Below, one piece after another: positions 1 through 64,000 of a DNA stretch of 64,000 bases. Source of the DNA: Cupriavidus sp. D39 (GTDB lineage: Bacteria; Pseudomonadota; Gammaproteobacteria; Burkholderiales; Burkholderiaceae); NCBI RefSeq assembly GCF_026627925.1, contig NZ_JAPNLE010000011.1, positions 1-64,000 of the forward strand. Reading direction: 5' to 3'. The notes under the pieces were generated by a model. It made no database searches, had not been told where the DNA came from, and worked only from the letters and a program-made list of their open reading frames with translations. The stretch's first letter is position 1. Each line of letters opens with the position of its first letter. The translations under genes and the position numbers were made by a program.

Positions 1-1377
1 CATAGAACAGGCGCTTTTCTTCCGCAGGCATGGTCAGCTTGCCGTCATCGCCTTGACGGAAACGAAAGTCTCCGGCAAGACGAACCCGATCCCATTCGAG
101 ACCTTTGGCCTTGTGGACCGTGGAGATGAGGTAGTCGGCACCGTCTTCAGGTGAGACGGACGCCAGTAGCCGACGCAGATAGTCGACACCGTGCTCGTCG
201 ATGAGTTTCACCAACGGGAGCAGATCCCGGCCGGCGAAGCTCTCCGCGTAATCCTGGACGTCCTCCCAGGATTCGAAGAGGGCGAGCGAGGCTGGATACT
301 CGATCCGCTGACCGTGCTGCAGGCGCTCGGCACCGTCGACGAAGGCTGTAAGCTCGGCGAGGTTCGCACGAACGGCGACCTTGTGCCCGCGATGTAGGCC
401 TAGTGCCAGTTGCGCGAGAACGGTCGTGTTCTTCCTACAGAGAACCGCGTCGACCGGTAGTTCGCCCGCCACGGCATCGTTGACGATGCTCGAGGCGATC
501 GATGGCTGACCACGCACCGGCATGCCCTCGTCCATGAGACGCAGGATGCGGCTGGCAAATGACGCGATGCGATGGCCGAACCGGAAGCTCTCGGTGAGCG
601 CATATTCGGTGGCACGGATGTGGTCCATGGCATTGACCGCGCCGCGCCATTCGTAAATCTGCTGGTAGGGATCGCCTACGTAGACGATTTGTGCTGCCTG
701 GTGCCGGAGCACGGATAGCATGAGACCGTCCGCGTCCTGGGCCTCGTCGAACAAGATGAAGTCGGCCGGAATCATGGGGCGGCTGCGTTCCCATAATTTC
801 AGGTAGATGTCATGGCTGATCGACGCGGGAGATGACGGGTTGATGGACTCTGCCCAGAGGCACTCCACATACGGCAACAGTTCGGCGCGGATGGCATCGG
901 CCGCCTCGTCGGTCACGACGGGATCAACCGGGATGTGCCAGGCTTCGGGGAGGCCTGCGCCGACCGGCAGAACCGAGCGACGCCATCACCGACCATCCGG
1001 GCGAGCTTGCTGGCACTCAACTCCAGGTCCTTGCCGATCGCCGTTGGGACGCGCAGGGCAGAGAGGCCGTAGCGCAAGGCTCGCTGGTAGGGCGGCTCAA
1101 CCGGATTGCGTAATTTGCGCGTGATCTCCGGGGCGACGGCCCGGTAGGCCCACGAGTGGAAGGTCTGGCAGCGGGTGTTCGCCGGGAACTTGCGCTGCGC
1201 CTCGTTCGCGATCTCTCGGTTAAAAGCGAGATAGAGGCCGCGGGCTCGGGCGCGAGCGTCGGCCGCAAGGCACAGGGTCGATGTCTTTCCTGCGCCGGCG
1301 TAGGCCTTCACCTTCACTGGCTTGCCGGTTCGGACTGCCTCTACGACGGCGTGCTGCTCATCAGTCGGCCTCATCAT
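1..1377 (-). pseudogene. UvrD/Rep-like superfamily 1 helicase, partial and frameshifted
   Basis: The N-terminal part of an SF1 DNA helicase runs off the left edge of the window. The start at 1375-1377 (MMRPTDEQ) is followed by a Walker A motif, AYAGAGKTST, and a Q-motif-like TDEQ. Further along the strand come FILFDEAQDADG (motif II), VYVGDPYQQIYEWRGA (motif III) and VHKAKGLEWD (motif V), the usual UvrD order. Between about 967 and 970 the frame shifts by one base: the first frame stops at 913, while the second stays open from there to position 1. The enzyme would unwind DNA 3'-5' using ATP, in repair or element replication. The single slip could be a sequencing error. The family is clear, the exact subfamily is not. 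Confidence 0.8.
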
Positions 1378-1390
1378 GCCAGTCTCAGTC

Positions 1391-1825
1391 TCATCGGCGT
1401 TTGGACATGGGGGCGGGGCGCGCTTCCACAATTGCCTGATACGCAGCTCGCGCCGCGGCGCTCCTGCGCTCCCCTTCGCCGGTCACGCTTTCGACGACAT
1501 AGATATAGTATGTCGGCGAGGTCGGGCCAACCCAGGCTTCCCACCGCGCGCGGATCACGGCGCGGACTGTCTCAGGTTGCGCGAAGTACATCCTGCGGCC
1601 GTGCCGCCAATGCCTGGCGTCCAATTCGCGCATGGTGCGCTCCAAACGGTCAGCCCTTCTTTGGCGGCGGGTGATCTCCTCCGTCGCATCGTGCTGCTCA
1701 GCCTGGATGTGCTCGCTAAACAGCGGATACCGCGCTTGCTCCCTCTGCAGCTTGCGCGCGAACGCAGCCTGTCGGCGCTGGTTAAAGTCGATGGGTTGGT
1801 AACGTTCGCGGCGGGTGAATCGCAT
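1391..1825 (-). CDS. Hypothetical protein, 144 aa, basic
   Basis: An Arg-rich, largely helical protein starting MRFTRRERYQPIDFN. Its centre is rich in charged residues (ITRRQRRADRLERTMREL) and it ends in a basic tail, SKRR. It lies just upstream of the helicase gene on the same strand, 13 bases from its likely start, so the two probably share a transcript. The divergent gap 1826-1980 should hold promoters for this unit and for the plus-strand operon. No family recognised; a nucleic-acid-binding accessory of the element is only a guess. Confidence 0.6.
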   Translation of the reverse strand: MRFTRRERYQPIDFNQRRQAAFARKLQREQARYPLFSEHIQAEQHDATEEITRRQRRADRLERTMRELDARHWRHGRRMYFAQPETVRAVIRARWEAWVGPTSPTYYIYVVESVTGEGERRSAAARAAYQAIVEARPAPMSKRR

Positions 1826-1980
1826 AGTGTCGAAGTATTGTTGGGTAGTTCTAGCCTACCGGCCCGCCAGCGTTGTCAAGGCGGGCGCAGCTTTCCAGAG
1901 AGCATTTTGGCGCGAGATTGGGTGGCGTCAGCCTTGGAAAGCTGTATGATTTCGCGTCGCTTTTACGGTAAGCCGCTTCG

Positions 1981-2457
1981 ATGAGAGAGGTTTCGCTCGG
2001 CCCGCGTCCCGCCTCGGAGCGGGAGATGGTCTCGCCTGGGGGCGAGTACTATCAGGCCCTGACCACGATTGATGCCTTCGCCTTCCGGCGTATGTTGGAC
2101 CGCGTGTTCTGGCATCCCGAGCCGGAGGTACTGCGGTTCGAGGTGCGAGCGAACCCATCCCCTTTGGGCAGCATCTATGACGTGGTTGCCCTGGTGTCGG
2201 ACACCGGGGAGGCCTGGTTCAACAGAGACCTAATTCCTGGTCGTTGGGACTATGTCGCATTCTCGGAAATTGGTTGGGGAATGGCCAAGCTGTACCGGCA
2301 AGAGGCCATCAATGCCGGCCGAATCCGCGAGGAGGATGGCTCAGCCGTCGGCGGCAGGCCGATGCCGGATTTCACGCATCTGCAGGATCCGGCTGAGCGC
2401 GAACGCTACCGTTGGGCGCTCATCAACCACCTGCGCAGGCAAGGGCGATCGGACTAG
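1981..2457 (+). CDS. Hypothetical protein, paralogue of 3454-3933
   Basis: 158 aa, first gene of the plus-strand accessory operon. The central block (LGSIYDVVALVSDTGEAWFN, then LIPGRWDYVAFSE, then LYRQEA) lines up with the protein at 3454-3933, which has LGRYYEVVACMSRRGESRF, LPTTWDHIARAE and YREE. They are therefore diverged copies of one unknown family. No signal peptide or membrane segment is seen. ATG chosen; MREVSLGP could be preceded by other starts. Function unknown. Confidence 0.65.
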   Translation: MREVSLGPRPASEREMVSPGGEYYQALTTIDAFAFRRMLDRVFWHPEPEVLRFEVRANPSPLGSIYDVVALVSDTGEAWFNRDLIPGRWDYVAFSEIGWGMAKLYRQEAINAGRIREEDGSAVGGRPMPDFTHLQDPAERERYRWALINHLRRQGRSD

Positions 2458-2580
2458 CATGGTCTTCCACCGTTGGCGGCTTTGCGGTATTCTCTCGGCA
2501 ATTCTCGCGTCGTAGACGCATCGACCCCGCCATCTCCGCGATGGCTAGCATAACTGCCCGGTCCACGCCGGCAGTCTTCA

Positions 2581-2633
2581 ACCCCTCGGGACTCACGTCC
2601 CGGATGGGCGTGTTCCCTCTCCGGAGCATTCCC
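2581..2633 (+). promoter_or_regulatory. Leader motif A: tandem G/C hairpin-like element
   Basis: The 53 bases before the ATG at 2634 show the pattern CGGG-(7)-CCCG-(3)-GGG-(5)-TCCC, two short G/C inverted pairs ending just before the start. The same arrangement occurs ahead of the genes at 3161, 3454, 4010 and 6301. It may be a translational or antitermination leader RNA; the function is inferred from recurrence only. Confidence 0.45.
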
Positions 2634-3092
2634 ATGCAATTCGTTTCCCAACAGGCATCACCGCCGTCGCGTATTGCTGCAGCCCACGCTGGCTCTTGCG
2701 ATCGTGCTCGACACGCCGCCATCGAAATCACCCGCCGGTTTGTGCTGTCCAAGCTTGCCTTGGACCGCAAGCCTGTCGGTGCCGTGGTGTTGCGCAAGAG
2801 CTTCCAGGTGTCCGAAGCCGGCCGCCTGACTGCTACCAGTGTTCAGACCATGGATGCCGCGCTCAACGCGGTGATGGCCTTCGCTGAAAGCTGCGACATG
2901 GATGACCTCGCGGCTGAGCTTCTCCTGCTCAATCTGTACGGCTGCCTGGGAAGGCGGGCGGTGCCGCTGCCCGGTCTCGAGCTAGCGTTCTTTAAAGGCT
3001 GGTGCGAGTTCCGCTTCGACGCCGAGCTCGGCAACAAGCTGCTTGCGTTCGTCGAGAAGCATGGCGGCCAATTCTTGATGGACCACTACTGA
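2634..3092 (+). CDS. Hypothetical protein, 152 aa, WxFR-domain family
   Basis: The start MQFVSQQ is chosen because it follows the leader motif directly. The C-terminal half (VVLRKSFQVSE..., then FFKGWCEFRFD and LLAFVEKHGGQFL) matches the C-terminal domains of the broken gene at 4010-6235 (VVLRKG, FFKDQWEFRLS, FIGEHGAAFL) and of 6301-7074 (WKFRLSHCLWD). Three copies of this domain therefore lie in one operon. The protein seems cytosolic, with no membrane segment. The family is not recognised; such proteins are common baggage of integrative elements. Confidence 0.65.
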   Translation: MQFVSQQASPPSRIAAAHAGSCDRARHAAIEITRRFVLSKLALDRKPVGAVVLRKSFQVSEAGRLTATSVQTMDAALNAVMAFAESCDMDDLAAELLLLNLYGCLGRRAVPLPGLELAFFKGWCEFRFDAELGNKLLAFVEKHGGQFLMDHY

Positions 3093-3110
3093 TTCGTCTC
3101 TTCTCTTTCC

Positions 3111-3160
3111 AACCGTGGGGCTTGCCCCCATGGGCCAAGCTCCCTCCACGCGGAGCCATC
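3111..3160 (+). promoter_or_regulatory. Leader motif B: tandem G/C hairpin-like element
   Basis: GTGGGG-CTTG-CCCC, then CAT-GGG-CCAAGC-TCCC, placed immediately before the ATG at 3161. It follows the same design as the leaders at 2581, 3397, 3952 and 6251. Confidence 0.45.
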
Positions 3161-3376
3161 ATGATCTTTTCCACGCGTTTCGCCGCCGGCGTTGTTGTCG
3201 CGCTGATGCTGGACCTGCTGTCGGTCCTGTACTGCCTGATGGCGACGCGGGACGACGCTGTTCTGTTGCAGCAAATGCTGTCGTGCGCGGCCATAGGCGC
3301 GCTGCTTCTGGTTGGCTGTCTGCTCCGGGCGCTAGCTACGCTGGACGCCGGCAATAGTCAGATCGGCCAGGCGTAA
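3161..3376 (+). CDS. Small membrane protein, 71 aa
   Basis: Starts MIFSTRF and has two hydrophobic stretches, GVVVALMLDLLSVLYCL (residues about 9-26) and MLSCAAIGALLLVGCLL (about 39-55). It is therefore probably a two-helix inner-membrane protein with a short soluble tail, QIGQA. ATG chosen because it directly follows leader motif B; a longer open frame upstream has no good start signal. Sits in the operon of small unknown genes. Function unknown. Confidence 0.6.
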   Translation: MIFSTRFAAGVVVALMLDLLSVLYCLMATRDDAVLLQQMLSCAAIGALLLVGCLLRALATLDAGNSQIGQA

Positions 3377-3396
3377 GGCCGGTCGTTCTCACTCTC

Positions 3397-3453
3397 ACCC
3401 ACTGGGGAACGCCCCCAGTGGGGCTTCCCGGACGTTACTACTTGGAAGCCACA
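3397..3453 (+). promoter_or_regulatory. Leader motif C: tandem G/C hairpin-like element
   Basis: The clearest copy: CCCACTGGGG-AACG-CCCCCAGTGGGG pairs over about eight bases and is followed by CTTCCC. It ends some 20 bases before the ATG at 3454. Confidence 0.5.
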
Positions 3454-3933
3454 ATGAACCTTCTCCCCATCCGGATCGAAGTCGGACCCGTCCCTGCCGA
3501 AGAGGCGTGCGCTCAGGTTGGCGATCCCGACTATGTGGCGCGCTCGCGTAGCGAGACCGCCGTCTATATGCGCCAGCTGCAGCGGATCTTCGGCTTTCCG
3601 CCGCCAGAGCAACTGACATTTCAACGGCAGGGCTTTTCTCATGACCTTGGACGGTACTACGAGGTTGTCGCGTGCATGAGCCGTCGCGGCGAAAGTCGCT
3701 TTGACGAATCGAAGCTGCCAACGACCTGGGACCATATTGCCCGCGCGGAACTCACCTGGACTCTGCTGAGCCGGCGATACCGTGAGGAATGCTGGACTGG
3801 CATGCGCGCGCCGGATGAGGTGCCGCTCCTGTATCTCGGTGCGGTACCTGACTTTCCCGACCATCCCGTCGCCTACTGGATGGCGCTGGGCTGGACGCCA
3901 ACGGCGGCAGCGCCGGCGCTTGCTTACCACTGA
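3454..3933 (+). CDS. Hypothetical protein, paralogue of 1981-2457
   Basis: 159 aa from MNLLPIRIE. Shares with the 1981 protein a central region of similar spacing (YYEVVACMSRRGESRF, LPTTWDHIARAE, LLSRRYREE) and a C-terminal PDF(P/T) segment. The first 30 residues and the last 20 differ. ATG at 3454 preferred over an in-frame start at 3418, which would lie inside the hairpin leader. Unknown family; likely soluble. Confidence 0.65.
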   Translation: MNLLPIRIEVGPVPAEEACAQVGDPDYVARSRSETAVYMRQLQRIFGFPPPEQLTFQRQGFSHDLGRYYEVVACMSRRGESRFDESKLPTTWDHIARAELTWTLLSRRYREECWTGMRAPDEVPLLYLGAVPDFPDHPVAYWMALGWTPTAAAPALAYH

Positions 3934-3951
3934 CCCATAACACATTCTTTT

Positions 3952-4009
3952 GACCCGTCCGGGGGCGATTCCCGAACGGGAGCGCTTCCGGCTTTTCATT
4001 GACAAAGCC
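3952..4009 (+). promoter_or_regulatory. Leader motif D: tandem G/C hairpin-like element
   Basis: CCGGGGG-CGAT-TCCC, then GAAC-GGG-AGCGCT-TCCGG, 20-30 bases before the ATG at 4010. Same layout as the other four leaders. Confidence 0.45.
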
Positions 4010-4309
4010 ATGTACAACGCAATTGTTTCCAAGTTCGTCGAGGCCCAGAAGGTTGCCGAGGCGGCCTATCAAACTGCAGTCGACTTTGAGAGGGCGCAGC
4101 TGCCAGGGCTGGAGTCGCACCTCTACAGCGCGCAAGTTCGTAGTGGCTACTCCACGGCGCGAGAACTCTCTTCGTTTTGCGAGCACGTAGCGGGATGCAT
4201 CCTGATGCGCGCTAGTAAGGAGTTCGCGCCCCAATCCACCCAAGTTAAGCAGCGCAAAGAAGGCCGCGATTGATCAACGCAAGGTCTTGACACGTGAGGA
4301 GATTTGAGC

Positions 4310-4357
4310 GGCCGCCGCCCTGCTTGCGCAGTTTTTTGCGCAAGCAGGGCGGCGGCC
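4310..4357 (+). terminator. Large perfect hairpin inside the IS, upstream of the transposase
   Basis: A 21-bp perfect inverted repeat (4310-4330 with 4337-4357) around the 6-base loop GTTTTT. It lies between the left IS end and the transposase ATG at 4394. It could block read-in transcription from the host operon or sequester the transposase start, as known for other IS4-group elements. There is no T-run after the stem, so plain Rho-independent termination is uncertain. Confidence 0.6.
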
Positions 4358-4393
4358 AATAGAGGATCATTTTTCGATCCTCGCTTGGCTCTC

Positions 4394-5635
4394 ATGCCCC
4401 TGTCCGATTTGTTCGCTACGCTTACCGAATATCTGCACACCAAGGATTTTCACGATCTTGCCCGCCATCCCAAACGTCCCGCTGCCTTCACCCGCCGGCG
4501 CAAGCTTACCCTGCCGACACTGATCGCTTTCATGCTCGGCAACTTGCGCATGGGCGTACAAGCCGAACTCGATCAATTCTTCGCCGCGCTCGCCCGCCAG
4601 AACACTTTGTGCCGGTGCATCAGTGAACAAGCCTTCGCCCAGGCTCGCAGCAAACTCAGCGGCGATGTCTTTGCTCACCTCAATGACTGGCTGCTTCAGC
4701 AAGTGTCCAACCATTTGCCGCGCTGGCATGGCTTTCGGCTGGTCGCCGCGGACGCCTCACACCTGCGTTTCGCCATCCGCCACAGCCATCTCCCTCGAGC
4801 CGCCACCCGCGATCAACTCGCCTTCGGCCTGTACTTGCCCGGTGCCGAGATCACGCTCGCCGCCTCACTGCACAGCGTGCACGAGAACGAACGCCAGATC
4901 CTGTTCGAGCATCTGGATCGCCTGCAATCCGACGACTTGCTCTTGCTTGACCGCGGCTACCCCGCCCGCTGGCTGGTGGCCGTGCTCAACGAACGAAAAA
5001 TCCCTTTCTGCATGCGCGCCGACGGCAGCGGCTTTACCGCCGTGCGACACTTCGTCCGCTCCGGCCGCGACGAGGCCATCGTCACGCTCCCGGCTCCAAC
5101 CCGCAATGACGCGCGCGACTATGAATGTGCGGCTACCCCACAGACCGTCCGGCTGATCCGGCAGATCTCGCCAGCCGGTAAGGTGCGCGTGCTCATCACC
5201 AATCTGCTCGACATGCACCGCTATCCGGCTGCCACCTTCCGCGATCTCTATCACCAGCGCTGGCGCCTCGAGGAGGCTTTCAAACGCCTCAAACACCGTA
5301 TGGCACTCGAACATCTGTCCGGTCTCTCGCAGTTGGTTGCCAGGCAGGACTTTGGCGCCAAAATCCTCTGCGACAATCTCCACGCCCTGTGCTGCCTCAC
5401 CGCCGCGCAGGAACATGCCATTGACTCGGACCATCGGATCAACCGGACCTACGCCATCACTGCCCTCAAACGTGTCCTGCCTGCGGCGCTGCTCGGCCTG
5501 CGATGGGCCAAGGCTGCTCTGAATGAAACCTTGACCTTGATCGCAACACGTATCCATCGCGTGCGACCGGATCGCGCCAAGCCTCGACCGCCTCGTCATA
5601 AGCCTCATCGACATGCCGCCTATAAGGCTTGCTGA
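4394..5635 (+). CDS. tnpA: IS4-family DDE transposase
   Basis: About 413 aa from MPLSDLFATL. Carries the DDE catalytic signs of the family: AADASHLRF (first Asp), LLLLDRGYPA (second Asp) and the YREK block YHQRWRLEEAFKRLK with the catalytic Glu. The N-terminal part (TLIAFMLGNLRMGVQAELDQF) is typical of this group. ATG at 4394 is preferred because the longer frame from 4304 runs through the hairpin. Frame intact, so the element may be mobile. The basic C-terminus (RPPRHKPHRH) ends 24 bases before the right end. Confidence 0.9.
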   Translation: MPLSDLFATLTEYLHTKDFHDLARHPKRPAAFTRRRKLTLPTLIAFMLGNLRMGVQAELDQFFAALARQNTLCRCISEQAFAQARSKLSGDVFAHLNDWLLQQVSNHLPRWHGFRLVAADASHLRFAIRHSHLPRAATRDQLAFGLYLPGAEITLAASLHSVHENERQILFEHLDRLQSDDLLLLDRGYPARWLVAVLNERKIPFCMRADGSGFTAVRHFVRSGRDEAIVTLPAPTRNDARDYECAATPQTVRLIRQISPAGKVRVLITNLLDMHRYPAATFRDLYHQRWRLEEAFKRLKHRMALEHLSGLSQLVARQDFGAKILCDNLHALCCLTAAQEHAIDSDHRINRTYAITALKRVLPAALLGLRWAKAALNETLTLIATRIHRVRPDRAKPRPPRHKPHRHAAYKAC

Positions 5636-6250
5636 GGGAGGCTTAACTTGGGTGGATTGGTTCGCGCCCCCGGCGCTTGCCTGAAGCTTGACGCATCCGA
5701 AGAGCGTAAGCGAGCGGGCCTGGACATCGGCAACGCATTGGACCGCGGCAGCATTCCAGACCTCGATGCCTACTGGGACTCCCTTCGTCGGCAATACGAC
5801 GCTGGCGGTGGCGCAATGGCAGCCTATCAGCAAGCGGCGCAGACCATGATTCGCTGCTTTGGCTTGGCGCGAAAGACGGAGGTTCAGCGCACGGCGTCAG
5901 CGGTCGTGCTTCGTAAGGGCGCCACCTCGGAGGCGGCGCCCGGTGGCCGCGGCACGCGCCGGCTTGGCTACTACAGCTACGACCACACAGCTCAGTGCCT
6001 CCAAGCACTGGCCACGTTCGCAGGGACGGTCGGCAATGATCTGCTAATCCGACAGTTGAGCGCGATCAGCGTGTATCAAATCGAGTACAACTACCGCGAG
6101 AAGAGGCAAATGTCGGGGCTTGACATCGTCTTTTTCAAGGACCAATGGGAGTTTCGTTTGTCGCACCAGCTTGCCGACGATCTGATGCTCTTCATTGGCG
6201 AGCACGGCGCGGCCTTCCTGGCCGAGCGCGATTAATCATCGCAATCCATT

Positions 6251-6300
6251 TACCCTCGGGGGCATCCCGATGGGGTGCTCCCATGACCCGGAGCACCACT
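6251..6300 (+). promoter_or_regulatory. Leader motif E: tandem G/C hairpin-like element
   Basis: CGGGGG-CAT-CCCG, then AT-GGGG-TGC-TCCC, before the ATG at 6301. Its presence argues for the start at 6301 rather than the in-frame ATG at 6283, which overlaps the motif. Confidence 0.45.
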
Positions 6301-7074
6301 ATGTACAACATTGTTGCAAACGCATTCAAGGCGGCCCAGGAGAGCCGCCGCGAGGCCTACCAGCTTGCGCACAATATTGAGATGTCCCGGCTACCGGCCA
6401 GTGACATGGACGCGATCAAAGTGCCGTTGCCCCTGGAGCGCGAGCGCGAGTTGTTCGGCTTCTATAAGCGGCTGGTGACCAAGATGGTGGCCAAGGCATC
6501 CGAGCAGTTCGCGCCACCGGAAGCGCCCCTTGCCATCGACGAGACGCGTCTTCTGCTCGACGGCAAACACAACGTTTGGGATCTGATTGAGATGGGCCGT
6601 GAGCCCGATCTCGATGTCCTCTGGGGCCTGCTGGTGCAGGTGTATTCCCAAGAGGGGGCGAGGGTCGCCTACAAGCAGGCTGCGGCGGTGTTGGTGAACG
6701 CCTTTGGCGCTTGCGAGACGCTACCGGTGAAGTGCACCCGCGGTGTGGCGATCCTCCGTGCGGACCTGTTGTCTGAGGTGGTCGACACGGCAACGCACAC
6801 GCGCCGGTTGCTGCCGGCCGCGGCTCATGAGGCAGGGCGTTTGTTCCTGTCGCTCGCAGCAGCTGCTGAGATCGGAGGGCATCAGGCGACGGCTGCCAGT
6901 CTGCGGCAGTTCCAACTGTCGCAGAGTTTCGTCACGCCGCAGCGCCGCACGTTCCCGGAGCTTGACGTTGTCCAGTTCAACACGCGCTGGAAATTCCGTC
7001 TGTCCCACTGCCTGTGGGATTCCGTCTCGGGCTTTCTGCAAGAGCATTCGCGCTCTGCCTCGGCAGTTGAGTGA
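6301..7074 (+). CDS. Hypothetical protein, intact paralogue of the split gene
   Basis: 257 aa from MYNIVANAFKAA. Three blocks are shared with the gene interrupted at 4010-6235: an N-terminal helical block (1-75), a middle block with PDLDVLWGLL and KQAAAVLVNAFG, and the C-terminal WxFR domain (WKFRLSHCLWD, FLQEHS). That last domain also forms most of the protein at 2634-3092. No membrane segment or catalytic motif was recognised. It ends 8 bases before the next gene. The copies suggest expansion by duplication inside the element. Confidence 0.7.
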   Translation: MYNIVANAFKAAQESRREAYQLAHNIEMSRLPASDMDAIKVPLPLERERELFGFYKRLVTKMVAKASEQFAPPEAPLAIDETRLLLDGKHNVWDLIEMGREPDLDVLWGLLVQVYSQEGARVAYKQAAAVLVNAFGACETLPVKCTRGVAILRADLLSEVVDTATHTRRLLPAAAHEAGRLFLSLAAAAEIGGHQATAASLRQFQLSQSFVTPQRRTFPELDVVQFNTRWKFRLSHCLWDSVSGFLQEHSRSASAVE

Positions 7075-7082
7075 GAGCCGCC

Positions 7083-7514
7083 ATGCACAAGACATTTCGA
7101 GATAAGGACGGCAACCTCGTCGAGGTTGTATCGGTCGTGATCGCTCCGCTTGCCGGTGGCGATTCACTCGCCCTCACATGGGATGCGTTCTCAGACCAGT
7201 GTACGCCGGCGGAGGACCGCGCCTATCGGCGCGTCCAGGTGACGCTCGAAGAGCCGGCGGAGCTTTCCTTGCCGGCCTACTCGAACGGGACGCGGTGGAA
7301 CAGCTGGTTGGTTCCTGAGCTTCCTTTGTCGAGTATCCGGCAGCTTGCCCAGCTGATTCCCGACGTTGTAGAGGTCGACGACGCGGGGACGGCATTCGTG
7401 CGGGATGGCGAAGATGTCATCCCCGTGGCCACGACGGAGATTGAGGTCGGCGGCGAGAGGATCCTGACGTACTGCATCGAAGGATGGTGCTGGGAACTCG
7501 CCACAACGACCTGA
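7083..7514 (+). CDS. Hypothetical protein, 143 aa, acidic
   Basis: Starts MHKTFRDKDGNLVEVVSVV, immediately after the 6301 gene. Beta-rich and acidic, with an ELSLPAYSNGTRW segment and a Trp-rich end, EGWCWELATTT. No known domain was recognised. Position and spacing suggest cotranscription with the preceding paralogue genes. A hairpin with a T-run follows at 7544. Confidence 0.6.
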   Translation: MHKTFRDKDGNLVEVVSVVIAPLAGGDSLALTWDAFSDQCTPAEDRAYRRVQVTLEEPAELSLPAYSNGTRWNSWLVPELPLSSIRQLAQLIPDVVEVDDAGTAFVRDGEDVIPVATTEIEVGGERILTYCIEGWCWELATTT

Positions 7515-7543
7515 TGACATTTTGAGAAATATCCATTTCATTT

Positions 7544-7567
7544 GCCCCGCCTTGTGCGGGGCTTTTT
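7544..7567 (+). terminator. Rho-independent terminator or attenuator
   Basis: GCCCCGC-CTTGT-GCGGGGC pairs over seven bases and is followed by TTTTT. It lies between the 7083-7514 gene and the ATG at 7584. It may end the upstream unit or attenuate transcription into the methyltransferase-helicase gene. Confidence 0.7.
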
Positions 7568-7583
7568 CGTTTCTGGAGTCTCT

Positions 7584-10175
7584 ATGAATCATTGGTACGA
7601 ACCTTTGCGCAGCCTTGTGAGCCTCGGCTCGCAGGCTGGCAAGATCGCAAATATGGGCGAGCTGCACGCCGCCAGGCAGCAGCATCTCTCCCAATTCTTC
7701 ACCCCCGACTTGATCGCGCGCTTGATGTGGTCGGTCGTGGCCGATTGGACGCCGAATCGCAAGGTGTCGATTCTGGACAACTCGGTAGGCTCCGGCCGCC
7801 TCTTACAGTTCGCCGACCCCGCTCGACACGTGGTTTTCGGTGTTGACGTGCATGTACCAACGATCGAAGCGGTGCAGGGAACGTTCGAGGCCGCGGGTTT
7901 CGAAGGAAGCTTTCGGCACGCGGGAATGGAAGACATTCACCCAACGCGGTTCGACGTGGCCTTGATCAATCCGCCGTTCTCGATCCACCTGGAGTCTCCT
8001 CACCTGAAGCCCTTTGGGCTGACGCATTGGGGGCGGTTTGGGCCGAACACCAGTGCGGTCAGCCACGAGTATGCGCTGCAGCAGGCGCTGGATGCCGCAC
8101 AGGTTGTCGTGGCCTTGCTGCCCATGAGTTTCGTCGAACGGACCCTCGAGGCCGAGCTGCATAGCTGGACAGATCCCGCAGTCGACATGCTCACGCGGCT
8201 CGTCGGTGTATTCGAGTTGCCAGCCAATGCCTTTCGGGAGGAGGGTGCGGAAGTGCGCACAGGAATTGCCGTGTTTGGGCGGTATCGCAGCCACGGCAAG
8301 AAGGTGGTCCGGGAGAAGGTCAAAACCCTGGATTCGGCTTTGCCTACCCTGGATCTAAATTGGGACGATCGCAAGTATGGTGATCCACGGCTGAATCACC
8401 AGTTGCTGGATGAGGAAGGCCCCGCCATCACAAGGGCTGTTACCTCGCAGAAACGGGTACGCATTGGCCACGACGGCAGACGGATCGTGCTGGGCTTTGA
8501 CTGCGGCTTCACCGAAGCCATGGTCTTGAACCGGATCTTCGAACGGCGGATCGTAGCTCTGGACGGGCAACGCCTTCCCAAGGGCTTCCGGTACGCAGGG
8601 CAAGCCCGGCTCGATCTCGAAGCCTACATGGTGCAGGCTGACCCGATGGCTGCGTTCGATGGATTGCTGCGCTTGATTCGCAGCGCTGGCGGCGAGCCTG
8701 TCCTTGCAAAGGGCTTTTTGGCCCACTTCGGTGCCCGTTTGCGGCGCAGCCTGCGCCAGGCCACGCCATTGCGGCATATTGCCTGGATCGCGGGCTCGGC
8801 GTCTGCCGAGACACTGGAAGGGATAGCACGCAAGACCTTCTGCGTCGATCGCACTCGCTGGGGCAGCCCGGTGGTAAAGACGGGAGAAACGCTGACGTTT
8901 GCCCGTACAGACGGCGGTCGCTATACCTATGAGCGGGCGGGGCAGAGTTATACCGTGTCCCTGGACGAGCTGAACGCACTGGCACTGGTCGAGAACCAAT
9001 CCGAGGGGTGGGAAGCTGTGCACGAGGGGCTTCGCACTCGGTATCCGGAGATGGCGGCCGCCCTGCACGCACGGGCCCGTGCGCTGGGCATTGATCGTTG
9101 GCTGGACTGGGAATTCCAGCAGGATGACCTGGTCGAGTTGTTGCTCAAGCCTCTGGGAACGGTCGTGGCATGGGAACAGGGTTGCGGCAAGTCCCGGCTG
9201 GCGGTGGCACTGATTCTGCTGTCGGGGGTTAGGCACGGCCTGATCGTGGTCGAATCTCGGCTCATCAGCGAACTGCAAAAGGAGTTCGCCAAGCTGGATT
9301 TGCCATGCGAGGCGGTGCACATCATCAACGGACCAGAGGACCTGGGCACGTTAAGCCGCATCAACCTGATCTCCTATGAGCGCTTGCGCATGGTGGTAGA
9401 CCGACGGCAGTCTTTGCGGGCTACCTACGCGCATCGTCTACGCCGGCGGATCGGATTGCTGGTGGCGGACGAAGGCGAGCGGTTGGCCAATCCCATGAGC
9501 GACCAGAGCCGCGCCCTATGGCAACTGTCTGCCCGCCGGCGATACGTTCTCACCGGCAGCCCGATACCGAACTATCCGCGCGATGTGTTCGGCTTGATCG
9601 CGTTCACTGGTGGGGACGGTACCGCGGCGCAGCCTTACGGCTACCGGCGTGGGTATCTGCAATCCAGCTGGCTAGCGACGGTACAGCATGCGGTGCGCGG
9701 CATTGAACAGTTCCGGAACGACTTCGTCGTGCTCGAATGGGTCACCTGGCAGTTTGCGGAAAGCCTGCAGGACGGGGCGAAGCGGGAGGTGCCCAAGATC
9801 GGCAATCTGCCGCTGTATCGCCAGATGCTGGCGCCGCACGTGAAGCGCCGGCTGGTCTGCGAACCGGAAGTGGCTCGGTACATCCAGATCGACGACCCGA
9901 TATCGGAGGTTGTTGAGACGGAATGGGATCCCGGCCACCTTGCGGTGTATATGAAGGCGGCCGACGAGTTCGCTGATTGGTACCGGACCGTCCGCGGGGA
10001 TGGGAGGGCAAACAACCTGCTGACCATCCTGGCCAGGATTCGCGCCGTGCACTTCGCTGCCAACTATCCGCAACACGGCCTGGACGGCGTCGAGCGGCTT
10101 CATCAGTTGACCAGCAAGCAACGGGCGGTGATTGATCGCATGGAGGAAATCTCGGTAGCCCCCGTGGCAGACTAG
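7584..10175 (+). CDS. DNA methyltransferase-helicase fusion, C-terminally truncated
   Basis: 863 aa from MNHWYEPLR. The N-terminal third is an N6-adenine-type methyltransferase fold: SAM-binding motif I ILDNSVGSGR near residue 64 and catalytic motif IV INPPFS near residue 127. From about residue 520 a SNF2-like ATPase follows: Walker A WEQGCGKSRLA, Walker B LLVADEGERLANP and motif III YVLTGSPIPNYP. The second RecA-like lobe, with motifs V and VI, is missing; the frame ends VAPVAD just before transposon debris, so the gene appears truncated. Such methylase/helicase fusions are known from phages and conjugative elements, where roles in anti-restriction or DNA modification are assumed. The start at 7584 follows a GGAG-like site. 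Confidence 0.75.
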   Translation: MNHWYEPLRSLVSLGSQAGKIANMGELHAARQQHLSQFFTPDLIARLMWSVVADWTPNRKVSILDNSVGSGRLLQFADPARHVVFGVDVHVPTIEAVQGTFEAAGFEGSFRHAGMEDIHPTRFDVALINPPFSIHLESPHLKPFGLTHWGRFGPNTSAVSHEYALQQALDAAQVVVALLPMSFVERTLEAELHSWTDPAVDMLTRLVGVFELPANAFREEGAEVRTGIAVFGRYRSHGKKVVREKVKTLDSALPTLDLNWDDRKYGDPRLNHQLLDEEGPAITRAVTSQKRVRIGHDGRRIVLGFDCGFTEAMVLNRIFERRIVALDGQRLPKGFRYAGQARLDLEAYMVQADPMAAFDGLLRLIRSAGGEPVLAKGFLAHFGARLRRSLRQATPLRHIAWIAGSASAETLEGIARKTFCVDRTRWGSPVVKTGETLTFARTDGGRYTYERAGQSYTVSLDELNALALVENQSEGWEAVHEGLRTRYPEMAAALHARARALGIDRWLDWEFQQDDLVELLLKPLGTVVAWEQGCGKSRLAVALILLSGVRHGLIVVESRLISELQKEFAKLDLPCEAVHIINGPEDLGTLSRINLISYERLRMVVDRRQSLRATYAHRLRRRIGLLVADEGERLANPMSDQSRALWQLSARRRYVLTGSPIPNYPRDVFGLIAFTGGDGTAAQPYGYRRGYLQSSWLATVQHAVRGIEQFRNDFVVLEWVTWQFAESLQDGAKREVPKIGNLPLYRQMLAPHVKRRLVCEPEVARYIQIDDPISEVVETEWDPGHLAVYMKAADEFADWYRTVRGDGRANNLLTILARIRAVHFAANYPQHGLDGVERLHQLTSKQRAVIDRMEEISVAPVAD

Positions 10176-10218
10176 TTGACGCCTCTAAATTCTTTTCAAG
10201 AGAAAGATAGAGGCATAG

Positions 10219-10335
10219 ATGAAAGCAAAGTATTCTTCGGCATTCATAGAGCAGGCGCGGGTCAAGGCGTATTCCCGCGGAGAGCGGACAGTACATGCCG
10301 TGGCGGAAGATCTGAACGTCAGCTATCACACCTTA
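10219..10335 (+). pseudogene. Transposase OrfA-like fragment
   Basis: About 39 codons (MKAKYSSAFIEQARVKAYSR, then TVHAVAEDLNVSYHTL) resemble the helix-turn-helix N-terminus of an IS OrfA. The frame is cut at the left end of the IS that begins at 10336. The short spacer 10176-10218 holds the inverted GCCTCTA/TAGAGGC pair. Confidence 0.5.
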
Positions 10336-10356
10336 ACTGGACAGTGCCAAGTTCTT

Positions 10357-11775
10357 CTACGCTGCCCGCTGCATGGGTGGCCAATCGTGGAGGGGACCGT
10401 CTTGGCGCCTATATTTGTCGAGGATTTTCGTGAGGCCTGGTACCGAACTGCAAGTCGCGAAAAATGTTGGCAGGCCTGAGCGCAGGGCGTTTGCCACGAC
10501 CAGTTCCGATGGAGGCATCGCGACATTCATGGTGCGCAGCCAACTCCAAAATCCATGCCAAACCTTCGCTGTGTGGTTTATGGCCAGGTGCAGCAGGAGT
10601 CCCTGTGCGACGGCGCCGAGCTGCACATAGGCATGGAAGGCGCGCATCTTTCGGCGCACGCCATCGCGGTACTCTTGTGATTCTCGGTGCAGATACTGGT
10701 CGCCACTGCCGCGGCGCAGCGGCTTCATGCCGGCCATCCAAAAGTGATAGGCATATGCACCCAGCACATGCACCGCTTGACGAAACCCCAATTCGATTTT
10801 GAAACGGTAGCCGTAAAGCGACAGAATCTGCAATGGTTCAAGTGTCAAGTCGGTACAGAGCAGGAAAATTGTGCCTCGCTGGGGATGGTGAACGATCACG
10901 AAACGCACCAACCGGCCAACGGGTCGCCACATCAAATTCAGCGCGCGATACCGCAGCGTCACGTTGCTGTCGCCGTAGACTGGACTTGGTGCGCTGGTGA
11001 AGGCGCCTTCGTCGCTGGCCAGGTCCTTGAGGCGCACCTTGCTCCCATAGATGGCAGGGCGTCCCTTGCCTCGTCGCTCAGGCTGAGCAGCAGGCAGATA
11101 GGCTACCGCATTGCTTTTGGCGCGCGAAATCAGGTGATGCCCAGCTGCCAAAAGAGGGGCAATAACCTTGGCGCTGGCGTAATATGCATCGGCAACAAGC
11201 AGCACCTGGCGATCCATGTCAGTGGCCACACGCTTGAGCAATTTCACCAACTTATCAAGCAGCGTGGACGAGTCACGATTGGAGAACACCAGCCCTTCGT
11301 GAATGCGCGAGGTCAGCGGCACTGCTGCCACTTGCCCCGCTGCGGAGTGCACCAACAAAGATATCGCCTGTAGCGAATGACCCATGATGTACTCGGGCTT
11401 GGTGTTCGAAGCCGACTGCTGATGTAACAACTTCACGCCCGGCATGCGTTTGCCCTCCTTGGGTGCCTTGATGCCGTCGGCAAGCAGAACCACGCGCGAG
11501 CCGATCTCGAACGGCTGAAACAGCTTGAGGCACAGGCGCGACCAGCAAGCAGTCAGCACATCCAAGTCCAAAGCGTCGCTATGAAACAGGTGCAGAAAGC
11601 GGTGATATGCCGCATCGCCGAAGTTGAGTAGACGCACAAAGCTGGTGACCCCTGCATTGTCGCTGCGACAGCAAAGACCGACCAGAGTAAGCAGCATCCA
11701 GAGAAACGTTCGTGCACGAGAACAGGCGGGGCGAAGCTCAGCAACGGCGGCGAGCCAGTGGGACCAAAGAGTCAT
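10357..11775 (-). CDS. tnpA: DDE transposase (IS4-like, family not fixed)
   Basis: 472 aa from MTLWSHWLAAVAEL. Probable catalytic acidic residues lie in VVLLADGIK, VLLVADAYYAS and YRFKIELGFRQ, the last being a YREK-like block typical of IS4-type DDE enzymes. The stop codon falls in the left terminal repeat. Frame intact. The exact IS family was not assigned. Confidence 0.8.
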   Translation of the reverse strand: MTLWSHWLAAVAELRPACSRARTFLWMLLTLVGLCCRSDNAGVTSFVRLLNFGDAAYHRFLHLFHSDALDLDVLTACWSRLCLKLFQPFEIGSRVVLLADGIKAPKEGKRMPGVKLLHQQSASNTKPEYIMGHSLQAISLLVHSAAGQVAAVPLTSRIHEGLVFSNRDSSTLLDKLVKLLKRVATDMDRQVLLVADAYYASAKVIAPLLAAGHHLISRAKSNAVAYLPAAQPERRGKGRPAIYGSKVRLKDLASDEGAFTSAPSPVYGDSNVTLRYRALNLMWRPVGRLVRFVIVHHPQRGTIFLLCTDLTLEPLQILSLYGYRFKIELGFRQAVHVLGAYAYHFWMAGMKPLRRGSGDQYLHRESQEYRDGVRRKMRAFHAYVQLGAVAQGLLLHLAINHTAKVWHGFWSWLRTMNVAMPPSELVVANALRSGLPTFFATCSSVPGLTKILDKYRRQDGPLHDWPPMQRAA

Positions 11776-11868
11776 CAGAAAGTTTTTTGATAATTATCCG
11801 ATAGCACTATAATACTATCGGTAAAATCTGAAAAACTTTTGTCACACGAAACCGTGGAAGTTCAAGTC

Positions 11869-12213
11869 ATGAGCACTCGTCGCGAAGCAACGTTGGAAAA
11901 GCAGATAGAGAAGACCAAACAACAATTGGTCGAGATAGGCGACATGCGTCCGGGCACACTGTCAACGCAGTACAACGTATGCGGCAAAGCGGGGTGCCGT
12001 TGCAAGGCAACGCCGCCGCAAAAGCATGGTCCCTATTACCAGGTCAGCTATACGCGCAAGGGGAAGAGCGGCAGCAAATTCGTGAAGAAGGAGGATTTGC
12101 CAGAGGTGCGCCGTCAACTGAAAAACTTTGAGCGCATGAAGATCCTGTTGGATCGCTGGATCGACCTATCGATGGAGTTGTCAACTTTGCGGCTGGCCAA
12201 AACCGGGGACTGA
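11869..12213 (+). CDS. DUF6788-family IS passenger protein
   Basis: 114 aa from MSTRREATLEK. A basic, helical N-terminus (KQIEKTKQQLVEIG) is followed by a Cys-containing core, YNVCGKAGCRCKATPPQKHG, then YYQVSYTRKGK. Family members usually sit beside transposases and have no known biochemical role; the paired cysteines suggest metal or nucleic-acid binding. Transcribed divergently from the transposase. An upstream ATG at 11839 is also in frame. Confidence 0.7.
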   Translation: MSTRREATLEKQIEKTKQQLVEIGDMRPGTLSTQYNVCGKAGCRCKATPPQKHGPYYQVSYTRKGKSGSKFVKKEDLPEVRRQLKNFERMKILLDRWIDLSMELSTLRLAKTGD

Positions 12214-12242
12214 GCTACCGGAAGAACTTGGCACTGTCCAGT

Positions 12243-13449
12243 ACCAACGGAAGAACCTGGAAATCGCCTGGGGGCGAGTAAGGGCCAACCGGGGCAGCGG
12301 CGGTGTAGATGGAATCAGCGTGGCGGACTTCGCTGAGCAGGCGGACCAGCAACTGGACCGCCTGCAAGCGGAATTGCGCACGCGCACCTATCAACCGCAA
12401 CCGGTCAGGCAGGTCTCGATCCCGAAGATGGGTAAGCCGGGAGAGTTTCGTAAACTGGGAATTCCGTCGATCTACGATCGCGTGTGCCAGCAAGCGTTGC
12501 TCAACCGGCTGGAGCCCCTCTTCGAGCCGATATTCGACGATGCCAACTTCGGCTATCGGCGAGGGCGATCGACACACGACGCTCTGCGCAAGATCTGGAA
12601 GGAGATCGAAGGCGGTAGGGAATGGATTGTAGACGCCGACCTCAAAGATTTTTTGGGTCGGTGGATCATGACAAACTACTGTCGCTCATTGCCCGACGCA
12701 TTTCCGACGGTCGGGTGCTGGGGCTGATCAAGGCGATGCTCAAAGCTGGCAGCTTTGGCGAGGGCCGCCTCTTCCCGAGTGAGCGTGGAACGCCGCAAGG
12801 TGGGGTAGCATCACCTTTGCTAAGCAATATTCTCCTGACGCCGTTTGATCAGGAGATGCGACGCAGGGGCTATCAGCTTACCCGTTACGCGGATGATTGG
12901 GTAATCACCTGCTCATCCAAGGCGGAAGCGCATGCCGCGATTGCGGCGGCGACGAAGATCCTGACCGCACTGGGCGTACAACTGCATCCGCAGAAGACGC
13001 GAATCGTGCATGTTCGATTTGGATTCGAGTTTCTCGGCTACAAGATCAAGCGCGGGCGGCAGTTGTCGCTGCCCGCAGCCAAGATCCGCAGTGGCGTTCG
13101 ATCGGGTGCGCTGTATGCGTATCCTCGAGAGAAATCGGTTCAGCGGCTCATGGATCAGGTGCGTCGTCTCACACAGCGGTGCGTCCCGCTTCGAACGCGG
13201 GAACTGATTGATCGTCTCAATCCCATCTTGCGGGGCTGGGGGCACTACTACAAGCGCTCTCACGTCCGAAAGCTCTTCAACCGACTCGACCGATGGATCG
13301 TGCGGCGATTATGGTCGCACCGACTAAAACGCTGGCGCAATACGGGCTGGAAAGTATTGCCCACGGCTCGGCTGTACGGGGAGTTCGGGTTGGTGAACCT
13401 TGTGCAATTGATACCTTCTATTGCTTCTCAGCATGCTGCATCTTCGTGA
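12243..13449 (+). pseudogene. ltrA: Group II intron reverse transcriptase/maturase A, 5' truncated and frameshifted
   Basis: Reverse transcriptase blocks read in order: FRKLGIPSIYDRVCQQAL, FGYRRGRSTHDAL, a catalytic-core TPQGGVASPLLSN, the active site YADDW, then the maturase X-domain (LNPILRGWGHYY). The 5' part of the ORF and ribozyme domains I-III are missing because the IS end at 12242 abuts it. At the T-run 12649-12654 one T is lacking: DLKDFLGRW is read where DLKDFFGSVDHD is expected. Whether that is biological or a base-call error cannot be told. The intron is dead in any case for want of its 5' half. Confidence 0.8.
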
Positions 13450-13450
13450 A

Positions 13451-13481
13451 AGCTGCATGCCGGAAAACGGCACGTGCAGTT
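13451..13481 (+). ncRNA. Group II intron domain V (intron A)
   Basis: A 31-base hairpin with the hallmarks of domain V: catalytic triad AGC at 13451-13453, lower stem, two-base CG bulge at 13473-13474 on the 3' arm, and a GAAA-type loop at 13463-13467. It follows the stop of RT A directly and overlaps the first in-frame ATG (13457) of the next RT ORF. Confidence 0.75.
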
Positions 13482-14985
13482 TGTGCGGCGGACGGAGGCC
13501 AGCGCGCAAGCGCGCCTCCTCCGACCCAACAGCGACGAAGCCCGCGAACAAGGCCTGGAAACGGGCTGCGGAGTGGGTGGAGCCAAGGGCGGGGACCAAG
13601 GGGAACACGGGTCAGCCACACACGCGCCGGGCACAGAACCGGGCAAGCGTGTCACAGGGGTTGGAACGTGTACGGCAAGCGGCAAAGCAGCGGAAGAAGG
13701 AACGGTTTACCGCGCTTATGCACCATATCACGATCGACAGGCTTCGGGATTCGTTCTTTGCGCTTAAACGCAATGCGGCCCCCGGAGTGGACGGCGTGAC
13801 GTGGCGGTACTACGAGGCGGGACTGGAAGAACATCTCCAGCGCTTGCACGCGCAAGTACAGAGCGGAGCGTATCGGGCGCTGCCCGTTCGGCGGCAGTAC
13901 ATACCGAAGCCGGATGGCAAGCAGCGTCCGTTGGGGATTGCGGCGCTGGAGGATAAGATTGTCCAGCGCGCGGTGGTTGACGTGCTCAACGGGATATACG
14001 AGACAGATTTCCTCGGTTTCTCGTACGGGTTCCGGCCCGGGCGTAGCCAGCACGATGCGCTGGACGCGCTGGCAACGGCGATCACCAGCACCCCGGTGAA
14101 CTGGATTTTAGACGCCGACATTCGGAGCTTCTTCGACTCGGTCAGCCAGGATTGGCTGATCCGATTCATGGAGCACCGGATTGGCGATCCACGCATCATC
14201 CGCCTTGTGCGCAAGTGGCTCAAGGCGGGCGTCCTGGAGGACGGAGAATGGAGCGTCAGTGAAGAAGGCACGCCACAGGGGCTGTGATTTCGCCCCTGCT
14301 CGCGAACGTCTATCTGCACTACGTCTTCGATCTCTGGGCTAACCGGTGGCGACGGCGCGAAGCCAAGGGCAACGTCATCATCTCGCGGTACGCGGATGAT
14401 GTGGTGGTCGGCTTTGAGCACGAAGCTGACGCGCGGCACTTCTGGGATGCGATGCGACTGAGGTTGGAGGAGTTCTCGCTGGTGCTTCACCCGGACAAGA
14501 CGCGGCTGCTTGAGTTTGGCCGCAATGCAGCGGGCAGGCGCAAGCGGCATGGTCTTGGCCGACCGGAGACCTTCTCGTTCCTGGGCCTCGTCTATATCTG
14601 TGGCAAATCCCGTCGCGGTGCCTTCCAGCTTCAGCGGAAGACCCGTGGCGACCGCATGCAGGCGAAACTCAGGCAAATTAAGGAGGAGTTACGGCGGCGC
14701 ATGCATGAACCAATACCCATCCAAGGGCACTGGCTCAGGCAAGTGGTACGCGGCTATTTTGCGTACCACGCGGTTCCTACGAACTCGCGGGCGCTCGTGG
14801 CATTTCGTTATCACGTTACCAATCTCTGGCGGCGCTCGCTGCGGCGGCGCAGCCAGAAAGATGCCATGACGTGGGCGCGGATGACCCGGCTCGCCGATGA
14901 CTGGCTCCCGAGACCTCGAATTCTTCATCCGTGGCCCAGCGACAGATTCGCCGTCAAACACCCAAGGTGGGAGCCCGGTGCCTGA
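13457..14985 (+). pseudogene. ltrA: Group II intron reverse transcriptase/maturase B, frameshifted
   Basis: The second intron-encoded protein follows in tandem. It has PLGIAALEDKIVQRAVV, GFSYGFRPGRSQHDAL, SRYADDVVVGF and a maturase X region (WLRQVVRGYFAYHAVPTNS), ending HPRWEPGA. At the G-run 14278-14281 one G is missing: TPQGL-stop is read where TPQGAVISPLL is expected. The ATG at 13457 lies within the domain V hairpin of intron A; a later ATG at 13717 (MHHITIDRL) is the more natural RT start. About 500 residues if corrected. Confidence 0.8.
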
Positions 14986-15042
14986 ATTGGGCACGCCGGG
15001 ATCTGTGCGGGGGTGCCCAGCAATGAGCATTCCTACCGCGAT
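14971..15042 (+). ncRNA. Domains V-VI and 3' end of group II intron B
   Basis: GAGCCCGGTGCC pairs with GGGCA-CG-CCGGG: AGC triad at 14972-14974 and a CG bulge, a domain V that overlaps the 3' end of RT B. Domain VI follows, and the intron probably ends CTACCGCGAT at 15042. The same 3' sequence recurs at 28142-28197. Bases 15043-15234 after it hold no gene I can support. Confidence 0.65.
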
Positions 15043-15234
15043 ATTTTGCATCCCCCACACCCCTGCCGCCTCTACGAGGCGGTCATTGCCTGCAAGAAGA
15101 GAGGTTCACGCGTCCGGGCGGCGAGAGGTTCGCCACTTCGTGGGCCTGAAGGCCAGTCTGCCGGCGTGCTCATGCGCGATGCGGGTTCCGCTTGAGGCGG
15201 GCGTAGCGCGGATAGCGCCCGTCAAGCATTTCTT

Positions 15235-15477
15235 CTATCGCATGCAGGCGGTCTCCGTCCTCAGGGTCAGGGGGCACTCCAGCAGGTTTGTGTCTGCACA
15301 GAAACGCATGATTTCCGACAGCAGCGCTTCGCGCCGCGGCGGTGGGAAATGCAGGCGTCTGGCTTTGGTCCAGCAGCGATAGCCGGCATGGGTGAGGGCA
15401 AGCAGGGCGTCGGGCGTGCCATCGAGGTTGGCAGCGAGGGCCTTGGCTTCCAACTGCAGGGGGATGGTGATAGTCAT
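15235..15477 (-). CDS. Small hypothetical protein, 80 aa
   Basis: Starts MTITIPLQLEAKALAANLDG, its ATG overlapping the stop of the upstream DUF6884-like gene (ATGA-type), so the two are translationally coupled. Contains GYRCWTKARRLHFPPP and ends ETACMR. Likely soluble; no family recognised. Genes of this type occur in conjugative-element cargo. Confidence 0.55.
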   Translation of the reverse strand: MTITIPLQLEAKALAANLDGTPDALLALTHAGYRCWTKARRLHFPPPRREALLSEIMRFCADTNLLECPLTLRTETACMR

Positions 15478-16351
15478 TGGCTCGGCTGGAGATTCGTCAG
15501 GGCAATCCAACGGGAAGCAATGTGCGCGCGGTTTCCCGTTCCTTCCTCGACATCGGCTTCGGCGGTCAGGCCACTCGGTCCTTGGAAAAGGGCCCGGATG
15601 GTTGCCCAACGGGGCGCAATGCCAGGCAGGTGTCGGTAGGCGTGAATGACGCGCTCGCCCACCGTGAACGGCCCAGCGCGGCGGAAATAGGGCAGCCCGT
15701 TGGGAAAGTGCCCGATCTCTTCGGAGAGTTCATTGCCTAGGCCGTCCAGATACTGGCCGAGCTGGGAGCGCTGCATCCCGATGCCGCCGCTGGTTTCCAT
15801 GATCGTCGGTGCGCTGCCAGCACCGACCTGACGCGCCAATCGCTCCACGGCCGCACGCATCACCCGACGGTAGTGCATGCCGCCGGCGAGAAAGACCGGG
15901 CCGACCTGGTCGGGCCACACCGCACCGGCCATCGCGGTCGACAGGTCCGAGACCATGATCTCCGCGCGATCCGCAGTCATACGGGCATCGTAGGGGGCAA
16001 TCTCCGCGTCCGGCTGGATAAAGCCATGCTGTGCCGAGAGAATGATGACCTGGGGCTGCGCATCGGCTCGCACGTGCGCGCGAAACGTTTCATACATGAC
16101 GCCGCGGGGGCGGGGCGGTTGAGTTTCGTGGCGGAGCAGGCCATCAGCACCAACGGGCGAGCCATTGATCGTGCGACGGATCCGCGAGCAAGCTCGTCGA
16201 AGAGGTTGAGTTGGGGGAGTGGGCCCGCATCGAAAGCACCTGGGTGATGAACGTGCATCCAATCTACCCGGGCGGGGCTGAAGTCAAGGTCGGTTCGTCG
16301 AAGCCCGTCAAATGTCGCGGCCGGCGCGTTTGGTATTGCGTGCACCGACAA
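15474..16351 (-). pseudogene. DUF6884-like protein, frameshifted
   Basis: The first frame (MSVHAIPNAPAATFDGL... PLVLMACSATKLNRPAPA) carries the signature MACSATKLNRPAPA of DUF6884-type proteins. The second frame continues RGVMYETFRAHVRA... QVIILSAQHGFIQPDAEIAPYD. The switch lies in the G-run around 16106-16110 and needs one base. Together about 290 residues. Members are found in phages and mobile elements, with function unproven. The remainder (FLAGGMHYRRVMRAAVERL) is intact to the stop at 15474. Confidence 0.65.
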
Positions 16352-16783
16352 TCGAGGCTTCGCTGCGCGTCGCCAACTCCGGAATTGGCATCTGCATCAT
16401 GTTGCGAGCAGCCTCGCGTATCGCGCTCGTGAGGCACTCACGTTTGCCAGCCAGGTCAAGACTCCCATGGTCCCGGATCAAGCGGGTCGCGTTGAAGCGC
16501 CAAGCGGGAAGCCGTGCGGTGGCTCCGGACTCGGGTGCCGCGCTGATGCCGACGGTGGCGTGGCACACATGGTCCATTCCCAGTTGAACCGTATCGTAGT
16601 GAATCACTAGGACCGTGCCGGCGGCACTAAAAAGCGCTCGAACTCGGTCGAAATCAAATCCTGCACGACGGCGCCTGGATTACCTACCGGCTCGTCGCCG
16701 TAGGCGAGGACGCCAAGAGCTAATGCAGGCGGGGCGGGGTGGCAAAGGTGAGGGCGGCGCTAATTGCGGCGATGGTGCTACGC
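16308..16783 (-). pseudogene. Exported hypothetical protein, broken by frameshifts
   Basis: A Shine-Dalgarno AGGAG precedes MRSTIAAISAALTFAT, a signal-peptide-like start at 16783. Reading then needs two small frame corrections, near 16722 and 16605, to join ALALGVLAYGDEPVGNPG... and VIHYDTVQLGMDHVCHATVG..., which ends at 16308. The whole would be a roughly 155-aa periplasmic or exported protein. The 3' end overlaps the DUF6884-like gene. No family recognised; the join is inferred from continuity of sense, not homology. Confidence 0.45.
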
Positions 16784-16873
16784 ATTTATTTCTCCTGACG
16801 GATGAAGGTCCTTCGGCTTCCAAGCCGGAACCTTGAGTGCTCAGTCTGTCAGGATGCCCTCCCACCAGCGAAG

Positions 16874-17797
16874 TCAAGAGGCGGCGGCAGGCGGCTTGCG
16901 GCTGCGGGCGGGTCTCTGCGCGTCGCTACCGGCGCCGTGGGCGTCCATTTCCGCATGGCCCTTGGCCTCGGCCTGCTTTGCGGCTTCGGCCAGTCTTTCC
17001 CGCAGTGCTTTCAGTTCTGCCTGAGCGCCGGCAGCAACGCCGACGGCCTCGGTCAGTCTCTCTCGCGTGGATTGGTGCGCGGCCTGCGCTTCCACCAGCT
17101 CCACGCGAACGCGCCCCTCCCGTTGCTCCGCGCTGGCCAGCCGCGCCTCGGCTTGTGCCTGGGCCGCTTCGGCGGCAGCCCTCCGTGCCTCGGCGACGGC
17201 GGCCATCTTGTCAGCTTCCGTGCGTGCCGCTTGCTCAGCAACCAGCTGGGCCCGAAGCTGTACCAATTCCTCCTCGAGGCGCGGCACCGCTTCCAGCCTG
17301 AGTTCGGCCTGAGCCAACATGCGCCGTACAACGGCGGTATCCTCGCGCTCGCGCTCGGCATCTTGGGTCAGACGCTCGATCTCGGCGGATTGACCAGCGG
17401 CTTTGCCGGCGAGCGTGTCGCGCTCGGTGGTGATCTGGAGCAATTGCTCTGACAACGCGTCTCGCTCTGCCTCCAGCGCTTCGCCGTTGGCGCTGTACAC
17501 GGAAAGCTCGTGCAGCGCCTGGGCCAGCGCCGCTTCCGATTCAGAGGCAGCTTCCTCGGCGACCTTGGAAAGCTCCGCACCCAATGCCGATAGCAGGCGC
17601 GTGTTTGGTTCGCTCACCTTGCGCGGCGCTGGCTTGAGATGGCTCCGCCAAGAGGTCCAGTGTCGGTGGATCGTGTTCATGCTTCCGCTGTTACCCAGCC
17701 GTTCACGAACGGCCGTCAGCGTTGGCTTCTGGTTTTCAGCGATCAGCGCGTCGGCCGCGGCGGCGACGCTTTCGTAGGATACCCCTTGGCGAGCCAT
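16874..17797 (-). CDS. kfrA: KfrA-type plasmid DNA-binding protein
   Basis: 307 aa from MARQGVSYESVAAAADAL. The N-terminal 110 residues form the KfrA helix-turn-helix domain (PTLTAVRERLGNSGSMNTIHRHW in part). The rest is one long Ala/Glu/Arg coiled coil (residues about 115-285) with a basic tail, RPARSRKPP. KfrA proteins autorepress their own promoter and help organise or segregate plasmids. The start at 17797 is preferred over upstream in-frame ATGs because the repeat operator lies just before it. Frame intact. Strong sign that the element is, or came from, a plasmid. Confidence 0.85.
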   Translation of the reverse strand: MARQGVSYESVAAAADALIAENQKPTLTAVRERLGNSGSMNTIHRHWTSWRSHLKPAPRKVSEPNTRLLSALGAELSKVAEEAASESEAALAQALHELSVYSANGEALEAERDALSEQLLQITTERDTLAGKAAGQSAEIERLTQDAEREREDTAVVRRMLAQAELRLEAVPRLEEELVQLRAQLVAEQAARTEADKMAAVAEARRAAAEAAQAQAEARLASAEQREGRVRVELVEAQAAHQSTRERLTEAVGVAAGAQAELKALRERLAEAAKQAEAKGHAEMDAHGAGSDAQRPARSRKPPAAAS

Positions 17798-17818
17798 ATT
17801 GCATCCTCCCGTAGCGTC

Positions 17819-17855
17819 GTATCGTATAGGAAATAATACGATACGATACGATACG
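17819..17855 (-). promoter_or_regulatory. KfrA operator: ATACG tandem repeats with inverted half
   Basis: Four tandem ATACG units at 17836-17855 face an inverted GTATCGTAT at 17819-17827, all within 60 bases upstream of the kfrA start. Repeats of this form fit an autoregulatory binding site. Confidence 0.65.
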
Positions 17856-18189
17856 CTATTTTTCCCAACCCGGCGCCTAAACCGGTCGGCAGGAGCTCGA
17901 ACTGGGGTCGCTTCAGAATTCAAAAATTTTTGCACGGTAAGCGATCTATTCGCCCCGACACGATCTTTGGCCCCCGCTCTGAGGGCCACGGCCTTGAAAG
18001 CGCTCTGGCAACCGGCATGGTTTGGCGAACCCATGTCTGGCAAGGGTTCGCGGCGCTCCTGCATAGAGCCGGGGGATTCTTTGACCATCAGTTTCGCCCA
18101 AAAACCTCACTGTGAGGAAGTTATCGCAACAGCACGCCTTCCCAGTCGGTTTTCTGCCTGCCCGGCCGCGCTGGGCCTGGAATGCCGTT
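17856..18189. other. No gene recognised
   Basis: Between the KfrA operator and the transposon remnant. Short frames only; one AATTCAAAAATTTTTG AT-rich patch near 17918. Nothing supportable. Confidence 0.4.
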
Positions 18190-18525
18190 CTCCGTGTCGG
18201 GTTGGCGTTCTTTACCCTGTTGCGCCAGATCGACGAAGACCAGATGCAAGCCGCCCATCAGAATGGCTGCTGCCATTGTGGCCATCCACTCCACCGAGCC
18301 GACTATCCCCGCAAGCCGCGGGGTTGCGCCCGGATTGCAGCACGCGCCTGAGCCTATGCTGCGCCGGCTGCCGCAAACGCACGACACCGGGCTCGGTCCG
18401 GTTCCTGGGCCGGCGGGTCTCGGCTCCCCTCGCCAGCAACGCTAGCCCAGCATGGCTTCACGCTGGCTGAACTGAACGCCTGGCTCGAAGGTAAGCGTCA
18501 GCGGAACTCGTCTGGCGAGTAGCGG
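18190..18525 (+). pseudogene. Zinc-ribbon transposon-associated protein remnant
   Basis: Pieces of one coding sequence in three frames: NGCCHCGHPLHRADYPRKPRG, then LSLCCAGCRKRTTPGSVRFLGRR, then FTLAELNAWLEG. The CxxC...CCxxC arrangement, with YPRKPRG and PSVRFxGRR-like blocks, matches a small zinc-binding protein often found beside transposases. At least two frameshifts and internal loss make it a relic. Confidence 0.5.
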
Positions 18526-18840
18526 GCGGGGATGAGAAGGTAACAGCTTCACGGTAGCTGGGTGCGGCAACCAAGGTGTGAGGTGAACGTTATACAACCG
18601 GACTGGCAGCCGTTCCGGCCAATCCCCCTTGAATGGAGGCTTATCTGATCAGGCATCCGCCGGTTGAGTTGTAACTCCAGGGCGTGGCACACTGGCGCAG
18701 TCTCCTTCATTGCTGGACACAATAAAGGCGACATCTTCTCTCAGGGCAGTGCTTGCACGATCCCTGAGGGAAGCTCTCCGGCTTCCCTCATCGTGCTTGA
18801 TCAAATCTCACAGATTCGACATCACAAACGCCGCTCATGC
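18526..18840. other. No gene recognised
   Basis: A non-coding stretch between two transposon remnants. One inverted pair, TCCCTGAGGGAAGC/GGCTTCCCTCA, lies at about 18762-18790. No frame of note. Confidence 0.4.
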
Positions 18841-19047
18841 TCAGCTACTCACCAGGCCAAGCGCGCGGGCCAGCGCCCGGTACAGATCGACTCGACCATA
18901 CTCGGTTTCGGCCAGATAGTGACCAGATAGCGATGTGGGTTGAGTGTGCGGGTGATGTGGCGTAGCGCGGGTCTTGCCCACGCCGGGCTCGCCGGTGAGC
19001 AGGCCGATGCCGGGGCTGGTCAGCAGCCACTGGAAGCGCTCGGTCAA
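18841..19047 (-). pseudogene. TniB/ExeA-type transposition ATPase fragment
   Basis: ERFQWLLTSPGIGLLTGEPG followed by VGKTR is the N-terminal Walker A region of the ATPase found whole at 57925-58719. It continues with a damaged segment and then YGRVDLYRALARALGLV. The DNA is recognisably the same sequence as about 58440-58650, in the same orientation. Truncated at both ends. Confidence 0.7.
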
Positions 19048-19265
19048 CTGGGCGAGCGCGAGCCCGGCCTTGGTGGCTCAATCGTCTTCGCAATCATCCT
19101 TGCATTCTCCGGACCGGCCGGCAGCTTCCGCAGGCGTCGTCTGACCGCGTACAGTTGTTGCCTGCACAGCCCGTGCTCGCGGGCGTACGCTGAAATCGTC
19201 TTGCCCTCTCGCTTCGCAGCTTCGATGTGCGCCATCGAATCCATGCCTGCCGTGCTGTCACTCAT
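19044..19265 (-). pseudogene. IS66-like accessory transposase fragment
   Basis: The N-terminus MDSMAHIEAAKREGKTISAY, followed by AREHGLCRQQLYAVRRRLRK, has the W/M-x-x-H-I...YxxxHGLxxxxLYxxRRRLR pattern of the small TnpA-like protein of IS66 elements. The C-terminal part is replaced by unrelated sequence where it meets the ATPase fragment. A relic of recombination between two transposons. Confidence 0.5.
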
Positions 19266-19654
19266 ATAGCCATCCTCAGCTCGCTGAAAATGCTACATGC
19301 TCCGCGATTCAACGCATCTCGCGAGGGGCGTACTTGAAGGACCGAATAACAAGTATTTGCTTAGAACTAAGATGAGATCGACGTATATGCTAAACACTGT
19401 AGTAGGCGTAATTTGAATCGCAAACCGGCTTGAGTTCGCAGTGCCCGGATAAAAGCGCCAGTGTACGCGCACTGCTGCGCTGATTGAATTGAGGGTACAG
19501 CCGATATCTCCACGGATGTGGAGGAGCCGTGCTGACTGTGCCTTTATGGGCAGTGGTTAAAATTCAATCGGCGCGGACAAATGTAGGCGGATCTGTGGGC
19601 GTGAATTGCGGTCCATATCTAGGCTATGTTTCTATGTCATGAAAGGAGATTGTG
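19266..19654. other. Upstream region of the bacteriocin gene, no gene seen
   Basis: 389 bases, more AT-rich than the surroundings, with no ORF of note. It probably holds the promoter of the precursor gene, but no convincing -35/-10 pair could be singled out. The last 20 bases contain GAAAGGAGAT, a strong Shine-Dalgarno site. Confidence 0.4.
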
Positions 19655-19876
19655 ATGCAAGAGCTTTCAATGGAGCAGTTGGATTCGATCGCTGGCGGCG
19701 GCTTGGCCTTTGGCGGCAGCAATTGGTACATCCTGGGAGGAGCAGGAGTTGGGGCAGTTGGTGGTGGGGTCATCGGTGGAGTGCTTGGTGGCCCGCTGGG
19801 TGCGATGAGTGGAGCAGGCAGTGGGGCTATGCTTGGCGCGCTCGTAGGAGGGCTTATTGGCGGCAGCGGCAGTTAA
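19655..19876 (+). CDS. Double-glycine bacteriocin/microcin precursor
   Basis: 73 aa from MQELSMEQLDSIAGG. The first 15 residues are a classical double-glycine leader (ELxxxxLDxIxGG) for a C39 peptidase. Cleavage after GG would give a core of about 58 residues starting GLAFGGSNWYIL. The core is very Gly/Ala rich, with repeated GxxxG spacing (VGGGVIGGVLGG, MLGALVGGLIGG), as in pore-forming class IIb bacteriocins and glycine-zipper microcins. The start is set by GAAAGGAGAT six bases upstream; an in-frame GTG at 19652 is also possible. The exporter genes lie 640 bases downstream. No immunity gene identified. Confidence 0.8.
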   Translation: MQELSMEQLDSIAGGGLAFGGSNWYILGGAGVGAVGGGVIGGVLGGPLGAMSGAGSGAMLGALVGGLIGGSGS

Positions 19877-19908
19877 CCACCTCGAGCAACCGGCCGGACG
19901 GCGGCCGA

Positions 19909-19939
19909 GGGGCGGAGGCCCCCGCCGCCGCCCCTTTTT
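19909..19939 (+). terminator. Rho-independent terminator after the precursor gene
   Basis: GGGGCGG (19909-19915) pairs with CCGCCCC (19928-19934), with further GC pairing inside, and is followed by TTTTT. It would separate the highly expressed precursor transcript from the export operon. Confidence 0.75.
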
Positions 19940-20156
19940 GTGCGCTCAAATCTATACGTGCAGAACTGCCCCATATGCTCAGCCTTGCTTGAGCGCGAAG
20001 AAGCGCCGAGTCGGATAAGTGGGGCGTTGGTGCATGGATAGGCCAATGAAAGGTTGGGGTAAATATGGTAACGATCTAACAATTGGTGGTGTCCCGTTGA
20101 AGGTTTGGGATGGCTGAAGTCTGCCTAGGCTAGGCAGAATATAACTCGAGTGTCTG

Positions 20157-20278
20157 GTGTGGCGTTCTGTCAACGAGTACGTCGCTCACCACAACACCAA
20201 CCCGAAGCCGTTCATCTGGACCAAGAGCGCTCGCGACACATCCTACAAACGGTCATTGGCGCCAACCGCCGCTTAAAT
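20157..20278 (+). pseudogene. IS630-family transposase C-terminal fragment
   Basis: NEYVAHHNTNPKPFIWTKSA is the typical C-terminal block of IS630 transposases, followed by a frameshifted tail to the stop near 20276. Bases 20279-20519 hold no supported gene; a frame from GTG 20375 with one hydrophobic helix is noted under rejected items. Confidence 0.6.
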
Positions 20279-20519
20279 GGAACACTGCACTAGCCCTACG
20301 GCTTGGGCCTGAGCGGCTGGGCAGCGCCCAGCCTCAACAGGCTCGGATTCCGCCCGCAAAGCCGCAGTGTCTGAGTGACGCCGTTAACTTGGTTGACATG
20401 TTGGGCGGGCATCGTGTCCGCATGGACGGTTGCAGGTTACGTTGTCAATTTAATCGGGCAAAGCGTGCGCACCGTCCGGGTGAAACGGCACCGGCGCAGC
20501 CTCGCACGGCATAAAATCA

Positions 20520-21895
20520 ATGCGAATGGCGAATTCTTTCATCAGGCATATCTGCTTTGGCATGTGGATATGTTCCAGCTTCTGCGCGTTGCCCGTTACC
20601 GGCTTCTGCGAGGAGGCGCGTTCCTCTGGCATGTATCAGATTGTTCAGTCTGCTGTAGAGCAAGATTCGCGCTTGCAGCAGGCACGCAGCCAGATTGGCG
20701 CGGCCGACGCACTAATCGATGCCGCGAAGGCCAGCTATTTGCCAACGCTATCACTGCAAGCGAATGCAGATCGCAATGACCGCTGGGGGCGCGTTACGGA
20801 AATATCGCTTGGTGAAGATCGCGGTCTGACCAGCTCGCTGCAAATCCGCTGGAATCTCTTTCGCAGCGGCGCCGATCTTTCTCACGTGGCCGAAGCAAAG
20901 GAAGACTTCGAGGTCGCGCGAGCCGAATTACGTCGGACCCGCCTCGAAGTCTTGCGGGATTTGATCCTGGCGATGTTAGAGTATCGCAAGTATGCCGCGT
21001 TGATCCTCAGTGCTACCCAGTACGGTGATCAGACACGGGAATTTGCCAAACACTTGGACCGCTCCAGGCAACTCGGGCAGACCTCCGCCCTGGAAATGGA
21101 ACGTGCATTGGCTCGCAATCAAGACGGGATGCAAAGTCTCCAGCGATTTCTGGCACAGCGTGATGCGGCGGCAACTGCTTTACTGAATAGGTTCGATCTC
21201 CCCATTGGAGGGATATTGCCCCCGTTGACGGCGGTGTCCGCGCTATCAGCGATACAACTGTCCGCGGGGCTCGAAGATTCAGAGATTTGCAATCCGGATC
21301 GATTGGCCGGTATGCCTGCTATTGTGCAGCGTGAAGCTGAGCTGGCAGTGAGGCAGCATCAGGTTAGCGCAGAGCGCGCACAATATGGCCCGCGGGTGGA
21401 TTTGCAGCTGATGCGGAATTCCGGACGTCATGCTTATGATGGCCTGACCGGTGGATTGTCCGAAAAAGAATGGAAATAACACTGACGATTCCGCTGACTG
21501 ATGGCGGGTATACCAGTGCAAAGGTGCGGAAAGCGACTGCGCTATCAGAGCAGGCTCAGGCCGCGCTTGAGACTGCACGCACTGACGCGATCGTTAATCA
21601 GCAAAAAAACTGTGCGCAGTTGCGTGCTGCCCGATTATCTGCCGCCAGTGCAGAAGACGCGTGGCACCGGATGGAAAAAGTGATGACGGGCCTCGAACGG
21701 GAACGTCAGATGGGGTTTAACAATACGTTCGACATATTGGATGCTTCACGCGACCGGTTTTCGGCAGCACGCGAGTTCATCGAGCAGACCTATGACGTCC
21801 GTCGACTGTTGATTGGCCTCCGCCTGGCCCAATCCAGTGGGAATAATGACGGGCCATACGCGGACCTGATCGGTGCGATTCTGAACGGTCTATGA
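20520..21895 (+). CDS. tolC: TolC-family outer-membrane efflux protein (one frameshift)
   Basis: Starts MRMANSFIRHICFG with a signal peptide ending about VTGFCEEA. Long alpha-helical OEP repeats follow (AVEQDSRLQQARSQIGAADA, YLPTLSLQANADR), typical of TolC channels. Frame one stops at 21479 after SEKEWK; frame two goes on ITLTIPLTDGGYTSAKVRKA to the stop at 21895. One A is missing in the run 21474-21476. Corrected length is about 458 aa, normal for the family. It is the outer-membrane exit of the microcin exporter and overlaps the acyltransferase gene by four bases. Confidence 0.75.
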
Positions 21896-22830
21896 TGGTA
21901 AAAAGGATCCGCGGTCGTCTGTTTCGCTGGGCTGGAAAACATTTCCTTCGGCGAAGGAGCAACGTGCTTCGTTGGGCGTTCGCGCTGGCCACATGGTTAC
22001 CCGATACCGCTTCGACACTACGGGTCGCAGCGCATATGCAGGACAGACTATCGTTAGGTGCGGATGATGCATTGATGCGAGCCCGCAAACATGCCGCGAT
22101 GTTCCGGGTCTGCAGGCTGTTGCCCCATCTGTATGCGTCAATGCCAGATGACGCTGTTCAGCAAATTGTTGCGCGATATCAATTCGATATTCGGGGCGCA
22201 CAAAGTGGCTCCGCGCCATCATGCGGAGAGCTAGTGGCGTTCATGCACACGTGGGACTACTGGTATGGTGTGATGGCGCTGATGATCCGCGCTGGCCGTG
22301 CGCGTGCAGGGTGCGTGGTGCGCTTGCAACGCGATGCAAACGACCTCGCGGTTGCGCAGCGCATGGAGCGCGCCGGATTTTCGCTTATATTCGTCGACGG
22401 TAACAGTCATTCCGCGCTTCGGCAAGTTGTACGGACGCTTCGCGGCGGCGGGATTGTGTTTCTATTTTCGGATTTTTATCCACACTCAGACCGCGCAATA
22501 TCGGTTCATTGGTTTGGTCAATGTGGGCGCTTACCGTCCGGTTTGATCGACATCGCGGCATTGGCCAATGTGCCTGTATCGATTGCGGAAACACATATCG
22601 ATGACGTGTACCGGGAGTGGATACAGTTGACCCCCGCATTCTCCGACGTCCCTCAGCCGTCTCAGTTGGCCATGCAACAACTGGCGACAATGTTCGAGCA
22701 ACGAATCAGAACAAGCCCAGAACAGTGGCGCTGCTGGGAACATTTCGAAACATATTTTTACCGGCCGGCATCACAGATCCAGCGTGAAGTGGTCCGTCTG
22801 ATGAGGAAACGCAGTGAGGAGCGGGCGTGA
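21892..22830 (+). CDS. LpxL/HtrB-like acyltransferase in the microcin operon
   Basis: 312 aa from MMVKRIRGRLFRW. The fold pattern follows late lipid A acyltransferases: a basic N-terminus, a His motif region (AFMHTWDYWYGVMAL), GGGIVFLFSDFYP, a WFG...LPSGLIDIAALANVPV segment, and the C-terminal RIRTSPEQWRCWEHFETYF corresponding to PEQxxWxHRRFK. The usual HxxxxD/E pair is not exact: after the His the acid is at +3 (HTWD), and +5 is Trp. It lacks a clear N-terminal transmembrane anchor. It overlaps tolC (ATGA) and the adaptor gene, so it is coupled to export. It may acylate the peptide, a lipid or the cell surface; all are inference. Confidence 0.7.
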   Translation: MMVKRIRGRLFRWAGKHFLRRRSNVLRWAFALATWLPDTASTLRVAAHMQDRLSLGADDALMRARKHAAMFRVCRLLPHLYASMPDDAVQQIVARYQFDIRGAQSGSAPSCGELVAFMHTWDYWYGVMALMIRAGRARAGCVVRLQRDANDLAVAQRMERAGFSLIFVDGNSHSALRQVVRTLRGGGIVFLFSDFYPHSDRAISVHWFGQCGRLPSGLIDIAALANVPVSIAETHIDDVYREWIQLTPAFSDVPQPSQLAMQQLATMFEQRIRTSPEQWRCWEHFETYFYRPASQIQREVVRLMRKRSEERA

Positions 22831-24110
22831 CGATGTTCTCGCGGTTTTGTCACCGACGACAGCCGACTCAGGTTCCAGTCGACCCTAGTGGGTGGTGGGG
22901 TAGTACGGGCGTTCACTTGGCGGTTGGACGACGTGGCTTGATACTGGCCTTCTTTGGCCTGTTTCTGTGTGTAGCTGCTGTGCTTGTCTTTGGCCAATAC
23001 ATGCGAAAGGTGTCCATCCAGGGAGTGCTTGAGCCGCAGGGGGGACAGGTGCTTCTGATTTCTCCGGAAAACGGAACGCTGCGCCAGGTTTTCGTTCGCC
23101 CAGGAGATCAGGTTCACGCCGGCGATGTCGTAGCAGAGGTGGCGGTGTTGCGCAAGGTAGGGAGCGATGACAACGGGGGCGGGGAAACGGTAGCTCTGCG
23201 CGACAGCATCGACAGATTTCGTGCGACCCGCAACTTGACCGAACGGGACGGCCTATTGCTGGCCGCGGCAACGACCGACGAGTTGCGACGGTTAATGGAC
23301 GAGGCCGCGCAGGCAAAGCAGGAACTGGATTCCGATCTTCAGGCCGAACAGGTTTTCAGCGGCGAACTGGCAACACTGAAGCTTCTGGTCGCCGAAGGGA
23401 TTCGTTCGACACGGGAATTGACGGACGTCGAAATTAAGTATTTGCATATAAAGAGCGAAAGTGCGCGTGTGCGCCAGAATATTGCACGGATCGAAGGAAA
23501 AGAAGCTGATATCAAGAAGCAGCTTCAGCGTGAAAAGAGCTCGCTGAGCCGGCAGAATAACGAAACAGAGGCGCGTATCAATCAGCTGAATATCGAGCTA
23601 GATCGTGCATTAAAGAGCGAGTCGTTCCGGATCACCGCAACACACGACGGAATAATCGACTCGACCCTTAGTCAGACCGGAAAATCCATTCAGAGTGGCG
23701 AAGTTATAGCAACCATCAGTGACCCGCATGTTCCTTTGCAGGCACTAATGTTCGTTCGTCCCTCTGACATCGGTTTCGTGCGGCCCAGTGACGAAGTGTT
23801 GCTGCAAATCGACGCCTTTCCGACCCAGCAGTTTGGCAGTATAGCCGGAAAAATCATAAGTATCTCTTCTACCTCCGTGATCAACAGCCAGTTCAAGACG
23901 TTGGCCAGTCTGCGGGATGGCGAGCGTTCATATATGGCAGTGGTGGCTTTACAGACGAGCAGCGTGACAGGCTACGGCAAAGGCTGGAGACTGCAATCCG
24001 GCATGACCTGCCATGGTTACGTAGCCTTGGAGCGACAGTCATTGTTCCGTTGGCTGTTTAATCCGGTGTTTGCCGCACTTGGCCGCAACCCATATTTTTT
24101 GACCGCATAA
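22827..24110 (+). CDS. HlyD-family periplasmic adaptor for bacteriocin export
   Basis: 427 aa from GTG 22827 (ATG at 22833 possible). A cytoplasmic N-tail is followed by one transmembrane helix (LILAFFGLFLCVAAVLVF, residues about 37-54). Then come a first biotinyl-lipoyl half (GTLRQVFVRPGDQVHAGDVV), a coiled-coil hairpin (residues about 125-260) and a second lipoyl half (ITATHDGIIDS). The order is that of membrane-fusion proteins of type I bacteriocin exporters. It would bridge the C39 ABC transporter and the TolC-like channel. Frame intact. Confidence 0.85.
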   Translation: MTMFSRFCHRRQPTQVPVDPSGWWGSTGVHLAVGRRGLILAFFGLFLCVAAVLVFGQYMRKVSIQGVLEPQGGQVLLISPENGTLRQVFVRPGDQVHAGDVVAEVAVLRKVGSDDNGGGETVALRDSIDRFRATRNLTERDGLLLAAATTDELRRLMDEAAQAKQELDSDLQAEQVFSGELATLKLLVAEGIRSTRELTDVEIKYLHIKSESARVRQNIARIEGKEADIKKQLQREKSSLSRQNNETEARINQLNIELDRALKSESFRITATHDGIIDSTLSQTGKSIQSGEVIATISDPHVPLQALMFVRPSDIGFVRPSDEVLLQIDAFPTQQFGSIAGKIISISSTSVINSQFKTLASLRDGERSYMAVVALQTSSVTGYGKGWRLQSGMTCHGYVALERQSLFRWLFNPVFAALGRNPYFLTA

Positions 24111-24120
24111 TAGATGTGAC

Positions 24121-26247
24121 ATGGTAATCTGGCGAAATCTAAGAGATGGGTTCCAATCCTTCTTCCGGAAGAGAGTGCCTGTAGTGAGGCAAATGGAATT
24201 GAGTGACTGTGGCATATCGTGCTTGTGTGCGATTGCACAATTCCATGGTGCCGGTGTCAGCTTGTCCGGATTGAAGATCCGTTATGGGACGTCGCTACAG
24301 GGTGCTACGCTCTTGCAGGTATTATGTATGGCACGCGATCTCGGCTACAACGGGAGGGGAATTTCCTTCTCAATGAGCCATGTGCAGGATATAGTGCTGC
24401 CCGCGATTCTGCACTGGAATACGAATCATCTTGTTGTTCTCGAACGCGTAACAAAATCTTTTATCGAGATCATGGACCCAGCCGTCGGGCGGCGTATCTA
24501 CACCCATCATGAATTCGCGCTGTCCGCGACGGGCTATGCCCTCGAATTGTCGATCGACAAACTATTTCGTCATCAGGGTACAAGGCGATTGCTTCGCTTC
24601 TCCGATTTTATTGCTCGCAATCGCAACACGTGGTCATTCCTGCGTGCGAGCCTGCTTCTGACGTTGATTATTGAGGCGGCGGCCATTGCCAGCCCCTTCT
24701 TTGTCCAACTGGTCATCGACGAAGCTGTGACAAAGAACGATCTGGATATCCTGAACCTACTCGTTCTGGTGTTTGGCGCCATTGCCATATGGGATGTGGC
24801 GGCAAGATTTCTGCGTGGTTATCTGCATATGGATCTGGCAGCCCGTTTGCATAACGATGCAAAAATTGGGCTCGTTTCACGCTTGTTATCGTTGCCGCTT
24901 TCGTGGTTTGATGTTCGCGGCGTCAGTCAGATATATCAACGGTTGCGACAAATAGATATGCTGCAAACGTCGCTATCTGATGCGACATTTTCAGCATTAC
25001 TGGATGGTGTCTTTTCCCTGGTTGCTCTGGCCATCATGTTTACCATCAGCCCGGTGCTGGCGGTACTGTCGACATTGGTTCTTGCTAGCTACATTGCAGC
25101 GCGCCAATTCATGCTGTATTCCGTTCGAAAGAGAATGGGAATCCAACTGGCCGCGGTGGCAAAGGCGGATGGCAATCTGTTGCGCTTGATTGACGATATT
25201 CAGGCGATCAAACTGACAACCGCCGAAGCGGGAAAACTGAACCGATGGGCGAACATGCAGCTGGATGCTTCCCGGGAAAGGATCTGGCTTCAGATCATCG
25301 GCTACCGATTTGCTCTGTTTAGCGAGACATTACGTCATGCCGAAAGGCTCGGCGTGATTTACCTTGGCGCGGCCTTCGCCTTGAAAGGTAATATTAGCGT
25401 TGGGATGGTGTTTGCCTATTTGATGTTTAGGGATCAATTTCTCAATAAATCCATTGGTTGCGTTCAGACTGTCTATGAACTGAAGCAATCGGAGGGAATG
25501 CTCGATGAACTACGCGATGTGATCGATGCGCCTCTAGAGGTCGCGCGGACTGGATTTTCCGCGGGGGCCGCCCGATTGATCCCGGTGGGGAACTGCGACT
25601 CGAAGATGTGTGCTTCAGGTACGCAGCTTTTGTCAAGCCAATCCTCTACGATGTAAATCTGGTTATTTCGGCTGGAGAAAAAATTGCGATCACTGGGGTA
25701 TCGGGTTCTGGAAAATCCACTCTCCTTAAAATATTTACGAGCCTCTATCAGCCGACCTCTGGAGTTTTTCGAGTCGACGGTGTTGATATCAGAAGCATTT
25801 CGCTGATGGACTATCGCAGAAAGATCGCGGTGCTCGACTCAAAGCCTTCGTTTCACAACGGAAGCATCCTCGAAAACATTTTTTGAGAGTGAGGAGCACA
25901 ATGCGACGTGGGCGATCGAATGCGCCCGTAACGCTGGCTTGCATGACGACATCCTGGGTCAACCGGGCGGCTACGCGACGCTTGTGAGCGCTCAGGGCAA
26001 CAGCCTGTCGTCAGGACAACAGCAGCGGCTGTTGCTCGCACGGGCGCTTTATACAAGACCGCGGTTTCTTATCCTGGATGAACCTACAGCGCATCTGGAC
26101 GCGCTGACAGAGCGGGCGGTCGTGGAACGTCTTCTAGAACTGGAGGCGACCGTGATCGTTGTCACGCACAACCCGACGGTACTGGCCTTGTTTCCCTCGC
26201 TGCTCAAGGTCGATCAAGGCACCGTGACTCGGCTAAGGCGTTGTTGA
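24121..26247 (+). CDS. C39-peptidase ABC exporter (PCAT), two frameshifts
   Basis: Starts MVIWRNLRDGF. The N-terminal C39 domain has Gln24, Cys30 (MELSDCGISC), His103 (HWNTNHLVVLE) and Asp119 (IMDPAVG), a full catalytic set for cutting after GG. Transmembrane segments follow (about residues 160-400), then the ABC domain: Walker A GVSGSGKST, signature SLSSGQQQR, Walker B FLILDEPTAHLD. The frame shifts at C/G-runs near 25581-25590 (one base short) and at the T-run 25879-25884. Corrected length about 709 aa, normal for PCATs. It cleaves the leader of the 19655 precursor and pumps the core. Confidence 0.8.
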
Positions 26248-27239
26248 ATAAATGTAAGCGCGAAATTTGCCTCCTTCTAGCCTACCTGACGAGATTCATC
26301 TCGCCTTTTCCCGACGCTCACCACAACCGCTCTTAACGGCAGCAGCTCTGGGTGGTTTGGTATCACCGTCTGATCGGCGAAACCGAGGGACCTACCCTCA
26401 TCACGAATACAGCATGTACGACGACAAACTGTCGCCTTCCTTCTTGGCACACCGACAACTATCTTGAGTGCGCCGGGAGACCGGCAAGGAGTAAAGGGTG
26501 AAAGTCCCTAACAGCAAAGAACTAGCGAATCATGCTGGCCCCGAGTCATGCGTAGCGCACCGCGAGGTACGTTGCGAAGCGTCGACGGTGGAAGGCCCGC
26601 TAGATGATTTTCAGGGGTGCGTGCAGGCCAGCCATTGAGCCACGATCGCGCCAGGCTAAGCCTGGGAGTGGAGGAAGTCCAATGCGACGGAAACCACTCA
26701 TTGGAATCCAGAGGGTTCAACTCCCCTCTCCCGGGAAAGGCTAACCACCAACCGGAAGCGAGCCTTGCATGCGAGTGCGGTAACGCATTACTTGAAGCGT
26801 AGGCAGCGGGTACTGAAGCCGTGTGATTGAGCCTCGATATCAATCAACTGCTGGTGTCTTCATTGTTCGTGGTATGGGGACTGTACCGTGCGGGCCGCAA
26901 GAGGCCAGCCGGACCGGCCGGGGTCTGAGAGCAGGGCAAAGGTGCAAGGATGGATTCCCCAGGAACCTAGGAGATCCTGCGTACGACCAGTCTAGGAAGC
27001 CGATGGTCACAGGCTATAAACGGGCCAGGCCCTGGCTGAGGTCTCCGCCGCCAGGGAGCGAACAAGGGGACGAGGACTGGAACGGTGAAGCGAATCCATA
27101 AGTGACACCGTATTCGGCGCAGGAAGTCTTAGCGCCCTCATAGATACTGATGACATCGGGGAACGCCGCTCGGGCGGACCCGGTCGAGGGAAGGGGGCGT
27201 CGTTGTTACAGAATCGTTTTTGAGAAACACGGAGGTACT

Positions 27240-27886
27240 TTGAAGCCTGCAAGCGTGTCAACGAAACAGGAACGAATAGCCATGCTGGCGAGGAACAATC
27301 CAGAGATGGCCCTCACCTCACTGAGCCACTATATCGACTATGAGCGGGTGAAGTACGCCTACGACCGTACGCGTAAGGATGGTGCGGTCGGGGTAGACGG
27401 TCAGACTGGGGAGGACTATGCGGCCAACCTGGAGCAGAACCTCTGTGGTCTGATCGACCGGCTCAAGTCGGGCCGATACCGCGCTCTGCCGGTTCGTCGT
27501 CAATTCATAGAAAAGGCGGACGGTGGTCTCCGCGGGCTCGGTATTCCCTAAGGTGGCGCAGCGCGCCATCGTTATGCTGCTGGAGCCGATTTACGAACAG
27601 GATTTTCAGGACTGCTCGTTCGGCTTCCGGCGGGCTCGCAGTGCGCACCGGGCACTGCGGGCTGTATGGAAGGGGATTACGCAGCGGGGTGGTCGGTGGG
27701 TGCTGGATGTCGATGTTCGGAAATATTTTGACAGCATTGACCAAGCCAAACTGAGAGAGTTCCTAGCCAGAAGAGTCACAGATGGAGTAGTACGAAGACT
27801 GATCGACAAGTGGCTGAAAGCGGGAGTGCTGGAGGATGGGCAGCTGTTTTATCCCGATGCCGGTACCCCTCAAGGCGGGGTGGTTG
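27240..27886 (+). pseudogene. ltrA: Group II intron reverse transcriptase C, 5' fragment
   Basis: From TTG 27240 (KPASVSTKQERIAMLARN) through KDGAVGVDGQTGEDYA, FGFRRARSAHRALRA, DVDVRKYFDSID and TPQGGVV. About 11 bases are missing after GLGIP at 27550 (the usual T-x-E-D before KVAQRA), shifting the frame. It ends where recombinase sequence begins, before the YADD active site. Confidence 0.75.
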
Positions 27887-28140
27887 CCGCTTACAACGTT
27901 GCATACTTTTCACTCCGTCGTCTGAATCATTCGAGTTTTCGCTGTCAAAAGCCCCAGGCTGTGGGTCAACCCTGAACACAATGACGATTTCATCCTTGTG
28001 GATTTCGACGCGCTTGACCAGACCCAATACGATCCTGCGCTTTGTCTCAAGATCAATCGTGTCCAGTTTTTCGGTGACGGCGCCTGCAAATTCCTCGATC
28101 CGATTGATGACCAGAAACAGCTCGCTTTGCACCGCACTCG
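27886..28140 (-). pseudogene. Serine recombinase C-terminal fragment
   Basis: On the minus strand, IEEFAGAVTEKLDTIDLETK, then RRIVLGLVKRVEIHKDEIVIVFRV, is the C-terminal segment of large serine recombinases, where a coiled region precedes a KRVEI...VFRV strand. Only about 80 residues remain, embedded in the group II intron. Confidence 0.6.
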
Positions 28141-28385
28141 AGTTGGGCCCGCCGGGATCTGTGCGGAGTGTCCAGTAATGGGTATTCCTACCGCGATCGC
28201 GCGCCGATCCGAGCGCAGCAATCTCTCAGATTCTTTACGGCAGAAGGGACGCATCATGGCAAATGAGTGGCGGGCGCTTCGAAAAGTGCGAGCGATATTG
28301 CACTATCACCTCGCGCAACGGGAAGGCGACCAGAGTATCGAGTTGCGAAAGCGGCTCAGTTCTATTCACAAAGAAGGATTGAATA

Positions 28386-28876
28386 ATGGCAAACGAGCAG
28401 AGACCTACGGCTCCCCCAAAGAGCGTGTCAACATCGTCTATCAATCGGATCTAGATGGCCGGTCGAACGATGTTGAATTGCCTTTCAAGCTGATGGTGTT
28501 GAGTGACTTCACGTTGCGCGAGAATCCGGAGCCCCTGGAGGATCGCAAGCCCGTAGGCGTTGATAAGACGAATTTTGACAACGTGATGAAAGCTCACGGG
28601 CTGATCATGAATTTGGATGTGCCAAATCGGCTGGCGGAGGGGGCGATGGCGCTTCCGGTGTCGCTTTCCGTGAGTACGCTCGCCGACTTCGGGCCGGATT
28701 CCATCGTGCAGCAAGTGCCAGAACTCAAACGGCTCATGGAACTGCGTGAAGCGCTGCGTGGACTGAAGGGGCCTCTCGGAAACATCCCGGAATTTCGAAG
28801 CAAACTGCAACAGGTTGTCAAAGACAACTCTGTCCGTGTCCGTCTGTTGGCGGAGCTGGGTATTGAAGAGGCGTAG
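28386..28876 (+). CDS. tssB: T6SS sheath small subunit TssB/VipA (one frameshift)
   Basis: From ATG 28386: MANEQRPTAPP, then, if one C is added to the run 28413-28417, KERVNIVYQSD. The rest is the family core: VELPFKLMVLSDFTLRENPE, PLEDRKPVGVDKTNFDNVMK, LRGLKGPLGN. About 163 aa corrected, the normal length. TssB pairs with TssC to form the contractile sheath. A Shine-Dalgarno-like AAGGA precedes the start by about 10 bases. First gene of the T6SS run; bases 28198-28385 should hold its promoter, though none was clear. Confidence 0.85.
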
Positions 28877-28885
28877 GAGTAAATC

Positions 28886-30373
28886 ATGGCAGACAACGCT
28901 AAACAGATCGACTCGGCGCAGAGCACCGGCGCGGTAGCAAATCCCTCAATTATCGACGAACTGGTAGAGGCCGCTCGCGTAAAGGCGGAGGATCCGATTT
29001 ATCCCATCGCCCGGATGGGTCTTGAGGCGCTGATGACCGAAGTGATCCGGCGTCAGCAGCCAAACGAAAAAGTTACATCAGCGGTAGTGGACGCGATGAT
29101 TGCCGACATCGATAGCCGCCTGTCGGCTCAGATAGATGCAATCATGCATCATGCGGATTTCCAGAAGATGGAGTCGGCGTGGCGTGGTTTGCGTTTCCTT
29201 GTTGATCGCACAAATTTCCAAGAGAACAATCGTATTTTTATCGTGGATATCGGCAAGGAAGCTTTGCTTCGTGACTTCGAGGAGATCCCAGAAGTTACCA
29301 AGTCTGGGCTGTACAAGCTCTGCTACACGTCTGAATATGGTCAATACGGTGGTCAGCCCTATGGCGCCATAATCGGAAACTATGAGTTCTCGCCGAAACC
29401 GCAGGATATGACCTTGCTGCGCAAGGTGGCCAGTGTGGCAGCGATGAGTCATGCACCTTTTATCGCTGCAGCAGCGGCCGAGTTCTTCGGTGTAGACGAC
29501 TTCTCCCAGTTGCCCAATGTCAAGGATCTTGCCTCGATCTACGACATGCCGCAATTCGCAAAATGGAATGCATTTCGAGAGAGCGAGGATGCTCGCTACG
29601 TGGGTTTGACCCTCCCCCATTTTCTGTTGCGCCTACCATACGGGTCAGACACGGTACCGGCCAAGACGTTCAATTTTCAGGAAGACGTGTCGGAAGGGAA
29701 GCGCGGTTTTCTGTGGGGTAACGCCGCCTTTGCTTTTGCCACGCGGCTCACGGACAGTTTTGCCGGGCACCGCTGGTGTGCCAACGTAATTGGTCCGCAA
29801 GGCGGCGGTACGATAAGTGACTTGCCTATGTATTTTTATGAGTCAATGGGCGAAATACAGGCAAAGATACCAATTGAAATCCTCATTTCCGAGCGCAAGG
29901 AATATGAACTAGCAGAGCACGGCTTCATTGCTCTGACTATGCGAAAGAATAGCGACACAGCCGCTTTTTTCTCTGCCAATTCCATACAGAAGCCTGCATT
30001 TTTCGGCCAAAACCGTGAAGCAAAGGAGACGGAGCTAAATTTCAAGCTGGGCACTCAACTGCCTTACATTTTCATTGTTAGTCGTTTGGCCCACTACATC
30101 AAAGTGATCCAACGAGAAAACATTGGCATGTGGAAGGAAAGGGCAGACTTGGAGCGCGAACTCAACAAGTGGGTGAATCAATATGTCGTTGACATGGACG
30201 ACCCATTGCCCGGTGTACGCAGCAAGCGTCCGCTGCGAGCCGGTCAAGTGGAGGTGAGCGAGGTTGAGGGGGACCCGGGCTGGTATCGAGTTGCACTAAA
30301 GGTTAAGCCCCATTTCAAGTATATGGGTGCCACTTTCGTACTCTCGCTCGTCGGCAAGTTGGACAAGGAATGA
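28886..30373 (+). CDS. tssC: T6SS sheath large subunit TssC/VipB
   Basis: 495 aa from MADNAKQIDSAQSTG, full length and in frame. Family marks include FQKMESAWRGLRFLVDRTNF, YGQYGGQPYGAIIGNYEFSP, GFLWGNAAFAFATRLTDSFA and the C-terminal GWYRVALKVKPHFKYMGATF. With TssB it builds the sheath whose contraction fires the Hcp tube. Starts 9 bases after tssB; its stop overlaps the tssA start (ATGA). Confidence 0.95.
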   Translation: MADNAKQIDSAQSTGAVANPSIIDELVEAARVKAEDPIYPIARMGLEALMTEVIRRQQPNEKVTSAVVDAMIADIDSRLSAQIDAIMHHADFQKMESAWRGLRFLVDRTNFQENNRIFIVDIGKEALLRDFEEIPEVTKSGLYKLCYTSEYGQYGGQPYGAIIGNYEFSPKPQDMTLLRKVASVAAMSHAPFIAAAAAEFFGVDDFSQLPNVKDLASIYDMPQFAKWNAFRESEDARYVGLTLPHFLLRLPYGSDTVPAKTFNFQEDVSEGKRGFLWGNAAFAFATRLTDSFAGHRWCANVIGPQGGGTISDLPMYFYESMGEIQAKIPIEILISERKEYELAEHGFIALTMRKNSDTAAFFSANSIQKPAFFGQNREAKETELNFKLGTQLPYIFIVSRLAHYIKVIQRENIGMWKERADLERELNKWVNQYVVDMDDPLPGVRSKRPLRAGQVEVSEVEGDPGWYRVALKVKPHFKYMGATFVLSLVGKLDKE

Positions 30374-31935
30374 GAGCGATCGCTGATGCGCTTCCGGCAG
30401 AGGGTATGGAGTGTGTGGACTACGCACGACTCGGTGCGGCGCCGGTGGGTGAAAGCGGCGCCGGCCGCGATCCCGCCGGAACCCCCAAATTCGAGCAGTT
30501 ACAGGAAGAAATTGACCGAGCCAACCACCCCGCGATTGATGGTACCACCGACTGGCAGCAGGTGATGACCCTGGCGCAGGATGTGCTTGCATGCACCGGA
30601 AAGGATGTGCGGGTTGCTTGCTATTTGGGAGTCGGTTTAGTACGGCTACATGGACTATCTGGTTTTTACGGTGCAGTGCGGCTTCTGCACGCGATGCTGA
30701 TGACTTTCTGGGACGAGTGTCACCCGAACAGCCTGCGCGCCCGTCGCAACGCGTTGGCGTGGTGGCTCAAGTACTCCGCAGAGGTGCTGCGCAACCTACC
30801 GGTCAATCCGGTGCCAGTAGCAACGCTCGAATCGCTACAGAACGGCTTGGCGGGGTTCGACCGGCTGCTACGGGAGAAAGATCCAGATGGTTTGTTTATT
30901 GGCGAGTTGACACGAACGCTTGATCGCTTCCCTCCGGAATTGTCTGAAGCAGAAGACCCGTACGATAAGTCGCCGGCGGCTGTGCTGCCTCCATCGGACC
31001 CGATCGGAGACTGGCTAGCCCGCTTCGACGCGATCGACCACGACGGCGCCTTGGACCACCTGGCCAATGCACTCAAACGGGTCAGCGCGATTCTACATCG
31101 CGCCGACCCCACCAATCACTTGGCCTACCGGCTACGACGGGTTGGCGCATGGCTGACTGTGAGGGAATGCCCAGCTGCGCAGAACGGATGCACGATGTTG
31201 GCCGCGCCGCCATCGTCTGTTGTCGCGACTCTACAGGAACTGATGAAACGGCACGCGTGGAGCGAACTAGCTACTGCGGCGGAAGAGTTGGTGAATGAGC
31301 ATACGCTGTGGCTCGACCTGCACCGCATTGCGTGTGAGGCGCTTGAGATCTTGGGCCCAGACTACGAGCGGGCGGCCACCGAGATCCGCTCGGAGATTGG
31401 CCTGCTGCTGCTGCGGTTGCCCGGTGTGGAGAAGCTTGCCTTCTCCGATGGTATGCCGTTCGCCGATGCGGCGACGCATGCTTGGCTCGACCGATTGCGG
31501 GCGAAATCGGCCCAACGGGAGATCACAGTAACGCAGGCTGCCGACCTCTTGGACGCGGCGCTGGAGCGGGCGCGACCTTTGATGCGTGGAGGCAAGCTGG
31601 CCGCAGCCCTCGATGAGCTGGAGAGCGCTGGAACGGGCGTTGCAGGCAGGGATGCCTATCTGTTCAGGGTGGCGTTGGCAGAGCTCCTGCTGGAATGCGG
31701 TGGCGCCCAAGGACGTCACCTGTCACCGTTCTTCGCCGGGCTATTGCCGGAAGTCGACCAACACGGCCTTGAGCGATGGGAACCAGGGCTGGCTGTAAGA
31801 GGCTTGATCGCGGGCTATCAGGGACTGGGCGTCTGCGGCTGGACAGGAGGGGATACGCCCAGCAGTGAGGCGTTGTTGCGACGTATTGCGGCCCTCTCAC
31901 CACGCGCCGCTCTCCTTGGAGGTCTGGGGTCCTAG
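30370..31935 (+). CDS. tssA: T6SS cap/assembly protein TssA
   Basis: 521 aa. The N-terminal ImpA-type region has FEQLQEEIDRANHPAIDGTT, DWQQVMTLAQDVLACTGKDV, RVACYLGVGLVRLHGLSGFY and FWDECHPNSLRARRNALAWW, the classic TssA signature. The C-terminal part (SDGMPFADAATHAWLDRLRA, ALLRRIAALSPR) is of the VasJ type. TssA caps the growing sheath-tube and binds the baseplate. Overlaps tssC by four bases; frame intact. Confidence 0.9.
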   Translation: MRAIADALPAEGMECVDYARLGAAPVGESGAGRDPAGTPKFEQLQEEIDRANHPAIDGTTDWQQVMTLAQDVLACTGKDVRVACYLGVGLVRLHGLSGFYGAVRLLHAMLMTFWDECHPNSLRARRNALAWWLKYSAEVLRNLPVNPVPVATLESLQNGLAGFDRLLREKDPDGLFIGELTRTLDRFPPELSEAEDPYDKSPAAVLPPSDPIGDWLARFDAIDHDGALDHLANALKRVSAILHRADPTNHLAYRLRRVGAWLTVRECPAAQNGCTMLAAPPSSVVATLQELMKRHAWSELATAAEELVNEHTLWLDLHRIACEALEILGPDYERAATEIRSEIGLLLLRLPGVEKLAFSDGMPFADAATHAWLDRLRAKSAQREITVTQAADLLDAALERARPLMRGGKLAAALDELESAGTGVAGRDAYLFRVALAELLLECGGAQGRHLSPFFAGLLPEVDQHGLERWEPGLAVRGLIAGYQGLGVCGWTGGDTPSSEALLRRIAALSPRAALLGGLGS

Positions 31936-32009
31936 ACTAGACGGCATGGGCTTAGTGTGAGCTCCCTATTTTTGCTGGGGTTTGTGGCCTCAGGGATGAG
32001 AACAAAATT

Positions 32010-34627
32010 ATGTTGCTAGTTGATATTAAGTCATTGGTTGCGCGCCTCAACTCGTACTGTAAAAACGCACTGGAGAACGCTGCTGGGCTATGCCTGGAGC
32101 GAGGACACTGGGAAATCACGGTGGAGCATTTTGCTTACTCGCTGCTTCAGGAGTCTCGGAGTGAGATGAACCTGCTACTCCCCCGCGTGGGCCTCGATGT
32201 CAGTGGACTTCTGGGCGCGCTATCCGTGGACATCGGCAAGATCGAGAGCCAACGGACTGCCAGTCTGGGCTTCTCGCCGCTGATCTTCGATCTGCTTCAG
32301 GATGCATGGTTAATCGCTTCGGTGGAACTCGGACGTCACGCCATTCACTCGGGTGCCATCTTGCTGGCATTGGCCCAACGGGGACGCAATTTCGCACAAG
32401 GGGAGTGGCCAGACCGCCTCCGGCTGCTTGGGCGAGATCATACTGCGGCTTCTCTGCGGGAAGTGTCAGGCCAGTCTTGCGAGGCCGAAGCGATGCCCTC
32501 GCCCGGCGGGAGGGGCGTGCTACCCACCGTGGCGGAGCAAGAGGGGGCTCGGCCTTGGCGCGCTACTGCATCAATTTCACTGAGCGGGCTATTGCCGGCG
32601 CCATCGATCCGGTGATCGGCCGCGACCGCGAGATTCGCCAGGTAATCGAGATCCTGTCCCGGCGGCGCAAGAACAACCCTATCGTGGTAGGCGAGCCCGG
32701 AGTGGGTAAGACGGCGGTGGTGGAAGGGCTGGCGCTGAGGATTTCGGCTGGCGACGTCCCTCCGCCTCTACGTGGCGCTGTTCTGCTTGGTCTGGACGTG
32801 GGCGCTCTGGAGGCCGGAGCGGGAGTCCGCGGTGAATTTGAGAATCGGTTGCGTCAGGTTGTGCGCGAGATTGAAGCGCTAACTGAGCCGGCTGTGCTGT
32901 TCATCGACGAGGCCCATGTCATTGTACGGCCACCGTCGGCGGGGGGCAATGATTTTGCAAACCTGCTCAAGCCCGCGTTGGCCAACGGCACACTTCGAGC
33001 AGTCGCAGCAACTACTTGGTCCGAATACAAGAAGTATTTCGAGAAAGACTTGGCGCTCGCCCGGCGCTTCCAAGTCGTTGCGGTGGGAGAACCCAGCATT
33101 GCCCAAGCGAAGGTGATCCTGCGTGGTCTGCGCGAGCGCTATGAGGCGGACCACGGGGTGTTTGTGTCGGACGCAGGGTTGGAGGCAGCCGTGGATCTGG
33201 CCGATCGCTATATCCACGGCCGCCAATTGCCGGATAAAGCCTTGGATTTGTTCGACACCGCGTGCGCGCAGGTGGCAATCGGCCTATCCTCCACGCCGGA
33301 AGAAATCGAGACGGTTGAGAACCAGATCGAGGCATTGGAAGTTCAGCGGCAGGGCTTAGAACGAGAGTTGCGTCATGGCCGTAGGACAGAGAACGAACTC
33401 GCATCGATGGACAATGCGCTCACCGACTGGCGCGCCCAGAGAGAGGAACTCATCGGCCGATGGCGGAAGGAGGAGGAAATCGTACGAGAAGTGATCGAGC
33501 TACGTACCAAATTGGCGTCCGCCCCCCCCGAAGTGTTGGCAGAGATTGGTATGCAACTCGTAGCGGCCGAGGTACGGTTGGCAGACATCCAGGGCGACGC
33601 ACCGATGGTATGTTCTGAGGTTGGGCCTGATGTGGTGGCCAAGGTCGTGTCTCGCTGGACCGGAATTCCCTTGGGCAAGGTACTGCGAGACCAGACAGAG
33701 TCAATCCTGGCATTAGCGGACAGCTTGCGACGACGGGTGAGGGGCCAGGACCATGCTCTGACGCTCGTTGCAGAAACTGTGCGGAGCGCAGCTGCCGGAC
33801 TGAAGGATCCCCGCCAACCACGAGGCGTGTTCCTTTTGGTCGGACCTTCAGGCACGGGCAAGACAGAGACTGCTCTAGCTCTAGCCGATGTCCTGTTCGG
33901 CGACGAACGCTCGGCAATCATCCTCAACATGACCGAGTATCGCGAAGCCCACAGCGTTAGCCGGCTGATCGGGTCGCCTCCTGGCTATGTTGGCTATGGC
34001 GAAGGCGGCGTGCTAACGGAAGCGGTACGGCAACGTCCCTATTCTGTCATCCTGCTTGACGAGGTCGAGAAGGCGCACCTGGACGTCATGAATCTCTTTT
34101 ATCAGGTGTTCGACAAGGGCATGCTGTCCGATGGCGAGGGCAAGCTGATTGATTTTTCCCAGACTGTGATCCTGATGACATCCAATCTGGCATCGGAGGC
34201 AATTGCCGATGGGATGGCGTCTCGGGGAGAAACTATGGCCTCCTTGGAAGATCGCATTCGCCCTTTACTCAACGCACATTTCAAGCCGGCACTGCTGGCG
34301 CGAATGACAGTAATCCCGTACCTGGCATTGTCACCGGAGGTAGTGCGGGAGGTCATCGAGATGAAATTAGCGCGGCTTGCCGACCGGATGCGATGCAATC
34401 ACGGTATGGAAATGCGCTACTCCACGGAGGTGATTGAGACGATCGCTAGTCGTTGCAGTGCAAATGAGGCCGGAGCGCGTTACGCCGATATGCTCATTCG
34501 CACTGAGGTCGTCTCACTTCTGTCCGAGGGGATCCTGCAGCGCTTGGTGGATCAGACGGCTCTGCCCGCTGCGGTTACTTTGGAAGTGGATGAGACGGAC
34601 GGTTTCTCCTGCCGCTTCGAAGGATGA
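32010..34627 (+). CDS. tssH: T6SS AAA+ disassembly ATPase TssH/ClpV (one frameshift)
   Basis: The N-terminal Clp-N domain (LVARLNSYCKNALENAAGLC, VEHFAYSLLQ) reads to residue about 180. Then the G-run 32543-32547 lacks one G, and the second frame carries on SALARYCINFTERA. AAA1: GEPGVGKTA and VLFIDEAH. A coiled middle domain follows at about residues 410-530. AAA2: GPSGTGKTE, SPPGYVGYGEGG and VILLDEVEKAH. About 873 aa corrected, normal for ClpV. It recycles contracted TssBC sheath. The ATG at 32010 lacks a strong Shine-Dalgarno. Overlaps tssK (ATGA). Confidence 0.9.
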
Positions 34628-36035
34628 GTGCCATGGAAACCACTAAGCCCTTGCTGTGGTACGAAGGCCTGTTTTTGGCGCAACAGCATCTGCAATGGAC
34701 TGACGCGTACCACACTTCACGGCTGCAGGCGGCGCTGCGCGCAGGGCCCCACAGCTGGGGTGTGCGGAAGCTGCAACTGTCCGAGGCGGCCCTGAGAAAC
34801 TTGACTTTCCACGTGGAGGCTGCGCAGTTGGTGTTCCGCGACGGCACGCAGGCCGACCATCCTGGTAACGCAGTAGTGCTGCCGCGCTCGTTCAAGAACG
34901 TTTGGCGGCCGGGTGACAAGCCGCTGCGAGTGTTTGCGGGGGTGCGCCGGTTGCAGAGAGCGGGAGGGAATGTGGTGCAGGCGGAAGGGACCACGCCTCC
35001 TGCGAGTGTCGACGCTCGCTACGTAGTGCTGGGGGAAGAAGCACTGCCAGATCTCCAGGGAAATAGTGCCGTGGTGACGGCACGCTGTCTCACCTTAGTG
35101 GTGCAACTGTTCTGGGAAAGCGAGTTGGGAAGCGTACCAGAGTACGAATGCATTCCTCTGGCGGAGGTGGATGGAGTTGGCGGCGTCCCCGCGCTTGTGC
35201 CTGGCTATGTTCCACCTTCCATGGAGTTAGCGGCCGCGCCACAGCTGGTGCGGACGCTAGGGTGGTTGCACGACGATCTGGCCGGCCGCGTACGCAGCAT
35301 GGATGGCTTTCGCAATCCACGTCACCTTCACGCGCTGGAATCGGAGCGCGGCATGCTGATTGGCATGTTGGCCTATTTGGTGCTAAACCGGGCCTTGCCA
35401 GGTTTGCGACACTTACGGGAAGAGGGCCATCTGCATCCCCTGCACGCCTACGCTTTTCTGCGCCAGTTGGCGGGGAGTTGCGCACATTGTCCGCTAGTGC
35501 TGATGCCGGCAGTTTTGAGGACGAGGTGCTCGCGGCAGCCTACGACCATCAGGCTATCGGCCCCCGCTTCGCGGCGCTTGCGAGCCTCATAGTTACCCTG
35601 CTTGATGAGATTTCGCTGGGTGCAAATCGGATTGCTCGGTTCGAGGGGGACGGCAAACTTTTCCGCGCGCAGCTGCCGCCGGATTTCTTCGGTCCAGGTC
35701 GACGCTACTACTTGGTTGTGCGTACCGACGGCGACAGCCCGCTTGTGGCAGAGCGCTTCCTTGCGGGGGCAAAGCTCGCGGTGCCGACGCGTGTGGCCGT
35801 GCTGGCGGCCCAAGCGCTGCCAGGTGTGCCTCTTGCATGGTTTCCCGAGCCGCCGCACGGGGCGTCGCGCCACGGAAATCCGATCTATTTTGGGGTGGAT
35901 AGACAGGCGGCAGAATGGCTGTCAATCGAGGAGGGGCGGATGGCTGCGCTATTTCTTGCCGATGCGACGCCTTGTTCAGCCTTCGAGCTCATCTCTCTTG
36001 GAGAAGGACATGCGTCTATCCAACTGTTTCCTTGA
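34624..36035 (+). CDS. tssK: T6SS baseplate protein TssK (one frameshift)
   Basis: MSAMETTKPLLWYEGLFLAQ, then QHLQWTDAYH, is the TssK N-terminus. VVLPRSFKNVWRPGDKPLRV and LVVQLFWESELGSVPEYECI follow. At the G-run 35472-35475 one G is lacking; the corrected frame reads LAGELRTLSASADAGSFED and ends with FFGPGRRYYLVVRTDGDSP and GHASIQLFP. About 470 aa corrected. TssK links the baseplate wedge to the TssLM membrane complex. The end overlaps tssL by 26 bases. Confidence 0.9.
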
Positions 36036-36684
36036 TGTCTTCTCCTTTGCTGAAGCCGGCGCTCGCCTCCGTGAGTCCAATGCTAGCCACTATAGAGAGG
36101 AGGTTACAAAGCGACTTGCAGCAGCATTGGGTTACTGTCATGCATCGGAACTGGAGATCGCTCGCTTCGAGCGTGCGAAGTTTGCCGTCATAGCCTGGGT
36201 GGATGAAATGGCCGCGACTGCAACTTGGGGGCAAGATGGCAGTTGGATGGCGAACAGTCTGCAAATGGAGCACTTCCGTACGGCCACAGCCGGAGTGGAG
36301 TTCTATGCAAGGCTGGAAGAGTTGGCACCAAGCGAGAATGACATCCGTGAGGTCTACTGCCTGTGCCTAGGCCTCGGTTTTCTGGGTCAATTCTACGCTG
36401 CCGCTGATCAGACGGTGCGGGATCAATGCCTTATGCGCCATTTGGACATTCTTCTGCGGCAAGGTGGTCACGCGAATATCCTGGATGAGACGGTGGCCCT
36501 CCTCAGGTATGCCGACACGGCGCACATTCGGCCTCCCGCAGTTGAGCGTCGGACAACACTGGCACAGCGGCTTGCGTTGATGGTCGTGCCCATTGCCTTC
36601 GCCGGCGCCGTATATCTTGCCCTATCGTTTGCGTTGCATGGGACTTCGAACGAAGTCGGAAAACTGATATCTCAGCGGAGATAG
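36010..36684 (+). CDS. tssL: T6SS inner-membrane protein TssL/DotU
   Basis: 224 aa from MRLSNCFLDVFSFAEAGARL. DotU marks: FAVIAWVDEMAATATWG, WMANSLQMEHFRT, VEFYARLEELAPSENDIREV and YCLCLGLGFLGQFY. One C-terminal transmembrane helix (LALMVVPIAFAGAVYLALSF) anchors it, with no peptidoglycan-binding extension. Partner of TssM and TssK. Frame intact. Confidence 0.9.
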   Translation: MRLSNCFLDVFSFAEAGARLRESNASHYREEVTKRLAAALGYCHASELEIARFERAKFAVIAWVDEMAATATWGQDGSWMANSLQMEHFRTATAGVEFYARLEELAPSENDIREVYCLCLGLGFLGQFYAAADQTVRDQCLMRHLDILLRQGGHANILDETVALLRYADTAHIRPPAVERRTTLAQRLALMVVPIAFAGAVYLALSFALHGTSNEVGKLISQRR

Positions 36685-36691
36685 GCGTGTG

Positions 36692-39600
36692 ATGCTGAAA
36701 AAATTGATCAACATTCTGCTGGCTGTCGGCCTGTTTTTACTAGTGGTCGTAGTTTGCGTTGCTATTGCTCTTTACTTCGAATGGCCTTGGTGGTCCCTCG
36801 TTGGCCTCTTGGCCGTCGGATGGATGGCGGTCCTGACATTTCGTTTCCTACGGCAACGGTTGGTCGTGTGGAGACTGCGCCGTGGCAAAAAGATTGCAAG
36901 AGCGAGGCTGCGGCAGGGTGTGGCAGACGTGATTCAGCGCAGGCGATGGCGACATTGGCTGCGACGGCTGGATGGCCCGTCAAAAGCTTGGTGGAGAGGG
37001 GAGCCACCGAAATCCGCGCCATGGTTCTTGATGGTCGGACCAGCCGGAGCAGGAAAGACTGCCTTACTGGAATCTGTGCGTGCAACCCGCATTCTGCATG
37101 GCTTTGCGCCCGAAAACTACGGGACGCTGCGACTTGAGTGGTGGCGCTGCGAGGGCGCAGTAGTAGTGGTGGCATCGGGCAGCAATGGCGGCGCCTTGCC
37201 TACCGGCGTCGAAGTGACGCACCTCGCGCGACTGCTGACGATGAGACGGGTGCGGCCGGCACTGGACGGGGCTCTTCTTCTACTGGACGGCGACGAAATG
37301 ATGCCGCCCGAAATGCGGGCGGCGGCGCCAGTTTCTCCTGACGGGCCAGCGACGCTCGATTTGTTTCACCGACTCGGGGTTGCAGTTTCCGTGCGTTTTC
37401 CGGTGTACGTCGTGGCTCCGAAAGCGGACGCCATCCTAGGTTTCACTGAATGGTCAAGCGCCCTGCCGTCTGCCTTACGTGAACAGGCCCTTGGCTGGTT
37501 GATGGATAGTGGAGCCGGAAGGCTTGGAGAGGAAGCCGTAGGGCAATTGACGGAGCGGGTCCGCGCCTCGACGCTGGCACTGCTTCGGAAGCACGGACGA
37601 ATTAGCTCAGAGCAAATTGCGTTCGAGCGCGCACTAGCTGCTACCGCCACGCGGCTGCTCGAGAGAACGGAGTCATTCGTTATGCGAGAGCTTGCTGCGG
37701 ATGAAGCGGGCGGGTTCCTGCGAGGCGTCTTTCTTTACAGTTGCATGCCGAAGGGGAAAGGAGCGTTCTCAGCCGAATTGATGCGCCAGACAGTACTAAG
37801 GGATATCAGTTTAGCGCGCTCCATTCCATCAGCCTCCTTCTTGGGGCGGCATGCCGATCGTCTGAGCTTCATGGTTTGGTGTGCGAGTTGGGGTTTGGCC
37901 TCGGTATTGATGATAGCAGCCTTCCTGTCCGCCTTTAGTACTCTCGAGACTCTGCGTGATCGCTTGCCGATCGGGGTCAAGTCGGGTAACGGTCCGGTCC
38001 CTGATCTGGCCGAACTGTCGCGCTATGGAAACGTGCTTCAGTTCATTCGTGCGGGAGGCATTGGGCGCGGAGGTGTGAACTTGATATTCAGTGGTCGGAT
38101 CGGCGACGTGGAGCGGCGTATCGAGCAGGATTTCACCCTGCGATTCCGCCAGTTTCTGTATCACCATATAGACAGCGAGTTGGAGCGGCAGTTGTCGCGC
38201 AATGCGTCGGATGCCCAGATCAGTAACCATGTTGAGTTTATTGTGCGGCGCATCGCTATACTCGATGCGCGCATCGAAGGCCGAGCAGGAAGTATCGTGA
38301 CCTTGCCGGCCCTGGGCGTGAAGTCCGTGGTTCAATTGCTGGCAGTCCAGAGTGCCACTGCCATCCCACCGGAATATGCTGTGGCATTCGACGAGATGTA
38401 CCGCCACTACGTGGTAGCTGAAACAGACGTGCAGTTGTTGCGACGAGAACGAGACCTATTGCGGCGCTGGCTGGTGACCTTCGCACTCAGACCGGACAAT
38501 CTCCGATCGGTAGTTGCGTGGGCCAACGACCAATTGCAAATTGCCCCCATATATTTGAGACAATTCTGGGGGAGGGGAGATGCACGATCTGCTTGTCGAG
38601 CCTGCGTTCACGAAGCAGGGCTCTCGGCTCATAGCGGAACTGATGAACGACGTTGAACGAGCACTGCCCGAAACGCAGCGAGGGCGCTTTCTCGAGGTAC
38701 GCGATGAGTTTGATCGATGGTATCTGCGCGAGCGGTTAGGGGCATGGTATGTCGCCATGAGCCAGTTTAAAAAGGGCGCTGTGACACTCAAGTCATTCGG
38801 CGACTGGCAGTTGGCACTGAGTAGACTGCCAACACCGGATGGCCCCCATTTCGCGTTCCTCCGATTGATCGAGGAGGAACTGTCGGACTACAAGGAGGAT
38901 AGCCGCTATGTTCCGGCGCCCGCATGGTTGATGTTGGTACGCACTTTGAACGGCGTGCTCGTCTCTGCGGGCGGCGGAGAGGTTGACGGTTCGAATCTGG
39001 TTCACTTCGGGAGACACCTATTGACGGCAACGGCCGCCTCGGGAACCAGAGGGGCTGTTGCCACGATGCGCGGACAGCGTGCTGCGGTCGAACAAGCCCA
39101 GCGTTTTTTGAAGAGCATGGCCGACGTGTGGGGTGAAGTGTCTTCCGGGCCAGCACAAGGGTATCGTGTTGCGGCGGACCTAGCGCTCCAAGGCCGCGAC
39201 CCTGGCATAAAGAACGGCCAATTGCAGGAGGCCCTTAGGTCTCTCGCTGCGCTTCGCAGCCTGCTCGGCGGCGGAAAGGGCCGAGAGGCGACTGCCGTGT
39301 GGCAACTTATGGAGGGGACGGTCGACCTCATCCTTCATTACGCCGTACGAGAGGCCGAGTGTGAATTACAGAGACAGTGGCAGGAGCGGATTGTGGCCGC
39401 CATTCAGGACTCCAAAGGACATCGCGGTTTGCTTGAGATTCTCAATGGAGACGGTGGCAATGGCGCTCTTCCAAAGTTCATAAAGGAGGTGGCGGAGCCC
39501 TTCGTGAGTCGGCAGGAGGGAAGCGGCTACACGGGGGTGTACGTACGTGGCCTCACTCCCCAGTTGAGCAAAGAGTTCTTTGTCCTCCTGAACACGACTG

Positions 39601-40315
39601 CTGGAGTGCGCAAGGCGAAACAAGATACCCTCGACGAGGAGATCCGTACGCGTTGGGACGAACTGCAACAACGAATCGAAAATGACTCTGTCGCTAGCCA
39701 GTTCGACGAACTGCAGAAGGCAGTGGCATCAATCCGCAAAGAGCAGAACCACTTGAGCATCGAAGCCCTGCCAATCGAGGTTAACCCTGGTGCCACGGTC
39801 TTGCCCTACTCCGTTTCGCTTAACTTTCAATGCGCCAACGGTCCCCTAGCTTTGAACAATCTAAACCATCGGCCTAAGCTGGACTTTTCCTGGCAATTCG
39901 GCTCCTGCTCGGATGCGCGTATAGAGATCCGGATCGGGGGGTGTCCTTGATACACGAATATAAAGACGGTGAGGCGGGTGTCTTAGGCTTTCTGCGTGAG
40001 TTTCGCAACGGCGAGAGAATCTTTCGGGCAGAGGAATTTCCCTCCCAATTGCCAGTGCTGCAGCATTGGGGCGTTAAGGATTTTGCAATACGCTATCGGC
40101 TAGGAGGAATTGAGCATGTGCTGGAACGGGCCGATGCGCTGGCTCGTCTCGAGGAAAAAGCGCAAACTCTCCGAGATCTGAAGTCCAGGCAGGAAGCTAT
40201 GGGACGGGAGCGCCAGATTCACCAATTGCAAGTCATGAAGCAGGCTGTGACTGGTGAAAACGAGCCAGCTCTGATCGTCCCCGGCGCCATAGGACAATGT
40301 TGGCACCAGCTTTAG
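36692..40315 (+). CDS. tssM: T6SS inner-membrane protein TssM/IcmF (two frameshifts)
   Basis: Starts MLKKLINILLAVGLFLLVVV with two N-terminal transmembrane helices, then a cytoplasmic NTPase-like domain with MVGPAGAGKTALL. A third helix (WCASWGLASVLMIAAFLSAF) leads to the periplasmic IcmF region. Two one-base slips, at G-runs 38568-38572 and 39936-39941, break the frame. Joined, the tail reads PYSVSLNFQCANGPLALNN to IRIGGVSLIHEYKDGEAGVL and FLREFRNGERIF, the IcmF C-terminal domain. About 1208 aa corrected, normal. GTG 36689 is an alternative start. It spans the envelope and contacts TssJ. Confidence 0.88.
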
Positions 40316-40420
40316 CAGATTGCTGAAATACCTGTGTGCGGTAGCTGACCGAAGCGTTGATGTGAAATAGCCTAGACTAAATCTGACGGTGCTGTGCAGC
40401 AGAAACCACAAGAGTTCGCC

Positions 40421-41264
40421 ATGACTAGGGAACAGAAAATCCTCCGCGCCAAGGTCGGCATGCTGGAGCTGGCCCGGCAACTTTGCAGCGTGCGCCAGGC
40501 CCGCCGCGTCATGGGCTATTCGCGCGACGGCTTCTACCGCTTCAAGGAATCTGTACGAGCGCGGCGGCGAAGCCGCTTTACAGGAGATCTCCACCGCCGG
40601 CCGCTGCTCAAGAACCGCGTGGATCCCCAAGTGGAAGGCGCCGTGGTGGGGCCTCGCGCTGGAGCTGCCTGCCTATGGCCAGATCGGCATTGTACGGCGG
40701 GGAATTCGAATCCGAGTGTCCCGCCGACTGCGGCACCCAGGATACCTTCTATATCGGCACCCTGCGTGGGCCCGAGTCTACCTACGGACGTTCGTCGACA
40801 CCTATTCCAAGGTGGCGTTTGCCAAGCTCTACAATCGCAAGGCTTCGCTGCCGCCAGCTGCCCTGCTCAACGATCGTGTCGTGCCGTTTTTTGACAGCTA
40901 CGGCATTCCGCTGTCGCGCGTGCTGACCGACCGCGGCACCGAATATTGCGGCAATCCTGAGCATCGCGAATACGAGCTTTATCTGGCTGTGGAGAACGTC
41001 GACCGCACCCGTACCCGAGCCAAATTGCCGCAGACCAACGGCATCGTCGTGCGGCTGCACAAGACCATGCTCAATGAGTTCTATCGCATGGTCTTCCACA
41101 AGAAAGGCTACGACTCAATAGGCGCATTGCAGGTCGATCTCGATGCCTGGCTTGACCAATACAACAACCAGCGCGGAACATCAAGGACGATGGCACTACG
41201 GCAAAACACCTATGCGCGCGTTCCTCAGCTCGCTTGACCTTGCCAAGGAAAACCGCATAACCGC
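40421..41264 (+). pseudogene. IS481-family transposase remnant
   Basis: MTREQKILRAKVGMLELARQ, then MGYSRDGFYRFKELYERGGE, marks the N-terminus. The rve core survives as YLRTFVDTYSKVAFAKLYNR and LTDRGTEYCGNPEHREYELY, with a tail GRWHYGKTPMRAFLSSLDLA. At least three frame breaks and a central deletion lie at about 40560-40780 and near 41180. It separates tssM from tssE. Bases 41265-41484 hold no supported gene. Confidence 0.75.
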
Positions 41265-41484
41265 ACGACTACACAGTAGGGTGGCGGGATGTAGTGATTT
41301 GCTCAGAATGTATGTGAATAAAGTTTGTACTATAAATTCAGGATCGCATGGTTTCATATATGTTACCGTTTCGGCCAGAATCGTAGAAGAGGAATCGCGA
41401 TAAGTCAGCCTGTTGTGAAGGTGGACATTAAAATGAATGTCGGACATACGGGCTTTGATTCTACGAGGCTTACCGTTTTAAGGG

Positions 41485-41901
41485 ATGAGCATGCGGGATG
41501 GTAGAACGTTATTCGAATGGCTGGCGCAGCGCGATGATGACAAAGGTGCTTGTATCCGAACGAGGTCTGTTGTTACCCACATTGGTTATCTGCTGAACAC
41601 GCGTGGGGGCAATGCTGGCATCGCGGATGATTATGGAGTGCCGGATTTTTCGAATCAGGTTGGCGCTCTCGAGAGTGGGGTGCCGGCTGAAATTGAGCTT
41701 GCTATCGAGAATGTGTTGGCTCGATACGAGCCGCGGCTTTGGCGGCCAAGAGTGCGGTTGGTCGGAGGCGAGCGTCTAGAGCTACGTTTCGAGATAAGTG
41801 GGGCCTTGTGCGAGGAGGGCACCACCGAATCGAGCGTGCGTTGTGAAGTCCGTATAGTCGCCAGCGGAAAAGTGGAGATGCTTCCGTTGAAAATGCAGTG
41901 A
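41485..41901 (+). CDS. tssE: T6SS baseplate protein TssE (gp25-like)
   Basis: 138 aa, MSMRDGRTLFEWLAQRDDDK (ATG 41491 also possible). The gp25 pattern is clear: HIGYLLNTRGGNAGIADDYG, VPDFSNQVGA, AIENVLARYEPRL and LELRFEISGALC. It forms the baseplate hub-sheath interface. Stands after the IS481 remnant that split the operon, so its transcription may now depend on a local promoter. Confidence 0.9.
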   Translation: MSMRDGRTLFEWLAQRDDDKGACIRTRSVVTHIGYLLNTRGGNAGIADDYGVPDFSNQVGALESGVPAEIELAIENVLARYEPRLWRPRVRLVGGERLELRFEISGALCEEGTTESSVRCEVRIVASGKVEMLPLKMQ

Positions 41902-42013
41902 TCAATCAAAGACTAGGAAGGAGGTGTGTAGGCGTCAAGGCTGGGGCAATGATGGTGGTGGCGAACCGTACGCCGGAGATGGTCTATATTTAATTTAACA
42001 ATCGGAGAGAATT

Positions 42014-42493
42014 ATGGGATTACCTGTATACGTGGAGATTGAAACGGCAGAAGGAAAGAAAATTGCTGGCGAATGTACCGAGGCAGAGCACAAGGACTGG
42101 ATTTTTGGATTCGGCTTCAGCTCCGGTGTTTCCATTCCGACGGATCCGAATTCTGGCAAGGTGACTGGTTCGCGCGTCCATATGCCGTTCGAGTTTGCCA
42201 AGCCCGTTGATAAGTCCAGTCCTATCTTGTTTCAGGCGATGTGCAAGGGCGGCCTCCTGAAGAAGGTCGTTGTAGATCTTATGCAAAAGGACCAGAGTGG
42301 GAACGAAGTCAATTTCTATCGGTACACCTTCTCGGAAGCCCAGATCGTGGCAATGACGGCTGAGAGTCCAGACATTCGCGATGTCGGGCAGCAGTTTGTA
42401 GCTTGTCATGAGAAAGTGAGAATCCGCTACCGTAAGGTGCAGGTTGAGCATCGACTGGCCAACACCATGGCTGTAGACGAGTTCATGACCTGA
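42014..42493 (+). CDS. hcp: T6SS tube protein Hcp (TssD)
   Basis: 159 aa from MGLPVYVEIETAEGKKIAGE, with FGFSSGVSIPTDPNSGKVTG, VHMPFEFAKPVDKSSPILFQ, MCKGGLLKKVVVDLMQKD and YRYTFSEAQI. Normal Hcp length and order. Stacked hexamers form the expelled tube. A Shine-Dalgarno GGAGAG precedes the ATG by about 7 bases. It has its own downstream hairpin, fitting a separately and strongly expressed gene. Confidence 0.95.
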   Translation: MGLPVYVEIETAEGKKIAGECTEAEHKDWIFGFGFSSGVSIPTDPNSGKVTGSRVHMPFEFAKPVDKSSPILFQAMCKGGLLKKVVVDLMQKDQSGNEVNFYRYTFSEAQIVAMTAESPDIRDVGQQFVACHEKVRIRYRKVQVEHRLANTMAVDEFMT

Positions 42494-42507
42494 GCATTGC
42501 GTTTGTG

Positions 42508-42530
42508 CGCGGGTCCCTAAGGGACCCGCG
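42508..42530 (+). terminator. Hairpin after hcp
   Basis: A perfect 10-bp stem, CGCGGGTCCC (42508-42517) with GGGACCCGCG (42521-42530), around a 3-base loop. No T-run follows directly, so it may act as an RNA-stabilising hairpin or a leaky terminator between hcp and vgrG. Confidence 0.6.
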
Positions 42531-42572
42531 AGCGATTGATCATTTTGTGATAGTAGGCAAAGGAAACCGAAC

Positions 42573-44156
42573 GTGGTGATACAGGGTGGCGGGCGCTTCT
42601 CCATCGACATCGAAGGTACAGAAGACTGCGCTTTTGAAGTGGTGGAGGTGACGGGTAGCGAGGCGCTGGGCGAGTGCTTCCGGTTTTGCGTGGATATGAT
42701 GAGCTTCGCGCCCGACGTGTCAGGTCACGCCTTGCTCGGCAAGCCTGCCGTACTGTGGCTCCATCCTGCCTCTGCCGAGGGTGCGGCAGTGCCCCGCCGG
42801 GGCATGGTCGAGAGCTTCATCCAGTCTGGGCGTGGGCACGGTGGTCGCTGCTTCTATCGTGTCGTGCTAGTGCCGCGTATATTGCGCCTGCACCGCATCC
42901 GCAAATCGGAGGTTTACGTGAAGCCGGAGGCCATGGTTGGCATCAAGACCGTGTGCGATGTGATCGATGTGGTGTTAGGCCAGGGAGGGCTAGTCAAGGA
43001 TGTCGACTATTGCATCGCGTTTGATCCAGAGAACTACCCGCTTCGTGCGTTTACGCTCCAGTACGAGGAAAGCAATCTTGACTTCCTTTCGCGTCTTCTT
43101 GAACGTGAGGGAATCTACTCTTATTTCGAACATGACGGAGTTAGAGAGCGTCTTATTTTAGTCGACGATCACGCCAGCCACCCGCGCCGCGCGAATACGA
43201 TCCGATATTGCCCGACTGAAAAGATGGTGACGCCATTGGATGACATGGTCTTCGAGCTGGAGACTAATTGGTCTGAAACCGTCACTTCTGTGAGATTGCG
43301 CGAGTTTAACTATCGGCAAGCCGAAGAGGTGGCCGAGGCGAGTGCCGAACTGATGAACTGCGGTGACGGCGAGAATGTTCTGTTTGGGGAGAGCCTGCGG
43401 ACCGAGATGGACGAAAGCGGGGTGTTGCTTGAGCGTCGGGCGCGCATCCGTGGCGAAGAACTGTGGTGCGCAGGCCATCGAGCTCGAGGGAAGAGCTACG
43501 TCACGGGACTCAGCCCGGGTGAGGTAATCACTTTGGTTGACCATTTCAACGCGGCGGTCAATGGTCAATACGTAGTAGCACGTGTGGAGCATAGAGGCAC
43601 TCAGACGGCGATGTTCTCCAGTTCGGCCGACGATCAAGGACGCGAGGGTGCTGAGCGTACGGAGTACTGGAATACCTTGGACCTTGTTCCGCTGTCACGC
43701 CAGTTCCGCCCTGCGCGAAAGACGCCGTTGCCGAGTGTAGCCGGTGTCATCAGTGCAGAGATAGATAGTGCAGGCGAAGGTGTTATTGCCCACTTGGATA
43801 AGTACGGACGCTACAAGATCCGATTTCACTTGGATAGTGCGGGAAAAGACAAAAACGCGGGCAAAGCATCCGCTTGGGTGCGAATGGCTGTTCCGTTTGC
43901 CGGAGAGGGGGTGGGTCTGCATTTTCCCCTCTGCAAGGGGACCGAAGTAGTGGTCGGATTCGAACAGGGTGCTCCCGATCGGCCGGTTATCCTTGGCGCC
44001 GTCTACAATTCCAAGCATCCGAATGTCGTCCTCAGCGGAAATGGGGATGAACTGATTTTGCACACGGGGAAAGGTGGAACCATTGGTTTCAATTATGTAA
44101 GCGGTGTTGTCTGCTTTCGCGGACCGGACGGCTCCTGTTGGACGATAGCTGCTTGA
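42573..44156 (+). CDS. vgrG: T6SS spike protein VgrG (TssI)
   Basis: 527 aa from GTG 42573, preceded by AAAGGAAA. A gp27-like domain (LQYEESNLDFLSRLLEREGI, YSYFEHDG) is followed by a gp5-like OB fold (GEGVIAHLDKYGRYKIRF, WVRMAVPFAGEGVGLHFPLC, GTEVVVGFEQGAPDRPVILG). It ends soon after the start of the needle, with GGTIGFNYVSGVVCFRGPDG and no C-terminal effector extension. It tips the Hcp tube and delivers cargo encoded nearby. The next gene starts 16 bases later. Confidence 0.92.
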   Translation: MVIQGGGRFSIDIEGTEDCAFEVVEVTGSEALGECFRFCVDMMSFAPDVSGHALLGKPAVLWLHPASAEGAAVPRRGMVESFIQSGRGHGGRCFYRVVLVPRILRLHRIRKSEVYVKPEAMVGIKTVCDVIDVVLGQGGLVKDVDYCIAFDPENYPLRAFTLQYEESNLDFLSRLLEREGIYSYFEHDGVRERLILVDDHASHPRRANTIRYCPTEKMVTPLDDMVFELETNWSETVTSVRLREFNYRQAEEVAEASAELMNCGDGENVLFGESLRTEMDESGVLLERRARIRGEELWCAGHRARGKSYVTGLSPGEVITLVDHFNAAVNGQYVVARVEHRGTQTAMFSSSADDQGREGAERTEYWNTLDLVPLSRQFRPARKTPLPSVAGVISAEIDSAGEGVIAHLDKYGRYKIRFHLDSAGKDKNAGKASAWVRMAVPFAGEGVGLHFPLCKGTEVVVGFEQGAPDRPVILGAVYNSKHPNVVLSGNGDELILHTGKGGTIGFNYVSGVVCFRGPDGSCWTIAA

Positions 44157-44172
44157 ATGCGGGGGATAGACC

Positions 44173-45220
44173 ATGATTAATGCTTCCGATGTTCCCGGCA
44201 GCCGCGCGCAGAGTGCCTCGGCGACTCCTGAGCCAGGAGGTCAAGGTCGCGCCGAAAATTCACAAAAAGATAAGTCCAGTGAGGATTTCGCACGGGCAGC
44301 TAGTTCGCTCCAAGAGGCACTAAAGGGTGGGGCAGGGCACGGCGCTGGTCTGGTGGATTTGCTGCAGGGTTTGCAAAGCTTGCTCGAGGCGCTTCCTGGT
44401 GTACCGCAAGAGGCAAGTGAGGGTTTAGCTGAAGCGTTTGGCTATTCTGCGCCATCCGCGAGGTCGCCTTCGGTCCCATCGGAGACGCCTTCCGTTCCCT
44501 TGGTGAATTCGTCGCGCGTTCACAGTGTTGCGCCAGAGAACCTCTATGAGTCGAACGTTGTGAGCAGTGCGCGGCATCGCGGGCCGTCAGCCATAATCGG
44601 TGGCCACGCAAAGAGCAACGTTGGGCCAGGAATGCTGACGCATGACGCAGTCAGCAAATTGTATCAACTTGCTTTTGGAAAATCAAAGAGCAACGCGGAA
44701 CAGGCGACGCAGGGTAGTTCTTGGATTGGAGAGACTCCTGCGGAACATTTCGCAATCGTGGCCAAGAATGGCACGCTAGGTGGCGGTGGGTCTCTCGAGG
44801 GGTCAGTGAAAGAAAGTATTGTTGAAACTACATATAAAAATGATACATTGTTTCAATATTTTGGTGATTCATTGCGCGTCCAGGGTGTGGTGCCTGGAGG
44901 GAAATCTTATCAGCCACACGGTAGACAGCCGCATGTCTTTAATATTTACTATTGCGATCAGGTAGGTTTTGAGTACAACGCGAATAAATTTAGCTACATT
45001 CAGCGAATCGAACAAGACAGGGAATACCGGATGTTGGCGCCGAACCACGTAATGGTTTATGGAGGGGGAGAATTCACCGGGAAGCTCCTCCTCGCAATCC
45101 GGCGGATCTGGTGATAAGACATCTGGTGATAAGACAGGAGACACCGCGCCCTCGGACGGATCTGGCGGAGGTGACGGGGCTGCCGACCTAGCGAAAGGTT
45201 CACGCGGCATTCATCGTTGA
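44173..45220 (+). CDS. Candidate VgrG-linked cargo or adaptor, unknown family (frame slip near end)
   Basis: MINASDVPGSRAQSASATPE begins a disordered Ser/Gly/Pro-rich stretch (1-60), a helical segment (LVDLLQGLQSLLEALPGVPQ), another loose linker, then a compact domain (about 160-300) with FAIVAKNGTLGGGGSLEGSV, VQGVVPGGKSYQPHGRQPHV and RMLAPNHVMVYGGGE. Near the G-run 45064-45068 the frame likely slips; the other frame gives a Gly/Ser/Asp tail (SGGSGDKTSGDKTGDTAPSD) to a stop at 45220. Position right after vgrG suggests an effector or loading protein; no toxin motif was recognised. Confidence 0.55.
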
Positions 45221-45267
45221 GTGGCTTGTAAGCGTTGTCATATGTGTGCCAGAGAGATGAGTCAGAG

Positions 45268-46316
45268 ATGACGCGACAGATCAGTTTTGCGGAAACGGAG
45301 AGCCACGGCAGGAAGCGCGTGACTCGTCGCCAGCGCTTCCTGGGCGAGATAGAAAGCGTGGTGCCGTGGCAGCGGCTGTCGGCAGCGATTGAGCCGCACT
45401 ATCCCAAGGGACGGCGAGGCCGGCCGCCGATCGGACTGGTACGGATACTGCGAAGTTACTTCCTCCAGCAGTGGTATGGACTGTCCGACGAGGCACTGGA
45501 AGATGCGCTGTACGACCGCAAGGCGATGCGCACGTTTGCGGGGATAGACCTGGCGGTCGAAGCGGTGCCGGAGGCAACAGCCCTGCTGAAGTTCCGCAAG
45601 TTGCTGGTCGCGCATGATCTGACGCGAAAGCTGTTCGATGAGATCGGCGTCATGCAGTGCGAGCGAGGGTTGTTGATGAAGGAAGGCACTATTTGGGATG
45701 CCACCATCATCGCAGCGCCACCGTCGACCAAGAACGCGGAGAAGGGCCGCGACCCGGAGATGCACCAGACCAAAAAGGAAATGAGTGGAACTTTGGCATG
45801 AAGGCCTTTATCGGCGTAGGCCCGGCTTCGGGGCTGATGCACAGCGTGCTGGGCACGGCGCACGTGTCTGACGTTTCGCAGGCCCATGCCTTGTTGTATG
45901 GCGACGAAGACGATGCGTTTGGCGATACGGGCTACGTCGGTGTTTTCAAACGCGACGAGATGCGAGGCAAGAGTGTGAAGTGGTACGTGGCGCTCAACCG
46001 CGGCAAGCATCAAGTCGTGCACGACGGCGCCCTGAAGGACTTGATGACGCAGGTCGAGCGCGCCAAGGCCAGGATTCGCGCCCGCGTCGAGCATCCCTTC
46101 CATGTCATCAAGAATCTAAATGGTCATCGCAAGGTTCGCTACAGGGGCTTGGACAAGATTTCGGCGCAGTTGTTCGGCCTGTTCGGCTTAGCCAATCTGG
46201 TGTTCGCGAAAAGGCCGTTGTTGGCGTCTGCGGGGTGTAATCCGTCATCCGTCCTGAGCGCGCCAAGCGCCAGGAAATGGGCCAAATACCGGATGTTCCG
46301 CCAGAAATCGCCCTAA
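45268..46316 (+). CDS. tnpA: IS5-family transposase (one frameshift)
   Basis: MTRQISFAETESHGRKRVTR, then the family blocks GLVRILRSYFLQQWYGLSDE, AVPEATALLKFRKLL and the catalytic GTIWDATIIAAPPSTKN. A one-base slip near 45777-45780 ends frame one. The corrected text continues KKGNEWNFGMKAFIGVG with VEHPFHVIKNLNGHRKVRYR, which holds the catalytic Glu. About 349 aa corrected. Element ends were not fixed; it lies between the cargo candidate and the small genes after it. Confidence 0.8.
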
Positions 46317-46478
46317 AACTGCATTCCATTCTCGCATCGTGGAAAACGGATGCAAGGTGAGCCGCAAGGTCCGGTGCACGTGCCTTTGTTCAGTTATTTC
46401 CTAGTCTGCCGGTGTTAGAAAGTAAATGGACGGCATATGTTCCGCCGGTGTAGGCGCTCTACGATTTAGGAGACGTAA

Positions 46479-46814
46479 ATGACGAAGACAGTCGACGAAG
46501 TGATGGCGGAAATCAAGAAGGGTGACAAATTTTCTGTTGGATACAACTTCAAAGAAGCGCGCTGGGTGTATAACGTTGATCGTCTCGATCGGGAATACAG
46601 AGGTAGTGAAATCCACACAAACTTCAAGGGGAAGACTTTTACCTCGCGCGCTGCGGCTCACTTTGAGTCCGCTGCGAGTAGCCGCTTACACGCTCAGTTG
46701 GGCGCTGATGTCGGAATTTTTGGCGGAATTGTTAAGAGGGTCTTTTTGGCCGCCGTGTTGAGGGTTACGGCATCCGGTGAATTAAACATCCGTGCAGGCT
46801 ACCAAAAAATATAA
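46479..46814 (+). CDS. Small hypothetical protein, 111 aa
   Basis: MTKTVDEVMAEIKKGDKFSV... with a good AGGAG 8 bases upstream. Basic and mixed alpha/beta (YNVDRLDREYRGSEIHTNFK), with a short hydrophobic segment near the end (VGIFGGIVKRVFLAAVLRV). AT content is above that of the T6SS genes. Lying downstream of vgrG and the cargo candidate, across an IS5 insertion, it could be an immunity or accessory protein; this is inference only. Confidence 0.55.
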   Translation: MTKTVDEVMAEIKKGDKFSVGYNFKEARWVYNVDRLDREYRGSEIHTNFKGKTFTSRAAAHFESAASSRLHAQLGADVGIFGGIVKRVFLAAVLRVTASGELNIRAGYQKI

Positions 46815-46831
46815 ACTACGGCAGGCTGACA

Positions 46832-47187
46832 ATGGAAAGGTATGGCGCTGTCACGACGACGAATAATGGCGCTGTCACGACGACGAATAATGGCGCTGTC
46901 ACGACGACGAATAATGGCGCTGTCACGACGACGTCTCGTGGTTTAACATCAATTGATTATTTTGGCTGTACCAATATTAGGTACGAAGGTGAAAGCACTA
47001 TCGATTACGCATCCGTTTTTTTATCTATCGATCGGTCGTGCAAACATTTCATAATATACAAGTTCAATATTTTAAGAATAACTGCTTGAGAATTCAGCAA
47101 GTAAATGGCACAGAGTTCGTTAAATTCGATGCGGGCGAGGCCTGTAAGTATACCGATAAGTCTGGAAGGATATATTACCTTGGCTGA
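46832..47187 (+). CDS. Small protein with GAVTTTNN repeats (probable frame slip)
   Basis: MERYGAVTTTNN with the eight-residue unit GAVTTTNN nearly four times, then SRGLTSIDYFGCTNIRYEGE. Adding one T to the 7-T run 47016-47022 joins it to a sensible second part, IYRSVVQTFHNIQVQYFKNN and GTEFVKFDAGEACKYTDKSG, ending YYLG at 47187. Without the correction the frame runs to 47089. Corrected length is 117-118 aa. AT-rich. No family known; possibly a T6SS cargo relic or an immunity protein. Confidence 0.4.
46842..46933 (+). repeat. 24-bp tandem repeat, 3.8 copies
   Basis: Units begin at 46842, 46866, 46890 and 46914 (last partial, to 46933). The copies are identical as read, each starting ATGGCGCTGTCACG. 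The unit length is a multiple of three, so copy changes keep the reading frame GAVTTTNN. Confidence 0.95.
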
Positions 47188-47289
47188 CCCTGATGCTAGG
47201 GTGTCGGAATGGGACGAGGCTACAATCAACTGGGCGTTGGAGAGTGCATCGGATTCATCGCCAACTAGACGAGGAGTACTGTTGCCGGA

Positions 47290-48082
47290 GAGCTGAGGCG
47301 TGCGCTATCGGCAATCTCGCGTAAGGCTCGCCCGATCTGGTGGCCAGTGTCTATACGATGCACGAACGCGGGGAAACTGGCATGTCGAGGACGACGACGT
47401 GGAATGCGTAAGCTTGCGGCTAGGACAGTCCGCTCCGACTGGTACAAGCGCGGCTGCGCGTGGATTACACGGCAGCAGATTGAGGGCACGCTGAAGCGCA
47501 TATTTACCCACCAGAGGAGCCCATGTGTCGCTCGAGACGATCTATGGGTGTAGGGGACGATCGTCGAGGGATGTTGCGGGATATGCATGCGATTCAGAAG
47601 TGACTGGAAGAGGTGTTCGATCGTTTGGTGCCGGGCACTAGGCGCCCTCATCGAGGGCGCGGGCAATTGCATTGCGATAGCGACCTTGGTGGAATGCAAG
47701 ACGCGGTTCGTGGTGCTGGTCAAGATGAATGGTTGCGGGGCGGATGCGGCGTTGGGTGTCTTGAGGGCAAAGTTTCGCCGCGTGCCACTGCCTACGACCA
47801 AGACTAGGAGTTGGTACACCAAACGGAATTGACGAGGGGTGAGCATCGATGCGTTCTTTGGCAACCACATAGTCCGTGGCAACGTGCGAGCAACGAGAGC
47901 ATGAACGAGCTGATGCGCGAGTATCTAAGAGAGAAAACCTTTTGGTTTTCTCGCAGGGCTACTTTCGGCGGGTTGCCGAAGCCATGAATTGCCGCCCGGG
48001 CGATACTCGATTTCGCCACGCCGGCAGATGCTATGGCAGAAGAGATCAACGGGTTACGAACCGCTGTTGCATCTCATACTTG
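47290..48082 (+). pseudogene. IS30-family transposase remnant
   Basis: Scattered pieces in all three plus frames: WYKRGCAWITRQQIEG, then LEGAGNCIAIATLVECKTRF-like text (AIATLVECKTRFVVLVKMNG), then RASNESMNELMREYLREKTF and LDFATPADAMAEEINGL. These match the IS30 order (HTH, LVERKTR, WQRGSNEN, FATPA). Many frame breaks and gaps; inactive. It separates the vgrG cargo group from tssJ. Confidence 0.65.
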
Positions 48083-48105
48083 AAACCGTCATTAAGGGAT
48101 AGCCG

Positions 48106-48871
48106 ATGATTTTCTTTTTAAAGAAATTGATTCGATTGTTGGCGGTAATCGGCATTGTCGGCTGCAGCAGCTTGCCAATCCCGGGGATGGTCGAGCCGGC
48201 CGTGCCACCTCCCGACTGGAGCTATGCGCGAGAGGCGGTTGGCGTGAACATTGAGGCATCATCGCGCTTGAATGAGGTTGGGGCGCATCCTCATACGCTG
48301 ACCGTCGTGATTTTCCAGGTCGGCTCCGCTGGCGCCTTTTCCGGACTGTTTGTGACGCCCGATGGCGCTGCCCACCTGCTCGAAACGGGGCAGGCCGGGC
48401 TCGGGGTGCTAGCTGCGGACCGTATCCCGGTCGAACCTGGTACGAGGACGCGTATTGTCCTCGATCGGACGGAAGGGGCGAAATACATCGGAGTGCTGGC
48501 TGGGTATTTTGGCATGTCACCAGAATCGGCGCGCCTATTTCAAATCCCTTTGTGGGTGCACACCGAGGGTTTGATTCAGCGCACCACGCGATCGGGCCCC
48601 GAGGCTGTGAGCTTGCGCATTGTGCTGGGACGCACTGGTATCGAGGGCGCCACCCTTGCAAAGCGGGAGACGGACCATTGGCCCGACGGCCGCAGCGTCC
48701 TGAGTGCGAGTGAGGGTCTGCGCCCAGCGGGGTTGGCGGGGGAGGGAGAACGCTTTCTACTGCAGCGACTCGGGCACCTGCACACTCGGCGGCCGATCCA
48801 CTGCTCGATCTGCCCATTGTGAGCGAACCTGTGAAGCTTGTGCCTTTCACCAGCGAGGATATCGTGCCATG
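48106..48871 (+). CDS. tssJ: T6SS outer-membrane lipoprotein TssJ (one frameshift)
   Basis: MIFFLKKLIRLLAVIGIVGC: a lipoprotein signal with lipobox IVGC, Cys20 probably acylated. The beta-sandwich body has VGVNIEASSRLNEVGAHPHT, LTVVIFQVGSAGAFSGLF and ILDRTEGAKYIGVLAGYF-like text. After the G-run 48738-48742 the frame probably needs one more G: the other frame ends PLLDLPIVSEPVKLVPFTSE and stops at 48871, overlapping the next ATG. About 255 aa, with a Gly/Ala/Pro-rich C-terminal extension beyond the usual TssJ. Binds the periplasmic part of TssM. Confidence 0.82.
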
Positions 48872-49291
48872 AGTGGGTCAGTTCTTCTCCTAAGTCCGGA
48901 AGTCCTCGCGATGGTGCCCCCGGGGGTTCTTGTGGTCCTTGACCCGACCACGGGGCTGACCTACCCGGGAGCCAACGTGGGTAGCTGCGGGTCGGGGATA
49001 CCGACGTGGTTCAGGACCTTCATACGTGGTTATCCTGTCGGCAGGCAACTTACCGTGGTTTCTGCCATGACAAATCCTATGACTCCTCCCCACGTCGCTG
49101 CCGCTACTGGCATGCCGACGGGAGGACCCGCGCTGGTCAGCACCGGCAGCGAAACAGTGTTTTTTGGCGGGTTAGGGGCGGCTCGTCAGGGACTAGATAC
49201 AACGGCGCATGAGGGCCTTCCGGGTATGCCCGTTGGAGCAGCAGCAGGCATCGCGAGCGGCCCTCCGAACAGAGTTTTCATATTCCGGTAA
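48869..49291 (+). CDS. PAAR-like spike-tip protein
   Basis: 140 aa from MSGSVLLLSPEVLAMVPPGV. The centre has GGPALVSTGSETVFFGGLGA, then ARQGLDTTAHEG, close to the PAAR pattern of G-S-x-x-V-x-x-x-G-x-x-A-R-x-G-D-x-x-x-H. It lies between tssJ and tssF, and a DUF2169/DUF3540 group stands downstream, a setting in which PAAR-like tips are common. It would sharpen the VgrG spike. The PAAR assignment is by pattern only. Confidence 0.5.
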   Translation: MSGSVLLLSPEVLAMVPPGVLVVLDPTTGLTYPGANVGSCGSGIPTWFRTFIRGYPVGRQLTVVSAMTNPMTPPHVAAATGMPTGGPALVSTGSETVFFGGLGAARQGLDTTAHEGLPGMPVGAAAGIASGPPNRVFIFR

Positions 49292-49319
49292 TGAATATAC
49301 CAAGGATGGTGTTTCAGGC

Positions 49320-51047
49320 ATGGTGAAACGTCAGTTTTTTAGCGACTATTTCGAGCGGGAACTCGCGCGTCTGCGGGAACTGGGGAGTGAGTTCGCAAGT
49401 CAGCATCCCGGCATCGCACCGGTGCTTGCGGGGCCCAGTACGGATCCTGACGTGGAGCGGCTGCTGGAAGGTGTCGCATTCCTGACCGCCGGGGTACGCC
49501 AGAAGCTCGATGACGAATTCCCAGAGTTCCTGCATCAATGGGCTCAGCTGATCGCGCCTCATCACGTGCAACCAGTGCCCTGTGCAACGGTGGTGGCGTT
49601 TGCTCCGGTCGAACGTCTGTCCGAATCGGTGCACGTCGCTTCCGGTACGGTGCTGGCGTCGCGGCCGGTAGAAGGAACACCCTGTCGCTTTAGCACCACA
49701 GCTCATCTTGACGTCCATCCGCTAACGATGAAAGCGGTGCGTTTGGAGGAGACCCCGGCGGGGATGGAACTGGTGCTTTCGCTGGACTGCGATGCCCTTG
49801 TGCCGAATGCGGGGCATCAGGACAAGGTGCGCCTATTCCTGGGCGGCGATTTTGCCGAAGCGGTGAGCTGGTTTGCTGCACTTTTCTTCCGAACACTCGA
49901 CGTTCGCGTAGGCACGCCGGACAGTGGCTACATCTCCCTGGGGAAAGCAGCGCTGCGATGGCCTGCCTTTGCGGGAGAGGAAGCATTTCTGCCCTATCCG
50001 TCCCAGAGCTATCCGGGATTCCGGCTGCTGCATGAGTATTTCGCTTTGCCTGAGCGCTTTCTGTTCTGTGAGGTTGTAGGGCTTTCCGCATGGCGACCTG
50101 CTCGTCGGCACGAACGGGGCTTCGAATTGCGCTTCGCTTTTGGGGCGACCCCTGAAATCCTCCCGGCGCCAGCAGTGCACAATTTTGTCCTGCATGCAGT
50201 ACCGGTCATCAATCTGTTTTCCGCAGACGCTACGCCCTTGAGCCTGGACCACCGCCAGCACGAATACCGGGTGGTGCCGTCAGGCTCGCCGCGCGGCCAT
50301 AGGGAAGTGTTCTCGGTAGACGGGGTCGTTGGTCGAGGGCCGGAGCGTGGTGAGCGGGTTTATGCGCCTGTGGATGTGCTTGGTCGGGAGGAGGATCACG
50401 GGCGCCCTCTTTACCAAGTGTCATATCGGCCCGCTATCGATGGCCTGGGTCGCGAAGCCTACCTGTCGGTTCTTTACGGCAGCAGGGCTGTGCCGGACCG
50501 AGAGGTCATGTCCGTCCGCCTTACCTGTTGCAACCGGACGTTGCCGGAAGCCCTGCAGGTGAACGAGCCGCTGCGGGCTGGGGCCGGTGCTCCCGAGCAA
50601 CTGGCCGCATCCAATATCGTTCCCGTTACGGGCTATTTGCCGGCGTCGGCATCAATTGAGCTGCTAACCAAGGTCATAGCCCATCAGACGCTGACGCATT
50701 TCCCGCTAGACAGCGCGGCCAATTTCCGATCTCTACTGGAACTGTATGTGTGTTCCGGGCCGCGGGAATGGCGCAGTCATCGCGCGAACCGAGCACGCAT
50801 CGCGGGCATCGAGGGCATGGAGACGCGGGAGGAGGTGAGAGTCGCTGCGGGAGCTGTGCGTCGCGGACGCCACATTTTGTTGCGCTGCAATGGCGAGCGC
50901 TTTATCAACCGCGGCGATCTGCTCCTATTCGGCTGCGTGCTGGAAGCCTTTCTTGGCCGCTATGTGGGGCCTGGTGGCTTTGTGGCGATAAGCCTGCAGA
51001 ACACGTATTCCGGGGAAAACTTCGAATGGCTACCACGGGTCAGTTGA
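49320..51047 (+). CDS. tssF: T6SS baseplate protein TssF
   Basis: 575 aa from MVKRQFFSDYFERELARLRE, the family start. Also DPDVERLLEGVAFLTAGVRQ, FPEFLHQWAQLIAPHHVQPV and PCATVVAFAP near the N-terminus. ERFLFCEVVGLSAW, LCCNRTLPEALQ-like text and CNGERFINRGDLLLFGCVLE follow, with YVGPGGFVAISLQ at the end. Full length, frame intact. With TssG it forms the baseplate wedge; overlaps tssG by 22 bases. Confidence 0.93.
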   Translation: MVKRQFFSDYFERELARLRELGSEFASQHPGIAPVLAGPSTDPDVERLLEGVAFLTAGVRQKLDDEFPEFLHQWAQLIAPHHVQPVPCATVVAFAPVERLSESVHVASGTVLASRPVEGTPCRFSTTAHLDVHPLTMKAVRLEETPAGMELVLSLDCDALVPNAGHQDKVRLFLGGDFAEAVSWFAALFFRTLDVRVGTPDSGYISLGKAALRWPAFAGEEAFLPYPSQSYPGFRLLHEYFALPERFLFCEVVGLSAWRPARRHERGFELRFAFGATPEILPAPAVHNFVLHAVPVINLFSADATPLSLDHRQHEYRVVPSGSPRGHREVFSVDGVVGRGPERGERVYAPVDVLGREEDHGRPLYQVSYRPAIDGLGREAYLSVLYGSRAVPDREVMSVRLTCCNRTLPEALQVNEPLRAGAGAPEQLAASNIVPVTGYLPASASIELLTKVIAHQTLTHFPLDSAANFRSLLELYVCSGPREWRSHRANRARIAGIEGMETREEVRVAAGAVRRGRHILLRCNGERFINRGDLLLFGCVLEAFLGRYVGPGGFVAISLQNTYSGENFEWLPRVS

Positions 51048-52038
51048 CAGCGCCCATTGCGGCCATTGCGGCTTTTCTCGGAAGCGACGGCCGTGGCCTG
51101 TCTTTCTTTCAGGCAGTGCGCCTTTTGCGTGCTTGCTGCGGAGCAGACATGGGTATGCCGATGCGATCAGGTTGCCCGCGTATCGAGGTGCGGCCGGATT
51201 TGTCCTTGAGCTTCCCGGCGCGCGATGTGCTGGCGGTAGAGTCTTTGGCAGATGGCTCGGGGTTCCGGTTGACGGTGAGTTTCATGGGCTTGTATGGCGT
51301 TGCCAGTCCGCTGCCCCTGTTTTATACCGAGCGCCTTATCGACCTGGAGCGCAACGATCATTCGGCCGCGCGGGGCTTCGTGGACGTCCTTCATCAGATG
51401 CTCTACCCCTTGCTTTTTAGCGCCTGGGCCCGTTGTCGCCCTTGGCTGGAGGCGTTGGAGGGCAGCGATCAGGGGACGCTGGCGCGGATGCGAGCATTGG
51501 TTGGTATGTGGGACGCTGAGCTCGGACGGCAGGCCCCTGAGGGCCTGCCCATCCTGCGTTACGCAGGGCTCTTGTCCTTGGCTTCCCGCCCCCTATTGGG
51601 TCTTGAAACACTGCTTCGTGATTTGCTTGGGGATCGCGCCCGAGCAGTGCGAGTGGGGCAGGCTTGGGGCAAGCATGCCATTCCCCGGGCGCAGCAGCTT
51701 AGGCTGGGGGAGGGGGACGAGCCCGGCTTGGATGCGACATGCTGCTAGGCCGCCACGGACCAGGCGGAACGGCGGAAGTGTCAGTTCTTATCGAGAGTGT
51801 GGTCGCAGATCAGTTTCTGGCCTTGCTTCCCGATGGGGAGTGGCATGCCCGCGTGGTGTTCGTCTTGCGGCTTTACCTGGGTATGCGTTTGCCGTGGTAT
51901 GTCGAGGTGGCTTGTCGTTCGGGTGACCAGGGGCGCCTTTGTCTAGGAGGAAAGGCTTGGTGCCGTCTGGGCTGGGACGCGTGGCTGAGTAACTCGGCGG
52001 GAGGCGAGCGGTGTGTTCGCGTTGCAGCGTCGAATTGA
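51026..52038 (+). CDS. tssG: T6SS baseplate protein TssG (one frameshift)
   Basis: MATTGQLTAPIAAIAAFLGS... with LSFFQAVRLLRACCG, FRLTVSFMGLYGVASPLPLF and DVLHQMLYPLLFSAWARCRP, all TssG signs. Frame one stops at 51748. One base near 51736 restores MLLGRHGPGGTAEVSVLIES, then LPDGEWHARVVFVLRLYLGM and PWYVEVACRSG, ending at 52038. About 337 aa corrected, the usual length. Partner of TssF. Confidence 0.88.
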
Positions 52039-54256
52039 CGAAGGGATAATTGTGCAAATCCGCAAAGAATTCACTCATGTACTGATTCCGGGCTGCTACC
52101 AGTGGCGCGGGCTATATCGCCTCGCGGTGGGGGTCGGTTTTTTCTTTGCTTTCGACGATCCCGAAACGCCGTTGCAAGAGACTGACCTCTGGAATCTGGC
52201 GCACGCGCAATTGGGGGCGAAGCAACCGCTTGACCTTGGGCGCCCCAAGGGCAGACCGGAAATTCTGGTGGGTGGCGCTTGCCATGCCCCTGAAGGCACG
52301 CAGGTGTCTCTGCTGCATGTGAGTGTGCAGCTGGGAGGCTTGAACAAGCGTCTCGACGTATTCGGCGACCGCCACTGGCTGCGCCGGGGCGGGACCGAGC
52401 TACCCTCGGATCCCAAGCCGTTTGCTGAGATGCCGGTCGCACTCTCCCGTGCCTTCGGCGGAGACGGGTACGGGCCGAACCCAGAAGGGAAGGGTTATCT
52501 GAACAATCCAGGAGAGGCGGTCCGGGTTCGCCTTTCCCTCCCGAACGTTGAGTATCCTCGACGCCGGGTTGCTTCCCCGCAGGATCGGCCCCCACCGGCC
52601 AGCATGGTAGGTGGCGTCGCCCTGGCTCCGGATAGGATGCGCTGGGCCGGCGCTTGCGACGCCACCTGGGCTCGGGACCACGCGCCAGCCTATCCGGACG
52701 ATCTTGACCTGCGGTTGTTCAATCTAGCGCCCGAGGACCAGTGGCTCGACAGATGGTTTTCCGGTGGCGAGTCGGTAGTCGTCGAGAACATGCATCCGCG
52801 CCATCGGCGTCAGGATATACGTCTGCCAACACGGCGTCCGCGAGTTTTTGTTGAGCGCAAAGCTGATGGCGATGGGCGCTTCGCCGAGGTGGCGTTGCAT
52901 GCGGAAACGCTGTGGCTTTTTCCTGGCGAGGAGCGCGGGTTGCTGCTGTGGCGGGGCGAGCTGAACGTTTCCGACGAAGAGGCCGATGATGTGGCGCGTT
53001 TGTTCGTGGTCGATGAGCCGCCCGGTGCGCCGGCCCTGCCCATGAGCCACTACCGTGAGCGTTGGCGTTGTGACGAGCACTTTGCCATGCCGGCGGCGAT
53101 ACGGGAGTTAACCGAAAAAGGGAAGCGGGCCTTGGCAGAGTCCGAACAGAAACGGCAGCGGACCGAAGAGGAATTCGGCCGCTCCCACCCCCATTTGGCC
53201 AAGGAACTTGCCGAGGCGAAAGCGATGACACGTCCGCGTCCGCGTCCGCATTCCGGGGAGGGGAAGCATCGTGGGATTCCCGACCGGGCCGAAGTACTTG
53301 CCCGAGCTACTCAGGGGCTGCCATTTAAGGGTTTGTTGCTGATTGACTTGGACCTATGCGGAGAGAAGCTGACTGGGGTGGATTTTTCCGGGGCATTGTT
53401 TTTGCGCTGCCTCATGATGGAAGCGAACCTGCAAGGAGCCAATCTAAGCGAAGCGGCATTCACTGAGTGCGATCTAGCCGGTGCAGATCTCTCGCTGGTC
53501 CGAATGGAAAACACGCGCTTCAGCGAATCAAATATGAGAAAAGCGCTGCTGCGACAGGCAACAGGCAGTGCGCTGTTTGCCGAGTGCGACTGCAGTGGCA
53601 CCGATTGGCGTGGCGCTTCTGTTGAAGTTACCGTGTCCAAGGGCAGCATGGCTGGCGCAACATTCGCGCAGGTGAGGGGGCTTGGTCTGATCTGCACAGG
53701 GAGCAAGGTGGATGGTGCGGATTTCACCGAGGCGCGGTTGTCGCGTGCACTATTCTCTGATAGCACTCTCTCGGGCGCGAAATTCGAGGCTGCGTCCTTG
53801 CTCCGCTCGATGTTCTCCAGAGTACAGGCGGCGGAAGTGGATTTCACCACCGCCGACCTTTCGAGCAGCTGCGGCCAAGACAGCGATTTCCACGGGAGTC
53901 GTTTTTCTGGTGCCAAATTGCAGAACGGCTCATTCCGGGAATGCTCCTTCGATGACACGGAGTGGGAAAGGGCTGATCTATGCGAGCGCTTGATGGAGCG
54001 TTGCAGCCTGAGAAGAGCGAACCTGTACCATGTAAGTGCACGCGCCGCCAAGTTCTCGCGCTGTGACTTCGAGGACGCTTGCCTCGTGGGCGCTAACCTG
54101 ATGGAAGGAACTTTGCGCCATTCCCGCCTGGCTGGAGTGGACTTGCGAGGTGCCAACTTGTTTCGTGTGGATGCCTCTTGTGTAGAGGCTGCGGGCTTGC
54201 GATTGGACGATGCTCTTGTCGATGAGTTTCGCTTGCGCGAAAGGCAGGGGCGATGA
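52013..54256 (+). CDS. DUF2169 protein with pentapeptide repeats
   Basis: 747 aa. The N-terminal DUF2169 domain (residues about 20-330) has DPETPLQETDLWNLAHAQLG, KRLDVFGDRHWLRRGGTELP, FGGDGYGPNPEGKGYLNNPG and FNLAPEDQWLDRWFSGGESV. After a charged linker (AESEQKRQRTEEEF) come about 55 pentapeptide-type repeats (A(D/N)LxxAxF), for example GVDFSGALFLRCLMMEANLQ. This fusion is found in T6SS clusters and is thought to help load PAAR or effector proteins. ATG 52013 overlaps tssG; ATG-less alternatives near 52049 exist. Frame intact. Confidence 0.88.
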   Translation: MFALQRRIDEGIIVQIRKEFTHVLIPGCYQWRGLYRLAVGVGFFFAFDDPETPLQETDLWNLAHAQLGAKQPLDLGRPKGRPEILVGGACHAPEGTQVSLLHVSVQLGGLNKRLDVFGDRHWLRRGGTELPSDPKPFAEMPVALSRAFGGDGYGPNPEGKGYLNNPGEAVRVRLSLPNVEYPRRRVASPQDRPPPASMVGGVALAPDRMRWAGACDATWARDHAPAYPDDLDLRLFNLAPEDQWLDRWFSGGESVVVENMHPRHRRQDIRLPTRRPRVFVERKADGDGRFAEVALHAETLWLFPGEERGLLLWRGELNVSDEEADDVARLFVVDEPPGAPALPMSHYRERWRCDEHFAMPAAIRELTEKGKRALAESEQKRQRTEEEFGRSHPHLAKELAEAKAMTRPRPRPHSGEGKHRGIPDRAEVLARATQGLPFKGLLLIDLDLCGEKLTGVDFSGALFLRCLMMEANLQGANLSEAAFTECDLAGADLSLVRMENTRFSESNMRKALLRQATGSALFAECDCSGTDWRGASVEVTVSKGSMAGATFAQVRGLGLICTGSKVDGADFTEARLSRALFSDSTLSGAKFEAASLLRSMFSRVQAAEVDFTTADLSSSCGQDSDFHGSRFSGAKLQNGSFRECSFDDTEWERADLCERLMERCSLRRANLYHVSARAAKFSRCDFEDACLVGANLMEGTLRHSRLAGVDLRGANLFRVDASCVEAAGLRLDDALVDEFRLRERQGR

Positions 54257-55376
54257 ACACTTGGACCCGCTCCCGGGTGGAAACGGCCTTGCGCGACAGC
54301 GCACAAATCAATGAAGCCGACTGGTCGGGCCTCGATCTCGCGGGCGTGAACCTCGAGAGGAAGGCATTGGTCAAAGTCAATCTGAAGGGGACATGTCTTT
54401 CGGGCGCGAACTGCACTGAACTCGCTCTGACCAATTGTGACCTTTCCGAGGCGCTGCTGAGCGAGACTTGTTTGGTGCAAGCGAAGGTTATCAATTCGAG
54501 GTTGCGGGGTGCAATTCTACATGGCTGTGATGCTGGTGATAGCCTCTTTTTTGACTGTGATTTTACCGAGGGGCGGCTTGCCCGGGCGAAGCTCCGATCC
54601 ACCACATTCTCGCGCTGCGCACTGCCGGGCGAGGTTCTGGCTGACGTGGCGCTATGCCGTCAGGCCGCGTTCGATAAGTGCGTACTGGCTGGAACCTCCT
54701 TGCGCGGGCGGTTAGAGAAAACCCTTTTTCTGAATGCGATCTGTCAGGAGCTGATCTCACCGGCTGTAACCTGGCAGATTGTTTATTTAGCGCGTGCACG
54801 ATGCCCGATGCAGTATGGCGCCATGTGGTGGCCGATGGGTTGACGTTCAACAGCATGGATCTGCGTGGGGTGGATTTTTCGGAGATGACCGTACGCCGTA
54901 TGCTCGCAACCGCTGCTGATCTCAGAGGTGCACGGTTGGCTGGCGCCGACCTTACGGAGTACAAGTTCGTCGAGTGCCAATTGGGCGGAGCTGACCTGCG
55001 AGGCGCCAGTCTCGTGCGTGCGCTTTTTGCAGACTCAGATTTGTCGGCAGTGCAATTCGAGGGCGCCGACGCTCGTGAGGTCTTGTTTATCCGATCGTGC
55101 CTCGCGAACGCTGACCTGTCACGAACCGACTGCCGTCGTGCATATTTCAACCATGCAGACTGTGTCGGTGTCTGTTTTCGCGGGGCGAATCTCTCCTATG
55201 CGGACTTGAGTTATGCCGACGCGAGGGGCAGCGACTTCGCCGGGGCAAGTTTGCTGGGAACCATGCTGCACGGCATGGAGGGAAAGGAAACAGCACTTAG
55301 CCGTGGGCAGCGGGCCGAGGCGGGTGCGGCGGATGAAGCGAGGGAGCGTGCCGAGCGCTGGGTTCCGCCATACTAA
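54253..55376 (+). CDS. Pentapeptide-repeat protein (one frameshift)
   Basis: MNTWTRSRVETALRDSAQIN opens a protein made almost wholly of A(D/N)LxxA-type repeats (EADWSGLDLAGVNLERKALV). A one-base slip in the C/T-run 54722-54729 ends frame one. The corrected reading is NPFSECDLSGADLTGCNLAD, ending ERAERWVPPY at 55376. About 374 aa. Overlaps the DUF2169 gene (ATGA). Right-handed beta-helix expected; likely works with the DUF2169 and DUF3540 proteins. Confidence 0.82.
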
Positions 55377-55396
55377 TCACTTTGAGAGGATAGACG

Positions 55397-56047
55397 ATGG
55401 GGGCGAAAGCGGCAGCAAATCAAGCATCCGATGTGTGGACGTTGGGTGTAGGAAAGATCATTGCAGGCGTGGATGGAGGCCTCGCAGTTACGGGTACGTT
55501 CGGCCGCGCAACGGCAAGGCTGGCGGCCAGCTGTCTCGTTGCTCCGGAGCCGGGCGACGACGTCCTTTGCGTAGTGGGAATTACACAGTGCTACGTGTTG
55601 GCCGTGCTAGTGCGGCGGGGACAATCGCCGATGCGACTCGTACTGGAGGGCGGAGCGTTGTTCCAGGCACGCGGCGGTTCGCTCACGCTGGAAGGGGATA
55701 AGGAGATCAGGCTTGAGACTGCTGGCAATCTACAAATGAAAGCCGATCAGGTGTTATGTAAGGCTGCGATCGGCCACTTCCTGTTTGGTTCAGCAGAACT
55801 GACAGGCCACACGTTGCGTCTTGCGACGCATCTGCTGGCCACTACGGCCGACACGATCTGGCAGACAGCCGGGGAGCTGATGCAAAAGGTGCGCTCGTAC
55901 ACGCGCCATACCGAGAACGTGGAGGTGGTGCATGCGGGCGAACTGCACCAGATGGTCGACGCCACCGCCACCTTGCGGGCAGAGCAGGTGGTGATCCTGG
56001 CCGATGGTCTAGTACGCGTGGACGGAGATCGCATCCATATCGCATAG
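55397..56047 (+). CDS. DUF3540-family T6SS accessory protein
   Basis: 216 aa from MGAKAAANQASDVWTLGVGK. An N-terminal OB-like part (LVAPEPGDDVLCVVGITQCY, VLAVLVRRG) is followed by a regular beta-helical stretch (LTLEGDKEIRLETAGNLQMK, ADQVLCKAAIG) and a helical turn (WQTAGELMQKVRSYTRHTEN). DUF3540 proteins accompany DUF2169, pentapeptide and PAAR-like genes in T6SS loci. GAGAGG lies about 10 bases upstream. Frame intact; last T6SS gene of the run. Confidence 0.8.
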   Translation: MGAKAAANQASDVWTLGVGKIIAGVDGGLAVTGTFGRATARLAASCLVAPEPGDDVLCVVGITQCYVLAVLVRRGQSPMRLVLEGGALFQARGGSLTLEGDKEIRLETAGNLQMKADQVLCKAAIGHFLFGSAELTGHTLRLATHLLATTADTIWQTAGELMQKVRSYTRHTENVEVVHAGELHQMVDATATLRAEQVVILADGLVRVDGDRIHIA

Positions 56048-56072
56048 CCGGAGCTTGTCATTTTTGGGCTCT

Positions 56073-56950
56073 GTCGGGTAGCTGGGCGCGGTTACCCGCG
56101 TCCAGCCCCCTCAGAACCGTGCATGGGTCTTTCGATCCACACGACTCAAGCCTCTGCAAAGGCATCTTTCGACACCCGGTTTCACAACTGTATTTTCGGC
56201 AGACTAATTATTTCTACGGCAATTGAGATGGTGCATCTGAAGGTTGCCTGCTGCATCCGACCCGCCCTGGGCTCTTTTCACAATGTGACGAACATCCCAA
56301 GGGGTGCCCTTTGTGATTGGTTCCTGGCAGGTCGAACACATGCCATCCTGCCTTCGCCAGACACGGTAAAACTTCGCACGGCCTTTTGGCGAGTTCTGCA
56401 TTTTCCCGCCCCATCGGGACTCGAAGTAATGCTCCCATTCTGGGTCGTGCGGATTGGCGTTGGCTCTGATCTTGATATGCCGCTGGATTGGCGTATCCGA
56501 TTCTTGTAGCAGGGTGAGCTCTCGTTGCGTTCCATCCTCTTGTTTTTCTGTGGCGGCAAATACCCAGTTCCGAGCGCCCCGGGTCTTGAAGTATTTCTCT
56601 TTGACCCAGCGGGCTCCCTTGTTCGGATGCCTTCTTACCGCCCATCGCCATAGCATCGACCAGACATCGGCATCAACCCGAGCGAAGGTTTCCTTGGCGA
56701 CTACATGGCTGTGGTAATTCGCCCATCCACGTAATACCGGATTGAGCAGCCTTATCAGGTTTGCCTGTTTAGCCGTCTTGTTGGCCTTGATGACTTCACG
56801 GATTTTGTCAAGATGCGCTTTGACGTTCGCTTTGGACGGCTTTATGAGCAGCTTGCCGTTGTACTTGCGAATGTTCCACCCGAGGAAGTCAAATCCCTCC
56901 CTGATATGCGTTATTTTGGTCTTCTCTGGCGATAGGACTAACCCCATGCG
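56073..56950 (-). mobile_element. Group II intron D, 3' fragment with mutated domain V
   Basis: On the minus strand the RT 3' part is followed by a domain V hairpin at about 56113-56148 (GAGTCGTG... GATCGAAAGACC... CACGGTTC) and an end near CTACCCGAC at 56073. The usual AGC triad reads AGT (56146-56144). The 5' half of the intron is missing beyond 56950. Confidence 0.65.
56204..56947 (-). pseudogene. ltrA: Group II intron RT/maturase C-terminal part with HNH domain
   Basis: 248 codons remain: GLVLSPEKTKITHIREGFDF, LGWNIRKYNG (RT end), LIRLLNPVLRGWANYHSHVV (maturase X), then an HNH endonuclease, GMCSTCQEPITKGTPWDVRH with HIVKRAQGG and LQMHHLNCRR. The frame is open but lacks the RT catalytic core, lost with the intron 5' half. 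Other sequence starts at about 56950. Confidence 0.8.
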
Positions 56951-57065
56951 GTTTTACACATCTTTGACACTCCCAAGCGACTGAAGCGCCTACGAAAAAC
57001 GTTTACTTTCAACGACTTGAAGCGGCACTTGTAAACTCTCTAAGTCTCGCGTTTACTGTCGCATT

Positions 57066-57415
57066 TTGGGTGACGCGTTGACGATTGAATCGACACACTG
57101 GGCAGCGACTGAGTTTGCCCACCTGGATCTCGGTGATGCGCGCCTCGACAAGCGAGCGAGGATGTTGATGGAGCGATTTGCGGCCGATCCGATGGCCAGC
57201 GTACCGAAGGCGTGCCACGGCTGGAGCGAGACCATGGGAGCGTATCGCTTCTTTGGCAACGACAGCGTTGACTGGCGCGATATTCTGACGCCGCACTGGC
57301 AGCAGACTCAGCAGAGAATGGGGGCTGAACCAGTCGTGCTGTGCTTGCAGGATACAACGGAACTTGATTTTAACGGTCAAGGGGCGACCGGACTGGGGCC
57401 GCTTAGCTATGAGGC
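57066..57415 (+). pseudogene. Tn5/IS50-type IS4-family transposase N-terminal fragment
   Basis: IESTHWAATEFAHLDLGDAR, LDKRARMLMERFAADPMASV, PKACHGWSETMGAYRFFGND and VVLCLQDTTELDFNGQ (first catalytic Asp) match the N-terminal third of Tn5-like transposases. Homology ends at GPLSYEAQ, near 57415, where the end of another transposon begins. Confidence 0.75.
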
Positions 57416-57428
57416 GCAGCGGTGTTAC

Positions 57429-57526
57429 GTCTCGCGCTATTTGAGGGCCGACATCCCGGGCTAATCGAGGTGAAACGACAGTGTTTGTCTCGCGCTGCGA
57501 TGGGAATGAACATGACCACGCAGAGC
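57429..57526. repeat. Possible transposon-end repeats (GTCTCGCGCT)
   Basis: GTCTCGCGCT occurs at 57429-57438 and 57487-57496, and AGCGCGAGA in inverse orientation near 57520. Transposons of the Tn7/Mu type carry several short transposase-binding sites at each end. This group stands just downstream of the TniB-like module. Bases 57416-57676 hold no gene. Confidence 0.4.
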
Positions 57527-57651
57527 GCGAGATGAAGTGGTCGGTAGGCTTCAGGAATGCGGGGGTGAAGCGACGCCGGTAGGTATGTCGGCCGCGATGG
57601 TGATGATGGGACAGCGGGCCTGAAGCGGGGGGAACGGCGATGACATGCAAA

Positions 57652-57671
57652 CGGGGGCCTTGCGGCCCCCG
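57652..57671. terminator. GC hairpin downstream of the TniB-like module
   Basis: CGGGGGCC-TTGC-GGCCCCCG, an 8-bp perfect stem just past the 3' end of the minus-strand genes. No T-run on either side, so termination is only possible. Confidence 0.4.
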
Positions 57672-57676
57672 TGAAG

Positions 57677-57928
57677 TTAGAAGGGATGGTCGAGCTCGTC
57701 GGCGGGATCGTCATCGGGGTCGAGGTCTGGCGGTGGGCGATAGCGGCGCGCCTGCTCGCCGTAGACGGTGTTGAACCACAGCCAGATGTCGTCGAGGATG
57801 AGCTGGATGAAGAAGGCGGCCTCGTCGGAGAGCACGGGGTCGGCCAGTCCGGCATTGCGCGTGAAGATGTCCATGATGGCCTCGCGGGTTGGCGTTGAAG
57901 TCAGATCGTGTTGGATGGCGGGGCTCAC
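57677..57928 (-). CDS. Small third protein of the TniB-like module, 83 aa
   Basis: MSPAIQHDLTSTPTREAIMD... with a helical core, DEAAFFIQLILDDIWLWFNT, and an acidic Pro/Asp tail (PPPDLDPDDDPADELDHPF). Its start overlaps the stop of the ATPase gene (ATGA). A comparable small gene follows the second ATPase at 60650. Function unknown. Confidence 0.6.
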   Translation of the reverse strand: MSPAIQHDLTSTPTREAIMDIFTRNAGLADPVLSDEAAFFIQLILDDIWLWFNTVYGEQARRYRPPPDLDPDDDPADELDHPF

Positions 57929-58719
57929 CGCACTTCCTCAATGGCCCGCTGCAGCAGCTCGTCGGGGATATGGTTCAGTCCCTTGGGCACGGCCAGCCGC
58001 ATGGCGTTGCGCAGGATGCGCCCGGCCTGGCGGGGCACGCCACGCGAGGCCTCGCGCAGTTGTTCGATGCCGGAGTCCGAGAGCAGCGTGTGGTTGCAGC
58101 CAGCGGCGGCAAGCGCGTGGCCGATGAGCTGGGCGAAGCGCTCGCGTTCGATGACCGGGGTGAAGTGCACGCGCACCTGGATGCGTCCGTAGAGGGCGGC
58201 GTACGGCGCGCGTTCGAGCACGTCGGCCAGCGACGGATGACCGGCCAGCCAGATGGTGATCAGATCCCTGGCATCCATGGCGAAATTCAAGAACGCGGGC
58301 AGATCGCGGAAGAATGCGGGTGGCAGGTTCTGGCTCTCGTCGATGACCCAGACCGGCAGCACCTGCCGGTTCTGGGCCAGTTCGGTGATGCGCCGCTTGA
58401 TGTCGCGCCAAAGGTCGGCGCGCCGGTAGCTGGGCTCAAGGCCGAGCTCGCGGGCCAGCGCCCGGTACAGATCGATGCGGCCGAAGTCGGACTCGGCCGT
58501 ATAGATGACCTGGTAGCGGTGCGGGTTGAGCGAGCGCGTGATGTGACGCAGCGCGGCGGTCTTGCCCACGCCGGGCTCGCCGGTGAGCAGGCCCACGCCG
58601 GGGCTGGTGAGCAGCCACTGGAAGCGTTCATGCAGATGGGCGATCGCGCCGTCGTCCCACAGGCTGGTGGCGTCCTTGTCCAGTGGTGCGCAGCGCAGGC
58701 CGAAGTGCTGGCGGTACAT
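57925..58719 (-). CDS. TniB/ExeA-type AAA transposition ATPase
   Basis: 264 aa from MYRQHFGLRCAPLDKD. Walker A LLTGEPGVGKTAALR, Walker B VWVIDESQNLPP and sensor-type text ITIWLAGHPSLADVL. The C-terminal helical part has LREASRGVPRQAGRILRNAM. Such ATPases choose targets and activate DDE transposases of the Tn5053/Mu kind. The transposase lies directly upstream on the same strand. Frame intact; related fragments occur at 18841 and 60897. Confidence 0.8.
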   Translation of the reverse strand: MYRQHFGLRCAPLDKDATSLWDDGAIAHLHERFQWLLTSPGVGLLTGEPGVGKTAALRHITRSLNPHRYQVIYTAESDFGRIDLYRALARELGLEPSYRRADLWRDIKRRITELAQNRQVLPVWVIDESQNLPPAFFRDLPAFLNFAMDARDLITIWLAGHPSLADVLERAPYAALYGRIQVRVHFTPVIERERFAQLIGHALAAAGCNHTLLSDSGIEQLREASRGVPRQAGRILRNAMRLAVPKGLNHIPDELLQRAIEEVR

Positions 58720-58722
58720 GAT

Positions 58723-59340
58723 TCAATGCTCCATGTGCGGATAATGTTGACGGTGGGCGAGCTCGATCAGGTTCGGGCCGGCCACGGCGGGTTCGGCGGT
58801 GGCGGGCTCGGCCTGGGGACGCTGGCGCCGGCGCGTGCTGTTGGCCACGGTATCGAGCTCGGTGGCCGCGCCCAGTTGCTGCCCGGCTTCGTTCTCGACG
58901 TGCATGACCACGCCGGTATGCGGATCGACGACAAGCCGCACGTGCTGGCCGGCGAGTTCGTACGGCACCTCGAAGCGTTTGCCCTGGTAGGACACCGTGC
59001 CGTCGCGGCGCACCAGGCGTGTGATGCGATACCAGAACAGCTGGTCGAGCTGCGCGGCCAGCGGTCCGAGCAGGCGGATGCGCGGCAGGTCCTGCTGGTA
59101 ACGTGCCAGCGGCGTGAGCCCGCCCAGCGAGGCATGCTTGCTGCGGTGAAAGATCTGTTCGATCCATGGCCAAAGCCGGGCGTTCAGATCGCCCAGCTCG
59201 CGGATGCGGCTGGTGTCGAGTTCGGCCAGGAACTGCTCGCGCAGCGTGCGGTGCCATCGTTCGATCTTGCCCTTGGCAGCGGGCTGGTACGGCCTGCAGT
59301 AGATCAGGCGGATGGACAGGCGCGCGCAGATGCCCTGTAG
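58723..59340 (-). pseudogene. TniA-like DDE (rve) transposase, C-terminal part only
   Basis: Read from the cut at 59340: RPYQPAAKGKIERWHRTLRE (catalytic Glu of the rve fold), FHRSKHASLGGLTPLARYQQ, then the Mu-type C-terminal barrel, VRRDGTVSYQGKRFEVPYEL and VRLVVDPHTG, ending HYPHMEH. The N-terminal two thirds are lost where the IS110 fragment joins. With the ATPase and small gene it forms a three-gene module. Confidence 0.7.
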
Positions 59341-59429
59341 GGTTGCGCTGCGATCGAGAACCTGTTCTCACGCCACACTGGTGGGCAAATGCGAGGTGAA
59401 CGGGTCAAGCGTCTGGATCTCTGGATCAG

Positions 59430-59610
59430 ACACAGGTCAGCGAATTCGGCTTTGCACCGGATGTAGCGCTCGCGATGCAGGCCAATCTGGCGGTGACGCA
59501 AACCTTGCAGGAGCAGATCGGAATCCTCGAGAAGCGACTCATGGATCGGGTGAAACTGCAACCCGACTACGTGTTGCTGAACTCGGTGCCCGGCATTGGT
59601 CTGATCTTGC
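59430..59610 (+). pseudogene. IS110-family transposase fragment
   Basis: FAPDVALAMQANLAVTQTLQ, then LLNSVPGIGLILP, is the start of the transposase_20 region of IS110 elements (PGIG motif). It breaks off where the IS3 element starts. Confidence 0.65.
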
Positions 59611-59664
59611 CCCCGAAGAGTGGAGTTCTTAGCCTATGTTCAAATACGAGCAAGGAGCTAAGAC

Positions 59665-60395
59665 ATGTCAGGCAAGCAAACGCGAGCGAAATACACGCAG
59701 GAATACAAGTTGGAGGCGGTTCGCCAGGTGAAGGCCGGCCAATCGATTGCGGTCGCGGCCAAGGTTCTCGGCATTCCCAAGGGTAGCCTTGGGGCTTGGA
59801 TGCGTCAGAGTGAAAAGGGAGAGCTGGCGGCAGGAACGACTGGCAAGCCGGTGAGCGTCACGCCTGAGCAGATGGAGCTGGCTCGGCTGCGGGCGGAGAA
59901 TGCGCGCCTGAGAATGGAGCGCGATATCGCAAAAAGCCGCGGCATACTTTGCGCAGGACGTGTTGCAAGGTATGCCTGGATTTACCAAGTGAGAAAGCAC
60001 TGGCCAGTGAGTATCTCGTGCGAGGTGCTGGGCGTGAGCGTCAGTGGGTATTTCGCTTGGCGCCAACGGCAGTCAACTAGCCCCGGCTCCAGCGGACGCC
60101 AGAGCGATGAGGCCGTGCCGGTGCTGGCCCACCTGCGCGCCATCCATGCCGAGGTCAAGCAGGAATATGGTTGGCCCCGCATGCATAAGGAGTTGCTCGC
60201 GCGCGGCGTCAGGGTGGGCAAGGAGCGGGTGCGTCGCCTGATGCAGCGGCATGGCCTGCGCGCGCGCACCAAGCGTAAGTTTGTTGTCACCACTGACAGC
60301 AAACATAACTTGCCGGTGGCCGCCGACTTGGTGCAGCGCAGGTTCACCCCTGAGGCGCCGAATCAGCTCTGGAGTGGAGACATCACCTATAGTAC
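59665..60395 (+). pseudogene. IS3-family OrfAB, 3' truncated
   Basis: OrfA: SGKQTRAKYTQEYKLEAVRQ, KVLGIPKGSLGAWMR and MELARLRAENARLRMERDIA. OrfB: RYAWIYQVRKHWPVSISCEV, EYGWPRMHKELL and the rve start APNQLWSGDITY, where homology ends. The A-run 59931-59935 in the OrfA-OrfB overlap is one base off the usual arrangement, so A and B read as one frame here. The loss of the rest of rve makes it inactive. Bases 60396-60649 hold no gene I can support. Confidence 0.7.
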
Positions 60396-60649
60396 GCCCA
60401 GCCAGCATAGCCCGCCCGTTTGGGGGTGAAGCTGCTTGAGCATGTTTGGAATGCAGGACCCGGTGGAATTGATATTGCAGTACCGGGGCATGCCCTTCCT
60501 CTGCTGTGAGGGGAAGTGAGCCGAAGCGGCGGTGACCTGCTGACACTGGCAGGGTGACGTAGTGAGCGTGAGCGCGGGATTTGATGGAGAGGCGATCAAG
60601 GTAAATGATGGAGAAGGAGCGAGCCGCGAGAGCGGCTCGGCGAAGACCA

Positions 60650-60889
60650 TCACGGCTGTTGATCGCGATGCGGTGGAATGGTGATGGACGTGCTCACGCC
60701 GGCGCTTCCGGCGCTGAGTTGATCTGCGAGTTGGAGTTGCGACTCGGCATGGCGCCGGATCTGCACGAGGTAATGCGACTCGACGAGCATCACCAGTTCG
60801 TGGAGATAGTCGAGGATCGCCGCGGCGTCCGCGTCGGTCAACTCGGGCAGGATGGGGCCGAGCAAGGGAAGGAAGGTCTGGTCTGTCAT
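60650..60889 (-). CDS. Small third protein of the second TniB-like module, 79 aa
   Basis: MTDQTFLPLLGPILPELTDA, DAAAILDYLHELVMLVESHY. Helical like the 57677 protein and in the same place after an ATPase, seven bases past its stop. C-terminal tail unstructured. The shared position suggests a functional part of this transposon type. Confidence 0.55.
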   Translation of the reverse strand: MTDQTFLPLLGPILPELTDADAAAILDYLHELVMLVESHYLVQIRRHAESQLQLADQLSAGSAGVSTSITIPPHRDQQP

Positions 60890-60896
60890 CGGATGC

Positions 60897-61336
60897 TCAG
60901 CGCTTGCCGCGCCGGGTCTGGGTTGCGGTATAGGTTTCGAGGTAGAGCTTTTCGTCGATCTGCGGCAGTTCGCGCTGCGCAGCCTGGGCCAGCAGTTCGC
61001 CGGCCAGGTTCATCAGGATGCGATGGTTGCCGGCGGCATGCTCGCAGAGAGTCTGGCGCAGCGGATCGGTCATCAGGCTGGCGTTGCCGGCGCTAGCCAA
61101 CAGGTGACTCAGGCAGGCCTGCAGTTCGTCCAGGGTGGCGGCCTCCAGGGCCAGGCGCGCGCGGATGCGGCTGCCCAGCGGGATCAGGTCGTCGCGGGTG
61201 AACTTGTCGGGCAGGCGGGCATCGCCGGCGAGCACCACGCACAGCAGCGCCTGGGAGTCGAAGCGCGCCGACGCCAGCAGGCGTAACTCCGAGAGGACCG
61301 GCGCGCTCATCTCCTGGGCTTCGTCGATTAACGTTA
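60897..61336 (-). pseudogene. TniB/ExeA-type ATPase, C-terminal part cut by the RIT element
   Basis: From IDEAQEMSAPVLSELRLLAS (Walker B region), through LLCVVLAGDARLPDKFTRDD and LIPLGSRIRARLALEAATLD, to LMNLAGELLAQAAQRELPQI. The N-terminal Walker A half is absent: the frame meets the palindrome at 61323-61354, where the RIT element begins. Diverged from the 57925 copy. Confidence 0.7.
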
Positions 61337-61354
61337 TGTGTAACGTTAATCGAC
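61323..61354. repeat. Palindrome at the RIT element end
   Basis: A 14-bp perfect inverted repeat, GTCGATTAACGTTA (61323-61336) and TAACGTTAATCGAC (61341-61354), around TGTG. It straddles the junction between the interrupted ATPase gene and the recombinase trio. It is a likely recombination site. Confidence 0.8.
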
Positions 61355-61490
61355 TAATGTGAAGTAGTCCGAGATGTTAAGTGCCGCTGATCTCCTCCTG
61401 CTCTCCCGTCAAACTGCACGGCGTTTCTCAACATAACTGAATCCGCCGGGCGTATGGTGGTATCTCCGTCTGACGTTGATGGAGGCCATG

Positions 61491-62732
61491 ATGCTTGAGC
61501 AAATCTTTCCCAAGGGTCAACTGTCTTACACACAGTCACCCGTCACCAATGTGCTTGAGGACTTCGCCAGCTGGCTTGTCGATGAAGGCTATAAGGGCAC
61601 GGCGCTTCGCCGCCATCTTTTTCGTTTAAAACAGACACTCGAGGGTGTCGGCAACGTCACTGCAGAATCAAGATTCTCGGCGGCAGACCTAGCGGCGCTG
61701 TTTGCAGTTCCAGCTGCAAATCCGCAGGCGGCGAAACTGTACCTGCATACGCAGCACCGCTTCGAACGCTTTCTTTCGGCGCGAGGTCACTTGCTGCCCA
61801 TGTCACGGCATGATCGCTTCGCGACATTACTGGATGCATACCGGGACTCGCTGTTCAATCAGCGCGGCATGTCGCCCTCGACGGTCCGCAACCACATGCG
61901 TACGGCCATGGCTTTCCTGAGCTACGCGGTTTCGCCAGAGACTTCCCTTGCCGAACTGTCGATGCATTCTGTGGATCGTTTTGTGGCTGCCTCGGGCGAG
62001 CGCATGAACCGCCAGAGCCTGCAACAGGTGGTCGCGCATCTGCGCTCATTCCTCCTGTTCTGCCACGCCCGTGGCGATATACGCGAGCGCATCGGAACAA
62101 TCGACACCCCGCGTACGTATCGTGATGAACTGCCACCACGCGCACTCCCGTGGCGCGACGTTCTCGCGCTACTTCATTCCATCGATCGGTCAAGCATGGT
62201 TGGCTGCCGCGATCATGCCATTCTCTATCTGATGGCGCACTATGGTTTGCGGCCTGCTGAGATCGCCGCCTTGCAACTGGATTCAATCGACTGGGCGCAA
62301 AGCACTCTGCGCGTTCACCAACGCAAGACCCGCTCGGAGCTTCTCCTTCCTTTGTCCATTCAGGCTACCCGCATACTCAAACATTATCTGAACTTCGGCA
62401 GGCCAGTTGTCCGCGGTCGAACAGACCTGTTTCTGCGGTCGCATAGGCCCGCAACTGCATTGTGTCCCACCGCGATCAACGAAATCTATAAAAGAAGCAT
62501 GCTCGCGAGCGGATTGGCTCTACAAGGAAGTTCAGCCTACAGCCTGCGGCACTCCTTCGCCATGAGGCTATTGAACAGGGGCGTTGGCCTCAAGGCAATT
62601 GGCGACCTGCTGGGCCACCGATCGCTGGAAAGCACATGCGTTTACCTTCGGCTGCAAATGGAGGTGTTAAGAGAAGTCGGCCTGCCACTGGGGTCAGCAA
62701 CCACGAACATTCCGCTGTGGAGCTCATCATGA
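61491..62732 (+). CDS. ritA: RIT tyrosine recombinase A
   Basis: About 413 aa from MLEQIFPKGQLSYTQS; ATGs at 61479 and 61488 are also in frame, but GGAGG at 61481 is best spaced for 61491. SAM-like core-binding domain at about residues 20-180 and catalytic domain at 200-400. Box I MAHYGLRPAEIAALQLD (Arg), YSLRHSFAMRLLNRG, then LLGHRSLESTCVYLRL (His and the nucleophile Tyr). The first box II His is replaced by Tyr (AYSLRH). Overlaps ritB (ATGA). Confidence 0.85.
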   Translation: MLEQIFPKGQLSYTQSPVTNVLEDFASWLVDEGYKGTALRRHLFRLKQTLEGVGNVTAESRFSAADLAALFAVPAANPQAAKLYLHTQHRFERFLSARGHLLPMSRHDRFATLLDAYRDSLFNQRGMSPSTVRNHMRTAMAFLSYAVSPETSLAELSMHSVDRFVAASGERMNRQSLQQVVAHLRSFLLFCHARGDIRERIGTIDTPRTYRDELPPRALPWRDVLALLHSIDRSSMVGCRDHAILYLMAHYGLRPAEIAALQLDSIDWAQSTLRVHQRKTRSELLLPLSIQATRILKHYLNFGRPVVRGRTDLFLRSHRPATALCPTAINEIYKRSMLASGLALQGSSAYSLRHSFAMRLLNRGVGLKAIGDLLGHRSLESTCVYLRLQMEVLREVGLPLGSATTNIPLWSSS

Positions 62733-63700
62733 ACCACCCTCAGACACCACTCGATCTTGCTATCGAGCGCTATCTTCTGCACTGGCGAGCACTTGGCCGC
62801 CGCTACTTCAAGGAAGAGCAGACCCTGCGGTCATTGAGTCGATTCCTGAACGAGCATGGCTTCAGCGACCTAACCCAGCAGGGCTTCGAGACGTGGTGCC
62901 AGGCATTCTCCTCCTTGCGAGGAATCACACAACGACACCGGCAGCTGACAGTGTGCAAGCTGTGTCGCTTCCGGCAACGCACCGAGCCAGAGTGTTTCGT
63001 TCCGGATCGACGTCGATTCACGCGGAGCAGTCCCCATGATCCTCCAGTTATCGTCTCCGGAACAGATGTCGCCAAAATTCTGGACGCTTGTGATCAACTT
63101 CGCGCCACCTGGCAATCCCCGCTTCGACCAGCACTGTGTCGTTTGGGGGTGGCGTTGCTCTACAGCGCGGGGCTTCGTCGTGGCGAGCTCGTACGGTTGA
63201 CCCTAGCCGATGTGAACGAGGTGCAAGGCGTGCTGCATATCCGCGAGTCGAAGTTCCACCGATCACGGTTTGTACCACTGTCGGAGGATGCTCGCGCGGA
63301 AGTTCGCCGATATTTGCGCAAGCGATTGCAGGCGCAGTTCGACTGCGCGCCCGATGCGCCGCTGTTGTGCCACTGTGTCGCAGGGTTTCACGGCTACACC
63401 GGCCAAGGATTCCAGCACCTGTTCGCGGAAGTGATGCGCTCGGCCCGCATTCAGGGTGCTGACGAACGCCAACCCCGGATTCTGGATCTTCGACACAGCT
63501 TCGCGATTGGCGCCTTGCTACGCTGGTACAGGGAGGGGGCTGATGTGCAGGTCAAACTACCCAAGCTGTCGATGTACATGGGTCACATATCGATCCTTTC
63601 TACTGCGCACTACCTGCAGTTGACGCCCTCGCTTGCGCAAGCCGCCAGCGAGCAGTTCGAGGCCGGCTTCGGCAGTCTGATTGATGGAGGTACATCATGA
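62729..63700 (+). CDS. ritB: RIT tyrosine recombinase B
   Basis: 323 aa from MNHPQTPLDLAIERYLLHWR. Box I LLYSAGLRRGELVRL, box II ILDLRHSFAIGALL, then YMGHISILSTAHYLQL with the catalytic His and Tyr. As in ritA the usual first box II His is absent (Leu). Start set by the four-base overlap with ritA. The three recombinases are thought to act together in RIT movement. Confidence 0.85.
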   Translation: MNHPQTPLDLAIERYLLHWRALGRRYFKEEQTLRSLSRFLNEHGFSDLTQQGFETWCQAFSSLRGITQRHRQLTVCKLCRFRQRTEPECFVPDRRRFTRSSPHDPPVIVSGTDVAKILDACDQLRATWQSPLRPALCRLGVALLYSAGLRRGELVRLTLADVNEVQGVLHIRESKFHRSRFVPLSEDARAEVRRYLRKRLQAQFDCAPDAPLLCHCVAGFHGYTGQGFQHLFAEVMRSARIQGADERQPRILDLRHSFAIGALLRWYREGADVQVKLPKLSMYMGHISILSTAHYLQLTPSLAQAASEQFEAGFGSLIDGGTS

Positions 63701-64000
63701 AACCCGATCGGCCGAACTCATTGGGCAAGGCGCTCGTTCGGTTTTTCCAGGAGTATTTGCCGAACCTGCGGGGAATGAGCTCTCATACGATCCACGGCTA
63801 TCGCGATGCCGTTGTTCTATTCTTGCGCTTCGCCTCCGAACAAACCGGCCGGTCCGTGGAGGACCTCGATATGGCGGATCTCAATGCCGAACAAGTGGTC
63901 GCGTTTCTGGATTTCCTCGAGCGCGAACGACGTAATGGCATCTCGACCCGCAATGCCCGCCTTGCGGCACTGCACTGCCTCGCCCATTTCCTCGCCGGTG
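63697..64000 (+). CDS. ritC: RIT tyrosine recombinase C, partial
   Basis: MKPDRPNSLGKALVRFFQEY... the N-terminal core-binding domain (MSSHTIHGYRDAVVLFLRFA, LDFLERERRNGISTRNARLA) runs to the right edge at 64000. Catalytic boxes lie beyond the window. Overlaps ritB by four bases. Confidence 0.8.
   Translation, partial: MKPDRPNSLGKALVRFFQEYLPNLRGMSSHTIHGYRDAVVLFLRFASEQTGRSVEDLDMADLNAEQVVAFLDFLERERRNGISTRNARLAALHCLAHFLAG

Follow-up and report, generated by a model that had tools for sequence, protein, structure and literature searches.

The 64,000-nucleotide stretch analyzed here (the window) lies on a 210-kb contig of the Cupriavidus sp. D39 assembly (7.74 Mb, 11 contigs). We found in it a peptide-export locus with genes of the Pfam types OEP, Lip_A_acyltrans, HlyD_3, Peptidase_C39, ABC_membrane and ABC_tran (Table 1). 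The C39-ABC, HlyD and TolC gene set is complete, with tolC and the ABC gene frame-split in the assembly. Four-base overlaps join tolC to the acyltransferase gene and the acyltransferase gene to hlyD, and the gap between hlyD and the ABC gene is 10 bases. The first-pass annotation had the export genes overlapping or nearly touching; this holds for these junctions, but tolC is divided between two frames, the ABC gene among three. PADLOC gave no match.

Table 1. Features of the export locus, in window coordinates.
Feature	Position	Strand	Basis
Precursor peptide, 73 aa, GG leader (LDSIAGG), glycine-rich core	19655..19876	+	41% Gly, 14 overlapping GxxxG
Terminator-like GC-rich hairpin and five T, 3′ of the peptide gene	19908..19939	+	Folding energy
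IS630-family transposase gene remnant, between peptide and tolC	about 20170..20276	+	DNA matches
tolC, piece 1	20520..21479	+	PF02321
tolC, piece 2, different frame	21470..21895	+	PF02321
LpxL-like acyltransferase-fold protein, 312 aa, MHTWDYW replacing HX4D/E	21892..22830	+	PF03279
HlyD-type periplasmic adaptor, 427 aa, open frame	22827..24110	+	HlyD_3
C39 peptidase-ABC transporter, piece 1 (C39 and membrane domains)	24121..25656	+	Peptidase_C39, ABC_membrane
ABC ATPase domain, piece 2, different frame	25608..25886	+	ABC_tran; frames read
ABC ATPase domain, piece 3, different frame	25939..26247	+	frames read

The glycine-zipper precursor exists as that annotation described it, with AAGGAGA ahead of its start. 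It scores 20.5 bits against PF10439, below the 27.1-bit cut-off, and no homologue was found at E ≤ 0.01 among 218 candidates out of 5.8 billion proteins. Its leader motif, in a pattern composed after the peptide was known, has one match among the 2080 small ORFs of a 404-kb part of the same genome. The C-terminus, GGSGS, is polar and uncharged.

The idea of one unit starting at the peptide is not supported: 643 bases separate the end of the peptide gene from tolC, and the hairpin and the IS630 remnant lie between them. The hairpin has a folding energy of −37.4 kcal/mol (69-nt piece; z −1.85; 9 of 200 shuffles were as stable) and is absent from the output of a consensus scan. The remnant DNA has 85.7–88.8% matches in three Cupriavidus plasmids, where it is unannotated; shorter DNA matches fall in features annotated as IS630 family transposase, and the 42-aa frame of the remnant has no Pfam match. 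On membership of the GG peptide in the cluster, we can then say that its gene is present, that its PF10439 score is below the cut-off, and that hairpin and remnant precede tolC.

Broken frames in the exporter genes

The pieces of tolC and of the ABC gene each match the expected part of their own Pfam family. Their frame breaks are probably errors of assembly, with the exporter genes whole in the living strain. The gene rpsC is essential to cells, yet the sole Ribosomal_S3_C match of the assembly has a broken frame; because cells need rpsC, its split implies that the assembly carries small errors and that the exporter may be whole. In the same assembly a class-I synthetase match falls into two frames, and the dnaE-type match on the chromosome has a frame of 672 aa, where two others have 1121 and 1053 aa. 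Such small errors probably mimic pseudogenes in this genome, in rpsC and probably also in the synthetase and dnaE. ORFs of the chromosome are short overall (mean 278 aa, coding 0.58) compared with those of two relatives (412 and 389 aa, 0.77 and 0.88), which are also the genomes on which the underlying codon model was trained; this argues for assembly error, but the statistics are equally compatible with decay. The frames of the acyltransferase and hlyD are open. On the other side, the L2, L3 and L4 ribosomal genes near rpsC are whole, so errors are not ubiquitous, and genuine mobile-element remnants lie in the neighborhood, where real decay may also have occurred. A tblastn count of frame changes consisted mostly of antisense frames and was not used. 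The view of the exporter as a decayed relic was dropped, since the essential rpsC is split likewise and the synthetase and dnaE-type frames agree with this.

Reverse transcriptase ORFs flank the region (window 13421-14985, in two frames, and 27523-27975). The window also has a T6SS cluster (34624-35592 and 36689-38656) with a short TssK-type ORF, covering model positions 1-259 of 429, and a 655-aa IcmF/TssM-like ORF, reflecting either decay or assembly error.

The LpxL-like protein and its gene neighborhood

The window acyltransferase matches PF03279 with 28.9 bits (cut-off 22.3) over residues 115-279; when two of its Burkholderia relatives (below) were tried, one scored 19.1 bits and the other gave no match. 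We take HX4D/E to be the catalytic pair of LpxL/HtrB acyltransferases. The title of PDB entry 5knk calls E127A a catalytic substitution. All 12 members of the close branch have MHTWDYW and all 16 Burkholderia members LHFGNLM, the catalytic His being kept in both, with W or M, respectively, at the place of the acid; over both branches the acid is absent in 28/28. Paralogs encoded in the D39 genome have HX4E in the four cases counted, a fifth match, which is PlsC-like, being excluded. In an alignment of 10 sequences drawn from both branches, the His and 35 other positions are invariant. Near the C-terminus the exporter-linked proteins have PEQW..WE.F, and the D39 paralogs an end of the QY/YY-W type.

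Structure comparison gave an LpxL/PatA-type fold, with nearest structural relatives of the LpxL/LpxM and PatA types, which presumably act on membrane glycolipids. The predicted structure is weak (mean pLDDT 66); plain Foldseek of the model against PDB gave no match at E ≤ 0.001, and a sequence search found no solved structure at E ≤ 0.1. A viral-contig stretch (L021 10001-10234) has a 30% match to residues 118-185 (68 residues) of the acyltransferase.

Close relatives are few. Among 5.8 billion proteins, 12 matched the acyltransferase at E ≤ 1e-5, its own and eleven others of 57–62% identity, and among the best 7998 candidates for HlyD ten matched at E ≤ 1e-40, its own and nine others of 61–65%; the sources of these proteins are labelled ena and lgn. 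Six exact longest-contig sizes are common to the two lists of relatives, which we read as the same contigs carrying both genes. The acyltransferase gene thus appears to travel with relatives of the window HlyD at about 60% identity. Searches with the single protein and with an alignment found no close relative in contigs of named genomes, and the window acyltransferase was not found in PLSDB plasmids. It was found only in its own genome among 399 of the order (best five or fewer candidates per genome scored) and among 60 of the genus (all candidates scored), and the HlyD alignment likewise found only its own genome among 369 of the class (best four or fewer candidates scored).

A distant branch was found among 299 genomes of the family, inferred to be Burkholderiaceae. 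The window protein alone gave weak matches in at least 13 other genomes (26–31% identity, E 1.6e-6 to 5.4e-6), and these adjoin C39-ABC places located by a separate search. A two-branch alignment raised this to at least 17 of the 299, its own and 16 Burkholderia; the best seven or fewer candidates per genome were scored, and further members may exist. The genus was called from protein matches to B. arboris, B. cenocepacia (97%) and B. stagnalis (86.5%). In all 16 loci C39-ABC, acyltransferase-like and HlyD genes follow in this order on one strand, and two GG-leader peptide genes are both found within 1.5 kb upstream of the ABC gene. These peptides are 60–100% identical to two references, and the acyltransferase-like proteins 71–97% to the first of five, a similar conservation; the two branches of acyltransferase-like proteins are about 25% identical to each other, and the Burkholderia peptides are dissimilar to the window peptide. 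Three loci with listed ORFs have an opposite-strand gene before the peptides and another gene after hlyD; typing of one of the three gave OEP and OmpW, respectively. The acyltransferase-like frames are open in the Burkholderia loci. A conserved pair of peptides is also compatible with signalling or with a function at the surface.

We examined how general the link is. A C39 search found 75 places in 54 of the 299 genomes, one being the window's own; 16 of the other 74 have an acyltransferase relative and in 58 none was seen. DNA was read around 55 of the 74, some stretches stopping at contig ends, and in a 40-place subset of this reading one place had the gene. Because 58 of 74 places show no relative, export in itself does not depend on the acyltransferase gene. 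The C39 neighborhoods on plasmid hits H1 and H4 have no annotated acyltransferase in the PLSDB gene tables, which are incomplete (H7 has no annotation). In a phylum sample, two of 259 genomes matched, its own and one other (G717), whose protein scores as high by single sequence and has HX4P in place of HX4D/E. Its gene follows that of an AMP-binding enzyme (L149 5230-7606, +). The 8.9 kb read around it contain no C39-ABC gene, and the extended family therefore reaches beyond exporter loci.

The ABC protein most like that of the window (33%) belongs to locus L071 (G169:C3:490000-505000, about 1755-9806, −). This cluster encodes a GG glycine-zipper peptide, which passes the Gly-zipper cut-off and falls below that of MccV, along with a TraB-type protein, C39-ABC, a 2OG-oxygenase, a DUF6817-GNAT protein, HlyD and TolC, the oxygenase and the DUF6817-GNAT protein being encoded between ABC and hlyD. 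Possibly this is another enzyme-tailored export peptide.

Possible roles of the acyltransferase-like protein

From these comparisons, an LpxL-like family with an altered active site appears to be linked, in two branches, to peptide exporters of the C39 type. To our knowledge, C39-ABC/HlyD/TolC export of GG-leader peptides has no known need of an enzyme of the membrane-lipid type. That an altered LpxL-type protein accompanies such exporters repeatedly, in two distant branches, points to a step not yet described, whether in producing the peptides, in their export or in surviving them. Since its gene immediately precedes hlyD even where identity is down to about 25% and exporters and gene orders differ, the protein can be expected to benefit either the exported peptide or its producer. 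The first-pass annotation had named, as a check, other loci with an LpxL-like gene between tolC and hlyD beside a GG peptide; the gene does recur by exporter and peptides in all 16 Burkholderia loci, but there it lies between C39-ABC and hlyD. That annotation would have allowed a chance insertion had related genomes lacked the linkage. A hitchhiking gene with no tie to peptide or exporter, for which mobile-element remnants around it and the many C39 places without it could be cited, is very improbable given linkage at about 60% identity and in 16/16 distant loci with another gene order; the gene is very probably no chance insertion.

On the best reading, the target of the acyltransferase-fold protein would be the peptide that is exported; the producer's membrane is a less likely one. 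That its job is tied to the peptide, as first proposed, gains from the recurrent exporter linkage and loses from the separation of the window peptide from the exporter genes and from the absence of half of the LpxL/HtrB catalytic pair. We tentatively put first that the protein may acylate the exported peptide or present an acyl chain, because enzymes of tailoring type fill the same slot elsewhere (L071). Building on gene content, recurrent linkage, fold and loss of the usual acid, which are shown here, this scheme would have the peptide as substrate, catalysis occurring and the exporter intact in the living strain. The peptide would be synthesized with its GG leader; at the inner membrane the acyltransferase-fold protein would attach an acyl chain to it through the conserved His, or present one; the C39 domain would cut off the leader; and the product would be passed outward via HlyD and TolC. 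Several results weigh against acylation: the missing acid (28/28), the window peptide without detectable relative and divided from tolC by hairpin and IS remnant, the unlike Burkholderia peptides, the weak model with no Foldseek match in PDB, the 58 of 74 other C39 places without a relative, and the G717 protein, which has no exporter next to it in the DNA read; nor is any acylated product known. Somewhat doubtful is the wider proposal of a separate enzyme family, made up of the LpxL-like proteins that lack the acid and are linked to exporters, which would acylate GG-leader peptides before C39 cleavage and give lipidated Gram-negative export peptides, with Burkholderia examples.

The fold would also suit self-protection, the protein remodelling lipids of the producer (lipid A or phospholipid) and so giving resistance to a membrane-active exported peptide, since its nearest structural relatives presumably act on membrane glycolipids. 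No other immunity candidate was found between peptides and hlyD in three Burkholderia loci, as judged by an ORF picker that also missed the acyltransferase gene, and glycine-zipper peptides of the Cdz system damage target membranes (PMC5380434, accessible text). We consider this unlikely, as the catalytic pair lacks its usual acid, and in the single locus typed protection could come equally from the OmpW-like gene that follows hlyD. That missing acid, set beside the four paralogs that have it and the gene position just ahead of hlyD in either arrangement, would instead fit a former acyltransferase that binds lipid or peptide and acts next to HlyD as a factor for export or assembly. This too is rather improbable: the invariance of the His and 35 other positions in 10 sequences of both branches suggests, though it does no more than suggest, a kept active site. 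Because the acyltransferase-like frames are open in Burkholderia, the question can be tested there directly by gene removal.

Comparison with known systems

Class II microcins of the microcin V type have a gene set of GG leader, C39-ABC, HlyD and TolC. The window shares these export genes and has a GG-leader peptide gene, but adds an LpxL-like gene among the export genes. With LpxL/LpxM (HtrB/MsbB) and PatA the window protein shares fold, PF03279 and the conserved His, and it differs in the replaced acid of HX4D/E, the linkage to peptide export and PEQW..WE.F. Lipidated RiPPs such as the nostolysamides have in common with it the idea of a ribosomal peptide that bears an acyl group; as far as their accessible descriptions go, they are lanthipeptides with a lanthipeptide synthetase, and no such synthetase is among the genes typed here. 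The toxin-activating lysine-acyltransferase of a Serratia survey presumably has another fold than the LpxL-like protein. In the accessible text of that survey, a gene resembling this lysine-acyltransferase is described near microcins (PMC13101503). We recognized no description of an LpxL-like gene with a C39 exporter in the literature, including the accessible text of PMC13101503, PMC8386478 and PMC5380434, a negative of little weight, because the literature covered leaves out most preprints and subscription papers.

The nearest described system is Cdz. Its accessible description (PMC5380434) is of small glycine-zipper proteins with GG-type leaders that leave by type I secretion, are kept at the cell surface and kill on contact, and Cdz-like systems are reported from Burkholderia cepacia and others. 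Cdz differs in having a small membrane immunity protein, CdzI, and in peptides that its authors consider likely unmodified, the main text being without the word acyltransferase (PMC5380434). The likeness lies in a leader ending G[G/A/S], a glycine zipper and adjoining type I secretion genes (PMC5380434); for a Cdz-like peptide of 60-151 aa with such a leader end and zipper, the window peptide has 73 aa, GG and 14 GxxxG.
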